Under the pieces are notes generated by a model that saw only the letters and a list, made by a program, of their open reading frames with translations, was not told the DNA's origin and did not search any database. Shown piece after piece: positions 1 to 39,665 of a stretch of 39,665 nt of DNA. Within the stretch, counting starts at the first letter, position 1. Every line of letters begins with the position of its first letter. Origin of the DNA: a virus; the IMG/VR virus record IMGVR_UViG_3300047471_000266, positions 1 to 39,665 of that record; one strand, 5' to 3'. The position numbers were made by a program, and so were the translations under genes.

Positions 1-127
1 TCGCCGATCGGGACGCGACGATCGCGCGGCTGCGGGAGTTCCTGACCCTTCAGAAGTCTCACTATCAGGCCGCACTTGACGGAGGTGCGGCGTCTGACAC
101 ATTCCTGAGCCGCATTCGCGGCAAGCG
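1..127. repeat. Terminal direct repeat (assembly circularity overlap)
   Basis: Bases 1-127 are identical to bases 39539-39665. An exact overlap of this size at contig ends is what a de Bruijn assembler leaves on a circular or circularly permuted molecule (127 is a common largest k-mer), so it is more likely an assembly overlap than a physical terminal repeat. The reading frame of the small gene at both ends joins cleanly across it, which supports closure. Confidence 0.93.
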
Positions 128-188
128 AGACATGTGCGGCGAGGCGTTGGCCCAATTGCCCCTGACGCCCGCGAAGGAGACCCGATGA
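1..188 (+). CDS. Small hypothetical protein, 3' part (gene crosses the circular join)
   Basis: This is the 3' part of the gene that starts at 39460. Read in the frame starting at base 3 it gives ADRDATIARLREF, then a short helical stretch, ending LTPAKETR and a TGA at 186-188. The stop overlaps the next ATG (185-187) as ATGA. Its last codons carry the Shine-Dalgarno sequence AAGGAG of the next gene, as in most junctions of this arm. The ADRDATIARLRE segment is shared almost base for base with the gene at 37402. The complete protein would be about 88 residues, with no known domain; function unknown. Confidence 0.7.
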   Translation, partial: ADRDATIARLREFLTLQKSHYQAALDGGAASDTFLSRIRGKRDMCGEALAQLPLTPAKETR

Positions 189-526
189 CCGAAGTCGAAG
201 CCCGCGAATACATCGCCAAGGTGTTGGGCGACATGGAACGGCTCGCGCTTGGCGCGATCACGGCCACCGCCCGCATTGATGTCTTGACGCGCGAACGCGA
301 TGCGCTGCGGGAGGCGCAGGCGTGGCAGCCGATTGAGACGGCGCCAAAGGATCAGACGGCCGTGCTCGCAATAAATACGGGCAACCGCACCGGTGATCAC
401 GGCATGAAGGTGTGCTGGCGGATGGCCGTGGGCAGCGATGACTACCTCAACCCGCGCACGGGACAGCCATGGCGGCCGACCCATTGGATGCTGCTGCCGC
501 TGGCGCCCGCGAAGGAGGCCGACTAA
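185..526 (+). CDS. DUF551-like small phage protein (WQPIETAPKD...THWM)
   Basis: A 113-aa protein. The N-terminal half is helical (start MTEVEAREYIAKV). The C-terminal half carries the WQPIETAPKD motif and a late RPTHWMLLPL motif, the pattern of DUF551-type proteins that are common and of unknown function in phages. ATG 185 is chosen because AAGGAG lies 6 bases upstream and the start overlaps the previous stop (ATGA). It ends in AKEAD with TAATG coupling to the next gene. Bases 304-342 are identical to 37602-37640 inside the paralogue at 37402, so the two genes share a module. Function unknown. Confidence 0.8.
   Translation: MTEVEAREYIAKVLGDMERLALGAITATARIDVLTRERDALREAQAWQPIETAPKDQTAVLAINTGNRTGDHGMKVCWRMAVGSDDYLNPRTGQPWRPTHWMLLPLAPAKEAD
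512..523 (+). repeat. Gene-junction cassette AAGGAGGCCGAC (one of eight)
   Basis: The same 12 bases occur at 512, 742, 965, 1158, 37798, 37893 and 38197, plus 1385-1395 with one change (TAGGAGG). Each is both the ribosome site of the next gene and the KEAD codons of the previous gene. It is followed by TAATG or by CGTG. Looser variants precede 185, 1596, 1977 and 36990. Confidence 0.9.
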
Positions 527-762
527 TGAGTTTGACCATTTGCAATCGCTATCAGGCGGATGTCGCTGGCGACCTCTGTCCCGAATGCTCGTGCCCCCGA
601 GACGCCCATGCCCAGTCGAAAGACACCGACGAGTGTGTAGACAGATTCTTGGAGTTATTTGAGCAAGCCGAAAGAGAACAGCCAGCGGCCATTGACCGCG
701 CCCGCACCCGTGAGCGCATCCTCGCCCGTCTGATTGCCGCGAAGGAGGCCGACCGTGGCTGA
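526..762 (+). CDS. Small Cys-pair hypothetical protein
   Basis: A 78-aa protein that starts inside TAATG at the previous stop. An N-terminal CPECSCPRDAH segment, with an earlier Cys at residue 6, could bind a metal, followed by a long charged helix. It ends in AKEADRG, encoded by the junction sequence that also carries AAGGAGG for the next GTG start. The 8-base overlap with the next gene (GTGGCTGA) implies coupled translation. No domain is recognised beyond the possible zinc knuckle. Confidence 0.75.
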   Translation: MSLTICNRYQADVAGDLCPECSCPRDAHAQSKDTDECVDRFLELFEQAEREQPAAIDRARTRERILARLIAAKEADRG

Positions 763-985
763 TGAACTCGCTCCGCTCAAGAGTCGCGAACGGCTGAAGG
801 GGACTGGCGACGTGCTGAAGGACCTAGCGCACGCCGAGCGGATGACCGACGCGAGCGGCGGCTTCGGCGAACTCGTGTTGCGCGGCCGTGAACTGGACTT
901 CGTGAACCGTGCGCTGCGCGTGGCGACTGGCGAAATCAAGGAACTGCGGAAGCGCCTTGGGGCGAAGGAGGCCGACCGTGGCTAA
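755..985 (+). CDS. Small helical hypothetical protein
   Basis: A 76-aa protein with a GTG start at 755, chosen because the junction AAGGAGGCCGAC lies immediately upstream and the start overlaps the previous stop. The sequence is mostly charged and helical (ERLKGTGDVLKDLAHAERM), probably a coiled coil. It ends in GAKEADRG, again using the junction cassette. No family is recognised; unrelated to its neighbours except for this C-terminal tag. Confidence 0.7.
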   Translation: MADELAPLKSRERLKGTGDVLKDLAHAERMTDASGGFGELVLRGRELDFVNRALRVATGEIKELRKRLGAKEADRG

Positions 986-1190
986 CTGTCGGATGTGCGG
1001 CGACCCGCTGAACGCCCACAACAGCGAAGGGCTGCAAGACTGCCTCAACCTCGTCATTGGTGGCTGGTATCGCAACGCGCAAGGGTCGTGGTCGAAGAAC
1101 CGGCATGAGGCAAAGAAGCGCGAATCCGCTGAGCGTAAGCGCGTGACGGCACTGCTCAAGGAGGCCGACCGTGGCAACAAAGCTGACTGA
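978..1190 (+). CDS. Small Cys-containing hypothetical protein
   Basis: A 70-aa protein with a GTG start at 978, inside GTGGCTAA at the previous stop. The N-terminus reads VANCRMCGDPLNAHN, a CxxC pair with nearby His and a later Cys that could form a small zinc site. The tail is basic (RHEAKKRESAERKR) and could contact nucleic acid. The KEADRG tag is followed here by NKAD, because the stop lies 13 bases past the usual place; the next gene therefore overlaps by 20 bases. Function unknown. Confidence 0.72.
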   Translation: MANCRMCGDPLNAHNSEGLQDCLNLVIGGWYRNAQGSWSKNRHEAKKRESAERKRVTALLKEADRGNKAD

Positions 1191-1386
1191 CTCGTGTTTG
1201 ATGAAGGCGGCTGACGATGAACCGATCTTCGTGCTCCGCGCGCAAGACCTGCTCGCGTCTCAACTCGTGCGCGACTGGGCGCAGCGGGCTGCGATGTTCA
1301 TCGGGAACGATGCACCGAAGGTCCGAGAAGCGTGGGCGCTCGCTGACGCGATGGACCAGTGGCCCACGCGCAAGTATCCCGATTAG
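1171..1386 (+). CDS. Conserved phage hypothetical protein (KLTDSCLMKAADDEPIF type)
   Basis: A 71-aa protein with a GTG start at 1171 just after AAGGAGGCCGACC. The sequence, with KAADDEPIFVLRAQD near the N-terminus and ALADAMDQWP near the C-terminus, looks like a small helical protein family I have seen repeatedly among phage and prophage hypotheticals. No catalytic residues are apparent. The stop TAG lies inside the next junction (TAGGAGGCCGACCGTG), so ribosome re-initiation at 1397 is likely. Confidence 0.78.
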   Translation: MATKLTDSCLMKAADDEPIFVLRAQDLLASQLVRDWAQRAAMFIGNDAPKVREAWALADAMDQWPTRKYPD

Positions 1387-1396
1387 GAGGCCGACC

Positions 1397-1606
1397 GTGG
1401 CTAACCCAGAACAGCCGCCGCAACTGATTACCGTGGTGCTCAACATCACGGGCGATACCAACCGCCATCCGTTGGAGTGGGCTGAAGAACTCGCCCGAGA
1501 GTTCGCGCGGCAGTTGAATGCTGACCAAACGAAAGGCTGGACGCGATTCACGGTGGAGATTGACGACTGCTACCCGCTGAAACAGGAGCCGACTAATGCC
1601 CGCTAA
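1397..1606 (+). CDS. Small hypothetical protein
   Basis: A 69-aa protein with a GTG start at 1397 behind AGGAGGCCGACC. The sequence suggests a compact alpha/beta fold (LITVVLNITGD, then a helix EELAREFARQL, then a strand FTVEIDD). At its 3' end the junction variant CAGGAGCCGACTAATG occurs, but in this frame translation continues three codons beyond the internal ATG, so it overlaps the next reading frame by 11 bases. Function unknown. Confidence 0.7.
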   Translation: MANPEQPPQLITVVLNITGDTNRHPLEWAEELAREFARQLNADQTKGWTRFTVEIDDCYPLKQEPTNAR

Positions 1607-1817
1607 GCCCCTCGCGCTCCGCTACCGCCGCCGCCTCTGGCAGACGCTCCGGACGGTGGAACGTGGCTGAGACAAAACGGCCGCACAATGCGTGTGCCGC
1701 AAGCGACCGCGCCGCTGGTGCATCACTCACTGGCTGGAGACATTCAACCCGGTCACCGGCAAGCCGCGTCTCGTGCGCGAGTTCGCGGGGCCGGAACCGA
1801 AGGCGGGGCGACGATGA
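1596..1817 (+). pseudogene. Interrupted small basic protein (in-frame TGA or frameshift)
   Basis: From ATG 1596 one frame gives 24 basic residues, a TGA at 1668-1670, then 48 more residues in the same frame that look genuine (CVCRKRPRRWCITHWLE, later LVREFAGPEPKAGRR), ending at TGA 1815-1817. The last 48 bases match the 3' end of the intact gene at 38746 exactly and in the same frame, so this frame was once translated. A GTG at 1663 (GTGGCTGAGACAAAACGG) resembles the usual cassette start and would enter the same frame after a -1 slip at ACAAAAC. Possibilities are a decayed gene, a programmed frameshift, stop readthrough or an assembly error. Confidence 0.55.
1770..1817 (+). repeat. 48-bp gene-end repeat, copy 1
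   Basis: Identical to 38989-39036. It encodes LVREFAGPEPKAGRR plus the stop and, in its last 4 bases, the ATGA start of the following gene. The genes on either side are unrelated in the two places, so this looks like a recombination joint. Confidence 0.92.
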
Positions 1818-1984
1818 CGTTGGACGAGTTCATGCCGTTCCTGGTCGCGCGGATCAACGAAGCGGCGAAGGCGGGCAATAAGGGCGAGTGCGTGCGACTG
1901 CTCAACGTCGGCATCGACTCGCTGACAGACGCACGGGACAAACTGCTGCTGGAGATGGCGAAGGAGACGCCCGACCATGATTGA
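1814..1984 (+). CDS. Small helical hypothetical protein
   Basis: A 56-aa protein starting at ATG 1814 within ATGA of the preceding stop; GGCGGGGCG upstream is a weak ribosome site. The sequence is helical (MTLDEFMPFLVARINEAAK) with a second helix DARDKLLLEMAKE, and ends PDHD. It overlaps the next start by 8 bases. The choice of this start over the longer upstream frame rests on the ATGA coupling and on the non-protein-like composition upstream. Function unknown. Confidence 0.7.
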   Translation: MTLDEFMPFLVARINEAAKAGNKGECVRLLNVGIDSLTDARDKLLLEMAKETPDHD

Positions 1985-2318
1985 CACGCGCTACTCGGCG
2001 GAGGAACTGCGTGCCAAGGCGGACGAACTGGCCTCCGACGCCGTCGCCTGTAAGCAGCAGATTGACGACTTCGAGGCTGAGAATCCAGACGCGGCGTGGG
2101 ACGTGGCCGAGGATGGGCCAAAGCCGCCATGTCCGTCATGCGACCAGAACGTCCCAGTCATCGCCATGCTGCGAGCGTGCGCCCGAGACGCCGAGACGCT
2201 GGCGGGGATTCGGGCGTGGCTGGTCGAGTCACAATCTGAACCGTGCGCCTGTTTGGAGTGCGCGTCATATCGCACCGCCATCGCTGAACTCGACCGACTC
2301 TCCCGAGGTGACGCATGA
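1977..2318 (+). CDS. Cys-pair hypothetical protein
   Basis: A 113-aa protein. A helical acidic N-terminus (YSAEELRAKADELASDA) is followed by CPSC at about residue 52 and CACLEC at about residue 95, a set of Cys pairs that could bind one or two zinc ions. AAGGAG lies 12 bases upstream of ATG 1977. The stop overlaps the next ATG (ATGA). No known family recognised; it fits the run of small metal-binding proteins in this arm. Confidence 0.75.
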   Translation: MIDTRYSAEELRAKADELASDAVACKQQIDDFEAENPDAAWDVAEDGPKPPCPSCDQNVPVIAMLRACARDAETLAGIRAWLVESQSEPCACLECASYRTAIAELDRLSRGDA

Positions 2319-2497
2319 CTGAGGACCGCACTGTGAGACTTCCTGTGAATCTGAACATCCTGATTCTTGTCTGGACACTCATCGGCGTGCTTGGCCTAGC
2401 GATGTGGATCAGCGTTATGACGTTCGGACACGCCATCACCATCACAGTGGACGGTCACACACACGTCGTGTATATGGGGAAGGCTGAACGGCCATGA
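2315..2497 (+). CDS. Single-pass membrane protein
   Basis: A 60-aa protein with one clear hydrophobic segment (NILILVWTLIGVLGLAMWISVM, residues about 14-35) between a short charged N-terminus and a polar tail containing ITITVDGHTHVVY. It is coupled by ATGA at both ends. Probably an inner-membrane protein; a role in lysis, exclusion or host takeover cannot be told apart from sequence. Confidence 0.72.
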   Translation: MTEDRTVRLPVNLNILILVWTLIGVLGLAMWISVMTFGHAITITVDGHTHVVYMGKAERP

Positions 2498-2814
2498 CTG
2501 ACCCCACGACGCTCTCGGCGGCGGAGTTGGACGAGATAGCGAACCGCGAGGTGTGTTTCACGAACGGCATCGGCTGGCGCATTGTGCTGACCGCCGAGGA
2601 GTGTGACGCCCTCGTCGCCCAAGCCCGACGCACCGAGGCGGCCGAGCGCGAAGTTGATCGGCTGAAGGACTACATCGGCAAGTTACATGCTGGGTTTGTA
2701 GCCTTGCGCGAAGATTCCGACCCCTGCGGCGAAACCTTCATGTTTAGCGAGGCCGCCAACGCCCTGTTTGACCGCATCACTCAGTTTTCGCTAACCGACA
2801 CAGAGAAGGGTTAA
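2494..2814 (+). CDS. Helical hypothetical protein
   Basis: A 106-aa protein, ATGA-coupled to the membrane protein upstream. It has charged helices with heptad character (ARRTEAAEREVDRLKDYIGKL, residues about 44-64), suggesting a coiled coil. It is the last member of the overlapping cluster that begins near 36 kb; the next gene starts after an 11-base gap, so a new translation unit begins at 2826. No family recognised. Confidence 0.7.
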   Translation: MTDPTTLSAAELDEIANREVCFTNGIGWRIVLTAEECDALVAQARRTEAAEREVDRLKDYIGKLHAGFVALREDSDPCGETFMFSEAANALFDRITQFSLTDTEKG

Positions 2815-2825
2815 GATCCGCGCCT

Positions 2826-3155
2826 ATGGCCAACATCGACCTCGAAATTGCCCTTGTCCCGTTCAACATGGCCGGTGACCCCAACCAGCCGTTGCATCGC
2901 GGCGGCCTCAAGCAAATCGGCGTGGCCTTCAACGGGACGCCGGTCTATGTCGGAGACTTTTCCGGCGGCATGCCCACGGCTGACCTGCATACCGGCGTCA
3001 TCACGCTGGTGAATCCAGCGCCGAATCCGCCGACCAAGGCGAACTACATCATCTACAAGGGCGCGGGCCGCATTCTGATGAGCCCAAATTTCAACTGGTT
3101 GGCTCCTGATGGTCAGGACGGCCCCGGCTTCCTCTACATCGCACAGGAATACTGA
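2826..3155 (+). CDS. Hypothetical protein, beta-rich, precedes the TIM-barrel-like gene
   Basis: A 109-aa protein with mostly beta and loop character (GVAFNGTPVYVGDFSGG, then PPTKANYIIYKGAGRIL), unlike the charged helical proteins upstream. Ribosome site weak (AGAAGGG about 15 bases upstream). It sits 1 base before the 376-aa gene and shares its style, so it may be a partner of that protein, for example a small structural or attachment protein. That role is inference only; no homologue is recognised. Confidence 0.7.
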   Translation: MANIDLEIALVPFNMAGDPNQPLHRGGLKQIGVAFNGTPVYVGDFSGGMPTADLHTGVITLVNPAPNPPTKANYIIYKGAGRILMSPNFNWLAPDGQDGPGFLYIAQEY

Positions 3156-3156
3156 C

Positions 3157-4287
3157 GTGTCGGTCATGACCTGCATCGCCAGTTACCCCCAGACCGCCCC
3201 ACAGCCGCCCGTGACGCTTCCGGGCCGTCAGACCCTCATCCATGCCCCGACGCGCTTCGGCGGGGGCGTGTGGGCCGACACGGGGCAACTGGGGCGCATC
3301 CCGTCGTGGGGGCCGGAGATCGGGATGCTGACCGCCAAGGCTGACCGTCAGGCGGTCTATGCGGCGCACAAGGCTGCCGGAGCGCAGGGGTTGTGGTTCT
3401 GCACGTTCATCCACTATCAGGAAGATGGCGTGGCCTACCCGGACGGCATTGCCGGGTGGAACGACTTCACCGGCAACTTCAGCCAAGCCGCAGAACTGGC
3501 CTGCGAAATCCTCGAAGCCGGTCTGTATCCCTGTGTCGAACTCGGCGGGGACGAACTCGGCAGCCAGACGGTCATCGACCAGTTCCCGGCGTTCATGGCC
3601 GCGATGAAGTCCTCACGTCTGGGCGACCTCACCCAAGGCGGCCTGATGGTGACGCCGACGTTCGACAGTGACGCGGACGGGGACTGGTCTGACCCCGGCG
3701 ACAACTGGGCGCGGGTGTTCGTGGCGCTCCGAGCGCAGATGCCCGATGCGATGGTGCTCTGTCTGTGGCTGCCAGCAGGCTGGGGGAGATTGGGCGCCGA
3801 GAACCTGAACGAATCCGATGTCCACAACGCCGAAGCCTGCGTGGATCGCTTCTGCCAAGAGGGGCCAGCGACGACCGACTGTGAGTTCTTGGCCCCGTGG
3901 CCCGCGATTCTGCCGGGTTCCCAATGGGACAGCGAACATGGCATCTATCAGCCAAACTGGGCGTCTGACCCGTCCGGCTGGCTCCAGTTCGTGCAGATGA
4001 TGGCGCGACGTGTGCAAGCCGGATCGTGGGTGCCGCCACCGGATGAACCGTTTGACGTGCCCGGCGGCCTCGGGATCGGGGGTCCGCAGAACGGGCAACC
4101 CGTCACGGTGAGCGCCGATGCGCGGCACCCCACGACCTACACGTTCAACACTGGCCGTGGCGATACGACGTATTCGTGGGAAGAAATCAACACCTTTGGT
4201 TGGACGCATCAGGACGGCGTGACACCGGAACAACTCGACACGATCCGCATGGGCATTCGCCTCTGCGGTTGCAACACCAACGGCTAG
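3157..4287 (+). CDS. Large TIM-barrel / glycoside-hydrolase-like protein
   Basis: A 376-aa protein. GTG 3157 is chosen because AGGAA lies 8 bases upstream and it follows the previous stop directly; the longer frame upstream overlaps that gene. The pattern of alternating strands and helices, with acidic residues at strand ends (GLYPCVELGGDELGSQ, then MVLCLWLPAGWG), resembles a (beta/alpha)8 hydrolase barrel of about 270 residues. A Gly/Pro-rich linker and an 80-residue C-terminal domain follow (TYSWEEINTFGW). No signal peptide. It lies next to a holin-like gene and away from the virion cluster; it could be a receptor or capsule hydrolase or an atypical lysin. Catalytic residues are not assigned. 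Confidence 0.78.
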   Translation: MSVMTCIASYPQTAPQPPVTLPGRQTLIHAPTRFGGGVWADTGQLGRIPSWGPEIGMLTAKADRQAVYAAHKAAGAQGLWFCTFIHYQEDGVAYPDGIAGWNDFTGNFSQAAELACEILEAGLYPCVELGGDELGSQTVIDQFPAFMAAMKSSRLGDLTQGGLMVTPTFDSDADGDWSDPGDNWARVFVALRAQMPDAMVLCLWLPAGWGRLGAENLNESDVHNAEACVDRFCQEGPATTDCEFLAPWPAILPGSQWDSEHGIYQPNWASDPSGWLQFVQMMARRVQAGSWVPPPDEPFDVPGGLGIGGPQNGQPVTVSADARHPTTYTFNTGRGDTTYSWEEINTFGWTHQDGVTPEQLDTIRMGIRLCGCNTNG

Positions 4288-4296
4288 GAGCCTCCG

Positions 4297-4488
4297 ATGT
4301 TTCAGTTCTTCGTGCGAGTCATTCTCGGCGTCGTGCTCTACGTCGCGTTCTTTCTGTGTTTGCCGCCGGTGCTGCACCTGATGGGCTTCAGCATTGGCGA
4401 GGACATGCTGACGCTGCTCCATGTCGTGCTGGCGCTTGGCGTGCTGGCCTATGCCATCTGGGGCCGGCCCGTGCCGGTGCCCTGGTAG
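4297..4488 (+). CDS. Holin-like two-pass membrane protein
   Basis: A 63-aa protein with two hydrophobic segments (about residues 5-27, VRVILGVVLYVAFFLCLPPV, and 38-56, LLHVVLALGVLAYAIWG) separated by a short loop containing Glu and Asp, and a short Pro/Trp tail. Size and topology fit a class II holin, but no family motif is seen. AGGAG lies 7 bases upstream of ATG 4297. It ends in front of the long non-coding structured region. Confidence 0.6.
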   Translation: MFQFFVRVILGVVLYVAFFLCLPPVLHLMGFSIGEDMLTLLHVVLALGVLAYAIWGRPVPVPW

Positions 4489-4501
4489 TAGACTCTCTCA
4501 G

Positions 4502-4560
4502 CCGAACGGGAGGACACTGGGCGCTGTGGTTCCCCTAGACAGCGAGTTTTCCCGATTCGG
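4502..4560 (+). ncRNA. Nested stem-loop downstream of the holin-like gene
   Basis: Bases 4502-4511 pair with 4550-4560 (10 bp, one bulged A at 4555) and enclose an inner hairpin, CGCTGT 4522-4527 with ACAGCG 4539-4544, loop 11. A TTTT run (4547-4550) follows the inner hairpin, so the inner part could act as an intrinsic terminator. The outer stem suggests instead, or in addition, a defined RNA domain upstream of the larger fold at 4576. Confidence 0.5.
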
Positions 4561-4575
4561 CGTCGTGTTTTCAGT

Positions 4576-4713
4576 TTGGCGCGGCAGCACGGACAGGACG
4601 TGCCCCAACCTTCATGTCGCACATGTGGTGGGTCAAAGCCGGGTAGCTCCCGGTAGGACTGCGATTGCAGGCCGCCAGCGAGTATCAAGCCTCGCCCGCG
4701 CCAATTCGTTTTT
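4576..4713 (+). ncRNA. Candidate structured RNA, multi-branched, no known family
   Basis: A non-coding gap that folds on paper into a closed structure. P1: TTGGCGCGG 4576-4584 with CCGCGCCAA 4696-4704 (9 bp). Inside it: P2 4587-4591/4599-4603 (5 bp, 7-nt loop); P3 4604-4632 (CCC, ACC and CATGT pairing with ACATG, GGT and GGG, 11 bp with one bulge and a small internal loop); P4 4639-4643/4649-4653 (CCGGG/CCCGG); P5 4659-4662/4667-4670; P6 4678-4682/4691-4695 (GCGAG/CTCGC). P2-P3 and P6-P1 are contiguous, as in tRNA-type coaxial stacks. TTTTT follows at 4709-4713. It is too long, with the wrong loops, for a tRNA; no tag frame for a tmRNA. No coding frame here looks real. Confidence 0.55.
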
Positions 4714-4727
4714 CATAGGAGGCCCTG

Positions 4728-5099
4728 ATGGTGAGACTGCTTCGCTCCCGTGCCGTGTCCGCTGTCGCGCTCGTGCTGGCGCTGTCGATCGTATCGGCGT
4801 GCAATGAAAAGCAGGCCGCGGCTGAAGCCTTGATTGGGCTATCGCAGGCGGCCATCCTCGCCAATAGCACACTCGACGCCAACGGCAAGCCGCTGCTGTC
4901 CACGGCTGATACCGGCGCGGTGCTGCAATACGCGAATCAGGGGTTGGTCGTCATCCAAGCATCGGCTAGCGGTTGGAAAGTGGCGCTCAAGACGGGCTGG
5001 TCCGCGGCCGTCGATGACATTCAGGCGAAGCATCCCAACGCCGGGACGACCTTGCGCGTGGCGCTGGCGGCGGTGACGGCCGCGATCGGGGCGCTGTGA
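4728..5099 (+). CDS. Small lipoprotein
   Basis: A 123-aa protein with a basic N-terminus, a hydrophobic stretch and a lipobox VSAC (Cys25), so signal peptidase II processing is expected. The mature part is Ala-rich and helical (AAAEALIGLSQAAILAN), ending in a second hydrophobic stretch VALAAVTAAIGAL. AGGAGG lies 7 bases upstream of ATG 4728. It follows the structured RNA. The role is unknown: an outer-membrane lipoprotein for lysis (o-spanin-like) or superinfection exclusion are options, but no i-spanin partner is evident. Confidence 0.75.
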   Translation: MVRLLRSRAVSAVALVLALSIVSACNEKQAAAEALIGLSQAAILANSTLDANGKPLLSTADTGAVLQYANQGLVVIQASASGWKVALKTGWSAAVDDIQAKHPNAGTTLRVALAAVTAAIGAL

Positions 5100-5272
5100 G
5101 ACGGGTCACGAACACGGCGACTTACCGTAAGTGCAGCGAATGCACCAACGGATCGATCGTCTTTACAGACGGCCGCGAGCCCGCCAAGGTCGAATGTCCC
5201 ACATGCGGCGGGACCGCTGAACTGCTCGAATCTCGCGTCATTGAAATCATCGAAGAAATGGACATCACCTAA
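5096..5272 (+). CDS. Zinc-ribbon small protein
   Basis: A 58-aa protein with a GTG start overlapping the previous stop (GTGA). Two CxxC pairs, CSEC (residues 13-16) and CPTC (residues 34-37), separated by a strand-rich spacer, give a typical zinc ribbon, followed by a helix ESRVIEIIEEMD. Possible nucleic-acid or protein adaptor; function unknown. TAATG coupling to the next gene. Confidence 0.75.
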   Translation: MRRVTNTATYRKCSECTNGSIVFTDGREPAKVECPTCGGTAELLESRVIEIIEEMDIT

Positions 5273-5451
5273 TGGCTGACATCACCCCGCAGGAAATCGA
5301 ACTCGCCATCGCCTTGGCCGAGAAGGTGCTGTCGCTGTTGAACGGCAGCAAGTCGGCGGCGGAAGTGGCCGGCGAGATCGAAGCGCAAATCACCGGCAAT
5401 CAGAAATGGCTGAAAGACCACGGCTTCTTCCCGCCGAACACGGGGGCGTAA
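5272..5451 (+). CDS. Small helical hypothetical protein
   Basis: A 59-aa protein beginning in TAATG. It is helical throughout the first 50 residues (QEIELAIALAEKVLSLLNG, then AEVAGEIEAQITGN), ending in a Pro/Phe-rich tail. No transmembrane segment or motif. Acidic overall. Confidence 0.7.
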   Translation: MADITPQEIELAIALAEKVLSLLNGSKSAAEVAGEIEAQITGNQKWLKDHGFFPPNTGA

Positions 5452-5454
5452 CCG

Positions 5455-5682
5455 GTGCATCCAGACCAATTCCGCCTCGCCAAGCCAGCCACGAACGACG
5501 CCGCCGACGACCAGACCGATCTGGCCCGCCGCGCCGCCCGCTACCATGACGCGCTGACCGAGATTGCCCAGAGGCCCATCCCGAGCTTCCCCGCGCCGCC
5601 CGGCGACACGTTCGGGCCGAAAGTGAAGCTCGCGGATGTGCAGGCGATGCGAGATGTGGCGCGGGAAGCGTTGAAGGGCTGA
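5455..5682 (+). CDS. Small hypothetical protein
   Basis: A 75-aa protein with a GTG start at 5455, 3 bases after the previous stop. Soluble, helical ends (DLARRAARYHDALTEIA and LADVQAMRDVAREALKG) around a Pro-rich centre. The stop overlaps the next start (TGATG). No recognised domain. Confidence 0.68.
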   Translation: MHPDQFRLAKPATNDAADDQTDLARRAARYHDALTEIAQRPIPSFPAPPGDTFGPKVKLADVQAMRDVAREALKG

Positions 5683-5867
5683 TGCCGACGTGCGGTGACT
5701 GCCTGCATTTCAAGCACCGCTCAACCTTTCATGGGGTCTGCTGGCTTCATCTCACTAAAGCCCAAGTGGATGATAGCTGCCCAGAATGGTCCGCAAGAGT
5801 CGTCATGTCTGAAGCCACATCCATGTGGCTGAAGCGGCAACAGGCGGCTGAAATCAAGGTAAAATAA
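5682..5867 (+). CDS. Small Cys-rich protein
   Basis: A 61-aa protein with CGDCLHF at the N-terminus and later Cys at about residues 20 and 33 (GVCWLH, DSCPEW), a CxxC-C-C arrangement that matches small metal-binding phage proteins. The C-terminal third is helical and basic. It begins in TGATG. The HNH gene that follows is separated by 72 bases, so this is the last member of the coupled run. Confidence 0.75.
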   Translation: MPTCGDCLHFKHRSTFHGVCWLHLTKAQVDDSCPEWSARVVMSEATSMWLKRQQAAEIKVK

Positions 5868-5878
5868 ACGGACGCGAC

Positions 5879-5895
5879 CGATTCATGGGGAATCG
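5879..5895 (+). other. Short hairpin between the Cys-rich gene and the HNH gene
   Basis: CGATTC (5879-5884) pairs with GAATCG (5890-5895) around a 5-base loop. No T-run follows, so it is not a standard terminator; it may protect the HNH message or be part of an endonuclease landing site. The rest of the 5868-5939 gap holds only a ribosome site (GGAAGGA) before ATG 5940. Confidence 0.35.
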
Positions 5896-5939
5896 CGCCG
5901 CGCCCTTGGCAGACGTTCGCATCTCGGAAGGATGCCAAC

Positions 5940-6389
5940 ATGCGGCCCGGCATTAAGCCTACTCCACTTCAAGATCTATTCTGGCCAAAAGTCCTCAAAA
6001 CAGAAACGTGTTGGCTTTGGACCGCGACACTCAGCAACAAGGGATACGGAAAGATCGGCGTCTGTAATCCTCGTCGCGTGGCATCGGCTCATCGCGTGGC
6101 ATGGGAGTTAACTCACGGGCCCATTCCTGATGGCCTGTGGGTGCTCCATAAGTGCGATGTGCGCGCATGCGTGAATCCCTCTCATTTGTTCTTGGGAATG
6201 GCGAAAGACAACACCGACGATATGAACCGTAAAGGGCGACATCCGTGGGTTCGATTAGATGGCTTATGCAGAAATGGCCTGCATAACCTGAACCTTCCAG
6301 GAGTAAATGCGACTTGCCAATCAGGGAAAAGAAGGTGCCGTTTGTGCGCAAATGCAGGCCAACGGCGTCGATGGAAGAAAGTCACATAA
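5940..6389 (+). CDS. HNH homing endonuclease
   Basis: A 149-aa protein with the HNH_3-type core: CWLWTATLSNKGYG, then AHRVAWELTHG, then LHKCDVRACVNPSHLFLG, in which the His and Asn residues form the beta-beta-alpha metal site. The C-terminus has a second Cys set (CRNG...C...CRLC) that could be a zinc-finger DNA-binding part. GGAAGGA lies about 8 bases upstream. It is closely similar to the HNH protein at 22494 (shared HKCDV.ACVNP.HLFLG), suggesting within-genome or between-phage movement. It lies at the end of the rightward arm; free-standing homing genes usually cut a nearby site in an empty relative. Confidence 0.92.
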   Translation: MRPGIKPTPLQDLFWPKVLKTETCWLWTATLSNKGYGKIGVCNPRRVASAHRVAWELTHGPIPDGLWVLHKCDVRACVNPSHLFLGMAKDNTDDMNRKGRHPWVRLDGLCRNGLHNLNLPGVNATCQSGKRRCRLCANAGQRRRWKKVT

Positions 6390-6394
6390 GCGCG

Positions 6395-6511
6395 ATGGTC
6401 GGACGCGATTACGTCTGCGAGGACTGGGAGCAGAAGGTGATCGTGGTGCGGCGTCATCCGGTCACGACGGATCGTGACGATCCACGACCGGCCGTGCCTG
6501 TGCGCGAGTAA
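6395..6511 (+). CDS. Possible small protein after the HNH gene
   Basis: A 38-aa frame from ATG 6395 (MVGRDYVCEDWEQKVIVVRRH, ending PVPVRE-like residues); an in-frame ATG at 6371 overlaps the HNH gene. No clear ribosome site. Its last 50 bases overlap the convergent gene on the minus strand. The first 20 residues look protein-like; the rest may not be. Kept as a weak call. Confidence 0.3.
   Translation: MVGRDYVCEDWEQKVIVVRRHPVTTDRDDPRPAVPVRE
6459..6490. terminator. Hairpin at the convergent junction of the two transcription arms
   Basis: GGATCGT (6469-6475) pairs with ACGATCC (6477-6483), and CGGTC (6459-6463) with GACCG (6486-6490) outside it, giving an almost continuous stem on either strand. 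It lies at the stop of the last leftward gene and inside the last rightward frame. No T-run on either side, so it could be a weak or Rho-assisted terminator, or a barrier to colliding polymerases. Confidence 0.4.
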
Positions 6512-6644
6512 TCGCGGTTTCCACCACGTCGCGACAGGCGGCGACTTTCGTCTCGAGTTCACGCGCCTTCGCCATGCTCACAACGTAGCCAGGATTCCAC
6601 TTGGCGGCCAGATAATCCCAGAAGGCCGAGATCGTCCACTTCAC
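6462..6644 (-). CDS. Small hypothetical protein at the end of the leftward arm
   Basis: A 60-aa protein with a GTG start at 6644 overlapping the stop of the membrane protein upstream (GTGA). Sequence MKWTISAFWDYLAAKWNPG, then a helix ARELETKVAACRDVVETAI and a basic tail. It is the last gene of the leftward arm and pairs with a membrane protein, an arrangement seen in lysis cassettes, but no spanin or lysin motif is present. Confidence 0.62.
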   Translation of the reverse strand: MKWTISAFWDYLAAKWNPGYVVSMAKARELETKVAACRDVVETAITRAQARPVVDRHDPS

Positions 6645-6835
6645 GGCTTGGGCGGATTCACCAAGCGTGCCATCGTCTCCAGCGCGTTCTGGGCCAGCTT
6701 CTCGTACGTGTCGGCGCGCACCACTTCCCGTAAATACACGCTCTTCGGAATCAGCCACCCCGAAGCCAATAGGGCGGCCAACACGAACAGCGCGCCGTAT
6801 TTGTCCAACGCGGTGAGGATCGGCGCTACGTCCAT
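6641..6835 (-). CDS. Small membrane protein (holin-like)
   Basis: A 64-aa protein. ATG 6835 is chosen because the hydrophobic segment GALFVLAALLASGWLIP (residues about 12-28) then sits after a short amphipathic N-terminus; upstream residues of the open frame look non-coding. The tail VVRADTYEKLAQNALETMARL is helical. The topology fits a one-pass holin or accessory lysis protein. The ribosome site is poor. Confidence 0.6.
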   Translation of the reverse strand: MDVAPILTALDKYGALFVLAALLASGWLIPKSVYLREVVRADTYEKLAQNALETMARLVNPPKP

Positions 6836-6890
6836 GAGTGGCCATAATTTAACCGAAATCCTACCGCAAAAGGCGGCGCTGTCGTTCCTG

Positions 6891-7091
6891 TCATGTCGTC
6901 CACTCAATACGGTCCACGCGACTGAGCGATTCGCGCGTGTGATCCGTCGACCACACCCGCGCGTAACAGCCACGGGCCATCAGCCGGCGCGTCGTCTTCG
7001 CCACCTGATGCTTGAAGCACGCCTGCTCAATCACTTCGCCCGTGCGGAGCCAGATAAACAAGCGCACGGAGGTCCGGTCGTCCCGAGCCAT
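6891..7091 (-). CDS. Small basic hypothetical protein
   Basis: A 66-aa protein, basic (MARDDRTSVRLFIWLRTGEV, later KTTRRLMARGCYARVW). The stop of the upstream gene lies only 4 bases before its ATG at 7091. Strand-helix-strand character without a recognised motif. Confidence 0.68.
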   Translation of the reverse strand: MARDDRTSVRLFIWLRTGEVIEQACFKHQVAKTTRRLMARGCYARVWSTDHTRESLSRVDRIEWTT

Positions 7092-7094
7092 GCC

Positions 7095-7334
7095 TCAGAA
7101 AATCTGATCCGCAATCTGGTGCAGACCCTTGTGCCGCAGTTCGTTCAGCGCCTCTCTGACCAGCTCGACCTTGTCGGACGGGTCGAGTGTCGGGTCGTCC
7201 AGAATCTCTAGGCCCTTGTCGATGATGGGCGCGGCGGCCGCGAGGAACCGGCCGCGGTGGTCTGAGGCCGGAATCGCGGCGATCCTGGCGGTGACGGCCG
7301 CCACGTGGGCGTCGTGCTCGGATTGATGCTTCAT
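7095..7334 (-). CDS. Small helical hypothetical protein
   Basis: A 79-aa protein beginning MKHQSEHDAHVAAVTARIAA, all helical, with an acidic middle (LEILDDPTLDPSDKVELVREAL). GAGGAGA lies about 5 bases upstream of the ATG. No family recognised; it sits among small late genes downstream of the tail proteins. Confidence 0.72.
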   Translation of the reverse strand: MKHQSEHDAHVAAVTARIAAIPASDHRGRFLAAAAPIIDKGLEILDDPTLDPSDKVELVREALNELRHKGLHQIADQIF

Positions 7335-7355
7335 GGTTTTGTCTCCTCGAGTGAA

Positions 7356-7787
7356 TCAATCGCGTGGTCCAGCCGCGGTCGGGCCCGTGGGCTGCTTCGT
7401 CTTCATCAGCCCCCGTTTGGCCGCGGCCGTCTGCGTCCGAATGATGAGTTGGCGCTTGGGGTCCGGCTTGGTCGAGGCTTCCGCCTGCGCGAGTTGGGCA
7501 TGGGCCGCGCCGATGTTCTTGTGCATCGTCGCGATGTTCTTCAGATGGGCGACCATGCCAGTTTCCTTCTCGTGCCCAGCCTTGCCGGTGTAATGCTTCG
7601 CCAAGACGGCGTGATGGGTCGCGAGCTGGCCGTGATGAGTCGCCCCGGGACCGTCTGAGACGTGCTCAGGCAGATCAGTCACGCCCTTACTCGCGTCATC
7701 GAACTCCTGCACGACGGCCGGAGTGATCGAACCTTCGCCCTCGTGGGCGTGCATGTAGCCCTGTTGGGCCTTGGATTTGTAGGGCAT
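7356..7787 (-). CDS. His-rich phage protein with PYKSKAQQ N-terminus
   Basis: A 143-aa protein starting MPYKSKAQQGYMHAHEGEG, an N-terminal motif that recurs in many small phage proteins of unknown function. The middle is His-rich (ATHHGQLATHHAVLAKHYTG, then TMHKNIGAAHAQL), suggesting metal binding or a structural helical rod. The C-terminus is basic (QTAAAKRGLMKTKQP). The small gene at 7790 ends 2 bases upstream. Confidence 0.75.
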   Translation of the reverse strand: MPYKSKAQQGYMHAHEGEGSITPAVVQEFDDASKGVTDLPEHVSDGPGATHHGQLATHHAVLAKHYTGKAGHEKETGMVAHLKNIATMHKNIGAAHAQLAQAEASTKPDPKRQLIIRTQTAAAKRGLMKTKQPTGPTAAGPRD

Positions 7788-7789
7788 GG

Positions 7790-7960
7790 CTAACTCTCCA
7801 CGGGCGGAATCTCAGCGACCGGAGGCGTCATCTGTGACAAAAGCGCCTTGGCCTTCGTGAGTTCGTCGGCCAATTCCGAGTTGACAAGTTGCAACCGGAC
7901 CATCTCCATGTGGAGCTGGCCCAGATGATCTTTAAAGACTTGCTCAGCAGTGAGTGGCAT
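7790..7960 (-). CDS. Small coiled-coil protein
   Basis: A 56-aa protein, ATG 7960 to TAG 7790. The first 43 residues form a heptad-like helix (LGQLHMEMVRLQLVNSELAD), followed by a Pro-rich tail (TPPVAEIPPVES). It fills the gap between the tail-fibre-like gene (ends 7964) and the His-rich gene (starts 7787). It could be a small trimeric chaperone or a structural helper of the adjacent tail protein; this is inference. Confidence 0.7.
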   Translation of the reverse strand: MPLTAEQVFKDHLGQLHMEMVRLQLVNSELADELTKAKALLSQMTPPVAEIPPVES

Positions 7961-7963
7961 CGG

Positions 7964-8746
7964 TTAAATCTCCACGAGGGTAACATCGACATCTTTGAGC
8001 GTGGCGTTGCCGCCCGTCACGGCCTGAAACTGAAGATCAAACCAGGCCGCCGTGCCGAGCGTCAGGCCGGTGGCGATAATCGACCACGAGAGTCCCTGCT
8101 GGCCGGCCGCGGTCGAGGCGACAAAATGTTTCGTGCCACCCACGACGGTGCCACTGGCCGCGGCCCCATTGACCGGAGCCGTGCCGGTGCCGAAGGCCAC
8201 TTTCGCATTGAGCCCATCGGCCAGGATGCTGTTGAGGGCGACGGCCGTGATGAGGCAGAGAATCCGGCCCGTGACCTGTGGGGTAATCGGCGCCGCCAGT
8301 CCGAGCATGACAAAAGAGGCCGTCGTGGCCGTCAGCGCCGGCGTGGCCGAACTGGTGAGCGACTGCTGTGGCTTGATCGCGACGGTTTCGGCCTGACGGA
8401 TCACCGGCAGCGTCAAGTTCTGCGTGCCGACGGTGGTGGACCCTTGGAGCTGGATCTGGTTGGAGCCGCCAAACTGGATATAGGAGTTCCCGACCAGCGT
8501 CACATGGTCGGCCTTGAGTCCATTATTGGCGCTCCCATTGCCGGTCAGATCTAATAGGCCACCACTCCAGGTGAAGACGCCCGTCGTCCCCGGCGCAATC
8601 GTGGTCGTAGAGTTATAGACCGCCACGTCTCCGATCGCGCCTGTGCCGATGCCGCCGCCTCCCACCGCCACATTGACGATGAGGTAGCCGTTCGCATCGG
8701 TGCGGCAGTAGAGATTCGCCAGATTAGTCAGCGGGCCGTCAGCCAC
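7964..8746 (-). CDS. Tail-fibre-like structural protein with MADGPLT module
   Basis: A 260-aa protein with a GTG start at 8746. Residues 1-28 carry the module ADGPLTNLANLYCRTDANGY, also found at the start of the proteins at 11796 and 11977. The rest is Gly/Ala/Thr-rich and beta-rich (GNGSANNGLKADHVTLVGNS), ending in a strand-rich domain (TLKDVDVTLVEI). No enzymatic motif. The shared N-terminus suggests docking to the same virion site; probably a minor tail or appendage protein. Confidence 0.7.
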   Translation of the reverse strand: MADGPLTNLANLYCRTDANGYLIVNVAVGGGGIGTGAIGDVAVYNSTTTIAPGTTGVFTWSGGLLDLTGNGSANNGLKADHVTLVGNSYIQFGGSNQIQLQGSTTVGTQNLTLPVIRQAETVAIKPQQSLTSSATPALTATTASFVMLGLAAPITPQVTGRILCLITAVALNSILADGLNAKVAFGTGTAPVNGAAASGTVVGGTKHFVASTAAGQQGLSWSIIATGLTLGTAAWFDLQFQAVTGGNATLKDVDVTLVEI

Positions 8747-8749
8747 GGG

Positions 8750-9163
8750 TCACAGTCCCTTCAGCATCTGCCGCACGTCGCTGACCGTCCGCATCGGATG
8801 CGGCAGGCCCCGGTAGCGGGCGGCATGGTGAATCACATCGTTGAGTTTGCCCGTCTGCGCGATGTCGAAGTCCCGCGAGAACTTGTGCAGCGGCAGCCCG
8901 CACTCGTCAAACGCCTTGATGAGCGCCAGATCGAATTCGTCCAGCGCCTGCGCTTCGGCCAAGGCCAAGGCGGTCGGCGGCGGCGTCGTCTGGACGACCA
9001 ATCCTGAGCGGTCCTCGCCTTCAGCTAGTTTGGTGGGCATTTTGCGTCCTCCGCCGGATTTCTCCGGAGGCGCTTCCACACCGCGCATCCACGGGCGCAT
9101 GAGCATCCCCAGAATCGGCAGGGCGGCCAGCATCGATAGGATTTTGTAGGTGGCGAGACTCAT
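8750..9163 (-). CDS. Membrane-anchored hypothetical protein
   Basis: A 137-aa protein. A hydrophobic N-terminus (YKILSMLAALPILGMLM) is followed by a basic linker and a soluble helical domain (ALDEFDLALIKAFDECGLPLHKF). It sits between two tail-type genes. It might be a virion protein with a hydrophobic helix or an inner-membrane late protein; no motif decides. Confidence 0.68.
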   Translation of the reverse strand: MSLATYKILSMLAALPILGMLMRPWMRGVEAPPEKSGGGRKMPTKLAEGEDRSGLVVQTTPPPTALALAEAQALDEFDLALIKAFDECGLPLHKFSRDFDIAQTGKLNDVIHHAARYRGLPHPMRTVSDVRQMLKGL

Positions 9164-9184
9164 AACGACTCCTGATGGCGCATG

Positions 9185-9814
9185 TTAGCCGACTCCGAGT
9201 GCGGCCAGCTTCTTGACGGTGGGACCGCCCCCGCCGCCCACGCTGAAGACGGCGTTATAGACGCCGCTCGTGGCCGAGACTGAAAACGTCCACGAGGGAT
9301 TCTGCGCGGTCGCCGCGACTTGCGAGAGGTAGGCCAAGGCGCTGGAGAAATTGACCCCGCCAGCGATATCCTGATGGTCCGTGATCGTGTAGCCCGAGTC
9401 GATCGAGGGCCCGACCGTCCCGCCGCCAATCCCGCTGAACATGAGATTGGTCGCGCTCGCCGGGGTGAGCGCGCCGCCTTGGGCGGGCGAAGTGTTGTTG
9501 CTGGTGCCCGTCTCCTGGTCGAACGTGACGACGTCGTCAAACGCGGCGATACAGGCCGAGGGGACCGAGCCGCTCGATTGGAACGTGTGCGTCGCGGAGG
9601 TCGTCGGGTTGATGACGTAGAAGAACCGCTCCGCCGACCCGAAGGCGCCCGTCTGGGCGGTGAGCGGAGTCCAGGTATTGCCGGCGCTGTCGGTGATGAC
9701 GTCTCCGGATGAGGCGCTCGCAAACGACGCGATGAGGAATTTCGCATTCGTCGTGCTGATCGCCCCCGAGGGCGTGCTCGCACCGGCGAAGGACGTATGG
9801 GAGAGCAGCGCCAT
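9185..9814 (-). CDS. Beta-rich virion protein
   Basis: A 209-aa protein with the composition of a beta-sandwich (Ser, Thr, Gly, Ala; STTNAKFLIASFASASSGD, WTPLTAQTG, FFYVINPTT). Its pattern of strands with a mid Asp-rich loop (FDDVVTFDQETG) resembles Ig- or lectin-like tail proteins. The start overlaps the upstream stop by one base (9814). A receptor-contacting or decorating tail protein is likely; the family is not recognised. Confidence 0.7.
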   Translation of the reverse strand: MALLSHTSFAGASTPSGAISTTNAKFLIASFASASSGDVITDSAGNTWTPLTAQTGAFGSAERFFYVINPTTSATHTFQSSGSVPSACIAAFDDVVTFDQETGTSNNTSPAQGGALTPASATNLMFSGIGGGTVGPSIDSGYTITDHQDIAGGVNFSSALAYLSQVAATAQNPSWTFSVSATSGVYNAVFSVGGGGGPTVKKLAALGVG

Positions 9815-10215
9815 TACCCGATCCCCACAAACGCCGGATCGTAGGCCGCCTTCGCGGTCGCCAGCAGGTTCGCCACGTCCTTGTCATCGGCCGCGAGGAG
9901 TCCCGCGGTAATCTTGCGCTGGCCGGATTGGAGTTGCTGATAGGCCTGCAGAAACACCTGCTGCGGCGTGGGAACCGGATCGGGCGGCGCGGTCAAGTCA
10001 ATCGCCTGTCCGATCGGCAGCGTGATCCCCGCTTGCGCTGTCAGACTCGCGGCCACTGACCGCAACCGAGCGGTAATGATGGCGTCGGTCACGGCGCCGG
10101 AGAAGGATTCGCGGAAGGGCGCTTTGACGCTGACCTGATCGGTCACGACGCCCGTGGCGACCATGGTCATGCTATCGACGCGCGTGAGAGCTTCGAGAAC
10201 GGCGACGTTGGGCAT
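9814..10215 (-). CDS. Hypothetical late protein
   Basis: A 133-aa protein. N-terminal strands (VDSMTMVATGVVTDQVSVK) are followed by helices (QVFLQAYQQLQSGQRKITAG). Located between two tail-type genes with no spacer on either side. Possibly a small structural or assembly protein; no homologue recognised. Confidence 0.68.
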   Translation of the reverse strand: MPNVAVLEALTRVDSMTMVATGVVTDQVSVKAPFRESFSGAVTDAIITARLRSVAASLTAQAGITLPIGQAIDLTAPPDPVPTPQQVFLQAYQQLQSGQRKITAGLLAADDKDVANLLATAKAAYDPAFVGIG

Positions 10216-11796
10216 TTATTTGAACCAGAAGTTGCAATCGACGGCCGTGGATGGCGCGGTGGCGTTCGTCGCGGCGGTCGTCGCGGCGACACATATCGCG
10301 GTGCCGAATTGAATGCCGAGCGTGAGTTCGAGATTCGCCGCCGAAGTCGCCGGAATCCCAATCGAGAGTTTCGGCACCGTCGTGCCGACTGTGATGGACC
10401 CGGTCGCCGTATCAAAAATCTGCACGTAGGCGACCGACGAGTTCGGATTGTAGATATACCATCCGCCGAGTGTGCCCTGTCCGGACTTCACCTGCGCGTT
10501 CGTGTTACTGAGCCCGTTCTTGAGGAAGTAGGTCCAACCGCCGATCGTGGACGGCACCGGCGTCACGGCATTCGTCGTGCCGAGTGTCGTCTGATCGATG
10601 CCGACCTTGCCCATCAGGTTCGAACCCGCCGGCAGCGCGTTCGTGATTGCCGTGACCGCCGCCACGACGCCGGTGCCATCGGTCGGCAGTTCCACGCGAA
10701 TCGTGCCCGCCGCCGTGCCGTGCCCAGTCGCCGTCGTGCCGCCCGCCACCTGCGCCAAATTCACCGAGCTATTCGCATCAGGCGTGACGAGGAGCTTGTT
10801 CGTGAGCGCGGGCTGATCGGTCGCCAGCACGACGCGGATGGTCCCGGCCGACTTGCTACCGGAGTTGACGTCGATGTTCGTGCCTTGGACTTGGTCGAGA
10901 TTGACGTAGCCGCCGCCGCCCGAAGTCATCCGCAGCACCCCGGCCTGCCCGGTCGTGAGCGCGGTATAGGCCGACTTGAACAGACCGCCAATGGGCGTGA
11001 TCTGTGTGGTGCCCTGCGTGAAGGCGGCTTCGTCGGCTAGGGCCGTGCCGCCGCTCCCCGCCCCGGACTTGATATTGACGTCGAGTGCGTTCGCGGTTGA
11101 GCCGACGACGTTGCCGGTCCCATCGACAATCTGCGTTTTCTGCGTGCCGTCCGATTGCTTGGTCGAGGTTGAGGCCAAGGCGGGCAGATCCGGCGTGACG
11201 AGGAGTTTCGTCATCGAGGCCACGCCTTGCACGGTCAGGATGCCGCCCGCCGCCGCGCCGGCCGTGCCCGTGCCGACGACCGCCGCGTTCAGGTTCGCGG
11301 CCGTGCCCTGCGAGACGGTCGCTGTCCAGCCGCCGCTCTGCGTCACGGCCACGGTCGTATTCTGGAGATTGACCTTCAGCCAGTGGTTGACGCTATCCCA
11401 GACATCCGCCGTGATCTTGTTGGCCCCGCGGAGTTTGGCCATCTCGGTGCCGGAGTTGTCCCCCGTGACCGCGACATCGGTCGTCGTGCCTTCCGCGACA
11501 TCCGCGCCATCGGCAATCGTGACGGCTCCGCCACCGGCCCCACCGGCCACGACGTTGACCTTGAGATTCCGCGCCGTGTCCATCGCGAGGCCGGCAATGG
11601 TCCCCGCGACGACGGTATCGACTGGCGCGACCACACCCATCGCGAGCGTGCCGGCGGAGGTGCCGACCGTGAACGTGGCTTTGTCAACGCTAGACGTGCC
11701 ACCGCTGCCTGCGCCCACAATCGTGACGATGAGGTAACCGTTATTGTCGGTGCGGCCCCGAAGATTCGCGATGGCGGTGAGCGGGCCGTCAGCCAC
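10216..11796 (-). CDS. Large tail-fibre-like protein with MADGPLT module and internal repeats
   Basis: A 526-aa protein with a GTG start at 11796. It begins ADGPLTAIANLRGRTDNNGY, the shared docking module. The body is low-complexity beta material rich in Gly, Thr, Val and Ala, with recurring phrases (NKLLVTPD and KLLVTPDLPAL; GTIRVVLATDQPAL and GTIRVELPTDG), the look of repetitive phage fibre or baseplate-associated proteins. The C-terminal 130 residues (GGWTYFLKNGLSNTNAQVK, then strand-rich) look like a discrete globular end domain. Probably a host-contact fibre or appendage. No enzymatic motif seen. Confidence 0.72.
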   Translation of the reverse strand: MADGPLTAIANLRGRTDNNGYLIVTIVGAGSGGTSSVDKATFTVGTSAGTLAMGVVAPVDTVVAGTIAGLAMDTARNLKVNVVAGGAGGGAVTIADGADVAEGTTTDVAVTGDNSGTEMAKLRGANKITADVWDSVNHWLKVNLQNTTVAVTQSGGWTATVSQGTAANLNAAVVGTGTAGAAAGGILTVQGVASMTKLLVTPDLPALASTSTKQSDGTQKTQIVDGTGNVVGSTANALDVNIKSGAGSGGTALADEAAFTQGTTQITPIGGLFKSAYTALTTGQAGVLRMTSGGGGYVNLDQVQGTNIDVNSGSKSAGTIRVVLATDQPALTNKLLVTPDANSSVNLAQVAGGTTATGHGTAAGTIRVELPTDGTGVVAAVTAITNALPAGSNLMGKVGIDQTTLGTTNAVTPVPSTIGGWTYFLKNGLSNTNAQVKSGQGTLGGWYIYNPNSSVAYVQIFDTATGSITVGTTVPKLSIGIPATSAANLELTLGIQFGTAICVAATTAATNATAPSTAVDCNFWFK

Positions 11797-11797
11797 G

Positions 11798-11977
11798 TCA
11801 GTTTCCCTTCACGACGAGCAAGTAGCCATTGGCGTCCACGCGCACCCGCAGCATGGACGAGGGGGTCAGTGGCCCATCAGGCCCGGTCTTGGAAGTGGAC
11901 TGGTTCACCTCGAGATACCCATTGGCATCCGTGCGGCCCTTTTCGTTTAACAAGTTTGTCAGTGGTCCGTCGGCCAT
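11798..11977 (-). CDS. 59-aa protein made of two DGPLT...DANGYL repeats
   Basis: ATG 11977 to TGA 11798. It consists almost entirely of two copies of the module that heads the proteins at 8746 and 11796: ADGPLTNLLNEKGRTDANGY and then PDGPLTPSSMLRVRVDANGY, with a short linker. A stand-alone tandem of the docking module could cap or adapt the attachment site used by the larger fibres. The next gene starts 1 base after the stop. Confidence 0.78.
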   Translation of the reverse strand: MADGPLTNLLNEKGRTDANGYLEVNQSTSKTGPDGPLTPSSMLRVRVDANGYLLVVKGN

Positions 11978-11990
11978 GTGCGCCCCGATT

Positions 11991-13397
11991 CTACTTGTTC
12001 TCGCCGGTCAGATTCGCGAGCATCGCCGCGCGAAGGAGCGCCGGATCGATCTGGTTGAGGAGAATCCCGGCGTGACTCATCACGGCCGGGTTGCCCAACA
12101 GTTTCTTCAGCCCCGCGACCGCAATAGCCGCCGTGGGATTGTGCAACGCCCAATAGGTCGAGGCCCCGCTCACGACATCCCCCATCGACGGAATGACCGT
12201 GTTCTCTTTCGTCGCTCGAGCCGCTGATCGCTTGATCCCGACTTCGTTCATGATGTCTCGGTTCATCGATCGATACTGACCTGGTGGCATAGTGCTCGTG
12301 AGCGTGTCTCCGGACTCGCCAGATGCGATCTTCATCGCTTCGGTGTTGGCCGTGATGGGCTTGCCCGTCGCGGCCGCCCGTCGAGCCGCGTCGGTGCGGT
12401 TGTCCAGCACAGACTTGGCCGCATCGAGTTCCACGGGAGATAGCGTGGCTTGGCCTCCGCCGAATCGACTCACCACAGGCACATCGGGCGACGTGCGAAC
12501 GCCCGCGTTGATTTCTGCGGCCACGGCTGGCGCGATACGCTGTTCGGTCGCTGCGACAATCGGCGCGACCGGCACGGCCGTGGTCGGGCTGTTTCGTAAC
12601 GCCTGCTCTTTCGCGGCTTTCGCCTGTGCCAGTGGGACGGGATCTTCGGCCGTGGCGGCGGTCATCGGGGCGCCGCGCTCCAAGCCAGCATCGCGCACGT
12701 TAGTAAAGCCGTATTTGGTCGTCTCGGTCGGGGAGAGTCGGATCGACGCGCCGTAGACGGGTTTAGCCAACGCCTTCGGCGCTTCAGCCAAGAACGGCTG
12801 GGCCAGTAGGCCAGCGGCCTCGCCAGCGCCTTCCCACCCCTTACCAGCCGCGATGTTCTCGCCAGCCTTCACCGCTGCTGGGCCCACAAATGGAATCGCT
12901 CCCAGTGTGTGTCCGACCGCTTCCATGCCTTCACCTTGGCGGGCGGACTCATACGCCTGTTTCAGTTGGTGGCCCGATTCGCCCAGCGCGTTCGTGATGA
13001 CTTCACCCGCCATGCCAGCCGGGTCAGCGCCATGCCGAGCGGCCAGCGCCGGAAGGGCCTTCGCCAGTGCCGACGGCGTCCCTGTCTCGACCAACCCTCT
13101 CGCCGCATCGACCGGCGTGTCCTTGTTACCTTCGATGACCTGGTTGACCGCTTCGCGTGCGCCATATAGGCCACGCGCCATGTCCGCGAGTGGTCCCGAT
13201 CCACCGCTCAGATGGCCCACCACGGTCCAGAACCCATCGGCCGCGGTTGGTGCTGGCGGTTTCTTCGGCGCGATCGGATTGCCATCTGCATCGACAATTG
13301 TGCCCATCGCCAAGCCGCCTCCAGACGGAGGCTTGGCTGCCACGGGGTTGCCGTTGGCATCGACGATGCTGCCGATGGCGAGTTGCTGCTGGGGCAT
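11991..13397 (-). CDS. Internal virion / ejection-type protein
   Basis: A 468-aa protein. It starts with two copies of a short G(S/T)IVDA(N/D)GNP strand repeat (about residues 8-20 and 31-43), then long Ala/Gly-rich helices, including an amphipathic to hydrophobic stretch (HTLGAIPFVGPAAVKAGENI), and a C-terminal helical part. Fourth of four adjoining large proteins with this Ala/Gln/Gly-rich composition, the position of internal core or DNA-ejection proteins in short-tailed phages. Its ATG directly follows the upstream TAA start-stop boundary. No peptidoglycan hydrolase motif found. Confidence 0.7.
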   Translation of the reverse strand: MPQQQLAIGSIVDANGNPVAAKPPSGGGLAMGTIVDADGNPIAPKKPPAPTAADGFWTVVGHLSGGSGPLADMARGLYGAREAVNQVIEGNKDTPVDAARGLVETGTPSALAKALPALAARHGADPAGMAGEVITNALGESGHQLKQAYESARQGEGMEAVGHTLGAIPFVGPAAVKAGENIAAGKGWEGAGEAAGLLAQPFLAEAPKALAKPVYGASIRLSPTETTKYGFTNVRDAGLERGAPMTAATAEDPVPLAQAKAAKEQALRNSPTTAVPVAPIVAATEQRIAPAVAAEINAGVRTSPDVPVVSRFGGGQATLSPVELDAAKSVLDNRTDAARRAAATGKPITANTEAMKIASGESGDTLTSTMPPGQYRSMNRDIMNEVGIKRSAARATKENTVIPSMGDVVSGASTYWALHNPTAAIAVAGLKKLLGNPAVMSHAGILLNQIDPALLRAAMLANLTGENK

Positions 13398-14630
13398 TTA
13401 CTTGATGATCTTGTAAGTGCCGTCAGGCAGGAGTTGCCCGATGTGGCCGTTGGGAAACTGCTTCGTCTGTGGTGCGCCATCGGTCGGCGGCGCCAATTTC
13501 TTGTAGCCCGACAGGCCGTAATTGCTCACGACCTGATCCGCGCCGTCGGAATAATGCTTATAGGCGTTCTTGGCCAGAATGTCCGCGATGGTCAGCATGT
13601 CCTTCTTGATGTTGTCCGGCACCGGATCGCCCACTCGCGCCTTCTGAATCCAGCCATTCACGCGGTCATACAGATCGCCGGCACTTCCCGTGACGCCAAG
13701 CTCGGTCGTGTTGATGCGCTTGAAGCCATTCGAGGCCAAGACGGCCATCGTCGTGGTGAGCCCCTGCATCGCCGCGCCCACTTTGTTCCCGGCCGTGGCC
13801 GCCTCGATCATCGACCGCATTTCATCGGACGACTGCTTCGCGGTCAGATAGGGCTGCTCGTATTTGTTGCTGATTTCGTTAAGGCCGGCCAGATTCTTTG
13901 AGTTCGCACCACTCTGATCGGTGCCGATGACCTTGTTGTGCTCATAGGCCGCGTGAAACGCTTGATCTTCCGGTGTGACCGGCTTCTTCTGGTTCAAATC
14001 GGCATCGATCTGTAAGTAGCGTTCTTCCGGCGTCTGCGCCTTCGGCGTCGGATTCGCGGCCTTGTTCTGCGCGTCCAACCAGGTCGCATACGGTGCCCCG
14101 CCGAACCGAATCAGATCCGCTTGCGCGCCCACATCCTTCGGATTGGCGGCATAGGCTTTCGAGGCCGTCTCGAGACTCTGTTTGTTCTGTTCCCCTTCGG
14201 TCATCGCTCGAGTCGCCGCGAACCGCGTGGGCACTGGCACTGACTGGCTGCCGAACGGTCCCATCGGAATCGTGAACGGAGCCGTCTCGGTCGGCGTGGC
14301 GGCAAGACTGAAATCGCCCGTCCGCGCCTGTGACGCCAACTGCTCGGCGTTGAGCGGCGTCGTCTGCGACTGCGCCATCACGCCTTTGGTCGTCGCCGCA
14401 TCCTTCAACCGCTGTTCGTTGTCCTGCTTGATCGACTCGTTCAGCGTGTCCATGCGGTTCTGGTGCAGCATGTCCGCCATCGCGCGCTGACGGTCAGACT
14501 CCGAGTTCTGCTGCTCGATCGCCAGCTTCGCATTGGCGAGTTTCGTCGCCTGCGCATTCGCTTCAAGCTTCTGGAGCATGTCATCGAGCGACTGCCCCGC
14601 GAAGGCCGATTGGAGGCCGAGGCCAGCCAT
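13398..14630 (-). CDS. Internal virion protein, coiled-coil rich
   Basis: A 410-aa protein. Residues about 15-85 form a long charged helix (SLDDMLQKLEANAQATKLAN and beyond, QQNSESDRQRAMADMLHQ), a likely coiled coil. The centre is mixed, and the C-terminal third is helical with a compact end (KQFPNGHIGQLLPDGTYKII). Acts presumably in the virion core or during DNA ejection, by position and composition. It begins one base inside the upstream gene's stop and its TAA abuts the next ATG (TAAATG). Confidence 0.68.
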   Translation of the reverse strand: MAGLGLQSAFAGQSLDDMLQKLEANAQATKLANAKLAIEQQNSESDRQRAMADMLHQNRMDTLNESIKQDNEQRLKDAATTKGVMAQSQTTPLNAEQLASQARTGDFSLAATPTETAPFTIPMGPFGSQSVPVPTRFAATRAMTEGEQNKQSLETASKAYAANPKDVGAQADLIRFGGAPYATWLDAQNKAANPTPKAQTPEERYLQIDADLNQKKPVTPEDQAFHAAYEHNKVIGTDQSGANSKNLAGLNEISNKYEQPYLTAKQSSDEMRSMIEAATAGNKVGAAMQGLTTTMAVLASNGFKRINTTELGVTGSAGDLYDRVNGWIQKARVGDPVPDNIKKDMLTIADILAKNAYKHYSDGADQVVSNYGLSGYKKLAPPTDGAPQTKQFPNGHIGQLLPDGTYKIIK

Positions 14631-15643
14631 TAGGCCGTCACCGGCTGACGGTTGAGATAGTTCTTAATGAGGCCCGCGATGGACAATCCGGGCGCGAGAT
14701 ACCCCAGCACCGACTGGCCCGCATTGGGGGATGGCAGATTCGGCAACGTCGGCATCGGCGCCGTAGACGCCGCCGTGTAGCCGGTGTTGGGGTCGCCCTT
14801 CTGGAGCAGGTCCAGCGTGGCCGTGTTCTGGATGTTGCCGCCGATCGCGCCACGGTCAGGACCAAGGGCGGATGGACGTGCGCCGCCGGTCACAGTGCCC
14901 ATATGCGAGGCGACTTCAGGCGGAGGCGTGGCCTGAAAATCCTGCATGTGCTGGATGAGGGCGCCACGAAGCTGATCCTGGTAGTCCTGCTCCTGAAGTT
15001 TCTTCGCGAGCGTGGCGCGGTCAAGCTGGGCCGACAGGCCCTTCAGTTGCGTGCCGAACTGATTTTGATTCGCCTGCGCTTCAGCCGCTCGGCCCTGCGC
15101 CGCGCCGGAGTTGAGCGCCGTGAGTCCCGAGCCGATCCGTGAGAGCAGGCCGCCGGTCGTGAGCGCCCCGCCCCCGGCCGCCGTGCCTCCGGCCGCGCCT
15201 GTGCCGCCGACCACGCCACTGGCCCCGGCCGCGCCCCACCCTCCACCCAGCGGTGCGGCTGACGCGGCGCCCCATCCGCCACCGAGGGCCGCATCACCGG
15301 CTACGGGCGCCGCACTGGCAGCCCCGCCGCCCGCGCCCGCCGCCGCGCCTCCGCCCCCGGCAAAGAGGGCTGGAGCCGCAAGGCCCACTCCGCCCAGACC
15401 CACGCCGGCCAGTTTCATCCAGAGGGGAATCGACCCGCCCGCATTCTGAAACCGGCCCGCCGCCCATGTCGCATTGTCGCCCACGGGGAAGCCTTTGGAG
15501 GCCGCTAAGTCCTTGAGTTGCTGGAGCGCCTGCTGGTCGCCGTTATTGGCGTGCAGACTGAGATACTGAAACTGCGGATCGGCCTGAAGTGCCGCATTCA
15601 TTCGGTCGAGCATGCCCTGATCGGCTTCGGGAAGATTGGCCAT
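14630..15643 (-). CDS. Internal virion protein with Gly/Ala-rich segment
   Basis: A 337-aa protein. The N-terminal 60 residues are helical and acidic (EADQGMLDRMNAALQADP). Residues about 75-165 are extremely Gly/Ala-rich (GGGWGAASAAPLGGGWGAAG repeats), flanked by a hydrophobic stretch LAGVGLGGVGLAAPALF that could enter a membrane. A helical Gln-rich part follows (QLDRATLAKKLQEQDYQDQL). This mix is typical of ejection proteins that insert in the host envelope. Inference from composition and position. Confidence 0.68.
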   Translation of the reverse strand: MANLPEADQGMLDRMNAALQADPQFQYLSLHANNGDQQALQQLKDLAASKGFPVGDNATWAAGRFQNAGGSIPLWMKLAGVGLGGVGLAAPALFAGGGGAAAGAGGGAASAAPVAGDAALGGGWGAASAAPLGGGWGAAGASGVVGGTGAAGGTAAGGGALTTGGLLSRIGSGLTALNSGAAQGRAAEAQANQNQFGTQLKGLSAQLDRATLAKKLQEQDYQDQLRGALIQHMQDFQATPPPEVASHMGTVTGGARPSALGPDRGAIGGNIQNTATLDLLQKGDPNTGYTAASTAPMPTLPNLPSPNAGQSVLGYLAPGLSIAGLIKNYLNRQPVTA

Positions 15644-16720
15644 TTACGCCCCACCGTTCATCAAGATTTGCAGCGCGGCATTGTTGTTGTTCGCGTTGAG
15701 TGACGCATAGCCGAGGCCGAGCTGATCCAGATTGAGGCCGGCCGAGAGTTGCGCGAGCTGCGCCTGAAGCTGCTGCGCCTTATCGAACTGCCCGCTCTGC
15801 TGGGCATACTGAATCCCAGCCTCAAGTTGCTGGATCTGCTGTTGCCGCATCGTGGAGGCGAGCGTGCCCGAAAACAGCGCGTCCTGTTCGCCTTCGTTGG
15901 CGAGAATCTGACGCGACATCCCTTCCTGACCACCCGTGCCCGATTCGCCACTCTGCGCCGCTTGTTCCGCACTGGCCGCGATCTGCCGTTCGGCCCCGCG
16001 CTGACTCTGCAACCGTTCCGCGACCGCTTCCGGCGCCTCGGCCACGGTCTGCGCGTCGACCGTCTGTGGCGTCTGGAGCAGCTTCAGGATGGCGGCATTC
16101 CCGGCGTCACTGATCGGACTCGACGGCGGCGTGAGGCCCGCATAGGGACCGGGCGGAATCTGCACGCTCGTGGGCGTCGTGGACGATCCGGCGCTGCTCG
16201 AGTTCTCAGGGGCCGTCCAATTCCCCTGCTGCGTGCGCGTGGACCAGTAGCCGACATTGCCCGACGTCAGGCCGCCCGTGTCCTGAATGCGCTGGGCGAG
16301 GTAATCGACCTGACTGGCGATCAGCGGGTCCGCACCGGGCTGACTGGACAGCCATTGGGCATAGGCGTGAATCGCGCCCTGATCGGTGGGGTTACTGTAG
16401 GACTGCCAGCCGGAGAGCGATGACGGATAGTTGCCCGTCGCGCTCGTCTGCGCGGCGTTCGTGGCGGTTTGCGCTTGTGTCTGCGGACCCGTCACGGCCG
16501 GCGAACTCACCATCGCGCCTTGGAGCGACTTCCAGTAGTCGGGATTCACGTTCCCCGGCATTGGCGTATTCGCGGTGATGGGGGGCGGCGCGCCCGTCTG
16601 TGGCGGAATGTCGCCTCCCGGTGCGGGCACGTCGGAGCCGCCACGGCCCGTATTGACCGGACTGTCCGATCCGCCGCTGTCGCTCCACTGGCCCGTGTTG
16701 GGATCAAACTGCTGTGCCAT
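15644..16720 (-). CDS. Internal virion protein, Gln-rich
   Basis: A 358-aa protein. A disordered Pro/Gly/Ser N-terminus (about 60 residues, starting AQQFDPNTGQWSDSGG) leads to a helical C-terminal half with long Gln-rich helices (MRQQQIQQLEAGIQYAQQSG, then KAQQLQAQLAQL), likely coiled coil. First of the block of four ejection-type proteins. The stop abuts the next gene's ATG. Confidence 0.68.
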   Translation of the reverse strand: MAQQFDPNTGQWSDSGGSDSPVNTGRGGSDVPAPGGDIPPQTGAPPPITANTPMPGNVNPDYWKSLQGAMVSSPAVTGPQTQAQTATNAAQTSATGNYPSSLSGWQSYSNPTDQGAIHAYAQWLSSQPGADPLIASQVDYLAQRIQDTGGLTSGNVGYWSTRTQQGNWTAPENSSSAGSSTTPTSVQIPPGPYAGLTPPSSPISDAGNAAILKLLQTPQTVDAQTVAEAPEAVAERLQSQRGAERQIAASAEQAAQSGESGTGGQEGMSRQILANEGEQDALFSGTLASTMRQQQIQQLEAGIQYAQQSGQFDKAQQLQAQLAQLSAGLNLDQLGLGYASLNANNNNAALQILMNGGA

Positions 16721-16726
16721 ACATCC

Positions 16727-18061
16727 TCATGACAACGCCGCGAAATACCAACCCTGCAAGAACATCTGATCGCCAGCCGACCACGTAAACGGCACCGTCG
16801 GAGAGACGAATCCGGTCCCGCTAATCGGAATCACGCGCAGTCCCGTCGTCGTCTCGTCCACCACGATCGTCCCTTGGGCAAAGGCGACCCCATGTTGCAG
16901 CATCATGGCCTGTCCAATGATGACACCGGGATATTTTGACTGGGCGGGCAGCGAAAACTTCCAGGCCCCAGACCCGAAATTCGTGGACGACCCGAACCCA
17001 AACGCCATGTTGAAAAAGATGACATCGCCTAAGGCCGTAAAGGTGGACACTACCGTGGAATTGCCAAAGTTAGGGGGCGTGGTATCCGCCACCCACACCG
17101 GCGCCGTCACGGACGGTAACGCGATGTTGTCAAGCGCAGAGGCGAGCGCGAGCAGATACCCGGCCAAATCGGCATTGAACTGATCGAGCGCAGCGCGGGT
17201 GCCTCCATCGGAGACGCGATCCGTCGCGACTTCTGGTAACGGCAAGGACGACAATGTAGTGAGCGACCCCAACTGGACCGGGATCGCCGCGGAAGGCGTG
17301 CCGCCGCCGCCCCCTCCGCCGCCGCCAGCGACCGTAAAGCCGAAGGTGCCGTTGGCGGTGAACGTGTGGATCGTGTAGGCCCCTCCGCCCGAGGTCGTAA
17401 TCGATCCGCCCGTGCCGGTGCCGAGTGTCGTCTGGTAGCGCACGATGACGAGGCCGGAGCCGCCGCCATATCCGCCGCCGCCTCCGCCGCCGCCCGTGTT
17501 CGGCGTGCCGGGCGTCCCGGGCGATCCTCCTGCGCCACCGTTCCCGCCGCCTCCAGCACCGCCCGTGCCTGCTGAGAGATTGCCGTTGCCGCCTCCGCCG
17601 CCGGCATAGGTGACGGATGCTCCGCTGAGGCTCGACGCGAGGCCCGTGCCACCACTCGCGGCATGTCCGAGAGACGTGGTCGTGCCTCCAACCGCGCCAG
17701 CTCCGCCGCCACCACCACCAGCGTTTCCGGTGCCATTCCCGCCGTTGTAATTGATGGTCCCGGTGCCGCCACTGGTGGCGAGTCCTTTACTGCCACCCCC
17801 AGAGCCGCCTGTATTGCCATTTCCATCGGCTGCCGCACCCGCACCGCCGCCCGTGGCCGAGTGTGCATTCCAGGTGGAGGCCACACCGTCATTCCCAGAC
17901 GCGGCGCCGCCCGCGCCGATGACCACGCCATAGGAGCCGGTGGCGATGGCGTCGGTGCCTTGGAGCAGTCCCCCGGCCCCGCCCCCGCCACCGAGGCCCG
18001 CGCCGTTGTCGCCACCCGCGCCGCCGCCGCCGATAATCAGGTAATCAATGGAGACAGCCAC
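16727..18061 (-). CDS. Glycine-rich tail protein (polyglycine adhesin-like)
   Basis: A 444-aa protein. After a strand (VSIDYLIIGGGGAGG), residues about 10-205 are dominated by Gly runs (GGGGGAGAVGG, GGGGNGN, GGGGGGGGYGGGSG) and closed by a strand GLVIVRY. This resembles the glycine-rich domains of phage tail adhesins that pack as polyglycine-II helices. A second strand-Gly unit follows (YTIHTFTANGTFGFTVAGGG), then a globular C-terminus of about 170 residues ending MFLQGWYFAAL. Probably at the distal tail, contacting the host. Its position just after the tail nozzle gene agrees. Confidence 0.75.
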   Translation of the reverse strand: MAVSIDYLIIGGGGAGGDNGAGLGGGGGAGGLLQGTDAIATGSYGVVIGAGGAASGNDGVASTWNAHSATGGGAGAAADGNGNTGGSGGGSKGLATSGGTGTINYNGGNGTGNAGGGGGGAGAVGGTTTSLGHAASGGTGLASSLSGASVTYAGGGGGNGNLSAGTGGAGGGGNGGAGGSPGTPGTPNTGGGGGGGGYGGGSGLVIVRYQTTLGTGTGGSITTSGGGAYTIHTFTANGTFGFTVAGGGGGGGGGTPSAAIPVQLGSLTTLSSLPLPEVATDRVSDGGTRAALDQFNADLAGYLLALASALDNIALPSVTAPVWVADTTPPNFGNSTVVSTFTALGDVIFFNMAFGFGSSTNFGSGAWKFSLPAQSKYPGVIIGQAMMLQHGVAFAQGTIVVDETTTGLRVIPISGTGFVSPTVPFTWSAGDQMFLQGWYFAALS

Positions 18062-20020
18062 TTAGGGCGCTCCAGTCAGAATTTCAGCGGTCGAATCCCA
18101 GCGCACGAGCGTGAAGGTCGAATTGGCCGCCGAGGCGTCCCCGAGTTGGATGTCCACGACGATGTTGTCTGAGAAGTCGCTGTCATCGCCCCGAGGTCGC
18201 ACATAGGTTTCAGACCCGGCTGGCGCAATCGAGATATCCGCGGTTTTCGTCTCGGTGCCCCAATCCTTCGTGAGCGTCTGCCGGATGGTTGTCGCGGCTT
18301 GGGCCTTCGCGGTCAGAAACGCCTCGAGCACACGCTCGCGCCGCAGTTGCGACGTGATGTTGAAGGCTTTCGAGCGCACATATGCCTGATAACTCACGGC
18401 CCCGAAGTCCTGGTTGGAGGTGCCGTCCTGCCGCGCGAGCGTGGTCGCATCGCCGCGATAGGGCACGAGCGAGACGGGACGTGAGGAGGCCAACGTGCTC
18501 GAAAACGAGACGGAACAGCGCGCCGCCGCGAGCGGTCCAGTCCATTTCGTCCAGCCGCGCCGAGCCGACTGGCCATCCGAGACGCCGAGGGTCACGTTGA
18601 AGACGATCATCGTGTCCGGCGTATCCGAATTGCCCGTCGCGATCCACCAGATGACTTGCTTGCGCGCCTGATCGTAGATGCCATGCGCCGGGATGGACGC
18701 CGAGAGGTTCACCGTCGCCCAAATGTCGGTCACATCTTTGCCGAGCCATTCAATCTGCGACCCGAGCGTGATGCGGCGCGGGCCGTCGAGCGGCGAGAGG
18801 AAGTAAACGGCTGGGGCGCCGTTCGCATCTTCGCCCACGACCTGCGACTGGTTCGACACCGACCCATGCACGCGCGTGAGGACAAAGCGCCGATAGGGGA
18901 TCGTCGCGGACCCGGTTGGAATCAGCGCATAGATCCCGGCTGACTGAAAGGCATAGACGACGTTGTTAATCGGCCCCGATAGGCCGCGATCGATGCCGCC
19001 GCCGTTAATGTTGAGACTGATCCAGTCTGATTGCGCGAGCGTGTTCTGGAACCGTTCGTCATCGCCCAACGCGGGATTGGTTGACCCCAGCACGGGCGTG
19101 ACATAGACCCGACCAGGCACCGGGGCCACCGAATCTCCAGCCGTGGTTTCCCACACCCCAAGTCCGAGGAGTCGGTTGCCGTCCGAGACGAGATATTTCA
19201 CCGACGGAAACGGGTAGTTCGATCCAATGACCGGCGAGGCCGGATTGGTCGCATACGAGGACGGTGCGGCCGAGTCGTCATAGGTGGTGGTCGCGACGGC
19301 CACCTGCGCCAGTTGATAGAACGGTCCATTTGCGCTCGACGCAGAGGCAAAGACGACCCAATGCGTTTCGCCTTCGCTGGCGGCAGCCGGTTTGGTCACC
19401 CGTGCCGCGGCCCCGCTCCCCGAGGGCGTGAACGCCGTGGCCGCGGACATATTGGACTGGCTCACCGTCACGCCACCGACGATGCGCTGCCAGGCAATCG
19501 CGTAGAACCGAGGAATGGCGGCGTAACTCCCACCGCCGGTATCGGCCACGCCCGGGGCGGCGGGGGCCGGCAGTCCCGCCCGACGGACGTCCGTGGTCGA
19601 TTCCGCCGGGTTGTAGACGTGCAGCCGGTTCACGCCTGACTGATAGGCCAGATAGAACTTGCCGTTGAGTGCGGCGGCGCTGATCTCGGTCGGATGGCCC
19701 GTCACCGGATCTTTCAGCGTGAGATTGACCGCGGCGGCAATCGGCACCCGCAAGATCTTGGTCGTGCCGTCCGTCGAGACGATCCACAGTTCCGCGACGG
19801 TTTCATCCTGCGCGGGGATGAATCGAAACACACGGTTGTAGCCGGTAAAGGCATCACCCGTGAGGGTGACCGCCGCGGACCCGGGTCGTTTCGCGCAGAG
19901 TTGGCCCGACGACACGGTCACGTTGACGGCCTCCTGCGCCATGTTCTCGGGGATGTTCAACGGGTTATCCCAGCCGTCACGGCCCAGACATTCCGACCAG
20001 GAGAGATTCTGGGACGGCAT
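18062..20020 (-). CDS. Tail nozzle / tail tubular protein B-like
   Basis: A 652-aa protein. Starts MPSQNLSWSECLGRDGWDNP with an early phrase about non-overlapping strands and 'CAKRPGS', the way large beta-propeller tail proteins of short-tailed phages begin (RPG-type loop near residue 45). Long strand-rich body with repeated aromatic strands (RFYAIAWQRIVGG, VYFLSPLDGPRRI, KQVIWWIATGN). Size and position, right after the adaptor and before the fibre-type genes, fit the podovirus nozzle (T7 gp12-like role). The assignment is by architecture, not by close similarity. Confidence 0.75.
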   Translation of the reverse strand: MPSQNLSWSECLGRDGWDNPLNIPENMAQEAVNVTVSSGQLCAKRPGSAAVTLTGDAFTGYNRVFRFIPAQDETVAELWIVSTDGTTKILRVPIAAAVNLTLKDPVTGHPTEISAAALNGKFYLAYQSGVNRLHVYNPAESTTDVRRAGLPAPAAPGVADTGGGSYAAIPRFYAIAWQRIVGGVTVSQSNMSAATAFTPSGSGAAARVTKPAAASEGETHWVVFASASSANGPFYQLAQVAVATTTYDDSAAPSSYATNPASPVIGSNYPFPSVKYLVSDGNRLLGLGVWETTAGDSVAPVPGRVYVTPVLGSTNPALGDDERFQNTLAQSDWISLNINGGGIDRGLSGPINNVVYAFQSAGIYALIPTGSATIPYRRFVLTRVHGSVSNQSQVVGEDANGAPAVYFLSPLDGPRRITLGSQIEWLGKDVTDIWATVNLSASIPAHGIYDQARKQVIWWIATGNSDTPDTMIVFNVTLGVSDGQSARRGWTKWTGPLAAARCSVSFSSTLASSRPVSLVPYRGDATTLARQDGTSNQDFGAVSYQAYVRSKAFNITSQLRRERVLEAFLTAKAQAATTIRQTLTKDWGTETKTADISIAPAGSETYVRPRGDDSDFSDNIVVDIQLGDASAANSTFTLVRWDSTAEILTGAP

Positions 20021-21001
20021 TTACGGCCACCCGTAATCAGCCGGATACCATCCGCCCAAGTCCGTCCAGCCGTTGCGCGCGCCCTTCGATCCGGCAATCG
20101 CGCGGAAGTCCGGCGGGAACTGGATGTAGGTCCGCAGATTCGCTGCGCCCGCGAGGTAGTTCTGCTGCGCGACGGGGAGCCGGTCACTCCCCGTGCGCTC
20201 GTATTCGCGCATCTTCGCGTAATCCGCGAGCACGTCGTGGTAGGACTCCGGAAAGATCGGCGTATCGGTCGCCGCCGTAAGCGTCGGGATCAGCATCAGG
20301 CCGTCGATAAGAAACGTGTAGACGCCGGCCGGAGTCGGCCAGAGGCGAATCGTTTCGTAGAGCACCGACGTGCGGCCGATGGGAATGCGCGCGAGTTCGT
20401 TGCCGCTCGTCACCGCATCGTAGAGGCTGATCGATCCAGCACAGACCGCCGACACGTTCCACGCTTCGATCTGAATCAGGTCGGTGAAGCTGCCGACCGC
20501 CACGCGCGAGGTGCCGGTGAGCGTGGCGGTCTGGGCAGCCGTTTGATCCCCACTGAGCCGCGTGCCTTGAATCGTGACCGTCTGCGTCGTATCGGCCACG
20601 CTCGTGCTCACGGCCCAGATGCCCGACCCGGTCGTCGGCGGCTGACGAAAGGCCGTGCGAAAACCTTCCGGAATGTAGGCGTAGGGCAGGCCGCTAGACA
20701 CTTCGCCTGGGTCCATCGACCGATACACATCACGCGACATGAGCCGCAGCCGCAGGTTATTCGCCTGGTTCACGATCGCGTTGATCGACTCGAACATTTG
20801 CGGAATGGCGTAGATCGTCTGACTGGTCACTGAGGCAAAGGTGAACTCCGTCTGACGGAGATCCACCATGCCCGGTTCGCGGAGCAGTTTCCGATACCCT
20901 TCGTTCACCCACGCGCCGACGCGCGTTTGCACATCGGTGGACGGCGTGGCATTGAAGCCACAGTCCTGATACACCCGTGCTTTGAGTTCCGCGAAGGTCA
21001 T
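20021..21001 (-). CDS. Head-tail adaptor protein
   Basis: A 326-aa protein. N-terminus TFAELKARVYQDCGF then VQTRVGAWVNEGYRKLLRE: the helix pair that opens many phage head-tail adaptor proteins (SU10-adaptor type). It continues with strands and a C-terminal helix set (HDVLADYAKMREYERTG, then QQNYLAGAANLRTYI), the usual C-terminal pattern of these adaptors. It would bind the portal ring and hold the nozzle. It is directly followed by the nozzle gene (stop TAA abuts ATG 20020). Confidence 0.78.
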   Translation of the reverse strand: MTFAELKARVYQDCGFNATPSTDVQTRVGAWVNEGYRKLLREPGMVDLRQTEFTFASVTSQTIYAIPQMFESINAIVNQANNLRLRLMSRDVYRSMDPGEVSSGLPYAYIPEGFRTAFRQPPTTGSGIWAVSTSVADTTQTVTIQGTRLSGDQTAAQTATLTGTSRVAVGSFTDLIQIEAWNVSAVCAGSISLYDAVTSGNELARIPIGRTSVLYETIRLWPTPAGVYTFLIDGLMLIPTLTAATDTPIFPESYHDVLADYAKMREYERTGSDRLPVAQQNYLAGAANLRTYIQFPPDFRAIAGSKGARNGWTDLGGWYPADYGWP

Positions 21002-21004
21002 GGG

Positions 21005-21631
21005 CTAGGCCGGCGCTCCCATCGGCGCTTTCTTCGACACGGCCGCCAGTTGCGCTTGCAGTTGCTTGATCTGCGTCTCGGCCCACGTCAGGCGCTTCAG
21101 CGCCTTGTCGGGATCGGCCACATCCTCACCCTTGAGGAGCGTCGAGACGATGGCCAGAAACGAGGGCAGATCACCGCGGTTGTCGGCGCTGAAAGACGGC
21201 ACCTTGATCATCAACTGCGGCGTCGTGCCGTTGTGCGTGACGGTTGCGGACCACGCGCCTCGCATGGCTTCCTTCACGCCCTGCTCGAACCCGTTGCAGG
21301 TTTCAATTTCTTCCGGCGTCAGCTCATCTTCTCGGACGCGGATGTTGTTCAGATAGGTCTGATAGCGCAGCCGCGCTTTCGGATGCGCCCGTTCGCCTTC
21401 GGGATGGCTGAAGACGCTGATCTTCGGCGGGTCCGCGACCGACTTCCGCACCGTGCGCGCGATTTCGTCCGCCTGACGGCCGGTGGCACCCGCGATCTGC
21501 TCGAGCGAGGACGCCAGCGCATCGAAGTTCGGGGCGGCGGTGGTCTGGAGTTGCCGAAACTCCTGCATCTTCTTTTCCAGCAGGAGTTCGATCTGTTCGG
21601 CGGTGAGGGTAAAGACTTTCGGGTCAGACAT
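21005..21631 (-). CDS. Helical head-region protein
   Basis: A 208-aa protein. ATG 21631 is chosen because GGAG sits 9 bases upstream; a GTG three codons earlier overlaps that ribosome site. N-terminal coiled coil (AEQIELLLEKKMQEFRQLQ), a middle with EELTPEEIETCNG-type acidic helices, and a C-terminal coiled coil (WAETQIKQLQAQLAAVSKK). Lies between the decoration protein and the adaptor, downstream of a strong terminator. Possibly an assembly or connector factor; no family recognised. Confidence 0.7.
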   Translation of the reverse strand: MSDPKVFTLTAEQIELLLEKKMQEFRQLQTTAAPNFDALASSLEQIAGATGRQADEIARTVRKSVADPPKISVFSHPEGERAHPKARLRYQTYLNNIRVREDELTPEEIETCNGFEQGVKEAMRGAWSATVTHNGTTPQLMIKVPSFSADNRGDLPSFLAIVSTLLKGEDVADPDKALKRLTWAETQIKQLQAQLAAVSKKAPMGAPA

Positions 21632-21651
21632 GGGAGGCACTCCTGTGAAAA

Positions 21652-21681
21652 CCCGCGCGTCCCGGTGAGGAGACGCGCGGG
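21652..21681 (-). terminator. Rho-independent terminator after the decoration protein gene
   Basis: On the minus strand, a perfect 10-bp GC stem (CCCGCGCGTC with GACGCGCGGG, 21652-21661 and 21672-21681) with a 10-base loop is followed by TTTT (complement of 21648-21651). It lies between the decoration gene and the ribosome site of the next gene, so it would lower expression of the tail genes relative to capsid and decoration protein. Confidence 0.82.
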
Positions 21682-21702
21682 GCTGTTGAGGGTGAAACGA
21701 AC

Positions 21703-22452
21703 CTAGTCGAGTTGCAGGAAGATCGGCTTGTTCACCGCATCCACGCCGACCTGGATGTAGGTGCCAACCACCGGCAACGTGCCCGAGTTGACCGCGAACC
21801 CGCCCGCCACACTGGTCGGGCAGGACGCGGCCGAGCCGACCGCGGCCGTGCCGACGTTCAGGCCGTTGAAGACGCCGAACGTCTGAATCCAGCCGTAGTT
21901 GGTCGCCGTGATCGCCGTGACCGCGCCGCCGACCACCGCGCCCGTGAGCGTGGTGACGGGCGTCTGGATCACGCCGGCATACAGGTTCGGCGTGAGCGAG
22001 GCCGTGGACGACGTAGTGAGCGCCACCTGGACCGGATCGTCCGGGTAGAGCGTGAGCACGAGCGTGGCCGACTGCGCCGCGGCCGGATGCGACTTGATCC
22101 GGTAGGTGTAGCCGTTGCCGGGCGTCAGCGTGATCGTGATGTAGCCCTGCGCATACTGGTTGGCCGTGGCCAAGGTCGCGCCAAGAGTCACCGCAATCGT
22201 GAGGTCACCAATCGCCGCCGCCGCCTGCACCGCGCAGGCCTGGTGGTTCGCGATGGGCGCAGCCGCCTGCAAGGCGTTACCGACCACGAGGTCCGCCGCG
22301 CCAGCCTGCGCGAAACGGAACTTGCGGCCGTCACTGGTCTGCGCCATCGTGCCGAGCGCGAGCGGCTTGAGCGAATCGGCCGCCAGCGTCGACGAGATGA
22401 TCGCGTTGGTATTGAACGGAAACGAGAGAATCGGTCCTGTGAGATCAGCCAT
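21703..22452 (-). CDS. Capsid decoration / head stabilisation-like protein
   Basis: A 249-aa protein. N-terminus ADLTGPILSFPFNTNAIISS, then an all-beta Ala/Thr/Val-rich sequence (YAQGYITITLTPGNGYTYRIK, TLVLTLYPDDPVQVALT). It is the first phage gene after the capsid gene and before a terminator, the usual place of highly expressed decoration proteins, and its composition matches them. AGGAG lies 9 bases upstream of ATG 22452. An HNH gene now separates it from the capsid gene. Confidence 0.72.
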   Translation of the reverse strand: MADLTGPILSFPFNTNAIISSTLAADSLKPLALGTMAQTSDGRKFRFAQAGAADLVVGNALQAAAPIANHQACAVQAAAAIGDLTIAVTLGATLATANQYAQGYITITLTPGNGYTYRIKSHPAAAQSATLVLTLYPDDPVQVALTTSSTASLTPNLYAGVIQTPVTTLTGAVVGGAVTAITATNYGWIQTFGVFNGLNVGTAAVGSAASCPTSVAGGFAVNSGTLPVVGTYIQVGVDAVNKPIFLQLD

Positions 22453-22472
22453 AAACCCTATCTCCTAGGCAC

Positions 22473-22493
22473 GGTTGTCATATAATAACAACC
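22473..22493 (+). promoter_or_regulatory. Promoter/operator-like inverted repeat before the HNH gene
   Basis: GGTTGT (22473-22478) and ACAACC (22488-22493) form an inverted repeat around a perfect -10 box TATAAT (22481-22486), 7 bases before ATG 22494. With start near 22493 the message would be leaderless. No good -35 box. The repeat may bind a regulator or be part of the homing site. On the minus strand it also lies upstream of the decoration gene. Confidence 0.5.
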
Positions 22494-22982
22494 ATGCCTA
22501 ATAAGCCATTACATGAACGGTTCTGGAGCGCCATCGAAAAGCAGCCCAACGACGGCTGCTGGCTCTGGCGCAACCTCAGCACGAACGGGTATGGATACGG
22601 CCAGATTTGGAATGACGAGACGACCAAGTTGCTGCTTGGCCATCGCATTTCGTGGGAATTGCACCACGGTTCCATTCCGAAAGGTCTGTTCGTGCTCCAT
22701 AAGTGTGACGTGCCTGCGTGTGTCAATCCTGCTCACTTGTTCCTTGGCACGCAGCGAGAAAATCTCGAAGATATGCGCCGTAAACAGCGCGGCTACGAAT
22801 TTCAACCGCGCACAGGACAAGCGAACAATAAGGCCAAGCTCACCGAGGACGACGTGAAGTTGATTCGCACGCTCTTTGACGCCGGAGGACACAGCTTGAG
22901 TGCGCTGGGCCGTCGCTTCGGCGTATTTAAGCAGACGATTCGTCAAGTGGTCCTCAGAAAGACTTGGAAACACGTTCAATGA
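22494..22982 (+). CDS. HNH homing endonuclease inserted in the capsid operon, opposite strand
   Basis: A 162-aa protein with CWLWRNLSTNGYGYG, GHRISWELHHG and LHKCDVPACVNPAHLFLG, the HNH_3 catalytic core with its His/Asn metal ligands. A C-terminal helix-turn-helix (TEDDVKLIRTLFDAGGHSL then LGRRFGVFKQTIRQV) would give DNA specificity, as in many homing endonucleases. It is transcribed against the late operon and occupies the whole space between the decoration gene and the capsid stop (its stop is at 22982, the capsid stop at 22983). Bases are more A/T-rich than neighbours, consistent with later arrival. Confidence 0.93.
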   Translation: MPNKPLHERFWSAIEKQPNDGCWLWRNLSTNGYGYGQIWNDETTKLLLGHRISWELHHGSIPKGLFVLHKCDVPACVNPAHLFLGTQRENLEDMRRKQRGYEFQPRTGQANNKAKLTEDDVKLIRTLFDAGGHSLSALGRRFGVFKQTIRQVVLRKTWKHVQ

Positions 22983-23960
22983 TCACGTAATCGCCGAGAT
23001 GACGCCCAGATGCCGGGACGCCTTCACGGTCAGGTTGCCGACGGTCATCACGCGATGGACCCGCGCCAACTGGTTCGCCGGTTCGACCGGATCTTTCATC
23101 TTCAGCCACGCGCCCTTGAGATACTCGAGCTTCAGGAAGTTGTTGTTGAGCTCGTAGAGCGTGTTGGCGGGGCAGTTCTCGTCATACACGTAGGGCTTGC
23201 CCTTGAAGGCAATCGCTTCGTTGATGAACGCGATGTCGCCGTCCTTCTTCGCATCGGCGCGATAGAGCCGCTCGACCGCCACGAGGATGCCCTCGTACCC
23301 TTCGAACGTCGCGCGATCCGAGATGAGTGCCGTCGGGACGCGCTCGGTGCCGCCCAGCGAACACTGATTGAAGATCGACGTCATGTTCGCGCGCAGCGTG
23401 TCGTAGGCCGTGCTCGTGTGCGTGCCCGTGACCTGGCGATTGCGCCAGAAGGGGAACGTCGCGCGATTGATGCCGCCGACCGTGCCGGTCGTGGGCGTGG
23501 ACGAGACGATCTTGGCGAGCCCGTCCATGTCCTTGCCCGAGTTGCCCGTGCCGTCCCCGAACAGCATGATGTCGAGCTGTTCCATCGCGGTGGACGACCC
23601 GTTCTTCAGCTTCGCGGCCACCACATCGAACTTGCGGTTCTCGACGGCGTTGCGGAGTTCCTCGAGGTCGGAGAAGACGATCGTGCCGGCGAAAATCTTC
23701 TGGTCGAACCGGGCGGCGTCGAAGACGTCGATACGGGTCGTGTCCAGCGTTTCCATCTCGCCGTAGGACTTGAACGTGGTGTTCTGCGCGTATTCGAGGG
23801 TCGCTTCGAACTGGCGCCCACCCGCGGTGGACTCCTTGAAGCCGTTTTCCCCGAAGGCGTAGAGGAGCGCCTGACTCGTGAAGATGTTGTCGGTCGGGCC
23901 GTCGGTGATGACGGCTTCCCAGGTCGAGGCGACGACCTGGCCGATATTCGGATCAGCCAT
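22983..23960 (-). CDS. Major capsid protein
   Basis: A 325-aa protein following the scaffold gene. N-terminus ADPNIGQVVASTWEAVITDG, then an extended arm, an E-loop-like segment (RRQFEATLEYAQNTTFKSYG region), a spine helix (LEELRNAVENRKFDVVAAKL) and a C-terminal strand domain (LARVHRVMTVGNLTVKASRH). Size, order and gene neighbourhood fit an HK97-fold capsid protein of the type found in podovirus-like phages. It would form the icosahedral shell around the scaffold. GAAGG lies about 11 bases upstream of the ATG. Confidence 0.88.
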   Translation of the reverse strand: MADPNIGQVVASTWEAVITDGPTDNIFTSQALLYAFGENGFKESTAGGRQFEATLEYAQNTTFKSYGEMETLDTTRIDVFDAARFDQKIFAGTIVFSDLEELRNAVENRKFDVVAAKLKNGSSTAMEQLDIMLFGDGTGNSGKDMDGLAKIVSSTPTTGTVGGINRATFPFWRNRQVTGTHTSTAYDTLRANMTSIFNQCSLGGTERVPTALISDRATFEGYEGILVAVERLYRADAKKDGDIAFINEAIAFKGKPYVYDENCPANTLYELNNNFLKLEYLKGAWLKMKDPVEPANQLARVHRVMTVGNLTVKASRHLGVISAIT

Positions 23961-23992
23961 GAGGGACCAGCCTTCGAACGCGGTTCAGGCGT

Positions 23993-24985
23993 TCAGGCTT
24001 TCCCGGCGCGCGTGAGTTCGGCTTCGATGGCGTTCTTGGCGGCGGTATTCCAGTCGAGTGGACGCCGCTTGCCGTTGGCCGTGGACCCTCGCACGACGGT
24101 GCTGCCGGGGGCCAACGCTTGGGTGGGCACCACGGGAGCGGTTGTGAGTTCAGCGAGGGTCTTGGCCCGAGTGGATTGTTCGATCGTGGGCACGTAGGCG
24201 CGGAGCGCCCGATCATAGGCGACCTGAATCGTCATCGACCGATCGGCTTGCATGAGACGAATCATCTCGGGCTTCAGGGCAACGAAATACGGTTCTTTCG
24301 CGATTTCGCTGATCTGTTGCCGCGCGATCGATTCGGCCTGTGTTTGCTGATGGCCTTTGAGGAGCGGTTCGACTTCTGACCGGAGGCCCGTCGTCGCCTT
24401 GTCCACGAAATGCTGAATAAGTTTGGCCGTCTCCTCCGCCGTATAGACGAGCGATCCGTCATCGGCGCGAAGTTTCGGTTGGGGCAACTCGTCCGTCGGG
24501 GCCGTCGCACTGGGACGGGCGGCGGGCGTCGGATCTTTCAGCAGCCCAGCGGCGCGCAGTTCGCGGCCGATGAGTTCGTAAGCGGCGACGGGATTCTGAC
24601 GGAGCGTATTCACGATCGGCGCGAGGCCGCTCGATTGCCATTCGTCAGGATTCACGCCATAAATTGACGTGAGGCGTTCGCGTTCTTTCGTGCGGGCGGA
24701 TTCGAGAATCTTCTGGTGCCGGGTGAGCGGGATCGGCCCGTCACCTGACGCCTCGCCGTCGTCAGCCGTCGCGGACGCCAGTGTCGCAGGCGCGGGCGAA
24801 GGAACCGTGGAGGCTGGTGTCGTCTCAGATCCGGAGACGGCTGCGGACGTCGCAGAGGGCGAGGCTGCGGCGGCACGGCTGGTCGCGGACGGGTCAGGCG
24901 TGGCCGACGTCGCAGCAACGCTGCTCGTCTCGGTGTCCGCTTGAATCGTTGCGACGGCCGTATCGATGTCGCCCGAAAGGCTCAT
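23993..24985 (-). CDS. Capsid scaffolding protein
   Basis: A 330-aa protein. The N-terminal 85 residues are low-complexity Ser/Thr/Ala/Pro (SAAVSGSETTPASTVPSPAP), then charged helices (RHQKILESARTKERERL; SEVEPLLKGHQQTQAESIARQ), and a basic C-terminus (GSTANGKRRPLDWNTAAKN) that would contact the capsid protein. Acidic disordered head, helical middle and basic tail just upstream of the capsid gene is the usual scaffold design. Confidence 0.82.
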   Translation of the reverse strand: MSLSGDIDTAVATIQADTETSSVAATSATPDPSATSRAAAASPSATSAAVSGSETTPASTVPSPAPATLASATADDGEASGDGPIPLTRHQKILESARTKERERLTSIYGVNPDEWQSSGLAPIVNTLRQNPVAAYELIGRELRAAGLLKDPTPAARPSATAPTDELPQPKLRADDGSLVYTAEETAKLIQHFVDKATTGLRSEVEPLLKGHQQTQAESIARQQISEIAKEPYFVALKPEMIRLMQADRSMTIQVAYDRALRAYVPTIEQSTRAKTLAELTTAPVVPTQALAPGSTVVRGSTANGKRRPLDWNTAAKNAIEAELTRAGKA

Positions 24986-25028
24986 AGAGCGCCGTGAGAA
25001 TACCGTGATTGCCCGAGACTGTCAAAAA

Positions 25029-25550
25029 TCATCGCGGTTTCTGGTAACTGCGGATGGCATGCCGGCATTCGATCCGGATGCGGTCAGGCGTCACCGACGC
25101 ACGGCACCCATCCTCGCGTTTGTTGAGGCCGCAGGCGAGACAGTAGAGGGCTTCCTGTAACTGGTAGCGGATGAGGAACCGCTTATAGGCCCAGAGCATG
25201 TGCGCTTCGAAGGCGTTGAGCGACTGCTCCTCGATTTCGCCCGTCTCAATCAGCCGTTCCTGTGGGATGCCGTGACCACTGATGCCCAGCGTGGCGGGCG
25301 GCGTCAGGCCGAACCAGAGGCCGTGCGGACAGATGAGGCCAACCTTGAGATCGTTCAGCGCGATCTCCATGCCCGACTCGCGCGTGCGCTCGCAGGAGGG
25401 ACACCAGAGTTTCGCCACCAGCGCCTTCCGGTCGAGCCACACGCGGTAGACGCGGAGCAGTCGCGCCTCATCAGCCGAGAGTTCGTAGGCCGGAACGTTG
25501 AGCGTCTCATCCTGGCCGGTCGTGACGGTCGCCGTGCTATCGGTTGCCAC
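25029..25550 (-). CDS. Zinc-binding head-region protein
   Basis: A 173-aa protein with GTG start at 25550, chosen because the upstream residues of the open frame are out-of-frame shadow of the preceding gene, which it overlaps by 14 bases. It has paired Cys sets: CPSC near residue 51, a Cys/His at CPHGLW, CLACGL near residue 144, then C.. and CRH near the end, suggesting a zinc fold. The middle is helical (LNAFEAHMLWAYKRFLIRYQ). Located between portal and scaffold; role unknown. Confidence 0.68.
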   Translation of the reverse strand: MATDSTATVTTGQDETLNVPAYELSADEARLLRVYRVWLDRKALVAKLWCPSCERTRESGMEIALNDLKVGLICPHGLWFGLTPPATLGISGHGIPQERLIETGEIEEQSLNAFEAHMLWAYKRFLIRYQLQEALYCLACGLNKREDGCRASVTPDRIRIECRHAIRSYQKPR

Positions 25551-26001
25551 TGATGGCCTCCAACTCCGAGACGGTGAGCCCCAACCGCACCGAGGCTTCC
25601 TCACGGCGGACTTTCTGTTCGGCTGGGGACAAGGCCGCCATCGGACGCGGGTCGTGTCCCGGCGCCGATCCGATGTCCCATGTCACCGTCACGGGGGACT
25701 TGTCGGTGCCTGGCACGGGGACATGATGCACGCGGTTCTCGAAGCCACGCGCGGCACATTCGGCGCGATATTGCGACTTGGTTTCGATCCAGACGGGTTG
25801 TGTGTCGAGATTCTCGACCCAGCGCGGGCCGCCCCAGAGCGTGTCTCCGTAGACCGTGGGTGAGGTCGGGCCGATAGGATCGGGACGATGGCCGAGCTGG
25901 CCACAGTCGGAGCAGCGGAGCGGCTGGCCATCTTCCGAGAGGCCCGAAAACGCGCCATGCGCGTCACAGACCCACGTTTTCCACACGAATCGGCGTCTCA
26001 T
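25537..26001 (-). CDS. Head-region hypothetical protein with Cys pair
   Basis: A 154-aa protein. ATG 26001 overlaps the portal stop (ATGA), so it is translationally coupled to the portal. N-terminus MRRRFVWKTWVCDAHGAFSG, then CSDCGQLGHRPD: a C...CxxC cluster that could hold zinc. The C-terminus is a charged helical tail (LSPAEQKVRREEASVRLGLT). A similar short protein after the portal occurs in related short-tailed phages, role unknown. Confidence 0.72.
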   Translation of the reverse strand: MRRRFVWKTWVCDAHGAFSGLSEDGQPLRCSDCGQLGHRPDPIGPTSPTVYGDTLWGGPRWVENLDTQPVWIETKSQYRAECAARGFENRVHHVPVPGTDKSPVTVTWDIGSAPGHDPRPMAALSPAEQKVRREEASVRLGLTVSELEAISGNR

Positions 26002-28175
26002 GCGAGGGGCGGCGGTCCGCTCCGCTCGCCCGTTCGGTCGGCCTGATGCTGGACGATGGGCGCCATCTTTTCGGCCCCGCCCGGATGCGGGAGTTGGCGC
26101 GTGCGGCCCCGCGGCTGGGGTCCGGGCGGCACGGCTTGGGGCGCGGGCGCCGACTGAGGCGTCGGCGGCTGCGCCGGGGGCAACGGATGGCCTGTCGCCG
26201 CGGCGACCGTCTGCGTGACCGTGTCGGGACTGATGATGAGACCGAACTGCCGCAGGAGTTCGATGACGCTCGCGTCTTGCAGATCCTCGGCCTTGAGTGA
26301 AATGGTCGGCTTGGGCGGATCGGGCGGCGCTTGCGGAATCTGCGGGATCACAAACGTCGCTGGATCGAGCGAGAACCGCTCGCACACATACGACAGGAAC
26401 GCCACGCGGTTGAAGTGCGGATCGCGCGCGAGCATGTTGTAGGCGTTCAGCAGCCGCGTCTGTTCGGCCGCCGCATCCTCGCGCATGGACGAATCCGGCT
26501 TGATTGAGAACAGGAACCGCATGGGCGTCGGATCTTGCGCCGCCTGCTGCCACGTCGCCCAGCCGTCGGGGCCGAGAATGGGGAGCAGGTCGGCCTGATC
26601 CGCGAACATCTCGAGGAGCGCCGCCAGTTTTTCCGCGCCGGCCGCATACCAGGCCAGCACGTTATTGCGTTCCTTGGTGAGCCGCGTGTCGGTCGCCTGC
26701 TGAATGAGCGACAACTCAGTGGCGGTCTTCGATCCGCTCGCGACGACGGATTGCTGATTGGCCCCGAGCGCCCAGAGGCGGTCGATGTCCTGCTGGGTGA
26801 TGTTATTGAACTCAAAGTTTTCGCGCTGGAAGACCGACATGCCGATGGGCTTCACGGCGAGGTTCGGATCGCCCTTGATCGGGATGATTTCCTGAATCTC
26901 TCCGCTCACCATCTTATCGACCACGGTTTTGTCGACCATGTTCGTGTCGACGCCGCGCTGCGGGAGGCTGCGCCGCTTCTGGAGCATCATCTGCGTGCGG
27001 CCGAGCGAGAGTTCATCGGACGCGGCCCGCGAAATGGTGCAATCGGACGGCGCATAGGCCGATCCGGTCATCGGTCGGATGGATAAGAGGTGAATCGGGT
27101 TGCCGCGCAGGCCCTTGACGACGCGGCCGGCGCGATCGAGCGTCTGAAACGGCGAGGGTTCATGCACGGCGACCGTCGGTTGCATTTTGTCGGAGGCCAT
27201 GAGGACGAGTCGGCGGTAAATCTCGGGATTCTGGACCGTCGAATCGTAGACCGACGCCCGATACCAGATGACGTAGGCGTGCGAGCACTCGGAGAGGAAC
27301 TCCGAATCGTTTGGGGACGACAACGTATCGCCCACCGGGCCGACACCGAGAGATTTGCGCGGCAAGAGCCGCTGATCGGCGGCCTGATCCTGGTCCAGGT
27401 CCACTTCGTAGCCGAGCCACGGGGCTTTGGCCCAGTCGGTGGACCGAAACTGCGCCGGAATGAGCAGTTTTTCTGGTTCGATCCGGTCCCAGTAGAACCG
27501 GCACCAGAGTTTCTGCGGCACGGCCTGCATCGGGGGCGGCGCTTGCGGCTGAAACGGCGTGCCCGCGAGTGGACCGGGAGGCATCACCGGACCAGAACTC
27601 GTGATGCCAGCGAGAGGAGGCCCAGACGGCGCGGCCGGCGGCGCCGCGACCGGCATCTGGACGTTCGTCGTCACGGCCTCATAGCCGAGGACGGAGGCGC
27701 CAAAACCGGCCGGGCACAGATGGTCGAGGAGGAGCGTATCAACCAACGCCTCGGCGTCAATTTCGTGCGGGCCGAGGTAGTAATTGACGACTTCGCCCAC
27801 GAGAGACGCCCGTTCGATCGTCGGCGGCTGATTCATGCCGCGCTTGGGCGCGACGACGACGGTGGGTGTTTGGAAAAAGAGTTGCGCCTTCTTCTGCTCA
27901 GTCTGGTAGAAGTCGACGTTGACGCTAATCGTCTCACGCGATCGCACGCCAAAGAACTTGGGCGACTCGCCGCGATAGCGCGACAGGTTCGCCTTCCAGC
28001 TCGGCAGTTCTTTCTTGCGCCGCTTCTGCGCGTCGGTGACTTGATCTTTCCAGAAGGCCTCGCTGCCCACGCCCTGCATCGGCACGGGCACCTTCAGCGT
28101 CGGGGCGGCGTCGGGATCAACTTCGACGCTCGTCGCGCCGTCAGGACTATTCGGAGGCGTCGGAACGACGGCCAT
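25998..28175 (-). CDS. Portal protein
   Basis: A 725-aa protein. It has the size and features of podovirus portals: an N-terminal part with KDQVTDAQKRRKKELPSWKAN and the virion-core strands (ETISVNVDFYQTEQKKAQLF), a Pro/Gly-rich insert at about residues 175-235, a clip/stem region with charged strands, the long helix region with TATELSLIQQATDTRLTKER, and a Pro/Gln-rich C-terminal tail. Twelve copies would form the DNA entry ring at the capsid vertex and bind the terminase and the adaptor. It follows the large terminase gene by 12 bases. Family is certain by context; close relatives are not named. Confidence 0.9.
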   Translation of the reverse strand: MAVVPTPPNSPDGATSVEVDPDAAPTLKVPVPMQGVGSEAFWKDQVTDAQKRRKKELPSWKANLSRYRGESPKFFGVRSRETISVNVDFYQTEQKKAQLFFQTPTVVVAPKRGMNQPPTIERASLVGEVVNYYLGPHEIDAEALVDTLLLDHLCPAGFGASVLGYEAVTTNVQMPVAAPPAAPSGPPLAGITSSGPVMPPGPLAGTPFQPQAPPPMQAVPQKLWCRFYWDRIEPEKLLIPAQFRSTDWAKAPWLGYEVDLDQDQAADQRLLPRKSLGVGPVGDTLSSPNDSEFLSECSHAYVIWYRASVYDSTVQNPEIYRRLVLMASDKMQPTVAVHEPSPFQTLDRAGRVVKGLRGNPIHLLSIRPMTGSAYAPSDCTISRAASDELSLGRTQMMLQKRRSLPQRGVDTNMVDKTVVDKMVSGEIQEIIPIKGDPNLAVKPIGMSVFQRENFEFNNITQQDIDRLWALGANQQSVVASGSKTATELSLIQQATDTRLTKERNNVLAWYAAGAEKLAALLEMFADQADLLPILGPDGWATWQQAAQDPTPMRFLFSIKPDSSMREDAAAEQTRLLNAYNMLARDPHFNRVAFLSYVCERFSLDPATFVIPQIPQAPPDPPKPTISLKAEDLQDASVIELLRQFGLIISPDTVTQTVAAATGHPLPPAQPPTPQSAPAPQAVPPGPQPRGRTRQLPHPGGAEKMAPIVQHQADRTGERSGPPPLA

Positions 28176-28187
28176 GCGTGGCGGCGA

Positions 28188-29807
28188 TTATACGCCGTCT
28201 GCGGCGGAAGCCCGCAAGGCATCAATCTCGGCGCCGAGTGATCCCTCCGGATACGTCACCTCGGCGGCGCGGTCGTAGGGCGACGGGCGACTCATGCAGA
28301 AGTAGCGGGCCTCATCGAGCGCGTGGTCATCGCCGGTCGTATCCACATCTTCCGGATTGACCGGATCGGATTGGGCCAAGGGCAGCGTGCGACGGAAGTA
28401 GCGGCAGGACGGATCGACCGTGAGCCACGGATGGCCCGTGCCGTCATCGCGCAGAAACGACCGCAGCCGCTCCCAGCCATTCTGCCGGTCGCTCACACTG
28501 GGCCGAAAGCGGAGACGCCCGCGGTCGATCGTCGCGAACTGTTCGGCAATCGACTCGCCCAACTTGTCCTGCGTCTTGGCAAAGAGCGCCCGGTCGCAAA
28601 TGGAGTAGCGATACTGCTCGAGGTCGAGTCCCAAATCCTTATCGCGCGCCAACACCAGCGCGGCCACCTCGGCCACGTCCTTGTCCTGAAACTTCATCTC
28701 GCTCACCCGATGCAGATGCCCGTCAGGCAGAATCAGCCACCAACCGACGCACCCCGGCTGCGTCCGGCCCCAGTCCATCGACCGACCCCATTCGGCCGTC
28801 CGGACCGCCGACCGATCGACCTCGGCCACATGCCACGGGGCCCCGGCCTTCGTCTCGCGCCAGGTCGAAAAAAACTGCCCCGCCAGCACGGTCCAGTCCG
28901 CGTGCCGGAGCTGCTGATACCGCACGGGATTATCCAAATGCGTGAGCGCCAACTGCGCCCCATAGCCGGCCCCGAGATACGGGTTGTCCTCGAGCGTCGA
29001 CAGAATCGCCACCCAGAATCGCGGGTCATAGTGGACGCGGGCCTCGGGCACCAGCTCAAAGTTCGGCGTATGGTGAATGAACATGTCGGCCAAGATCCGC
29101 GCCGACGCGCCGCCAGGATTCGTTAACGGCCGAAACCACGGGCCGCCCGCCGCCAAGACCGACGCCTTCGATGACCGCGCGCGAGACGCCACCTGAAAGA
29201 GCGGCCCCGGCTGAAACGTGGAGGCCTCATCGGGCACCACATCGTCATACTCGGTCGAGAGATACTTATCCAGGTCGTTCACGTCATCCAAGTGTCCGCA
29301 CTTGATGAGCGCATTCGTCTTCGGAAACCGCATGATGCGGGCCGCACTCCGAAACTCCACCCCAATCCCCAACTCATTCAACCGCCGCGCATCTTCCTCC
29401 ATGCGCAGCAGATGCGTGCTCTCGAGCTCCGGAAACGTCCGCCGCAAGAGCAACCCCTCATACCCCTCGAGCGTCATCGCCCGCCGATACATCGACCATC
29501 GCCCAAAGAGGCTCTTGGTCGTCCCGGCCGCCCCGCCCCCCAGCACATTGAACGCACTCCCGTCGCTCTCCCCCGGCCGGTGCTGCCGCTCCATCTCCAC
29601 CTGAATCGGCAACGGCACATAGATCCACACCCACGCGCCGCGCACCTCCGCCCCCATCGCATACCGCTGCTGCGCCGAGAGACACGCCGGCGTCTTACAC
29701 CAGTAATGCGCCCCAAACCGATACAGCCCGCCCTGACACCAACAACACTTCGCCACCCCATGTGGCACTGGTTCGATGGGCTCAGGAGACAGACCGACGT
29801 CACTCAC
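28188..29807 (-). CDS. terL: Large terminase subunit (ATPase and nuclease)
   Basis: A 539-aa DNA-packaging motor. GTG 29807 is chosen because it overlaps the lipoprotein stop as GTGA; a longer frame starting at 29870 lies inside that gene. Residues 21-42 hold a Cys cluster (CCWC, then WCKTPAC), a possible zinc knuckle. Walker A GGGAAGTTKS at 90-99, Walker B YDDVVPDEAS at 187-196 (D193, E194), coupling motif TNPGG near 230. Nuclease acids: D345 in SMDWGR, D405 in SICDRALF, D493/D494 in TGDDHALDEARY. It takes DNA from TerS and drives it through the portal. Confidence 0.93.
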   Translation of the reverse strand: MSDVGLSPEPIEPVPHGVAKCCWCQGGLYRFGAHYWCKTPACLSAQQRYAMGAEVRGAWVWIYVPLPIQVEMERQHRPGESDGSAFNVLGGGAAGTTKSLFGRWSMYRRAMTLEGYEGLLLRRTFPELESTHLLRMEEDARRLNELGIGVEFRSAARIMRFPKTNALIKCGHLDDVNDLDKYLSTEYDDVVPDEASTFQPGPLFQVASRARSSKASVLAAGGPWFRPLTNPGGASARILADMFIHHTPNFELVPEARVHYDPRFWVAILSTLEDNPYLGAGYGAQLALTHLDNPVRYQQLRHADWTVLAGQFFSTWRETKAGAPWHVAEVDRSAVRTAEWGRSMDWGRTQPGCVGWWLILPDGHLHRVSEMKFQDKDVAEVAALVLARDKDLGLDLEQYRYSICDRALFAKTQDKLGESIAEQFATIDRGRLRFRPSVSDRQNGWERLRSFLRDDGTGHPWLTVDPSCRYFRRTLPLAQSDPVNPEDVDTTGDDHALDEARYFCMSRPSPYDRAAEVTYPEGSLGAEIDALRASAADGV

Positions 29808-30118
29808 CGCGCACACCCAAATGCCCCGCGCGCCGCCCCGCCCGGCATCTGCATAAACCACGTCGCACACCCCACAACCGGCGTCACCACGAGCCCAGGC
29901 ACCTCACTCGTCTCCACCGCCGCCGTCCAGAACCCGGAGGCTATGAAGGAGTCCACCCCGCCCGCCTCGACCTTCGCACTCCCGCCCGCCGACACGTTCA
30001 CCGTATACGTCACCGCATACCGCGTCGGCCGCATCGGCGAACACCCCGTCACCGACGCAATCACCCACGCCGCAATCAACCCAAAGAGAATCGCCTTCAC
30101 CAGTTCTTCCCTACTCAT
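29804..30118 (-). CDS. Small lipoprotein upstream of TerL
   Basis: A 104-aa protein. ATG 30118 lies inside the stop region of the previous gene (ATGAGTAG). The signal sequence LVKAILFGLIAAWVIASVTGC has a lipobox VTGC, so a lipid-anchored protein is expected. The mature part is beta-rich (RYAVTYTVNVSAGGSAKVEAG) and Gly-rich near the end. It is translationally coupled to terL, an unusual place for an envelope protein; it could be an outer-membrane lysis protein or receptor-blocking protein. Confidence 0.7.
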   Translation of the reverse strand: MSREELVKAILFGLIAAWVIASVTGCSPMRPTRYAVTYTVNVSAGGSAKVEAGGVDSFIASGFWTAAVETSEVPGLVVTPVVGCATWFMQMPGGAARGAFGCAR

Positions 30119-30287
30119 CCCCCACCTCCGCCGCCTTCCCCAACATCCCCATCTCCCCCAACCACACCCCATACTTCCCCACCGCCCGCCGCACCGACTC
30201 ACTCTTCGTCAACCCCACCTCCGCCTGTATCCGCTCCAGTAACACTACCGTCCCCTTATCCACCACTACCGTCATCCTGATCGCCAT
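30111..30287 (-). CDS. Ribbon-helix-helix DNA-binding protein
   Basis: A 58-aa protein, ATG 30287 to TAG 30111. The order strand (MTVVVDKGTVVLLERI), helix (QAEVGLTKSESVRRAVGKYG) fits a MetJ/Arc-type ribbon-helix-helix fold with the conserved pattern of a short basic strand, a Ser-rich turn and a second helix; these act as dimers on operator DNA. A Gly-rich acidic tail follows. The DNA is extremely G-rich on the coding strand. It sits between terS and terL and could regulate the late operon; the target is unknown. Confidence 0.72.
   Translation of the reverse strand: MAIRMTVVVDKGTVVLLERIQAEVGLTKSESVRRAVGKYGVWLGEMGMLGKAAEVGDE
30138..30180 (-). other. G-quadruplex motif on the coding strand
   Basis: On the minus strand, five tracts of four or more G (complements of C runs at 30138-30141, 30147-30150, 30155-30159, 30167-30170 and 30177-30180) are spaced by 4-7 bases; a sixth lies at 30119-30123. 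This strongly fits G4-N(1-7) quadruplex rules. It is in the 3' part of the ribbon-helix-helix gene, just before the lipoprotein and terL starts. Confidence 0.65.
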
Positions 30288-30297
30288 AGCGCACAGA

Positions 30298-30492
30298 CTA
30301 CCACTGATTACGCATCAGTGTGTGTGAAGCGTGCAGGAGGAAAAATTGTGCGGGGAGGACAGGCCGTGGCCGGGGCCGGGTCCCTCGGCGGGATCTCCGC
30401 GCCCGCAACCGGCCACGTTCGGTCAGGACGCGACCATCCGGCCGGACCATAGCCGAGTGGCCCTCCTGCGTCGTGCGCGTGCCGTAGGGCAT
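30298..30492 (-). CDS. Possible small basic protein
   Basis: A 64-aa frame that fills most of the gap between terS and the ribbon-helix-helix gene. AGGGCGG lies about 7 bases upstream of ATG 30492, and the spacing to both neighbours (18 and 10 bases) is right for this operon. The sequence is Arg-rich (GRLRARRSRRGTRPRPRP), which can also arise from non-coding GC-rich DNA, so the call is weak. If it is not a gene, the 30288-30510 gap holds only an imperfect hairpin (CGTGGCCGG 30365-30373 with CCGGCCACG 30409-30417). Confidence 0.35.
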   Translation of the reverse strand: MPYGTRTTQEGHSAMVRPDGRVLTERGRLRARRSRRGTRPRPRPVLPAQFFLLHASHTLMRNQW

Positions 30493-30510
30493 CGTAGGCC
30501 GCCCTGGCGC

Positions 30511-31038
30511 CTACTCTGCGTCTGGCTCAGACTGGGCGCGGAGGGTATCAGCGATGGCGGCGGTCAGCGCCGCGCCGAGATCTTGTCGGTCGATTGACAC
30601 CACAAGGGCTTGTGGTTCAGTCACTTGCGGCGTTGTGTCAATTTCTTGACTGCGGATTGCGCCTGTTTCGGGCAAGGTCTGATAATGGCCGTTATGGTTA
30701 GCGTCTGATGGGGCCTCGAGCCGCTCAGCCGTGACCGTTTTCACCGCATCCCACGGGTTCGGGCCTAGAGGCTGAGCCCCAGTGCCGATCATCACAATCA
30801 CCTGGCTGCTAGTGAGCTGACCCACAACCTCGGTCGGCACCAGGCGAGCGCAGATCTGGTAGAACGCCGTTTGATTCTTGGCCTTGGCCCCCCACGCGGC
30901 TAGAGCCTTCCAACCGCCGTTCGCTTGAAAGGCCCTGAGCAGGGCGTCACGGAAACTCGCGTTATAGCGGTTAGGGACGCCTGGAGTGCGACCACGACCG
31001 AGGGTGAGGTTGGCGATATTGCCGTGAGGGTTAGCCAT
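30511..31038 (-). CDS. Small terminase subunit-like protein
   Basis: A 175-aa protein. The N-terminus GRGRTPGVPNRYNASFRDAL then FYQICARLVPTEVVG is the pattern of phage terminase small-subunit-like proteins that begin with a GRPKGxxN motif and a helical LxKxxP segment. The rest is polar, with an acidic C-terminus. It is the first gene of the late leftward operon, directly downstream of the repeat region, and TerL follows within three small genes. It would bind packaging-site DNA and recruit TerL. Ribosome site weak (TTGAAAG). Confidence 0.65.
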   Translation of the reverse strand: MANPHGNIANLTLGRGRTPGVPNRYNASFRDALLRAFQANGGWKALAAWGAKAKNQTAFYQICARLVPTEVVGQLTSSQVIVMIGTGAQPLGPNPWDAVKTVTAERLEAPSDANHNGHYQTLPETGAIRSQEIDTTPQVTEPQALVVSIDRQDLGAALTAAIADTLRAQSEPDAE

Positions 31039-31111
31039 TACAGACTTTCAATCGGAAGTTTGTCGGATTCTAACAAAGAGCGGCTGTGTAGTTCTTACAC
31101 TCTTCCAGACA

Positions 31112-31342
31112 GTCCGCGGACAGGGACATGGACGGACACCCCTCTAGAGAGAGGGGGTTGTCCTGTCCGGTTGTCCGGAAGGTGTCCGTGAGGGAAAGTG
31201 TCGGACGGCTGTCCGCGGCTGTAAGTCTTTGCCGTGGTGATGGTTGCTGACTTGTCCGGACAACGGTCGGACAGTTTCGGACACGAGATTTTCGCGCTGT
31301 CCGGAGCGCAAAACTATGCTCAGAATGATTAGAAGTTGTCCG
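31112..31342. repeat. Iteron-like array of TGTCC(GG) motifs in the 327-bp gap
   Basis: The non-coding stretch 31039-31365 holds 14 copies of TGTCC or its complement between 31118 and 31341: GGACA at 31118, 31124, 31134, 31258, 31269 and 31279; TGTCC at 31159, 31164, 31172, 31183, 31210, 31253, 31298 and 31337. Most extend to TGTCCG or TGTCCGG. They include two palindromes, GTCCGCGGAC (31112-31121) and TTGTCCGGACAA (31252-31263). About 0.4 would be expected by chance. An AT-richer stretch follows (31310-31335). It lies just after the helicase-like ATPase gene and before terS: a candidate replication origin, packaging site or operator. Confidence 0.8.
31134..31163. other. Long hairpin in the iteron array
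   Basis: GGACACCCCTCT (31134-31145) pairs with AGAGGGG (31150-31156) and TGTCC (31159-31163), with AGAG as loop and a 2-base bulge, giving 12 bp. It contains a TGTCC unit on each arm. No T-run on the minus strand side beyond ACAACC, so not a classical terminator. It could be a cruciform or a pausing site. Confidence 0.55.
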
Positions 31343-31365
31343 GAGAACTGGTAAAGCGTGTGTGC

Positions 31366-32622
31366 TCAATGCTTTAGCCCGATTAATCCGTTCGGAAGCG
31401 TGACGTAGTAGCCCTTCTCGAGTCCGCGGCGGACGGTCTTGGAGACGGTGTCCGGCTTGTCTTCGGGTAAGGCGCTGATGATGGCTTCCATGCTGAGGGG
31501 TTGAAATCTGAGCGTGGCATGGAGGCGCTGGCGCGTCGTAAGGGTGAGGGCGAACTCAGGCGTATCGGTGGCCGAGGTGCGCTGGATGCGCGTGGCGTCC
31601 GGGCCGAAATAGATCGAGAGGGCCATGGGGGCGCGGAGCCGGCCAGTGTTGCACTTGCGCTGAGACAGCAGCACTTGGATTTCCGGGCCGTCGTCGTCCG
31701 GGTTGGAGCGGCGGATGTGCCAGGTCGCTCGAGCGGAGTTCTGCCAGAAGCCAGAACCGAAGGGCTTCTTGTCGCCGTCTTCGGCTTTGGTGACGTGGGC
31801 GATGAGGAGCGACCCGCAATTGAGCGAGCGGAGCGCGCGGAAGTAGGCGATGGCGGATTCGGCGGCTTCCGGAGGGCCCTGGCAGCCGAAGGCGGCCGAA
31901 TCGAGGATGACGAACTCGACGGCGTGCTCGAGGCAGATATTGCGCAGCCGGTCGGCTTCGATAATGAGGGGGCGCTCGCAGCGGGCGTAGAGGATGGGCG
32001 GGAGCGCGAGCGGGTAGAGCTTGTCGAGCCGGCGCCGATGGTCCGCGCCATCGGATTCCCAGTCGGCATAGAGCACGCGTGAACCCGTGAGCGCGATCTG
32101 GCCGGCCGCCCAGAGGCTCAGGAGGCTTTTGGCCGAGCCGCCGTCACCAAAGAGGATGGTCGGTTGCTTCTTGGGTAAGGTCCAGCCGTGGAGGTCGAAT
32201 TCGCCGGCCTCGGGCGGCAGGTCCACGTCTGCCAACAGCGAGATGCTGTCGCCGGTGCGCTCGGCCTGAATCACACGGAAGCAGAGCTCTGAGAGCCAGC
32301 CCTCCCAGTCCATGTCGTCAGCAAGCGCTCGTTGGGCGAGGTGCTTGGCCCTGGTGCTTCGGGCTTGCACGCTGGACAGGTTGAAATCGCCAGCCGAGAG
32401 GATGCCCTCGATGGTCCTGGCGCCGGCCATGTTGAGTCGGACGACGAGCTCACCAATGAGTTCGTCCCGCTCCCGTCGCAGCCGCCCGATATCGAAGGTG
32501 AGGAACGCTCGCGGCACGGCGAGGCGGTAGGCCGAGAAGCCGGTGACGTTGAAGGTGCGCGGCCCCCAGTCGTTCGGATGGGGCGCAGGCACAGCATCAC
32601 GCGGTTTATCCGCGCGACTCAT
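31366..32622 (-). CDS. RecA-like ATPase / RepA-DnaB type helicase
   Basis: A 418-aa protein. RecA-fold ATPase core from about 150 to 310: Walker A GDGGSAKS (159-166), VLYADWESDG (183-192) with the catalytic-type Glu, Walker B FVILDSA (237-243), and sensor SLLIAHVTKAEDG (271-283). About 130 N-terminal residues form a helical domain, and the C-terminus (PLSMEAIISALPEDKPDTVS then VRRGLEKGYYV) is a winged helix. This matches phage and plasmid AAA_25/RepA-type replicative helicases. It is the only replication protein seen, and it sits beside the repeat array. Its own ATG has no ribosome site; translation likely couples to a leader peptide at 32642. Confidence 0.82.
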   Translation of the reverse strand: MSRADKPRDAVPAPHPNDWGPRTFNVTGFSAYRLAVPRAFLTFDIGRLRRERDELIGELVVRLNMAGARTIEGILSAGDFNLSSVQARSTRAKHLAQRALADDMDWEGWLSELCFRVIQAERTGDSISLLADVDLPPEAGEFDLHGWTLPKKQPTILFGDGGSAKSLLSLWAAGQIALTGSRVLYADWESDGADHRRRLDKLYPLALPPILYARCERPLIIEADRLRNICLEHAVEFVILDSAAFGCQGPPEAAESAIAYFRALRSLNCGSLLIAHVTKAEDGDKKPFGSGFWQNSARATWHIRRSNPDDDGPEIQVLLSQRKCNTGRLRAPMALSIYFGPDATRIQRTSATDTPEFALTLTTRQRLHATLRFQPLSMEAIISALPEDKPDTVSKTVRRGLEKGYYVTLPNGLIGLKH

Positions 32623-32642
32623 GGGCGATTCAATCCAGGCAT
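32619..32642 (-). CDS. 7-codon leader peptide upstream of the ATPase
   Basis: AGGAGG (32652-32647, minus) is 4 bases before ATG 32642, which opens MPGLNRP and stops at TGA 32619-32621, overlapping the ATPase ATG (32622-32620) as ATGA. The ATPase ATG lacks its own ribosome site. This looks like a translational leader controlling ATPase synthesis. No regulatory hairpin is evident beyond GCGCCT/AGGCGC in the 123-base leader. Confidence 0.55.
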   Translation of the reverse strand: MPGLNRP

Positions 32643-32745
32643 GGAGCCTCCTAGAAAGGCTAGAAAGTGGGGGCGGCCCGCGCCTGCGTTCTAGGCGCAG
32701 CCACGAGCATCAGCGGCGAACCGCCTACGCCCCGTGCGGGTTATA

Positions 32746-32931
32746 TCACGCGCCGTCGTTCAGGGCGCGAAAATCCTCGAGCAGCCGCGCGTAACGGGCC
32801 TCCAGCGCTTTCAGTTCCTTGAGCGTCTCGTGATGCTGACCGAGCGCGATCTGGAGCATCTCGCGGTAAATCAGCACGTCCTTCCCAAGGCTGACGATCA
32901 GCCGGTCCTCGAGCGTGACTAAAGTCGGCAT
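32746..32931 (-). CDS. Small coiled-coil protein
   Basis: A 61-aa protein, second gene of the leftward arm, overlapping the upstream gene by 13 bases. After TLVTLEDRLIVSLG it is a long charged helix (MLQIALGQHHETLKELKALE) suggesting a coiled-coil dimer. AGGAA lies 6 bases upstream of the ATG. Function unknown; expressed early with the ATPase. Confidence 0.72.
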   Translation of the reverse strand: MPTLVTLEDRLIVSLGKDVLIYREMLQIALGQHHETLKELKALEARYARLLEDFRALNDGA

Positions 32932-33134
32932 CGGGAGTTCCTCCGCTCCTCATCGAACCGCCGCAACTTCGCCTCAATCACAGACGTCGGCAGGTCGATG
33001 GGCGACTCGCGCACCTTCGCGTGACTCCGCGCCGCGGCGGCGTTCCGATGTTTCACCCCGCACGCATGGCAGCGATGGGCTTTGGGCCGAAAGAGGGTGG
33101 TCGGGCAGTCGAGGCACTGGCGGCGGGGGATCAT
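32919..33134 (-). CDS. Small zinc-finger protein, first gene of the leftward arm
   Basis: A 71-aa protein. ATG 33134 is chosen because a promoter -10 box lies only 10 bases upstream, which excludes longer starts. CLDC (residues 7-10) and CHAC (residues 22-25) form a zinc ribbon, followed by a basic HRNAAAARSHAK stretch and a helix SVIEAKLRRFDEERRNSR. A small DNA-binding regulator of the early promoters is plausible because it is the first gene of its operon; this is inference. Confidence 0.68.
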   Translation of the reverse strand: MIPRRQCLDCPTTLFRPKAHRCHACGVKHRNAAAARSHAKVRESPIDLPTSVIEAKLRRFDEERRNSRCRL

Positions 33135-33143
33135 GATGCGCGG

Positions 33144-33172
33144 ACAATACCGCATGTTGCGTGCGATTGCAA
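33144..33172 (-). promoter_or_regulatory. Leftward promoter
   Basis: On the minus strand TTGCAA (33172-33167), a 17-base spacer and TATTGT (33149-33144). Start of transcription would fall near 33137, about 3 bases before ATG 33134. A TGTCCG unit of the 31-kb array overlaps the -10 box. Confidence 0.6.
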
Positions 33173-33185
33173 GATGCGATAGCAT
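33157..33185 (+). promoter_or_regulatory. Rightward promoter (weak)
   Basis: TTGCGT (33157-33162), a 17-base spacer and TAGCAT (33180-33185), three and four matches to consensus. It overlaps the leftward promoter, so both compete. The start would fall about 3 bases before ATG 33195. Confidence 0.4.
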
Positions 33186-33194
33186 CTGAAGCCC

Positions 33195-33353
33195 ATGAGC
33201 ACCCTGACTAGCAAGGCCGCCTCCGTTCTCGGGAAGAAACGGTGGGCGGGGAAGTCCAAAGCGCAGCGCAGCGCACACGCCAAAGCCATGAGCGATCGCC
33301 GCTCCGAACTCATCGCCGCGGGCCGAAAAGCTGAAAAACAGGCCGGAAAGTAG
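33195..33353 (+). CDS. Small basic protein (KKRWAGKSKAQRSAHAKAM)
   Basis: A 52-aa protein, first gene of the rightward arm. Sequence rich in Lys, Arg and Ala, GKKRWAGKSKAQRSAHAKAM then RRSELIAAGRKAEKQAGK, the kind of short basic protein seen in phage and mobile-element genomes and probably nucleic-acid binding. No good ribosome site; the nearby promoter would make a near-leaderless message. The stop is 5 bases before the -35 box of the next promoter. Confidence 0.7.
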   Translation: MSTLTSKAASVLGKKRWAGKSKAQRSAHAKAMSDRRSELIAAGRKAEKQAGK

Positions 33354-33357
33354 GGGC

Positions 33358-33386
33358 TTGACACGGCTAGGCGCTTTCGGTAGTAT
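33358..33386 (+). promoter_or_regulatory. Strong rightward early promoter
   Basis: Perfect -35 TTGACA (33358-33363), a 17-base spacer and -10 TAGTAT (33381-33386). The start would be at about 33393, next to ATG 33394. This is the best sigma-70-like promoter seen and would drive the coupled run of small genes to the end of the window and across the join. Confidence 0.78.
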
Positions 33387-33393
33387 CTAGCGC

Positions 33394-33639
33394 ATGGAGA
33401 CGCCAATGACCTCAGCCGCCCGCTGGTCCTGGAAGAACGAACCCGTCCTGATGGCCCGCCTTCAGGCGGCGCAGAACACGACGAAGCACGCGCACCGCGA
33501 CATCATGACCTTCGCGGGCCTGTGTGACTCCCGAGCCGAACTCGAGCGGCACGTCCTGAGCTGCGAAGGGCAGGCCGGCCTCGTGCCGGACCCGTTCGCC
33601 CGGCTCGTCGCGCTCGGCCTCGCGCAGGCGGTGCGCTAA
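33394..33639 (+). CDS. Small hypothetical protein, first gene of the long early operon
   Basis: An 81-aa protein from ATG 33394 (leaderless if the promoter is right), or 77 aa from ATG 33406, which has GGAG 6 bases upstream. The helical sequence (NEPVLMARLQAAQNTTKHAH then SRAELERHVLSCEGQAG) has no recognised domain. Its stop overlaps the next ATG (TAATG). The alternative start is the one a ribosome-site rule would prefer. Confidence 0.68.
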   Translation: METPMTSAARWSWKNEPVLMARLQAAQNTTKHAHRDIMTFAGLCDSRAELERHVLSCEGQAGLVPDPFARLVALGLAQAVR

Positions 33640-33845
33640 TGGTCCACGAACCCAATCCCAACGCCGACCTTGGCTACGACAACCGCCAAGTCTGCGAAGA
33701 CTGCGACGAACACTTCACGCCGCGCTCGGCCTTCGATGACCAGTTCCGCTGCGGCCCGTGCGCCGAGAAGTATGACGAAGCCCACTTCAATGACGAAGAT
33801 GTGCCGTCCGACTGGTGGAGCGGAGGCATTTGTGAAAACCATTGA
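33639..33845 (+). CDS. Zinc-ribbon small acidic protein
   Basis: A 68-aa acidic protein. CEDCDEHF (residues 19-26) and CGPCAEKY (residues 38-45) form two CxxC pairs, a zinc ribbon. The C-terminus is Trp/Asp-rich (DEDVPSDWWSGGICENH). TAATG coupling at the start. Could mimic DNA or bind a host protein; function unknown. Confidence 0.76.
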   Translation: MVHEPNPNADLGYDNRQVCEDCDEHFTPRSAFDDQFRCGPCAEKYDEAHFNDEDVPSDWWSGGICENH

Positions 33846-34053
33846 ACTGCGCCTCGAACTCGAACCCGTCTGCCCGCGCTGCGCCGGCGACGGCTGGATC
33901 GAAACCTGCCGCGCCGATGGCGAGGACTGCCGCCGCGAGACGTGCCCAGTCTGCGAAGGTTGGAGCGCGGAGGATGAGCGCGAGGGGGACGAAGCGGCCT
34001 ACGCGGAACACATCGACCGGCAGATCGACCGGATGCAGGATGGAGATTTCTAA
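33832..34053 (+). CDS. DnaJ-type zinc-finger-like small protein
   Basis: A 73-aa protein with GTG start at 33832, GGAGG 5 bases upstream. CPRCAGDGWIETC, then CRRETCPVCEGW: repeats resembling the CxxCxGxG zinc modules of DnaJ-like proteins. The C-terminus is acidic and helical (AEDEREGDEAAYAEHIDRQ). It overlaps the previous stop by 14 bases. Function unknown. Confidence 0.75.
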   Translation: MKTIELRLELEPVCPRCAGDGWIETCRADGEDCRRETCPVCEGWSAEDEREGDEAAYAEHIDRQIDRMQDGDF

Positions 34054-34328
34054 TGCGAAGAACTGTCAGAGTCTCAGGAATTGGCGTCGATACGTGGGCG
34101 TTCGACACATCGCGTGAGCGGGACGACTTGGAAATCGAAATCGGGGCCGATGTGCCCGACGCGGCCGTCTTCGACATTGCGACCGCCACCGATGAAGCTG
34201 AAGTGTATCGGTTTCACCGGATCACCCTAGCCGACTTGCGCGCCTACCTCGAGCAGCGCGATGCGTATGTCGCCGCGTCCACCGCCAGCCGTCTCGGCCA
34301 GTCCGCGCAGATCGAGGAGGTCAAGTGA
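34053..34328 (+). CDS. Small hypothetical protein
   Basis: A 91-aa protein in TAATG coupling. Strands in the first half (VRVSGIGVDTWAFDTSRERD, LEIEIGADVPDAAVFD) and a C-terminal helix (LADLRAYLEQRDAYVAAS). Compact alpha/beta look; no motif. Ends with a GTGA-type overlap with the next gene. Confidence 0.7.
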   Translation: MRRTVRVSGIGVDTWAFDTSRERDDLEIEIGADVPDAAVFDIATATDEAEVYRFHRITLADLRAYLEQRDAYVAASTASRLGQSAQIEEVK

Positions 34329-34570
34329 GCAACCGCGCCGACTTGGTTTGGGCCGCCGCCTTCGCGCTCGAGTTCGGCAGCGCCTACACGCGCTGGCGCA
34401 GCATCGAACAGGACCGCCTGTTCGGCACGCTGCCTTACAGGAGCACGCCCGATCTGGCGGCCTCCAGCATGGCTGAGACGCGAGCGATGCAAGCGGCGGC
34501 GATGGACGCCTGCGTCGACGCTGACCGAGCCGTTGAAGGCTTGCGGCGCATCATGGAGGAAGGCAAGTGA
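34325..34570 (+). CDS. Small helical hypothetical protein
   Basis: An 81-aa protein with GTG start in GTGA. GAGGAGG lies just upstream (34315-34321). Helical, with aromatic residues (LVWAAAFALEFGSAYTRWRS) that suggest a hydrophobic core or peripheral membrane contact, and an acidic tail. No family recognised. Confidence 0.7.
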   Translation: MSNRADLVWAAAFALEFGSAYTRWRSIEQDRLFGTLPYRSTPDLAASSMAETRAMQAAAMDACVDADRAVEGLRRIMEEGK

Positions 34571-35394
34571 GCGACCCGGTCCTGCTCATCGACTTGTCAT
34601 CGGACGCCTACCATGCGTCTGACGCCTGGGGATCGCACTCGCTGAAGGCCATGCGGAAAGGTCCACCCGCACGGGTCATGTGGGAGCGCGAGAATCGCCG
34701 CGAGTCTGACGCGATGGCGTTCGGCACGGCGGTCCACATGGCCGTGTTTCAGCCGACGCTCTACGCCGAGACGTATGTCGCGAAGCCGGACGGCATGAGC
34801 TTCGCGACGAAGGACGGCAAAGCGTGGCGAGACGCGCACGCCGACCGGCACATCCTGACTTACGTCGAGGCGCTGACGGTCGATCGGATGCGCTTGGCCT
34901 TGTCTGCGAAGTCCCGCGTGGGCGAAGCGTTGACGCGCGCCACGCATCAGGAAGCGTCGATCTTCTGGTCCGATGCGCTCACGGGCGAACCGTGCAAGGC
35001 GCGACCGGACTGCCTGGATGCGCGGTATCTCTACGACCTGAAGATCAGCCGTTACGCGGGCGGCGACTTGGCGTATCGCGCGTTCGTGGAAGGCTGGATG
35101 CACCAGCTCGCACACTATCGCACCGGCGCGGAAGCCGTGGGGCTGGGCGTGCTCGGCGCGCGGCTGATTGTGATTCACCCGCAAGAGCCGTATTTCGTCT
35201 ACACGCTGGAAATCAAACCGGACGCGCTCGACCTGCTCGCGATTGAGAACAGCCAGACGCTCTACGCGCTCAAGACGTGCCGAGAGGCCGAGACGTGGCC
35301 AGGCACGCCGGACGAGTGGATGTTGATTGAACCGCCGCCGTCTGCGCTTATCGCGTCAACCGTGTTGGAAATGGTGGAGGACATTGATGGCTGA
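34567..35394 (+). CDS. RecE/YqaJ-type PD-(D/E)XK exonuclease
   Basis: A 275-aa protein. PD-(D/E)XK fold with GTAVH (residues 53-57), EAS (129-131), KARPDCLD (144-151) and the strand LYDLKIS (155-161), the metal-binding D148, D157 and K159; QLAHYRTGA follows with the conserved Gln/Tyr helix. This is the pattern of RecE and DUF3799-type exonucleases. It would degrade one DNA strand to make 3' overhangs for recombination or repair. No RecT or Beta family annealing protein is recognisable nearby; the next gene may be its partner. Overlaps its neighbours by 4 and 8 bases. Confidence 0.85.
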   Translation: MSDPVLLIDLSSDAYHASDAWGSHSLKAMRKGPPARVMWERENRRESDAMAFGTAVHMAVFQPTLYAETYVAKPDGMSFATKDGKAWRDAHADRHILTYVEALTVDRMRLALSAKSRVGEALTRATHQEASIFWSDALTGEPCKARPDCLDARYLYDLKISRYAGGDLAYRAFVEGWMHQLAHYRTGAEAVGLGVLGARLIVIHPQEPYFVYTLEIKPDALDLLAIENSQTLYALKTCREAETWPGTPDEWMLIEPPPSALIASTVLEMVEDIDG

Positions 35395-35800
35395 GAAGCT
35401 CGAGGCTGGCGAAGCGTATCGTGGTCCGTGCGGCATCCTGAAGGACAGCCAGTGGTTGTCGGCTGAGACGATTCCGGCCGACCGTGACACCATCTTGCAG
35501 ATTGAAAAGGTCGTGCGCCGCAAGTCGGTGAAGTTCAAGAACGAGACGAAAAGCGGTTACGGCTCGCTCAAGTTCGTCGGACGCGAGCGCGAGCTTGGAC
35601 TGAACAGCACGAACATCCGCATTCTCGCGGCTCTGTTCGGCCCGGACACCAGCAAGTGGTATGGCCAGCACATCGCGCTCTACGTCGATCCGGCTGTCTC
35701 GGCGTTCGGCCAGATCGTCTCGGCGGTTCGTATCCGCGCCAAGAAGGTCGATGCGCCGAAGAAGGACGCCGTCGAGCGCGAGCCTGGAGACGAGTCATGA
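35387..35800 (+). CDS. Possible ssDNA-binding partner of the exonuclease (LNxTN...LFGxDTxxW family)
   Basis: A 137-aa protein. ATG 35387 is chosen because GGAGG lies 7 bases upstream and the start overlaps the exonuclease stop. The middle carries LGLNSTNIRILAALFGPDTS then WYGQHIALYVDP, a signature shared by many small phage proteins that sit beside exonucleases and have an all-beta first half (LQIEKVVRRKSVKFKNETK). An OB-like single-strand DNA-binding or accessory role is a reasonable guess; not proven. Confidence 0.7.
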   Translation: MAEKLEAGEAYRGPCGILKDSQWLSAETIPADRDTILQIEKVVRRKSVKFKNETKSGYGSLKFVGRERELGLNSTNIRILAALFGPDTSKWYGQHIALYVDPAVSAFGQIVSAVRIRAKKVDAPKKDAVEREPGDES

Positions 35801-35979
35801 CGCGCCGCTGGCCGAAGAAGCTCCTGACCGCGCCGCAGCGCATCGCGTGGCGACGGTTATTTTGTGGGCACAAGGAAATGCTCAGATACCGCGGCGAGGA
35901 TGGTAGCTACAATCGCCGCTGCTCGCACTGCGGCGTCACCGTGCCCTACAGCATCGAAACGGAGAAGGTGAGCCGATGA
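35797..35979 (+). CDS. Small zinc-binding protein
   Basis: A 60-aa protein, ATGA overlap. Basic N-terminus (MTRRWPKKLLTAPQRIAWRR), then CGHKEM and CSHCG, a C..H..CxxC arrangement fitting a small zinc finger. Possibly nucleic-acid binding. ATGA coupling to the next gene. Confidence 0.72.
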   Translation: MTRRWPKKLLTAPQRIAWRRLFCGHKEMLRYRGEDGSYNRRCSHCGVTVPYSIETEKVSR

Positions 35980-36191
35980 AGCGCGCCAGGTTTCGCGCCT
36001 TCAAATGCCGTCACGGGGTGCATCGCTGGCACCAGAGAACCGAAATAACGGACGGTTTGTTCTGGAACACGTGCAAGGACTGCCGCCTGTCTGTTTCACA
36101 TCCCATCATCAGCAGAGTTGATGTGCTGTATGGGTTCGGCGTCTTTCGACCCTTACTGCCAGTGGCTTTGATGCAAGGAGCGATCTCGTGA
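35976..36191 (+). CDS. Small Cys/His protein
   Basis: A 71-aa protein. Starts MKRARFRAFKCRHGVHRWHQ, with CxHxxH and CKDC (residues 33-36), a likely zinc site. The C-terminus becomes hydrophobic (VLYGFGVFRPLLPVALMQG) and may associate with membrane. ATGA overlap upstream, GTGA overlap downstream. Confidence 0.7.
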   Translation: MKRARFRAFKCRHGVHRWHQRTEITDGLFWNTCKDCRLSVSHPIISRVDVLYGFGVFRPLLPVALMQGAIS

Positions 36192-36316
36192 AGCTGTTTG
36201 AACTCACCGCGCTCGTGCTCCTAGTCCTGATGCTCGGAGCCCTGATCGGCCTAGACCTGACCGTGAGCCGCATCGAGACGAGCCTGACCACCGGCTGCGC
36301 GATGGGGGGCAAATGA
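36188..36316 (+). CDS. Small single-pass membrane protein
   Basis: A 42-aa protein, GTG 36188 to TGA 36316. One hydrophobic segment covers residues 3-22 (LFELTALVLLVLMLGALIGL), then a short polar tail. AAGGAG lies about 8 bases upstream. Coupled to both neighbours by overlaps. Confidence 0.65.
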   Translation: MKLFELTALVLLVLMLGALIGLDLTVSRIETSLTTGCAMGGK

Positions 36317-36531
36317 GCGACGACCTGCAATCTGCCAAGTGTCGCACGTGCGGGCTGTTGCTCAGGCGCGACCATAGCGTGGTCGATCTGCGCCAATGCG
36401 TCGATAAGTTGATTCAACGCGACTGGTGTCAGGGCGAGATCCACGAGTTCTACGCCGCCGAGCGCAACCGGCTGGAGCCGATCCTCACCTCGCCCATCCA
36501 GATCCCGTGGGGAAATGTGGTGGCTAAATGA
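36313..36531 (+). CDS. Small Cys-pair protein
   Basis: A 72-aa protein. CRTCGLLL (residues 10-17) plus later Cys at 29 and 39 (QCVDKL, WCQGE) could form a zinc knuckle. Helical centre; ends QIPWGNVVAK with an ATGA overlap to the next gene. Confidence 0.72.
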   Translation: MSDDLQSAKCRTCGLLLRRDHSVVDLRQCVDKLIQRDWCQGEIHEFYAAERNRLEPILTSPIQIPWGNVVAK

Positions 36532-36617
36532 CCACGCGCCAGCAGGCCGCCGTGGAGTTCGTGCTGCTCTGTTCCGGGATCGCGCTAGCCGTGTGCTGGC
36601 TGCTGAGGGTGCAGTAA
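36528..36617 (+). CDS. 29-aa membrane peptide
   Basis: ATG 36528 to TAA 36617, product of 29 residues with a hydrophobic run FVLLCSGIALAVCWLL. Both ends are coupled (ATGA-type and TAATG). Its size and hydrophobicity suggest an inner-membrane micropeptide. Confidence 0.6.
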   Translation: MTTRQQAAVEFVLLCSGIALAVCWLLRVQ

Positions 36618-36814
36618 TGCGTTGCCGCGACTGCACCTGTCCACGCTCCACGATGACGCGCGAGGAAATTGACGCGCTGCCGGTGCGTTACATCACCTTG
36701 CGCCGTGACACTGATGTGGCCTTCGCTGAGCCGCTGAAGCCGCATATGGGTATCTCAGACGACATGTGCCCCATCACGATGCTCACCATCGTCGATGGCG
36801 TGAAGTGGCCATGA
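36617..36814 (+). CDS. Small Cys protein
   Basis: A 65-aa protein starting in TAATG. MRCRDCTCPRS gives a CxxCxC cluster at the N-terminus, then helical and strand segments (EEIDALPVRYITLRRD, PITMLTIVDGVKW). No family recognised. Confidence 0.68.
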   Translation: MRCRDCTCPRSTMTREEIDALPVRYITLRRDTDVAFAEPLKPHMGISDDMCPITMLTIVDGVKWP

Positions 36815-36990
36815 TCTACGTCTTCGTCCACTGCTGCGGCGGCCCGTGGCTGGCGGGGATGATCGAACCCGGCGCATGGTGGCAAGTCTCCCCCGAGCGC
36901 GTGGCCAGTCAGGTCGAGTGCCCGCGCTGTCAGGGGAAGCCCAGTCTCTACGGCACGCTGGAGCCGCCCGTGCCGAAGGAGGCTGAGTAA
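36811..36990 (+). CDS. Small Cys protein with junction tail
   Basis: A 59-aa protein, ATGA overlap. HCCGGPW near the N-terminus and CPRCQG (residues 38-43) could bind metal. It ends VPKEAE, encoded by GAAGGAGGCTGAGTAATG, a variant of the junction cassette, so the last codons hold the ribosome site of the endonuclease gene. Confidence 0.7.
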   Translation: MIYVFVHCCGGPWLAGMIEPGAWWQVSPERVASQVECPRCQGKPSLYGTLEPPVPKEAE

Positions 36991-37364
36991 TGCCGCTCCG
37001 TCTCTCCCGCCGCTCGAAGGCGTTCACGGTCAAAGTCCCTCGCGCCAATGCGGCCGATGGGCTGGTCACGCAGATCAAGCAACTGGGCTGGCGTGAGCCC
37101 GTCCGAGAGCATCGCTTTCACCATGTGCGGATGTGGCGCTTCGATCTGGCGTGGCCGGATTACCACCTGGCGGTCGAAGTCGATGGCGGGGGATTCGTGG
37201 GCGGTCGTCACGGGCGCGGCATGGGTATCGAGAAGGATTGCGAAAAGCTGGCCCATGCCGTGATCGACGGCTGGCGCGTGATGCGGGTGACGCCGACGCA
37301 GATTCGTAAAGGGCTGGCGATTCAGTGGGTGGGTCAGATGCTTGTGGATTGGGGCGTGCGCTGA
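36990..37364 (+). CDS. PD-(D/E)XK endonuclease (DUF559/VSR-like)
   Basis: A 124-aa protein. REHRFHHVRMWRFDLAWP (residues 39-56), YHLAVEVDGGGF (58-69), GIEKDCEKLAHAVIDGW (79-95), then VMRVTPTQIRKG: the order of a small restriction-type nuclease fold, with D52 and E63/D65 as metal ligands. Similar small nucleases are frequent in phages and may act as Holliday-junction or branched-DNA resolvases. It lies after the junction cassette (TAATG). Confidence 0.82.
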   Translation: MPLRLSRRSKAFTVKVPRANAADGLVTQIKQLGWREPVREHRFHHVRMWRFDLAWPDYHLAVEVDGGGFVGGRHGRGMGIEKDCEKLAHAVIDGWRVMRVTPTQIRKGLAIQWVGQMLVDWGVR

Positions 37365-37405
37365 TGCGTCCCGAGCCGACGCCACGCCCACGGAGGCGAC
37401 GATGA
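37364..37405 (+). CDS. 13-aa basic mini-ORF
   Basis: ATG 37364 overlaps the endonuclease stop (TGATG), encodes MRPEPTPRPRRRR and stops in ATGA at the start of the next gene. It may only serve to carry ribosomes to the next start, as with the leader peptide at 32642. GGAGGCGACG in it is the ribosome site of the next gene. Confidence 0.4.
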   Translation: MRPEPTPRPRRRR

Positions 37406-37812
37406 GTGAGTGGACGGATGACCCGCTGGCGATTGCTGAATTGCTGCGCGATGGACAGGTGGAACGCGAACGGCTTCACGCCCTGCTGTTGGCGATTATG
37501 CGGGCGCTGCCACATGGCCACGAAGCGCCGATGGATCAGTGGCCGCAGATGATTGCCGATCAGGCGAACGCCCTCGCTGATCGGGACGCGACGATCGCGC
37601 GGCTGCGGGAGGCGCAGGCGTGGCAGCCGATTGAGACGGCACCGAAGGATGGAACTGAAGTTCTAGCGTGGCGTGGCGGCCGACGAGGCATCGTGCGGTG
37701 GCATGAGAACTCGTCATATTGGGACGAATGGCATCGCCCCACCGCGCATTGCCGAGTTGAGCCGACCCACTGGATGCCGCTACCCCTGACGCCCGCGAAG
37801 GAGGCCGACTAA
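37402..37812 (+). CDS. DUF551-like small phage protein, paralogue of 185-526
   Basis: A 136-aa protein. N-terminal helix (LAIAELLRDGQVERERLHAL), then ADRDATIARLRE at about residues 59-70, shared with the gene at the circular join, then WQPIETAPKDGTEVLAWRGG and THWMPLPLTPAKEAD. So it combines the N-terminal module of the gene at 39460 with the C-terminal module of the gene at 185. GGAGG precedes ATG 37402. Function unknown. Confidence 0.8.
   Translation: MSEWTDDPLAIAELLRDGQVERERLHALLLAIMRALPHGHEAPMDQWPQMIADQANALADRDATIARLREAQAWQPIETAPKDGTEVLAWRGGRRGIVRWHENSSYWDEWHRPTAHCRVEPTHWMPLPLTPAKEAD
37570..37640 (+). repeat. Mosaic repeats shared with two other small genes
   Basis: Bases 37570-37611 match 39535-39576 (42 bases, one mismatch at 37578), and 37602-37640 match 304-342 exactly (39 bases). 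The two matched regions overlap by 10 bases inside this one gene, so the three genes look like recombination products. Confidence 0.88.
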
Positions 37813-37913
37813 TGAGTGTCAACCAATGCGACGAACGTGGCCGACGTGCCGTGCCCGCGCGCCTGCATGACCTGTATCGCACGTTCACAGCGAAGGAGGC
37901 CGACCGTGAGTGA
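37812..37913 (+). CDS. 33-aa peptide ending in the junction tail
   Basis: ATG 37812 (TAATG) to TGA 37913. Basic peptide (MSVNQCDERGRRAVPARLHD) ending AKEADRE. Both its start and its end are junction cassettes, so it could be a minimal remnant of a gene lost between two cassettes. Confidence 0.5.
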   Translation: MSVNQCDERGRRAVPARLHDLYRTFTAKEADRE

Positions 37914-38217
37914 CGAATCGAAGCATGAAGGCCTAGAAGGGATGCAACTTCCGCCGTGGACGCTACGCGACCGTTGGCGCGCACGGCTCTTTCCGACGAG
38001 TTACGCGCCGGTCCCCGAACCCGTTGGGGACGGTGAAGGCGACGTGCTCACCGTAACGGCGAAGACGCGTTGGTCGATGGCGGATCGGCTGCGCTTGCTC
38101 GTGACTGGCTGTTCGGTCGTGCAGGTGCGGATCGCCGTCGGAATGCCAGTGCCGGAGCATCACACGACCACGGCGGCATGGGTCGAGCCGAGTGCGAAGG
38201 AGGCCGACCGTGGCTAA
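37906..38217 (+). CDS. Hypothetical protein with junction tail
   Basis: A 103-aa protein with GTG start behind AAGGAGGCCGACC. Pro/Arg-rich N-terminal half (LPPWTLRDRWRARLFPTSYA), then a strand-helix part (MADRLRLLVTGCSVVQVRIA) and a tail ending AKEADRG. No family recognised. Confidence 0.7.
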   Translation: MSDESKHEGLEGMQLPPWTLRDRWRARLFPTSYAPVPEPVGDGEGDVLTVTAKTRWSMADRLRLLVTGCSVVQVRIAVGMPVPEHHTTTAAWVEPSAKEADRG

Positions 38218-38566
38218 GCCCGACTCGGCTGATGTGGATGCGGACGGCTATCCGACCGAGGCCGCCTTGGACCGACTGGCGAACTGGCCGCATCCCGACT
38301 TCGGCGCGGCGCTCGACTTCGCGATGACGCTCTGGCACTGGCCTGACGCCGCCAGCCACGACATTAACGCGCATGAAGCGGGCGTGCTCCATGCCACGCC
38401 CGAGGAGCGATACGTGCGGTTCGCGACCGGCGGCTGGAGCGGCAACGAGGCCGTGATTGCCGCATTGCGGAAGAACTTTATGATCCGCGCGATGTGCTGG
38501 CGGCTGAGTGCATCCGGCGGGTTGCACATCTACCGCTATCCGCCAACGGAGTCACCCAATGGCTAA
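38210..38566 (+). CDS. Hypothetical protein
   Basis: A 118-aa protein with GTG start in GTGGCTAA overlapping the previous stop. Acidic N-terminus (AKPDSADVDADGYPTEAALD), a helix with several Trp (LWHWPDAASHDINAHEAGV), and a C-terminal part GGLHIYRYP. The first codons (TGGCTAAGCCCGAC) recur at the start of the next gene, so the two genes share their 5' ends. Confidence 0.7.
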   Translation: MAKPDSADVDADGYPTEAALDRLANWPHPDFGAALDFAMTLWHWPDAASHDINAHEAGVLHATPEERYVRFATGGWSGNEAVIAALRKNFMIRAMCWRLSASGGLHIYRYPPTESPNG

Positions 38567-38756
38567 GCCCGACGCGCAGACCGTGGCGCAGATGGCGGCG
38601 ACGATTGCGAGTGGGCTGGCTGGCCGTCCACACGAGGACATGCGCGATCTGAGTCAGTGGGCCTTCAGCATCGCCGGGTTGTCGGTGCTCCTCGCCCGCG
38701 CCATCGTCGCTGAAGTCGAGCGGACGCAGCCGGAGGAGGAACCTGATGGCCAGTGA
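38559..38756 (+). CDS. Small helical protein
   Basis: A 65-aa protein. ATG 38559 overlaps the previous stop (ATGGCTAA). Helical with hydrophobic runs (DAQTVAQMAATIASGLAG; LSVLLARAIVAEVERT). The tail EEEPDG overlaps the ribosome site GGAGGAACCTG of the next gene. Shares its N-terminal AKPD codons with the gene before it. Confidence 0.68.
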   Translation: MAKPDAQTVAQMAATIASGLAGRPHEDMRDLSQWAFSIAGLSVLLARAIVAEVERTQPEEEPDGQ

Positions 38757-39036
38757 GCGCAATCCGTGGCGACCGCTGACGAAACAGCCGAAAGCGACCT
38801 TCGCGAGAGCGCCATTCGACGGGCAGCCGATCCTTCTCGCCAACCGCACACTCTGGTGCCGTGGCTATTGGTTCGTCGGCGGCGACAAGTCGCACGGCTT
38901 CGTCACGAGCGTGCCACACAGCTTCGTCCACACGCGCGCCGACTATTCCGGCTGGACGCATTGGATGCCTGAACCGAAGCCGCCCAAGCTCGTGCGCGAG
39001 TTCGCGGGGCCGGAACCGAAGGCGGGGCGACGATGA
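38746..39036 (+). CDS. DUF551-like protein with LVREFAGPEPKAGRR tail
   Basis: A 96-aa protein. NPWRPLTKQPKATFARAPFD, then an aromatic strand region (LWCRGYWFVGGDK) and YSGWTHWMPEPKPPK: the WQP...THWM layout of DUF551-type proteins. It ends LVREFAGPEPKAGRR, encoded by the 48-bp repeat also present at 1770-1817. AGGAGG lies 8 bases upstream of ATG 38746. Confidence 0.76.
   Translation: MASERNPWRPLTKQPKATFARAPFDGQPILLANRTLWCRGYWFVGGDKSHGFVTSVPHSFVHTRADYSGWTHWMPEPKPPKLVREFAGPEPKAGRR
38989..39036 (+). repeat. 48-bp gene-end repeat, copy 2
   Basis: Exact copy of 1770-1817. In this copy the reading frame is intact and the repeat is followed by a membrane protein gene starting in the ATGA. Confidence 0.92.
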
Positions 39037-39200
39037 TCATCGCGCTGCGCGTGCTCGGCAGTCTCGTCGTGCTATTCACGATGAACGTGACGATGGTGCT
39101 GGTAGTTGACACGAATCCCCCATCGCCGTGGCGCGTGAATCGGCTGGTGGGACTGAGCGGGCTGGCCCTCGTGGCGCTGGCCGCGATCTGGGTGAGGTGA
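39033..39200 (+). CDS. Two-pass small membrane protein
   Basis: A 55-aa protein from ATG 39033 (ATGA) to TGA 39200. Two hydrophobic segments (MIIALRVLGSLVVLFTMNVT and LVGLSGLALVALAAIWV) around a Pro-rich loop. A holin-like or inner-membrane role is possible. AAGGCGGGGCG upstream is the same weak ribosome site as at 1814. Confidence 0.65.
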   Translation: MIIALRVLGSLVVLFTMNVTMVLVVDTNPPSPWRVNRLVGLSGLALVALAAIWVR

Positions 39201-39203
39201 CGC

Positions 39204-39617
39204 ATGACTGACGCGCCACGGCCGGACCTGACGGCGGCGGACTGGGCGGCGATGCGAGCGCGATGCAAGCTGCACGAGTGGCCAGATGGTTACTGGGACC
39301 ATGTGCGCGAGAACATCGCGGCCGAGCACTTCACGCTGTTGACGCACGCGCCAATCGATCTCCCGCTGGCCCTCGACTCGCGTGATGCGGCCCTCGACGC
39401 CCTCACGCGGCTGACGGCGGAGAATGCGCGGCTGGCAGAAGCCTTGCGTATCGCCAAGAATGACTGTCGAAGGATTGCTCGGAGCGGCCCACGACATGCA
39501 GGGCGAAGTAGCCGAAGCCGTTCTCGCGCAAGCCGCCCTCGCCGATCGGGACGCGACGATCGCGCGGCTGCGGGAGTTCCTGACCCTTCAGAAGTCTCAC
39601 TATCAGGCCGCACTTGA
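39204..39617 (+). CDS. Hypothetical protein; 3' half overlaps the next gene
   Basis: ATG 39204 follows the previous stop by 3 bases. Residues 1-86 look real: RPDLTAADWAAMRARCKLHE, then SRDAALDALTRLTAENARLA, a coiled-coil-like helix. From 39460 onward this frame runs over a well-supported gene in another frame and turns Arg/Ser-rich, so the genuine protein probably ends or shifts frame near 39460. A +1 shift there would fuse it to the next gene. The 3' boundary is uncertain. Confidence 0.5.
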   Translation: MTDAPRPDLTAADWAAMRARCKLHEWPDGYWDHVRENIAAEHFTLLTHAPIDLPLALDSRDAALDALTRLTAENARLAEALRIAKNDCRRIARSGPRHAGRSSRSRSRASRPRRSGRDDRAAAGVPDPSEVSLSGRT

Positions 39618-39665
39618 CGGAGGTGCGGCGTCTGACACATTCCTGAGCCGCATTCGCGGCAAGCG
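39460..39665 (+). CDS. Small hypothetical protein, 5' part (gene crosses the join)
   Basis: ATG 39460 opens MTVEGLLGAAHDMQGEVAEA, a helical start, then ADRDATIARLREF. It continues from the window start to TGA 186-188, giving about 88 residues in all. It overlaps the frame at 39204. No clear ribosome site; it may depend on translation or frameshift from upstream. The coiled-coil-like helix and the shared ADRDATIARLRE module link it to the gene at 37402. Function unknown. Confidence 0.65.
   Translation, partial: MTVEGLLGAAHDMQGEVAEAVLAQAALADRDATIARLREFLTLQKSHYQAALDGGAASDTFLSRIRGK
39539..39665. repeat. Terminal direct repeat, second copy
   Basis: Exact copy of bases 1-127. Joining the two copies gives a circle of about 39,538 bp and completes the gene that starts at 39460 and stops at 188. 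Confidence 0.93.

Follow-up and report, generated by a model that had tools for sequence, protein, structure and literature searches.

The window, i.e. the whole stretch of DNA analysed here (39,665 bp), has identical 127-bp ends (positions 1-127 and 39539-39665), and because of this identity the record probably represents a genome that is complete, either circular or with terminal redundancy. The element described below belongs to a unit of small plus-strand genes and lies towards the distal end of it; a RecE-like exonuclease (34567-35394) and an HNH nuclease (5940-6389) are encoded in the same unit. On the minus strand are the terminase gene (28188-29870) and most of the other large genes; the placing of the element in the RecE-like/HNH unit leaves the 'late' RNA proposed in the initial annotation unsupported. 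Four of the large minus-strand genes (25998-28175, 18062-20020, 11991-13397 and 14630-15643) gave no match in PHROGs, which suggests that the phage belongs to a poorly described group, and a scan with the 724-aa protein encoded by the first of them (25998-28175) recovered a near-identical contig only. Between two genes of the same strand there is also a gap of about 330 nt (31038-31366, minus strand), which holds 12 of the 33 TGTCCG/CGGACA words of the genome and includes the palindrome TTGTCCGGACAA. After GC correction, no part of the window has a lower fold energy than 31060-31366 within this gap (z -6.4), and a comparison of the gap with the related phages gave no match. The gap may be a cluster of iterons or operators, or else a structured leader.

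A gap of 239 bp (4489-4727) separates the stop codon (4486-4488) of an ORF for a 63-aa predicted membrane protein (4297-4488, plus strand; 'holin-like', from the ORF list) from the ATG (4728) of a gene for a 123-aa predicted lipoprotein (4728-5099, plus strand), whose signal peptide and lipobox were read by eye. The initial annotation had pointed to this space as conspicuous, giving its size as 240 bp, and had proposed a structured RNA at 4576-4713. The individual features reported there were all recovered: the 9-bp closing stem (4576-4584/4696-4704; TTGGCGCGG/CCGCGCCAA) is perfect by direct pairing, the five hairpins (4587-4603, 4604-4632, 4639-4653, 4659-4670 and 4678-4695) are all present in the minimum free energy (MFE) fold, and TTTTT is located at 4709-4713. 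The MFE fold of 4570-4715 reached -63.1 kcal/mol, versus -51 (sd 4.4) for shuffled sequences (z -2.8); for the domain bounded by the closing stem (P3), folded by itself, z was -3.3, and none of 500 shuffles was as stable. The reverse strand of this stretch folds equally well (z -2.8) and its GC-corrected fold energy takes rank 69 among 3953 sliding windows of the genome, so that fold energy is insufficient to establish an RNA. Stems of at least 9 pairs at a loosely fixed distance occur at about 0.8% of random starts. A search of the gap with Rfam at gathering thresholds gave no match, and neither a sigma-70 promoter nor a terminator-like site (a GC hairpin with an immediate U-tract) was found within it.

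Related phages were reached via the lipoprotein gene, whose homologues show 97% (L003), 87% (L004) and 84% (L005) identity; a further match, L002, is an identical contig. The comparison set consisted of three full copies of the element (the window, L004 and L005) and one partial copy (L003). For the block 4489-4587, identity to the window is 97% in L004 and 85-86% in L005; unalignable sequence flanks it on both sides, so that it forms a conserved island of about 95 nt. By this comparison the limits of the RNA scaffold were set at 4489-4704 (plus strand), directly after the membrane ORF, and it comprises a 5' domain and the P3 domain. The 5' domain contains the hairpin P1-P2 (4501-4561), in which P1 (4501-4515/4546-4561) is a 15-bp hairpin with one bulged A (4555) and is capped by P2 (4522-4527/4539-4544). 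The U-rich linker CGTGTTTTCAG (4564-4574), present in variant forms in L004 and L005, joins P1 to P3. The 5' arm of the P3 closing stem (4576-4584), kept in both of these relatives, and its complementary 3' arm (4696-4704) enclose a variable interior (4585-4695), to which the five predicted hairpins belong. A conserved tail, TTCGTTTTTCAT, with the ribosome binding site (RBS) AGGAGG of the following gene (4705-4722), completes the region, and the order of the tail in L004 and L005 matches that of the window (TTCGTTTTCA-AGGAG). In the relatives the conserved block opens with the TAG(A) stop of the upstream membrane ORF; in the window, where the ORF has a stop of its own, this TAG directly adjoins it as a second one. 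The comparison therefore supports a structured RNA at 4576-4713, but the conserved RNA starts 87 nt further upstream, and its best-kept helix, P1, falls outside the interval that had been put forward as the whole structure.

The P1-P2 core is identical in the window and L004 at 61 of 61 bases, while the lipoprotein genes of the two phages differ at 28 of 300 positions. Where the helices do change, pairing is largely kept. In L004, the P3 stem is lengthened to 14 pairs and two of its G-C pairs are replaced by G-U. The 10-pair P3 stem of L005 has U-A in place of one C-G, a compensatory change, and P1 of this phage carries two pair-preserving G-U/A-U switches. Taken jointly, P1 and P3 comprise 25 pairs in three sequences, with 98.7% of the cells paired, the sole unpaired cell being pair 10 of P3, which is broken in the window. 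One pair of this set is changed on both sides, and four others on one side with pairing preserved. In a control in which the partners were moved by 1-3 columns, the fraction of paired cells fell from 98.7% to 35-54%, which speaks strongly for the structure; with so few sequences, the covariation is supportive without reaching statistical significance. Small indels also distinguish the copies, several of them not multiples of three, and reading frames are not common to the copies; the indels therefore argue against coding in the gap, and a protein-coding function was ruled out on this basis. Conserved coding in the homologous gaps, which the initial annotation had named as a finding that would count against an RNA, was not encountered.

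The partial copy in L003 matches the element over its first 19 nt and then diverges, and its P1 has 13 pairs with the register unchanged. This helix has been re-paired: positions 5, 6 and 12 differ on both sides, and where the other copies carry the bulge there is a G-U pair. The re-paired P1 is the strongest independent sign of selection on this helix, with the reservation that L003 was aligned to the structure by hand. L003 has P1 only, followed by a 62-aa ORF instead of P3. At the same place (3728-3830 of L003) a different strong hairpin with two inner arms was seen (z -4.7), followed by the 62-aa ORF (MAKIKMLWNDKYVPV...). A possible interaction between CUGGG and the P2 loop (CCCUAG), considered by eye, was rejected, as it fails in L003. 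A further relative (L133), found with the 109-aa upstream protein, encodes a membrane ORF that is 62% identical, and when checked it contained neither the lipoprotein gene nor the RNA. Upstream of the element lies a large gene (3109-4287 in the window, 3611-4636 in L004, 547-1530 in L005) that gave no Pfam match; it is 90% identical in the window and L003, and the genes at this place in L004 and L005 have no match to it.

One reading of the locus would be a GC-rich spacer without a functional RNA, showing an ordinary fold and similarity due to recent shared ancestry. The rank of its fold energy (69 of 3953) is in keeping with this, as is the covariation control, in which, with three rows only, the observed value was reached by 156 of 500 shuffles and was thus not significant. 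However, recent ancestry accounts poorly for a P1-P2 hairpin conserved in L004 above the level of coding sequence when its flanks and the P3 interior are unalignable, or for a 13-pair P1 maintained in register in L003 despite divergence (at least 13 pairs are found at about 0.04% of random starts). We consider this explanation distinctly unlikely. From the comparison of the copies, the gap probably holds a structured RNA, and P1 and P3 are very likely to be real RNA helices.

The interior of P3 presents a different picture. Its length is 111 nt in the window, 95 nt in L004 and 77 nt in L005, and no homology was found between the three interiors, which align no better than shuffled sequence (540, 179 and 70 of 1000 shuffles reached the score in global alignment, and 765, 552 and 32 of 1000 in local alignment). 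Folded without the closing stem, they are no more stable than expected by chance (z -1.7, -1.3 and +0.3), which is also what a spacer lacking a functional RNA would show. In the MFE folds, the interior of the window copy forms five hairpins, that of L004 four, and that of L005 two branches. Since the interiors are unalignable and differ in branch number, the hairpins of the window are regarded as real pairings that are not conserved; they make up most of the structure first proposed.

A tRNA-type fold with coaxial stacks had also been considered possible, although a tRNA or tmRNA as such had been excluded. The exclusion was upheld for the window copy, for which the tRNA-type fold gained no match either: ARAGORN detected no tRNA at default settings and noise only when relaxed, and Rfam, at gathering and at lax thresholds, gave no tRNA or tmRNA. 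At lax thresholds, the L004 interior aligned weakly over the full length of tRNA-Sec, at 20.7 bits (gathering score, 47; E 0.068 with all families searched and 0.0028 within its own phage), and it is the best tRNA-Sec-like place in this 42-kb phage. The L005 interior gave a twister-sister match of 18.8 bits versus a gathering score of 34 (E 0.06-0.10 and 0.0042); this candidate was rejected, as it is far below the gathering score and mainly the hairpin loop UGCAAG matches well. As a background value for this family, a 15.2-bit match was obtained at an unrelated place of G001. Both resemblances are treated as leads only.

These properties bear on the idea that the element gives rise to a trans-acting noncoding RNA, the P3 domain being cut from the operon transcript at the U-rich linkers and its interior changing fast because it targets or mimics a host factor, for example as a tRNA-like decoy. 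Such a role would fit the retention of the P3 frame while the interior is replaced, the presence of U-rich linkers on either side of P3, and the tRNA-Sec-like interior of L004, which can be drawn as a full-length cloverleaf with the T-loop UUCGACU. On the other hand, a decoy of this kind is difficult to reconcile with a score so far below gathering and with the lack of a default ARAGORN tRNA; inspection by eye also showed an anticodon loop without U33 and no CCA in L004. Moreover, the window copy has no match of any sort and the three interiors lack a common fold. A trans-acting RNA is thus rated as fairly unlikely. A related and very unlikely proposal is that P1-P2 and P3 form a scaffold that would swap whole structured RNA modules between phages, as decoys or anti-defence RNAs against changing host factors, some of the modules resembling tRNAs or other functional RNAs.

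The sharp boundaries of the conserved island could instead mark a DNA-level recombination joint by which small genes are shuffled between mosaic phages, with hairpins that are incidental or act as DNA. An abrupt change of homology is seen at the element: the membrane ORFs upstream of it are of different kinds in the window/L003, L004 and L005, yet end at the same TAGA, and L003 diverges 19 nt into the element. Judged from their sequences, the related phages are mosaic, and a search for the window terminase in them gave no match. The base changes, however, preserve pairs including G-U, which favours RNA, and the element always lies on the sense strand from stop codon to RBS, both of which adjoin it in the window, L004 and L005 (3 of 3 full copies). 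In addition, no second copies of the element were found inside the window or the genomes of its relatives, and a joint of this type is considered unlikely.

Further copies were also sought elsewhere. IMG/VR was searched with DNA patterns that covered the P1 loop, the junction between P1 and P3, the 5' end and the 3' tail; among the matches listed (verified by script) were the known phages and chance matches only. Nothing was found in GTDB genomes with one exact pattern and one protein-alignment scan. There was no match of the element DNA in cultured phages and plasmids, nor of the lipoprotein in cultured phages. A covariance model of P1-P2 (R1) recovered the three copies and, weakly, L003 (14.4 bits, E 0.57). 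On present evidence the element is rare, being known from four related genomes, and would be a control or spacer RNA of a kind not described before.

Each of the two helices, P1 and P3, is followed by a short U-rich stretch, which brings to mind an attenuator, a terminator or a put-like antitermination RNA acting on transcription of the unit. The put RNAs of phage HK022, which are active as nascent hairpins, provide a precedent. Nevertheless, the gap contains no terminator-like site and the U-runs start several bases beyond the stems; P3 encloses a 111-nt loop, and the element is located near the distal end of the unit. Regulation of this kind therefore appears highly improbable.

The favoured reading, to which we give about an even chance, is a cis-acting intercistronic leader or spacer RNA. 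The RNA would be part of a polycistronic plus-strand transcript (transcription as an operon is presumed), starting where the small membrane-protein gene has its stop codon and reaching the Shine-Dalgarno sequence of the following gene. Its scaffold would consist of two helices, the P2-capped P1 and P3, each followed by a U-rich linker; they may hold the downstream gene apart from its upstream neighbour, and may shape mRNA stability or ribosome access at the downstream gene. The P3 interior, freely exchanged between relatives, would be either cargo that is tolerated or a contact surface that changes fast. The reading stops short of a specific cis switch, because in L005 a different gene follows and the predicted openness of the RBS and the linkers differs from copy to copy.

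If real, the element represents a phage RNA not described before, and its evolution follows an uncommon pattern: the two helices and the flanks are kept and the enclosed 77-111 nt are wholly replaced. This pattern offers a clear handle for deciding if intercistronic RNAs of phages serve only as spacers or carry fast-changing functional modules.

Among known systems, tRNA-Sec/class II tRNA (RF01852) is approached by the L004 interior through its D-loop-like AGUUGGG, long variable arm and T-loop; it differs in the sub-gathering score and the missing U33 and CCA, and the resemblance is absent from the window and L005. With twister-sister (RF02681), the L005 interior shares the hairpin loop UGCAAGU, but not the flanking conserved strands and pairs. 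GOLLD is likewise a phage-associated structured RNA with a variable part, which in GOLLD bears a tRNA; unlike the present element, which has no Rfam match, it is several times longer. The GOLLD RNA is named in PMC12286853. Parallels in kind are the candidate phage and microbiome RNA motifs (PMC8040213, PMC2864571), which are also structured intergenic elements recognized by comparison and have no known function. Significance is judged there by R-scape (E < 0.05; e.g. PMC8040213, PMC2864571). In contrast to those motifs, the present element is represented by 3-4 copies only, and combines a conserved frame with a non-homologous interior.
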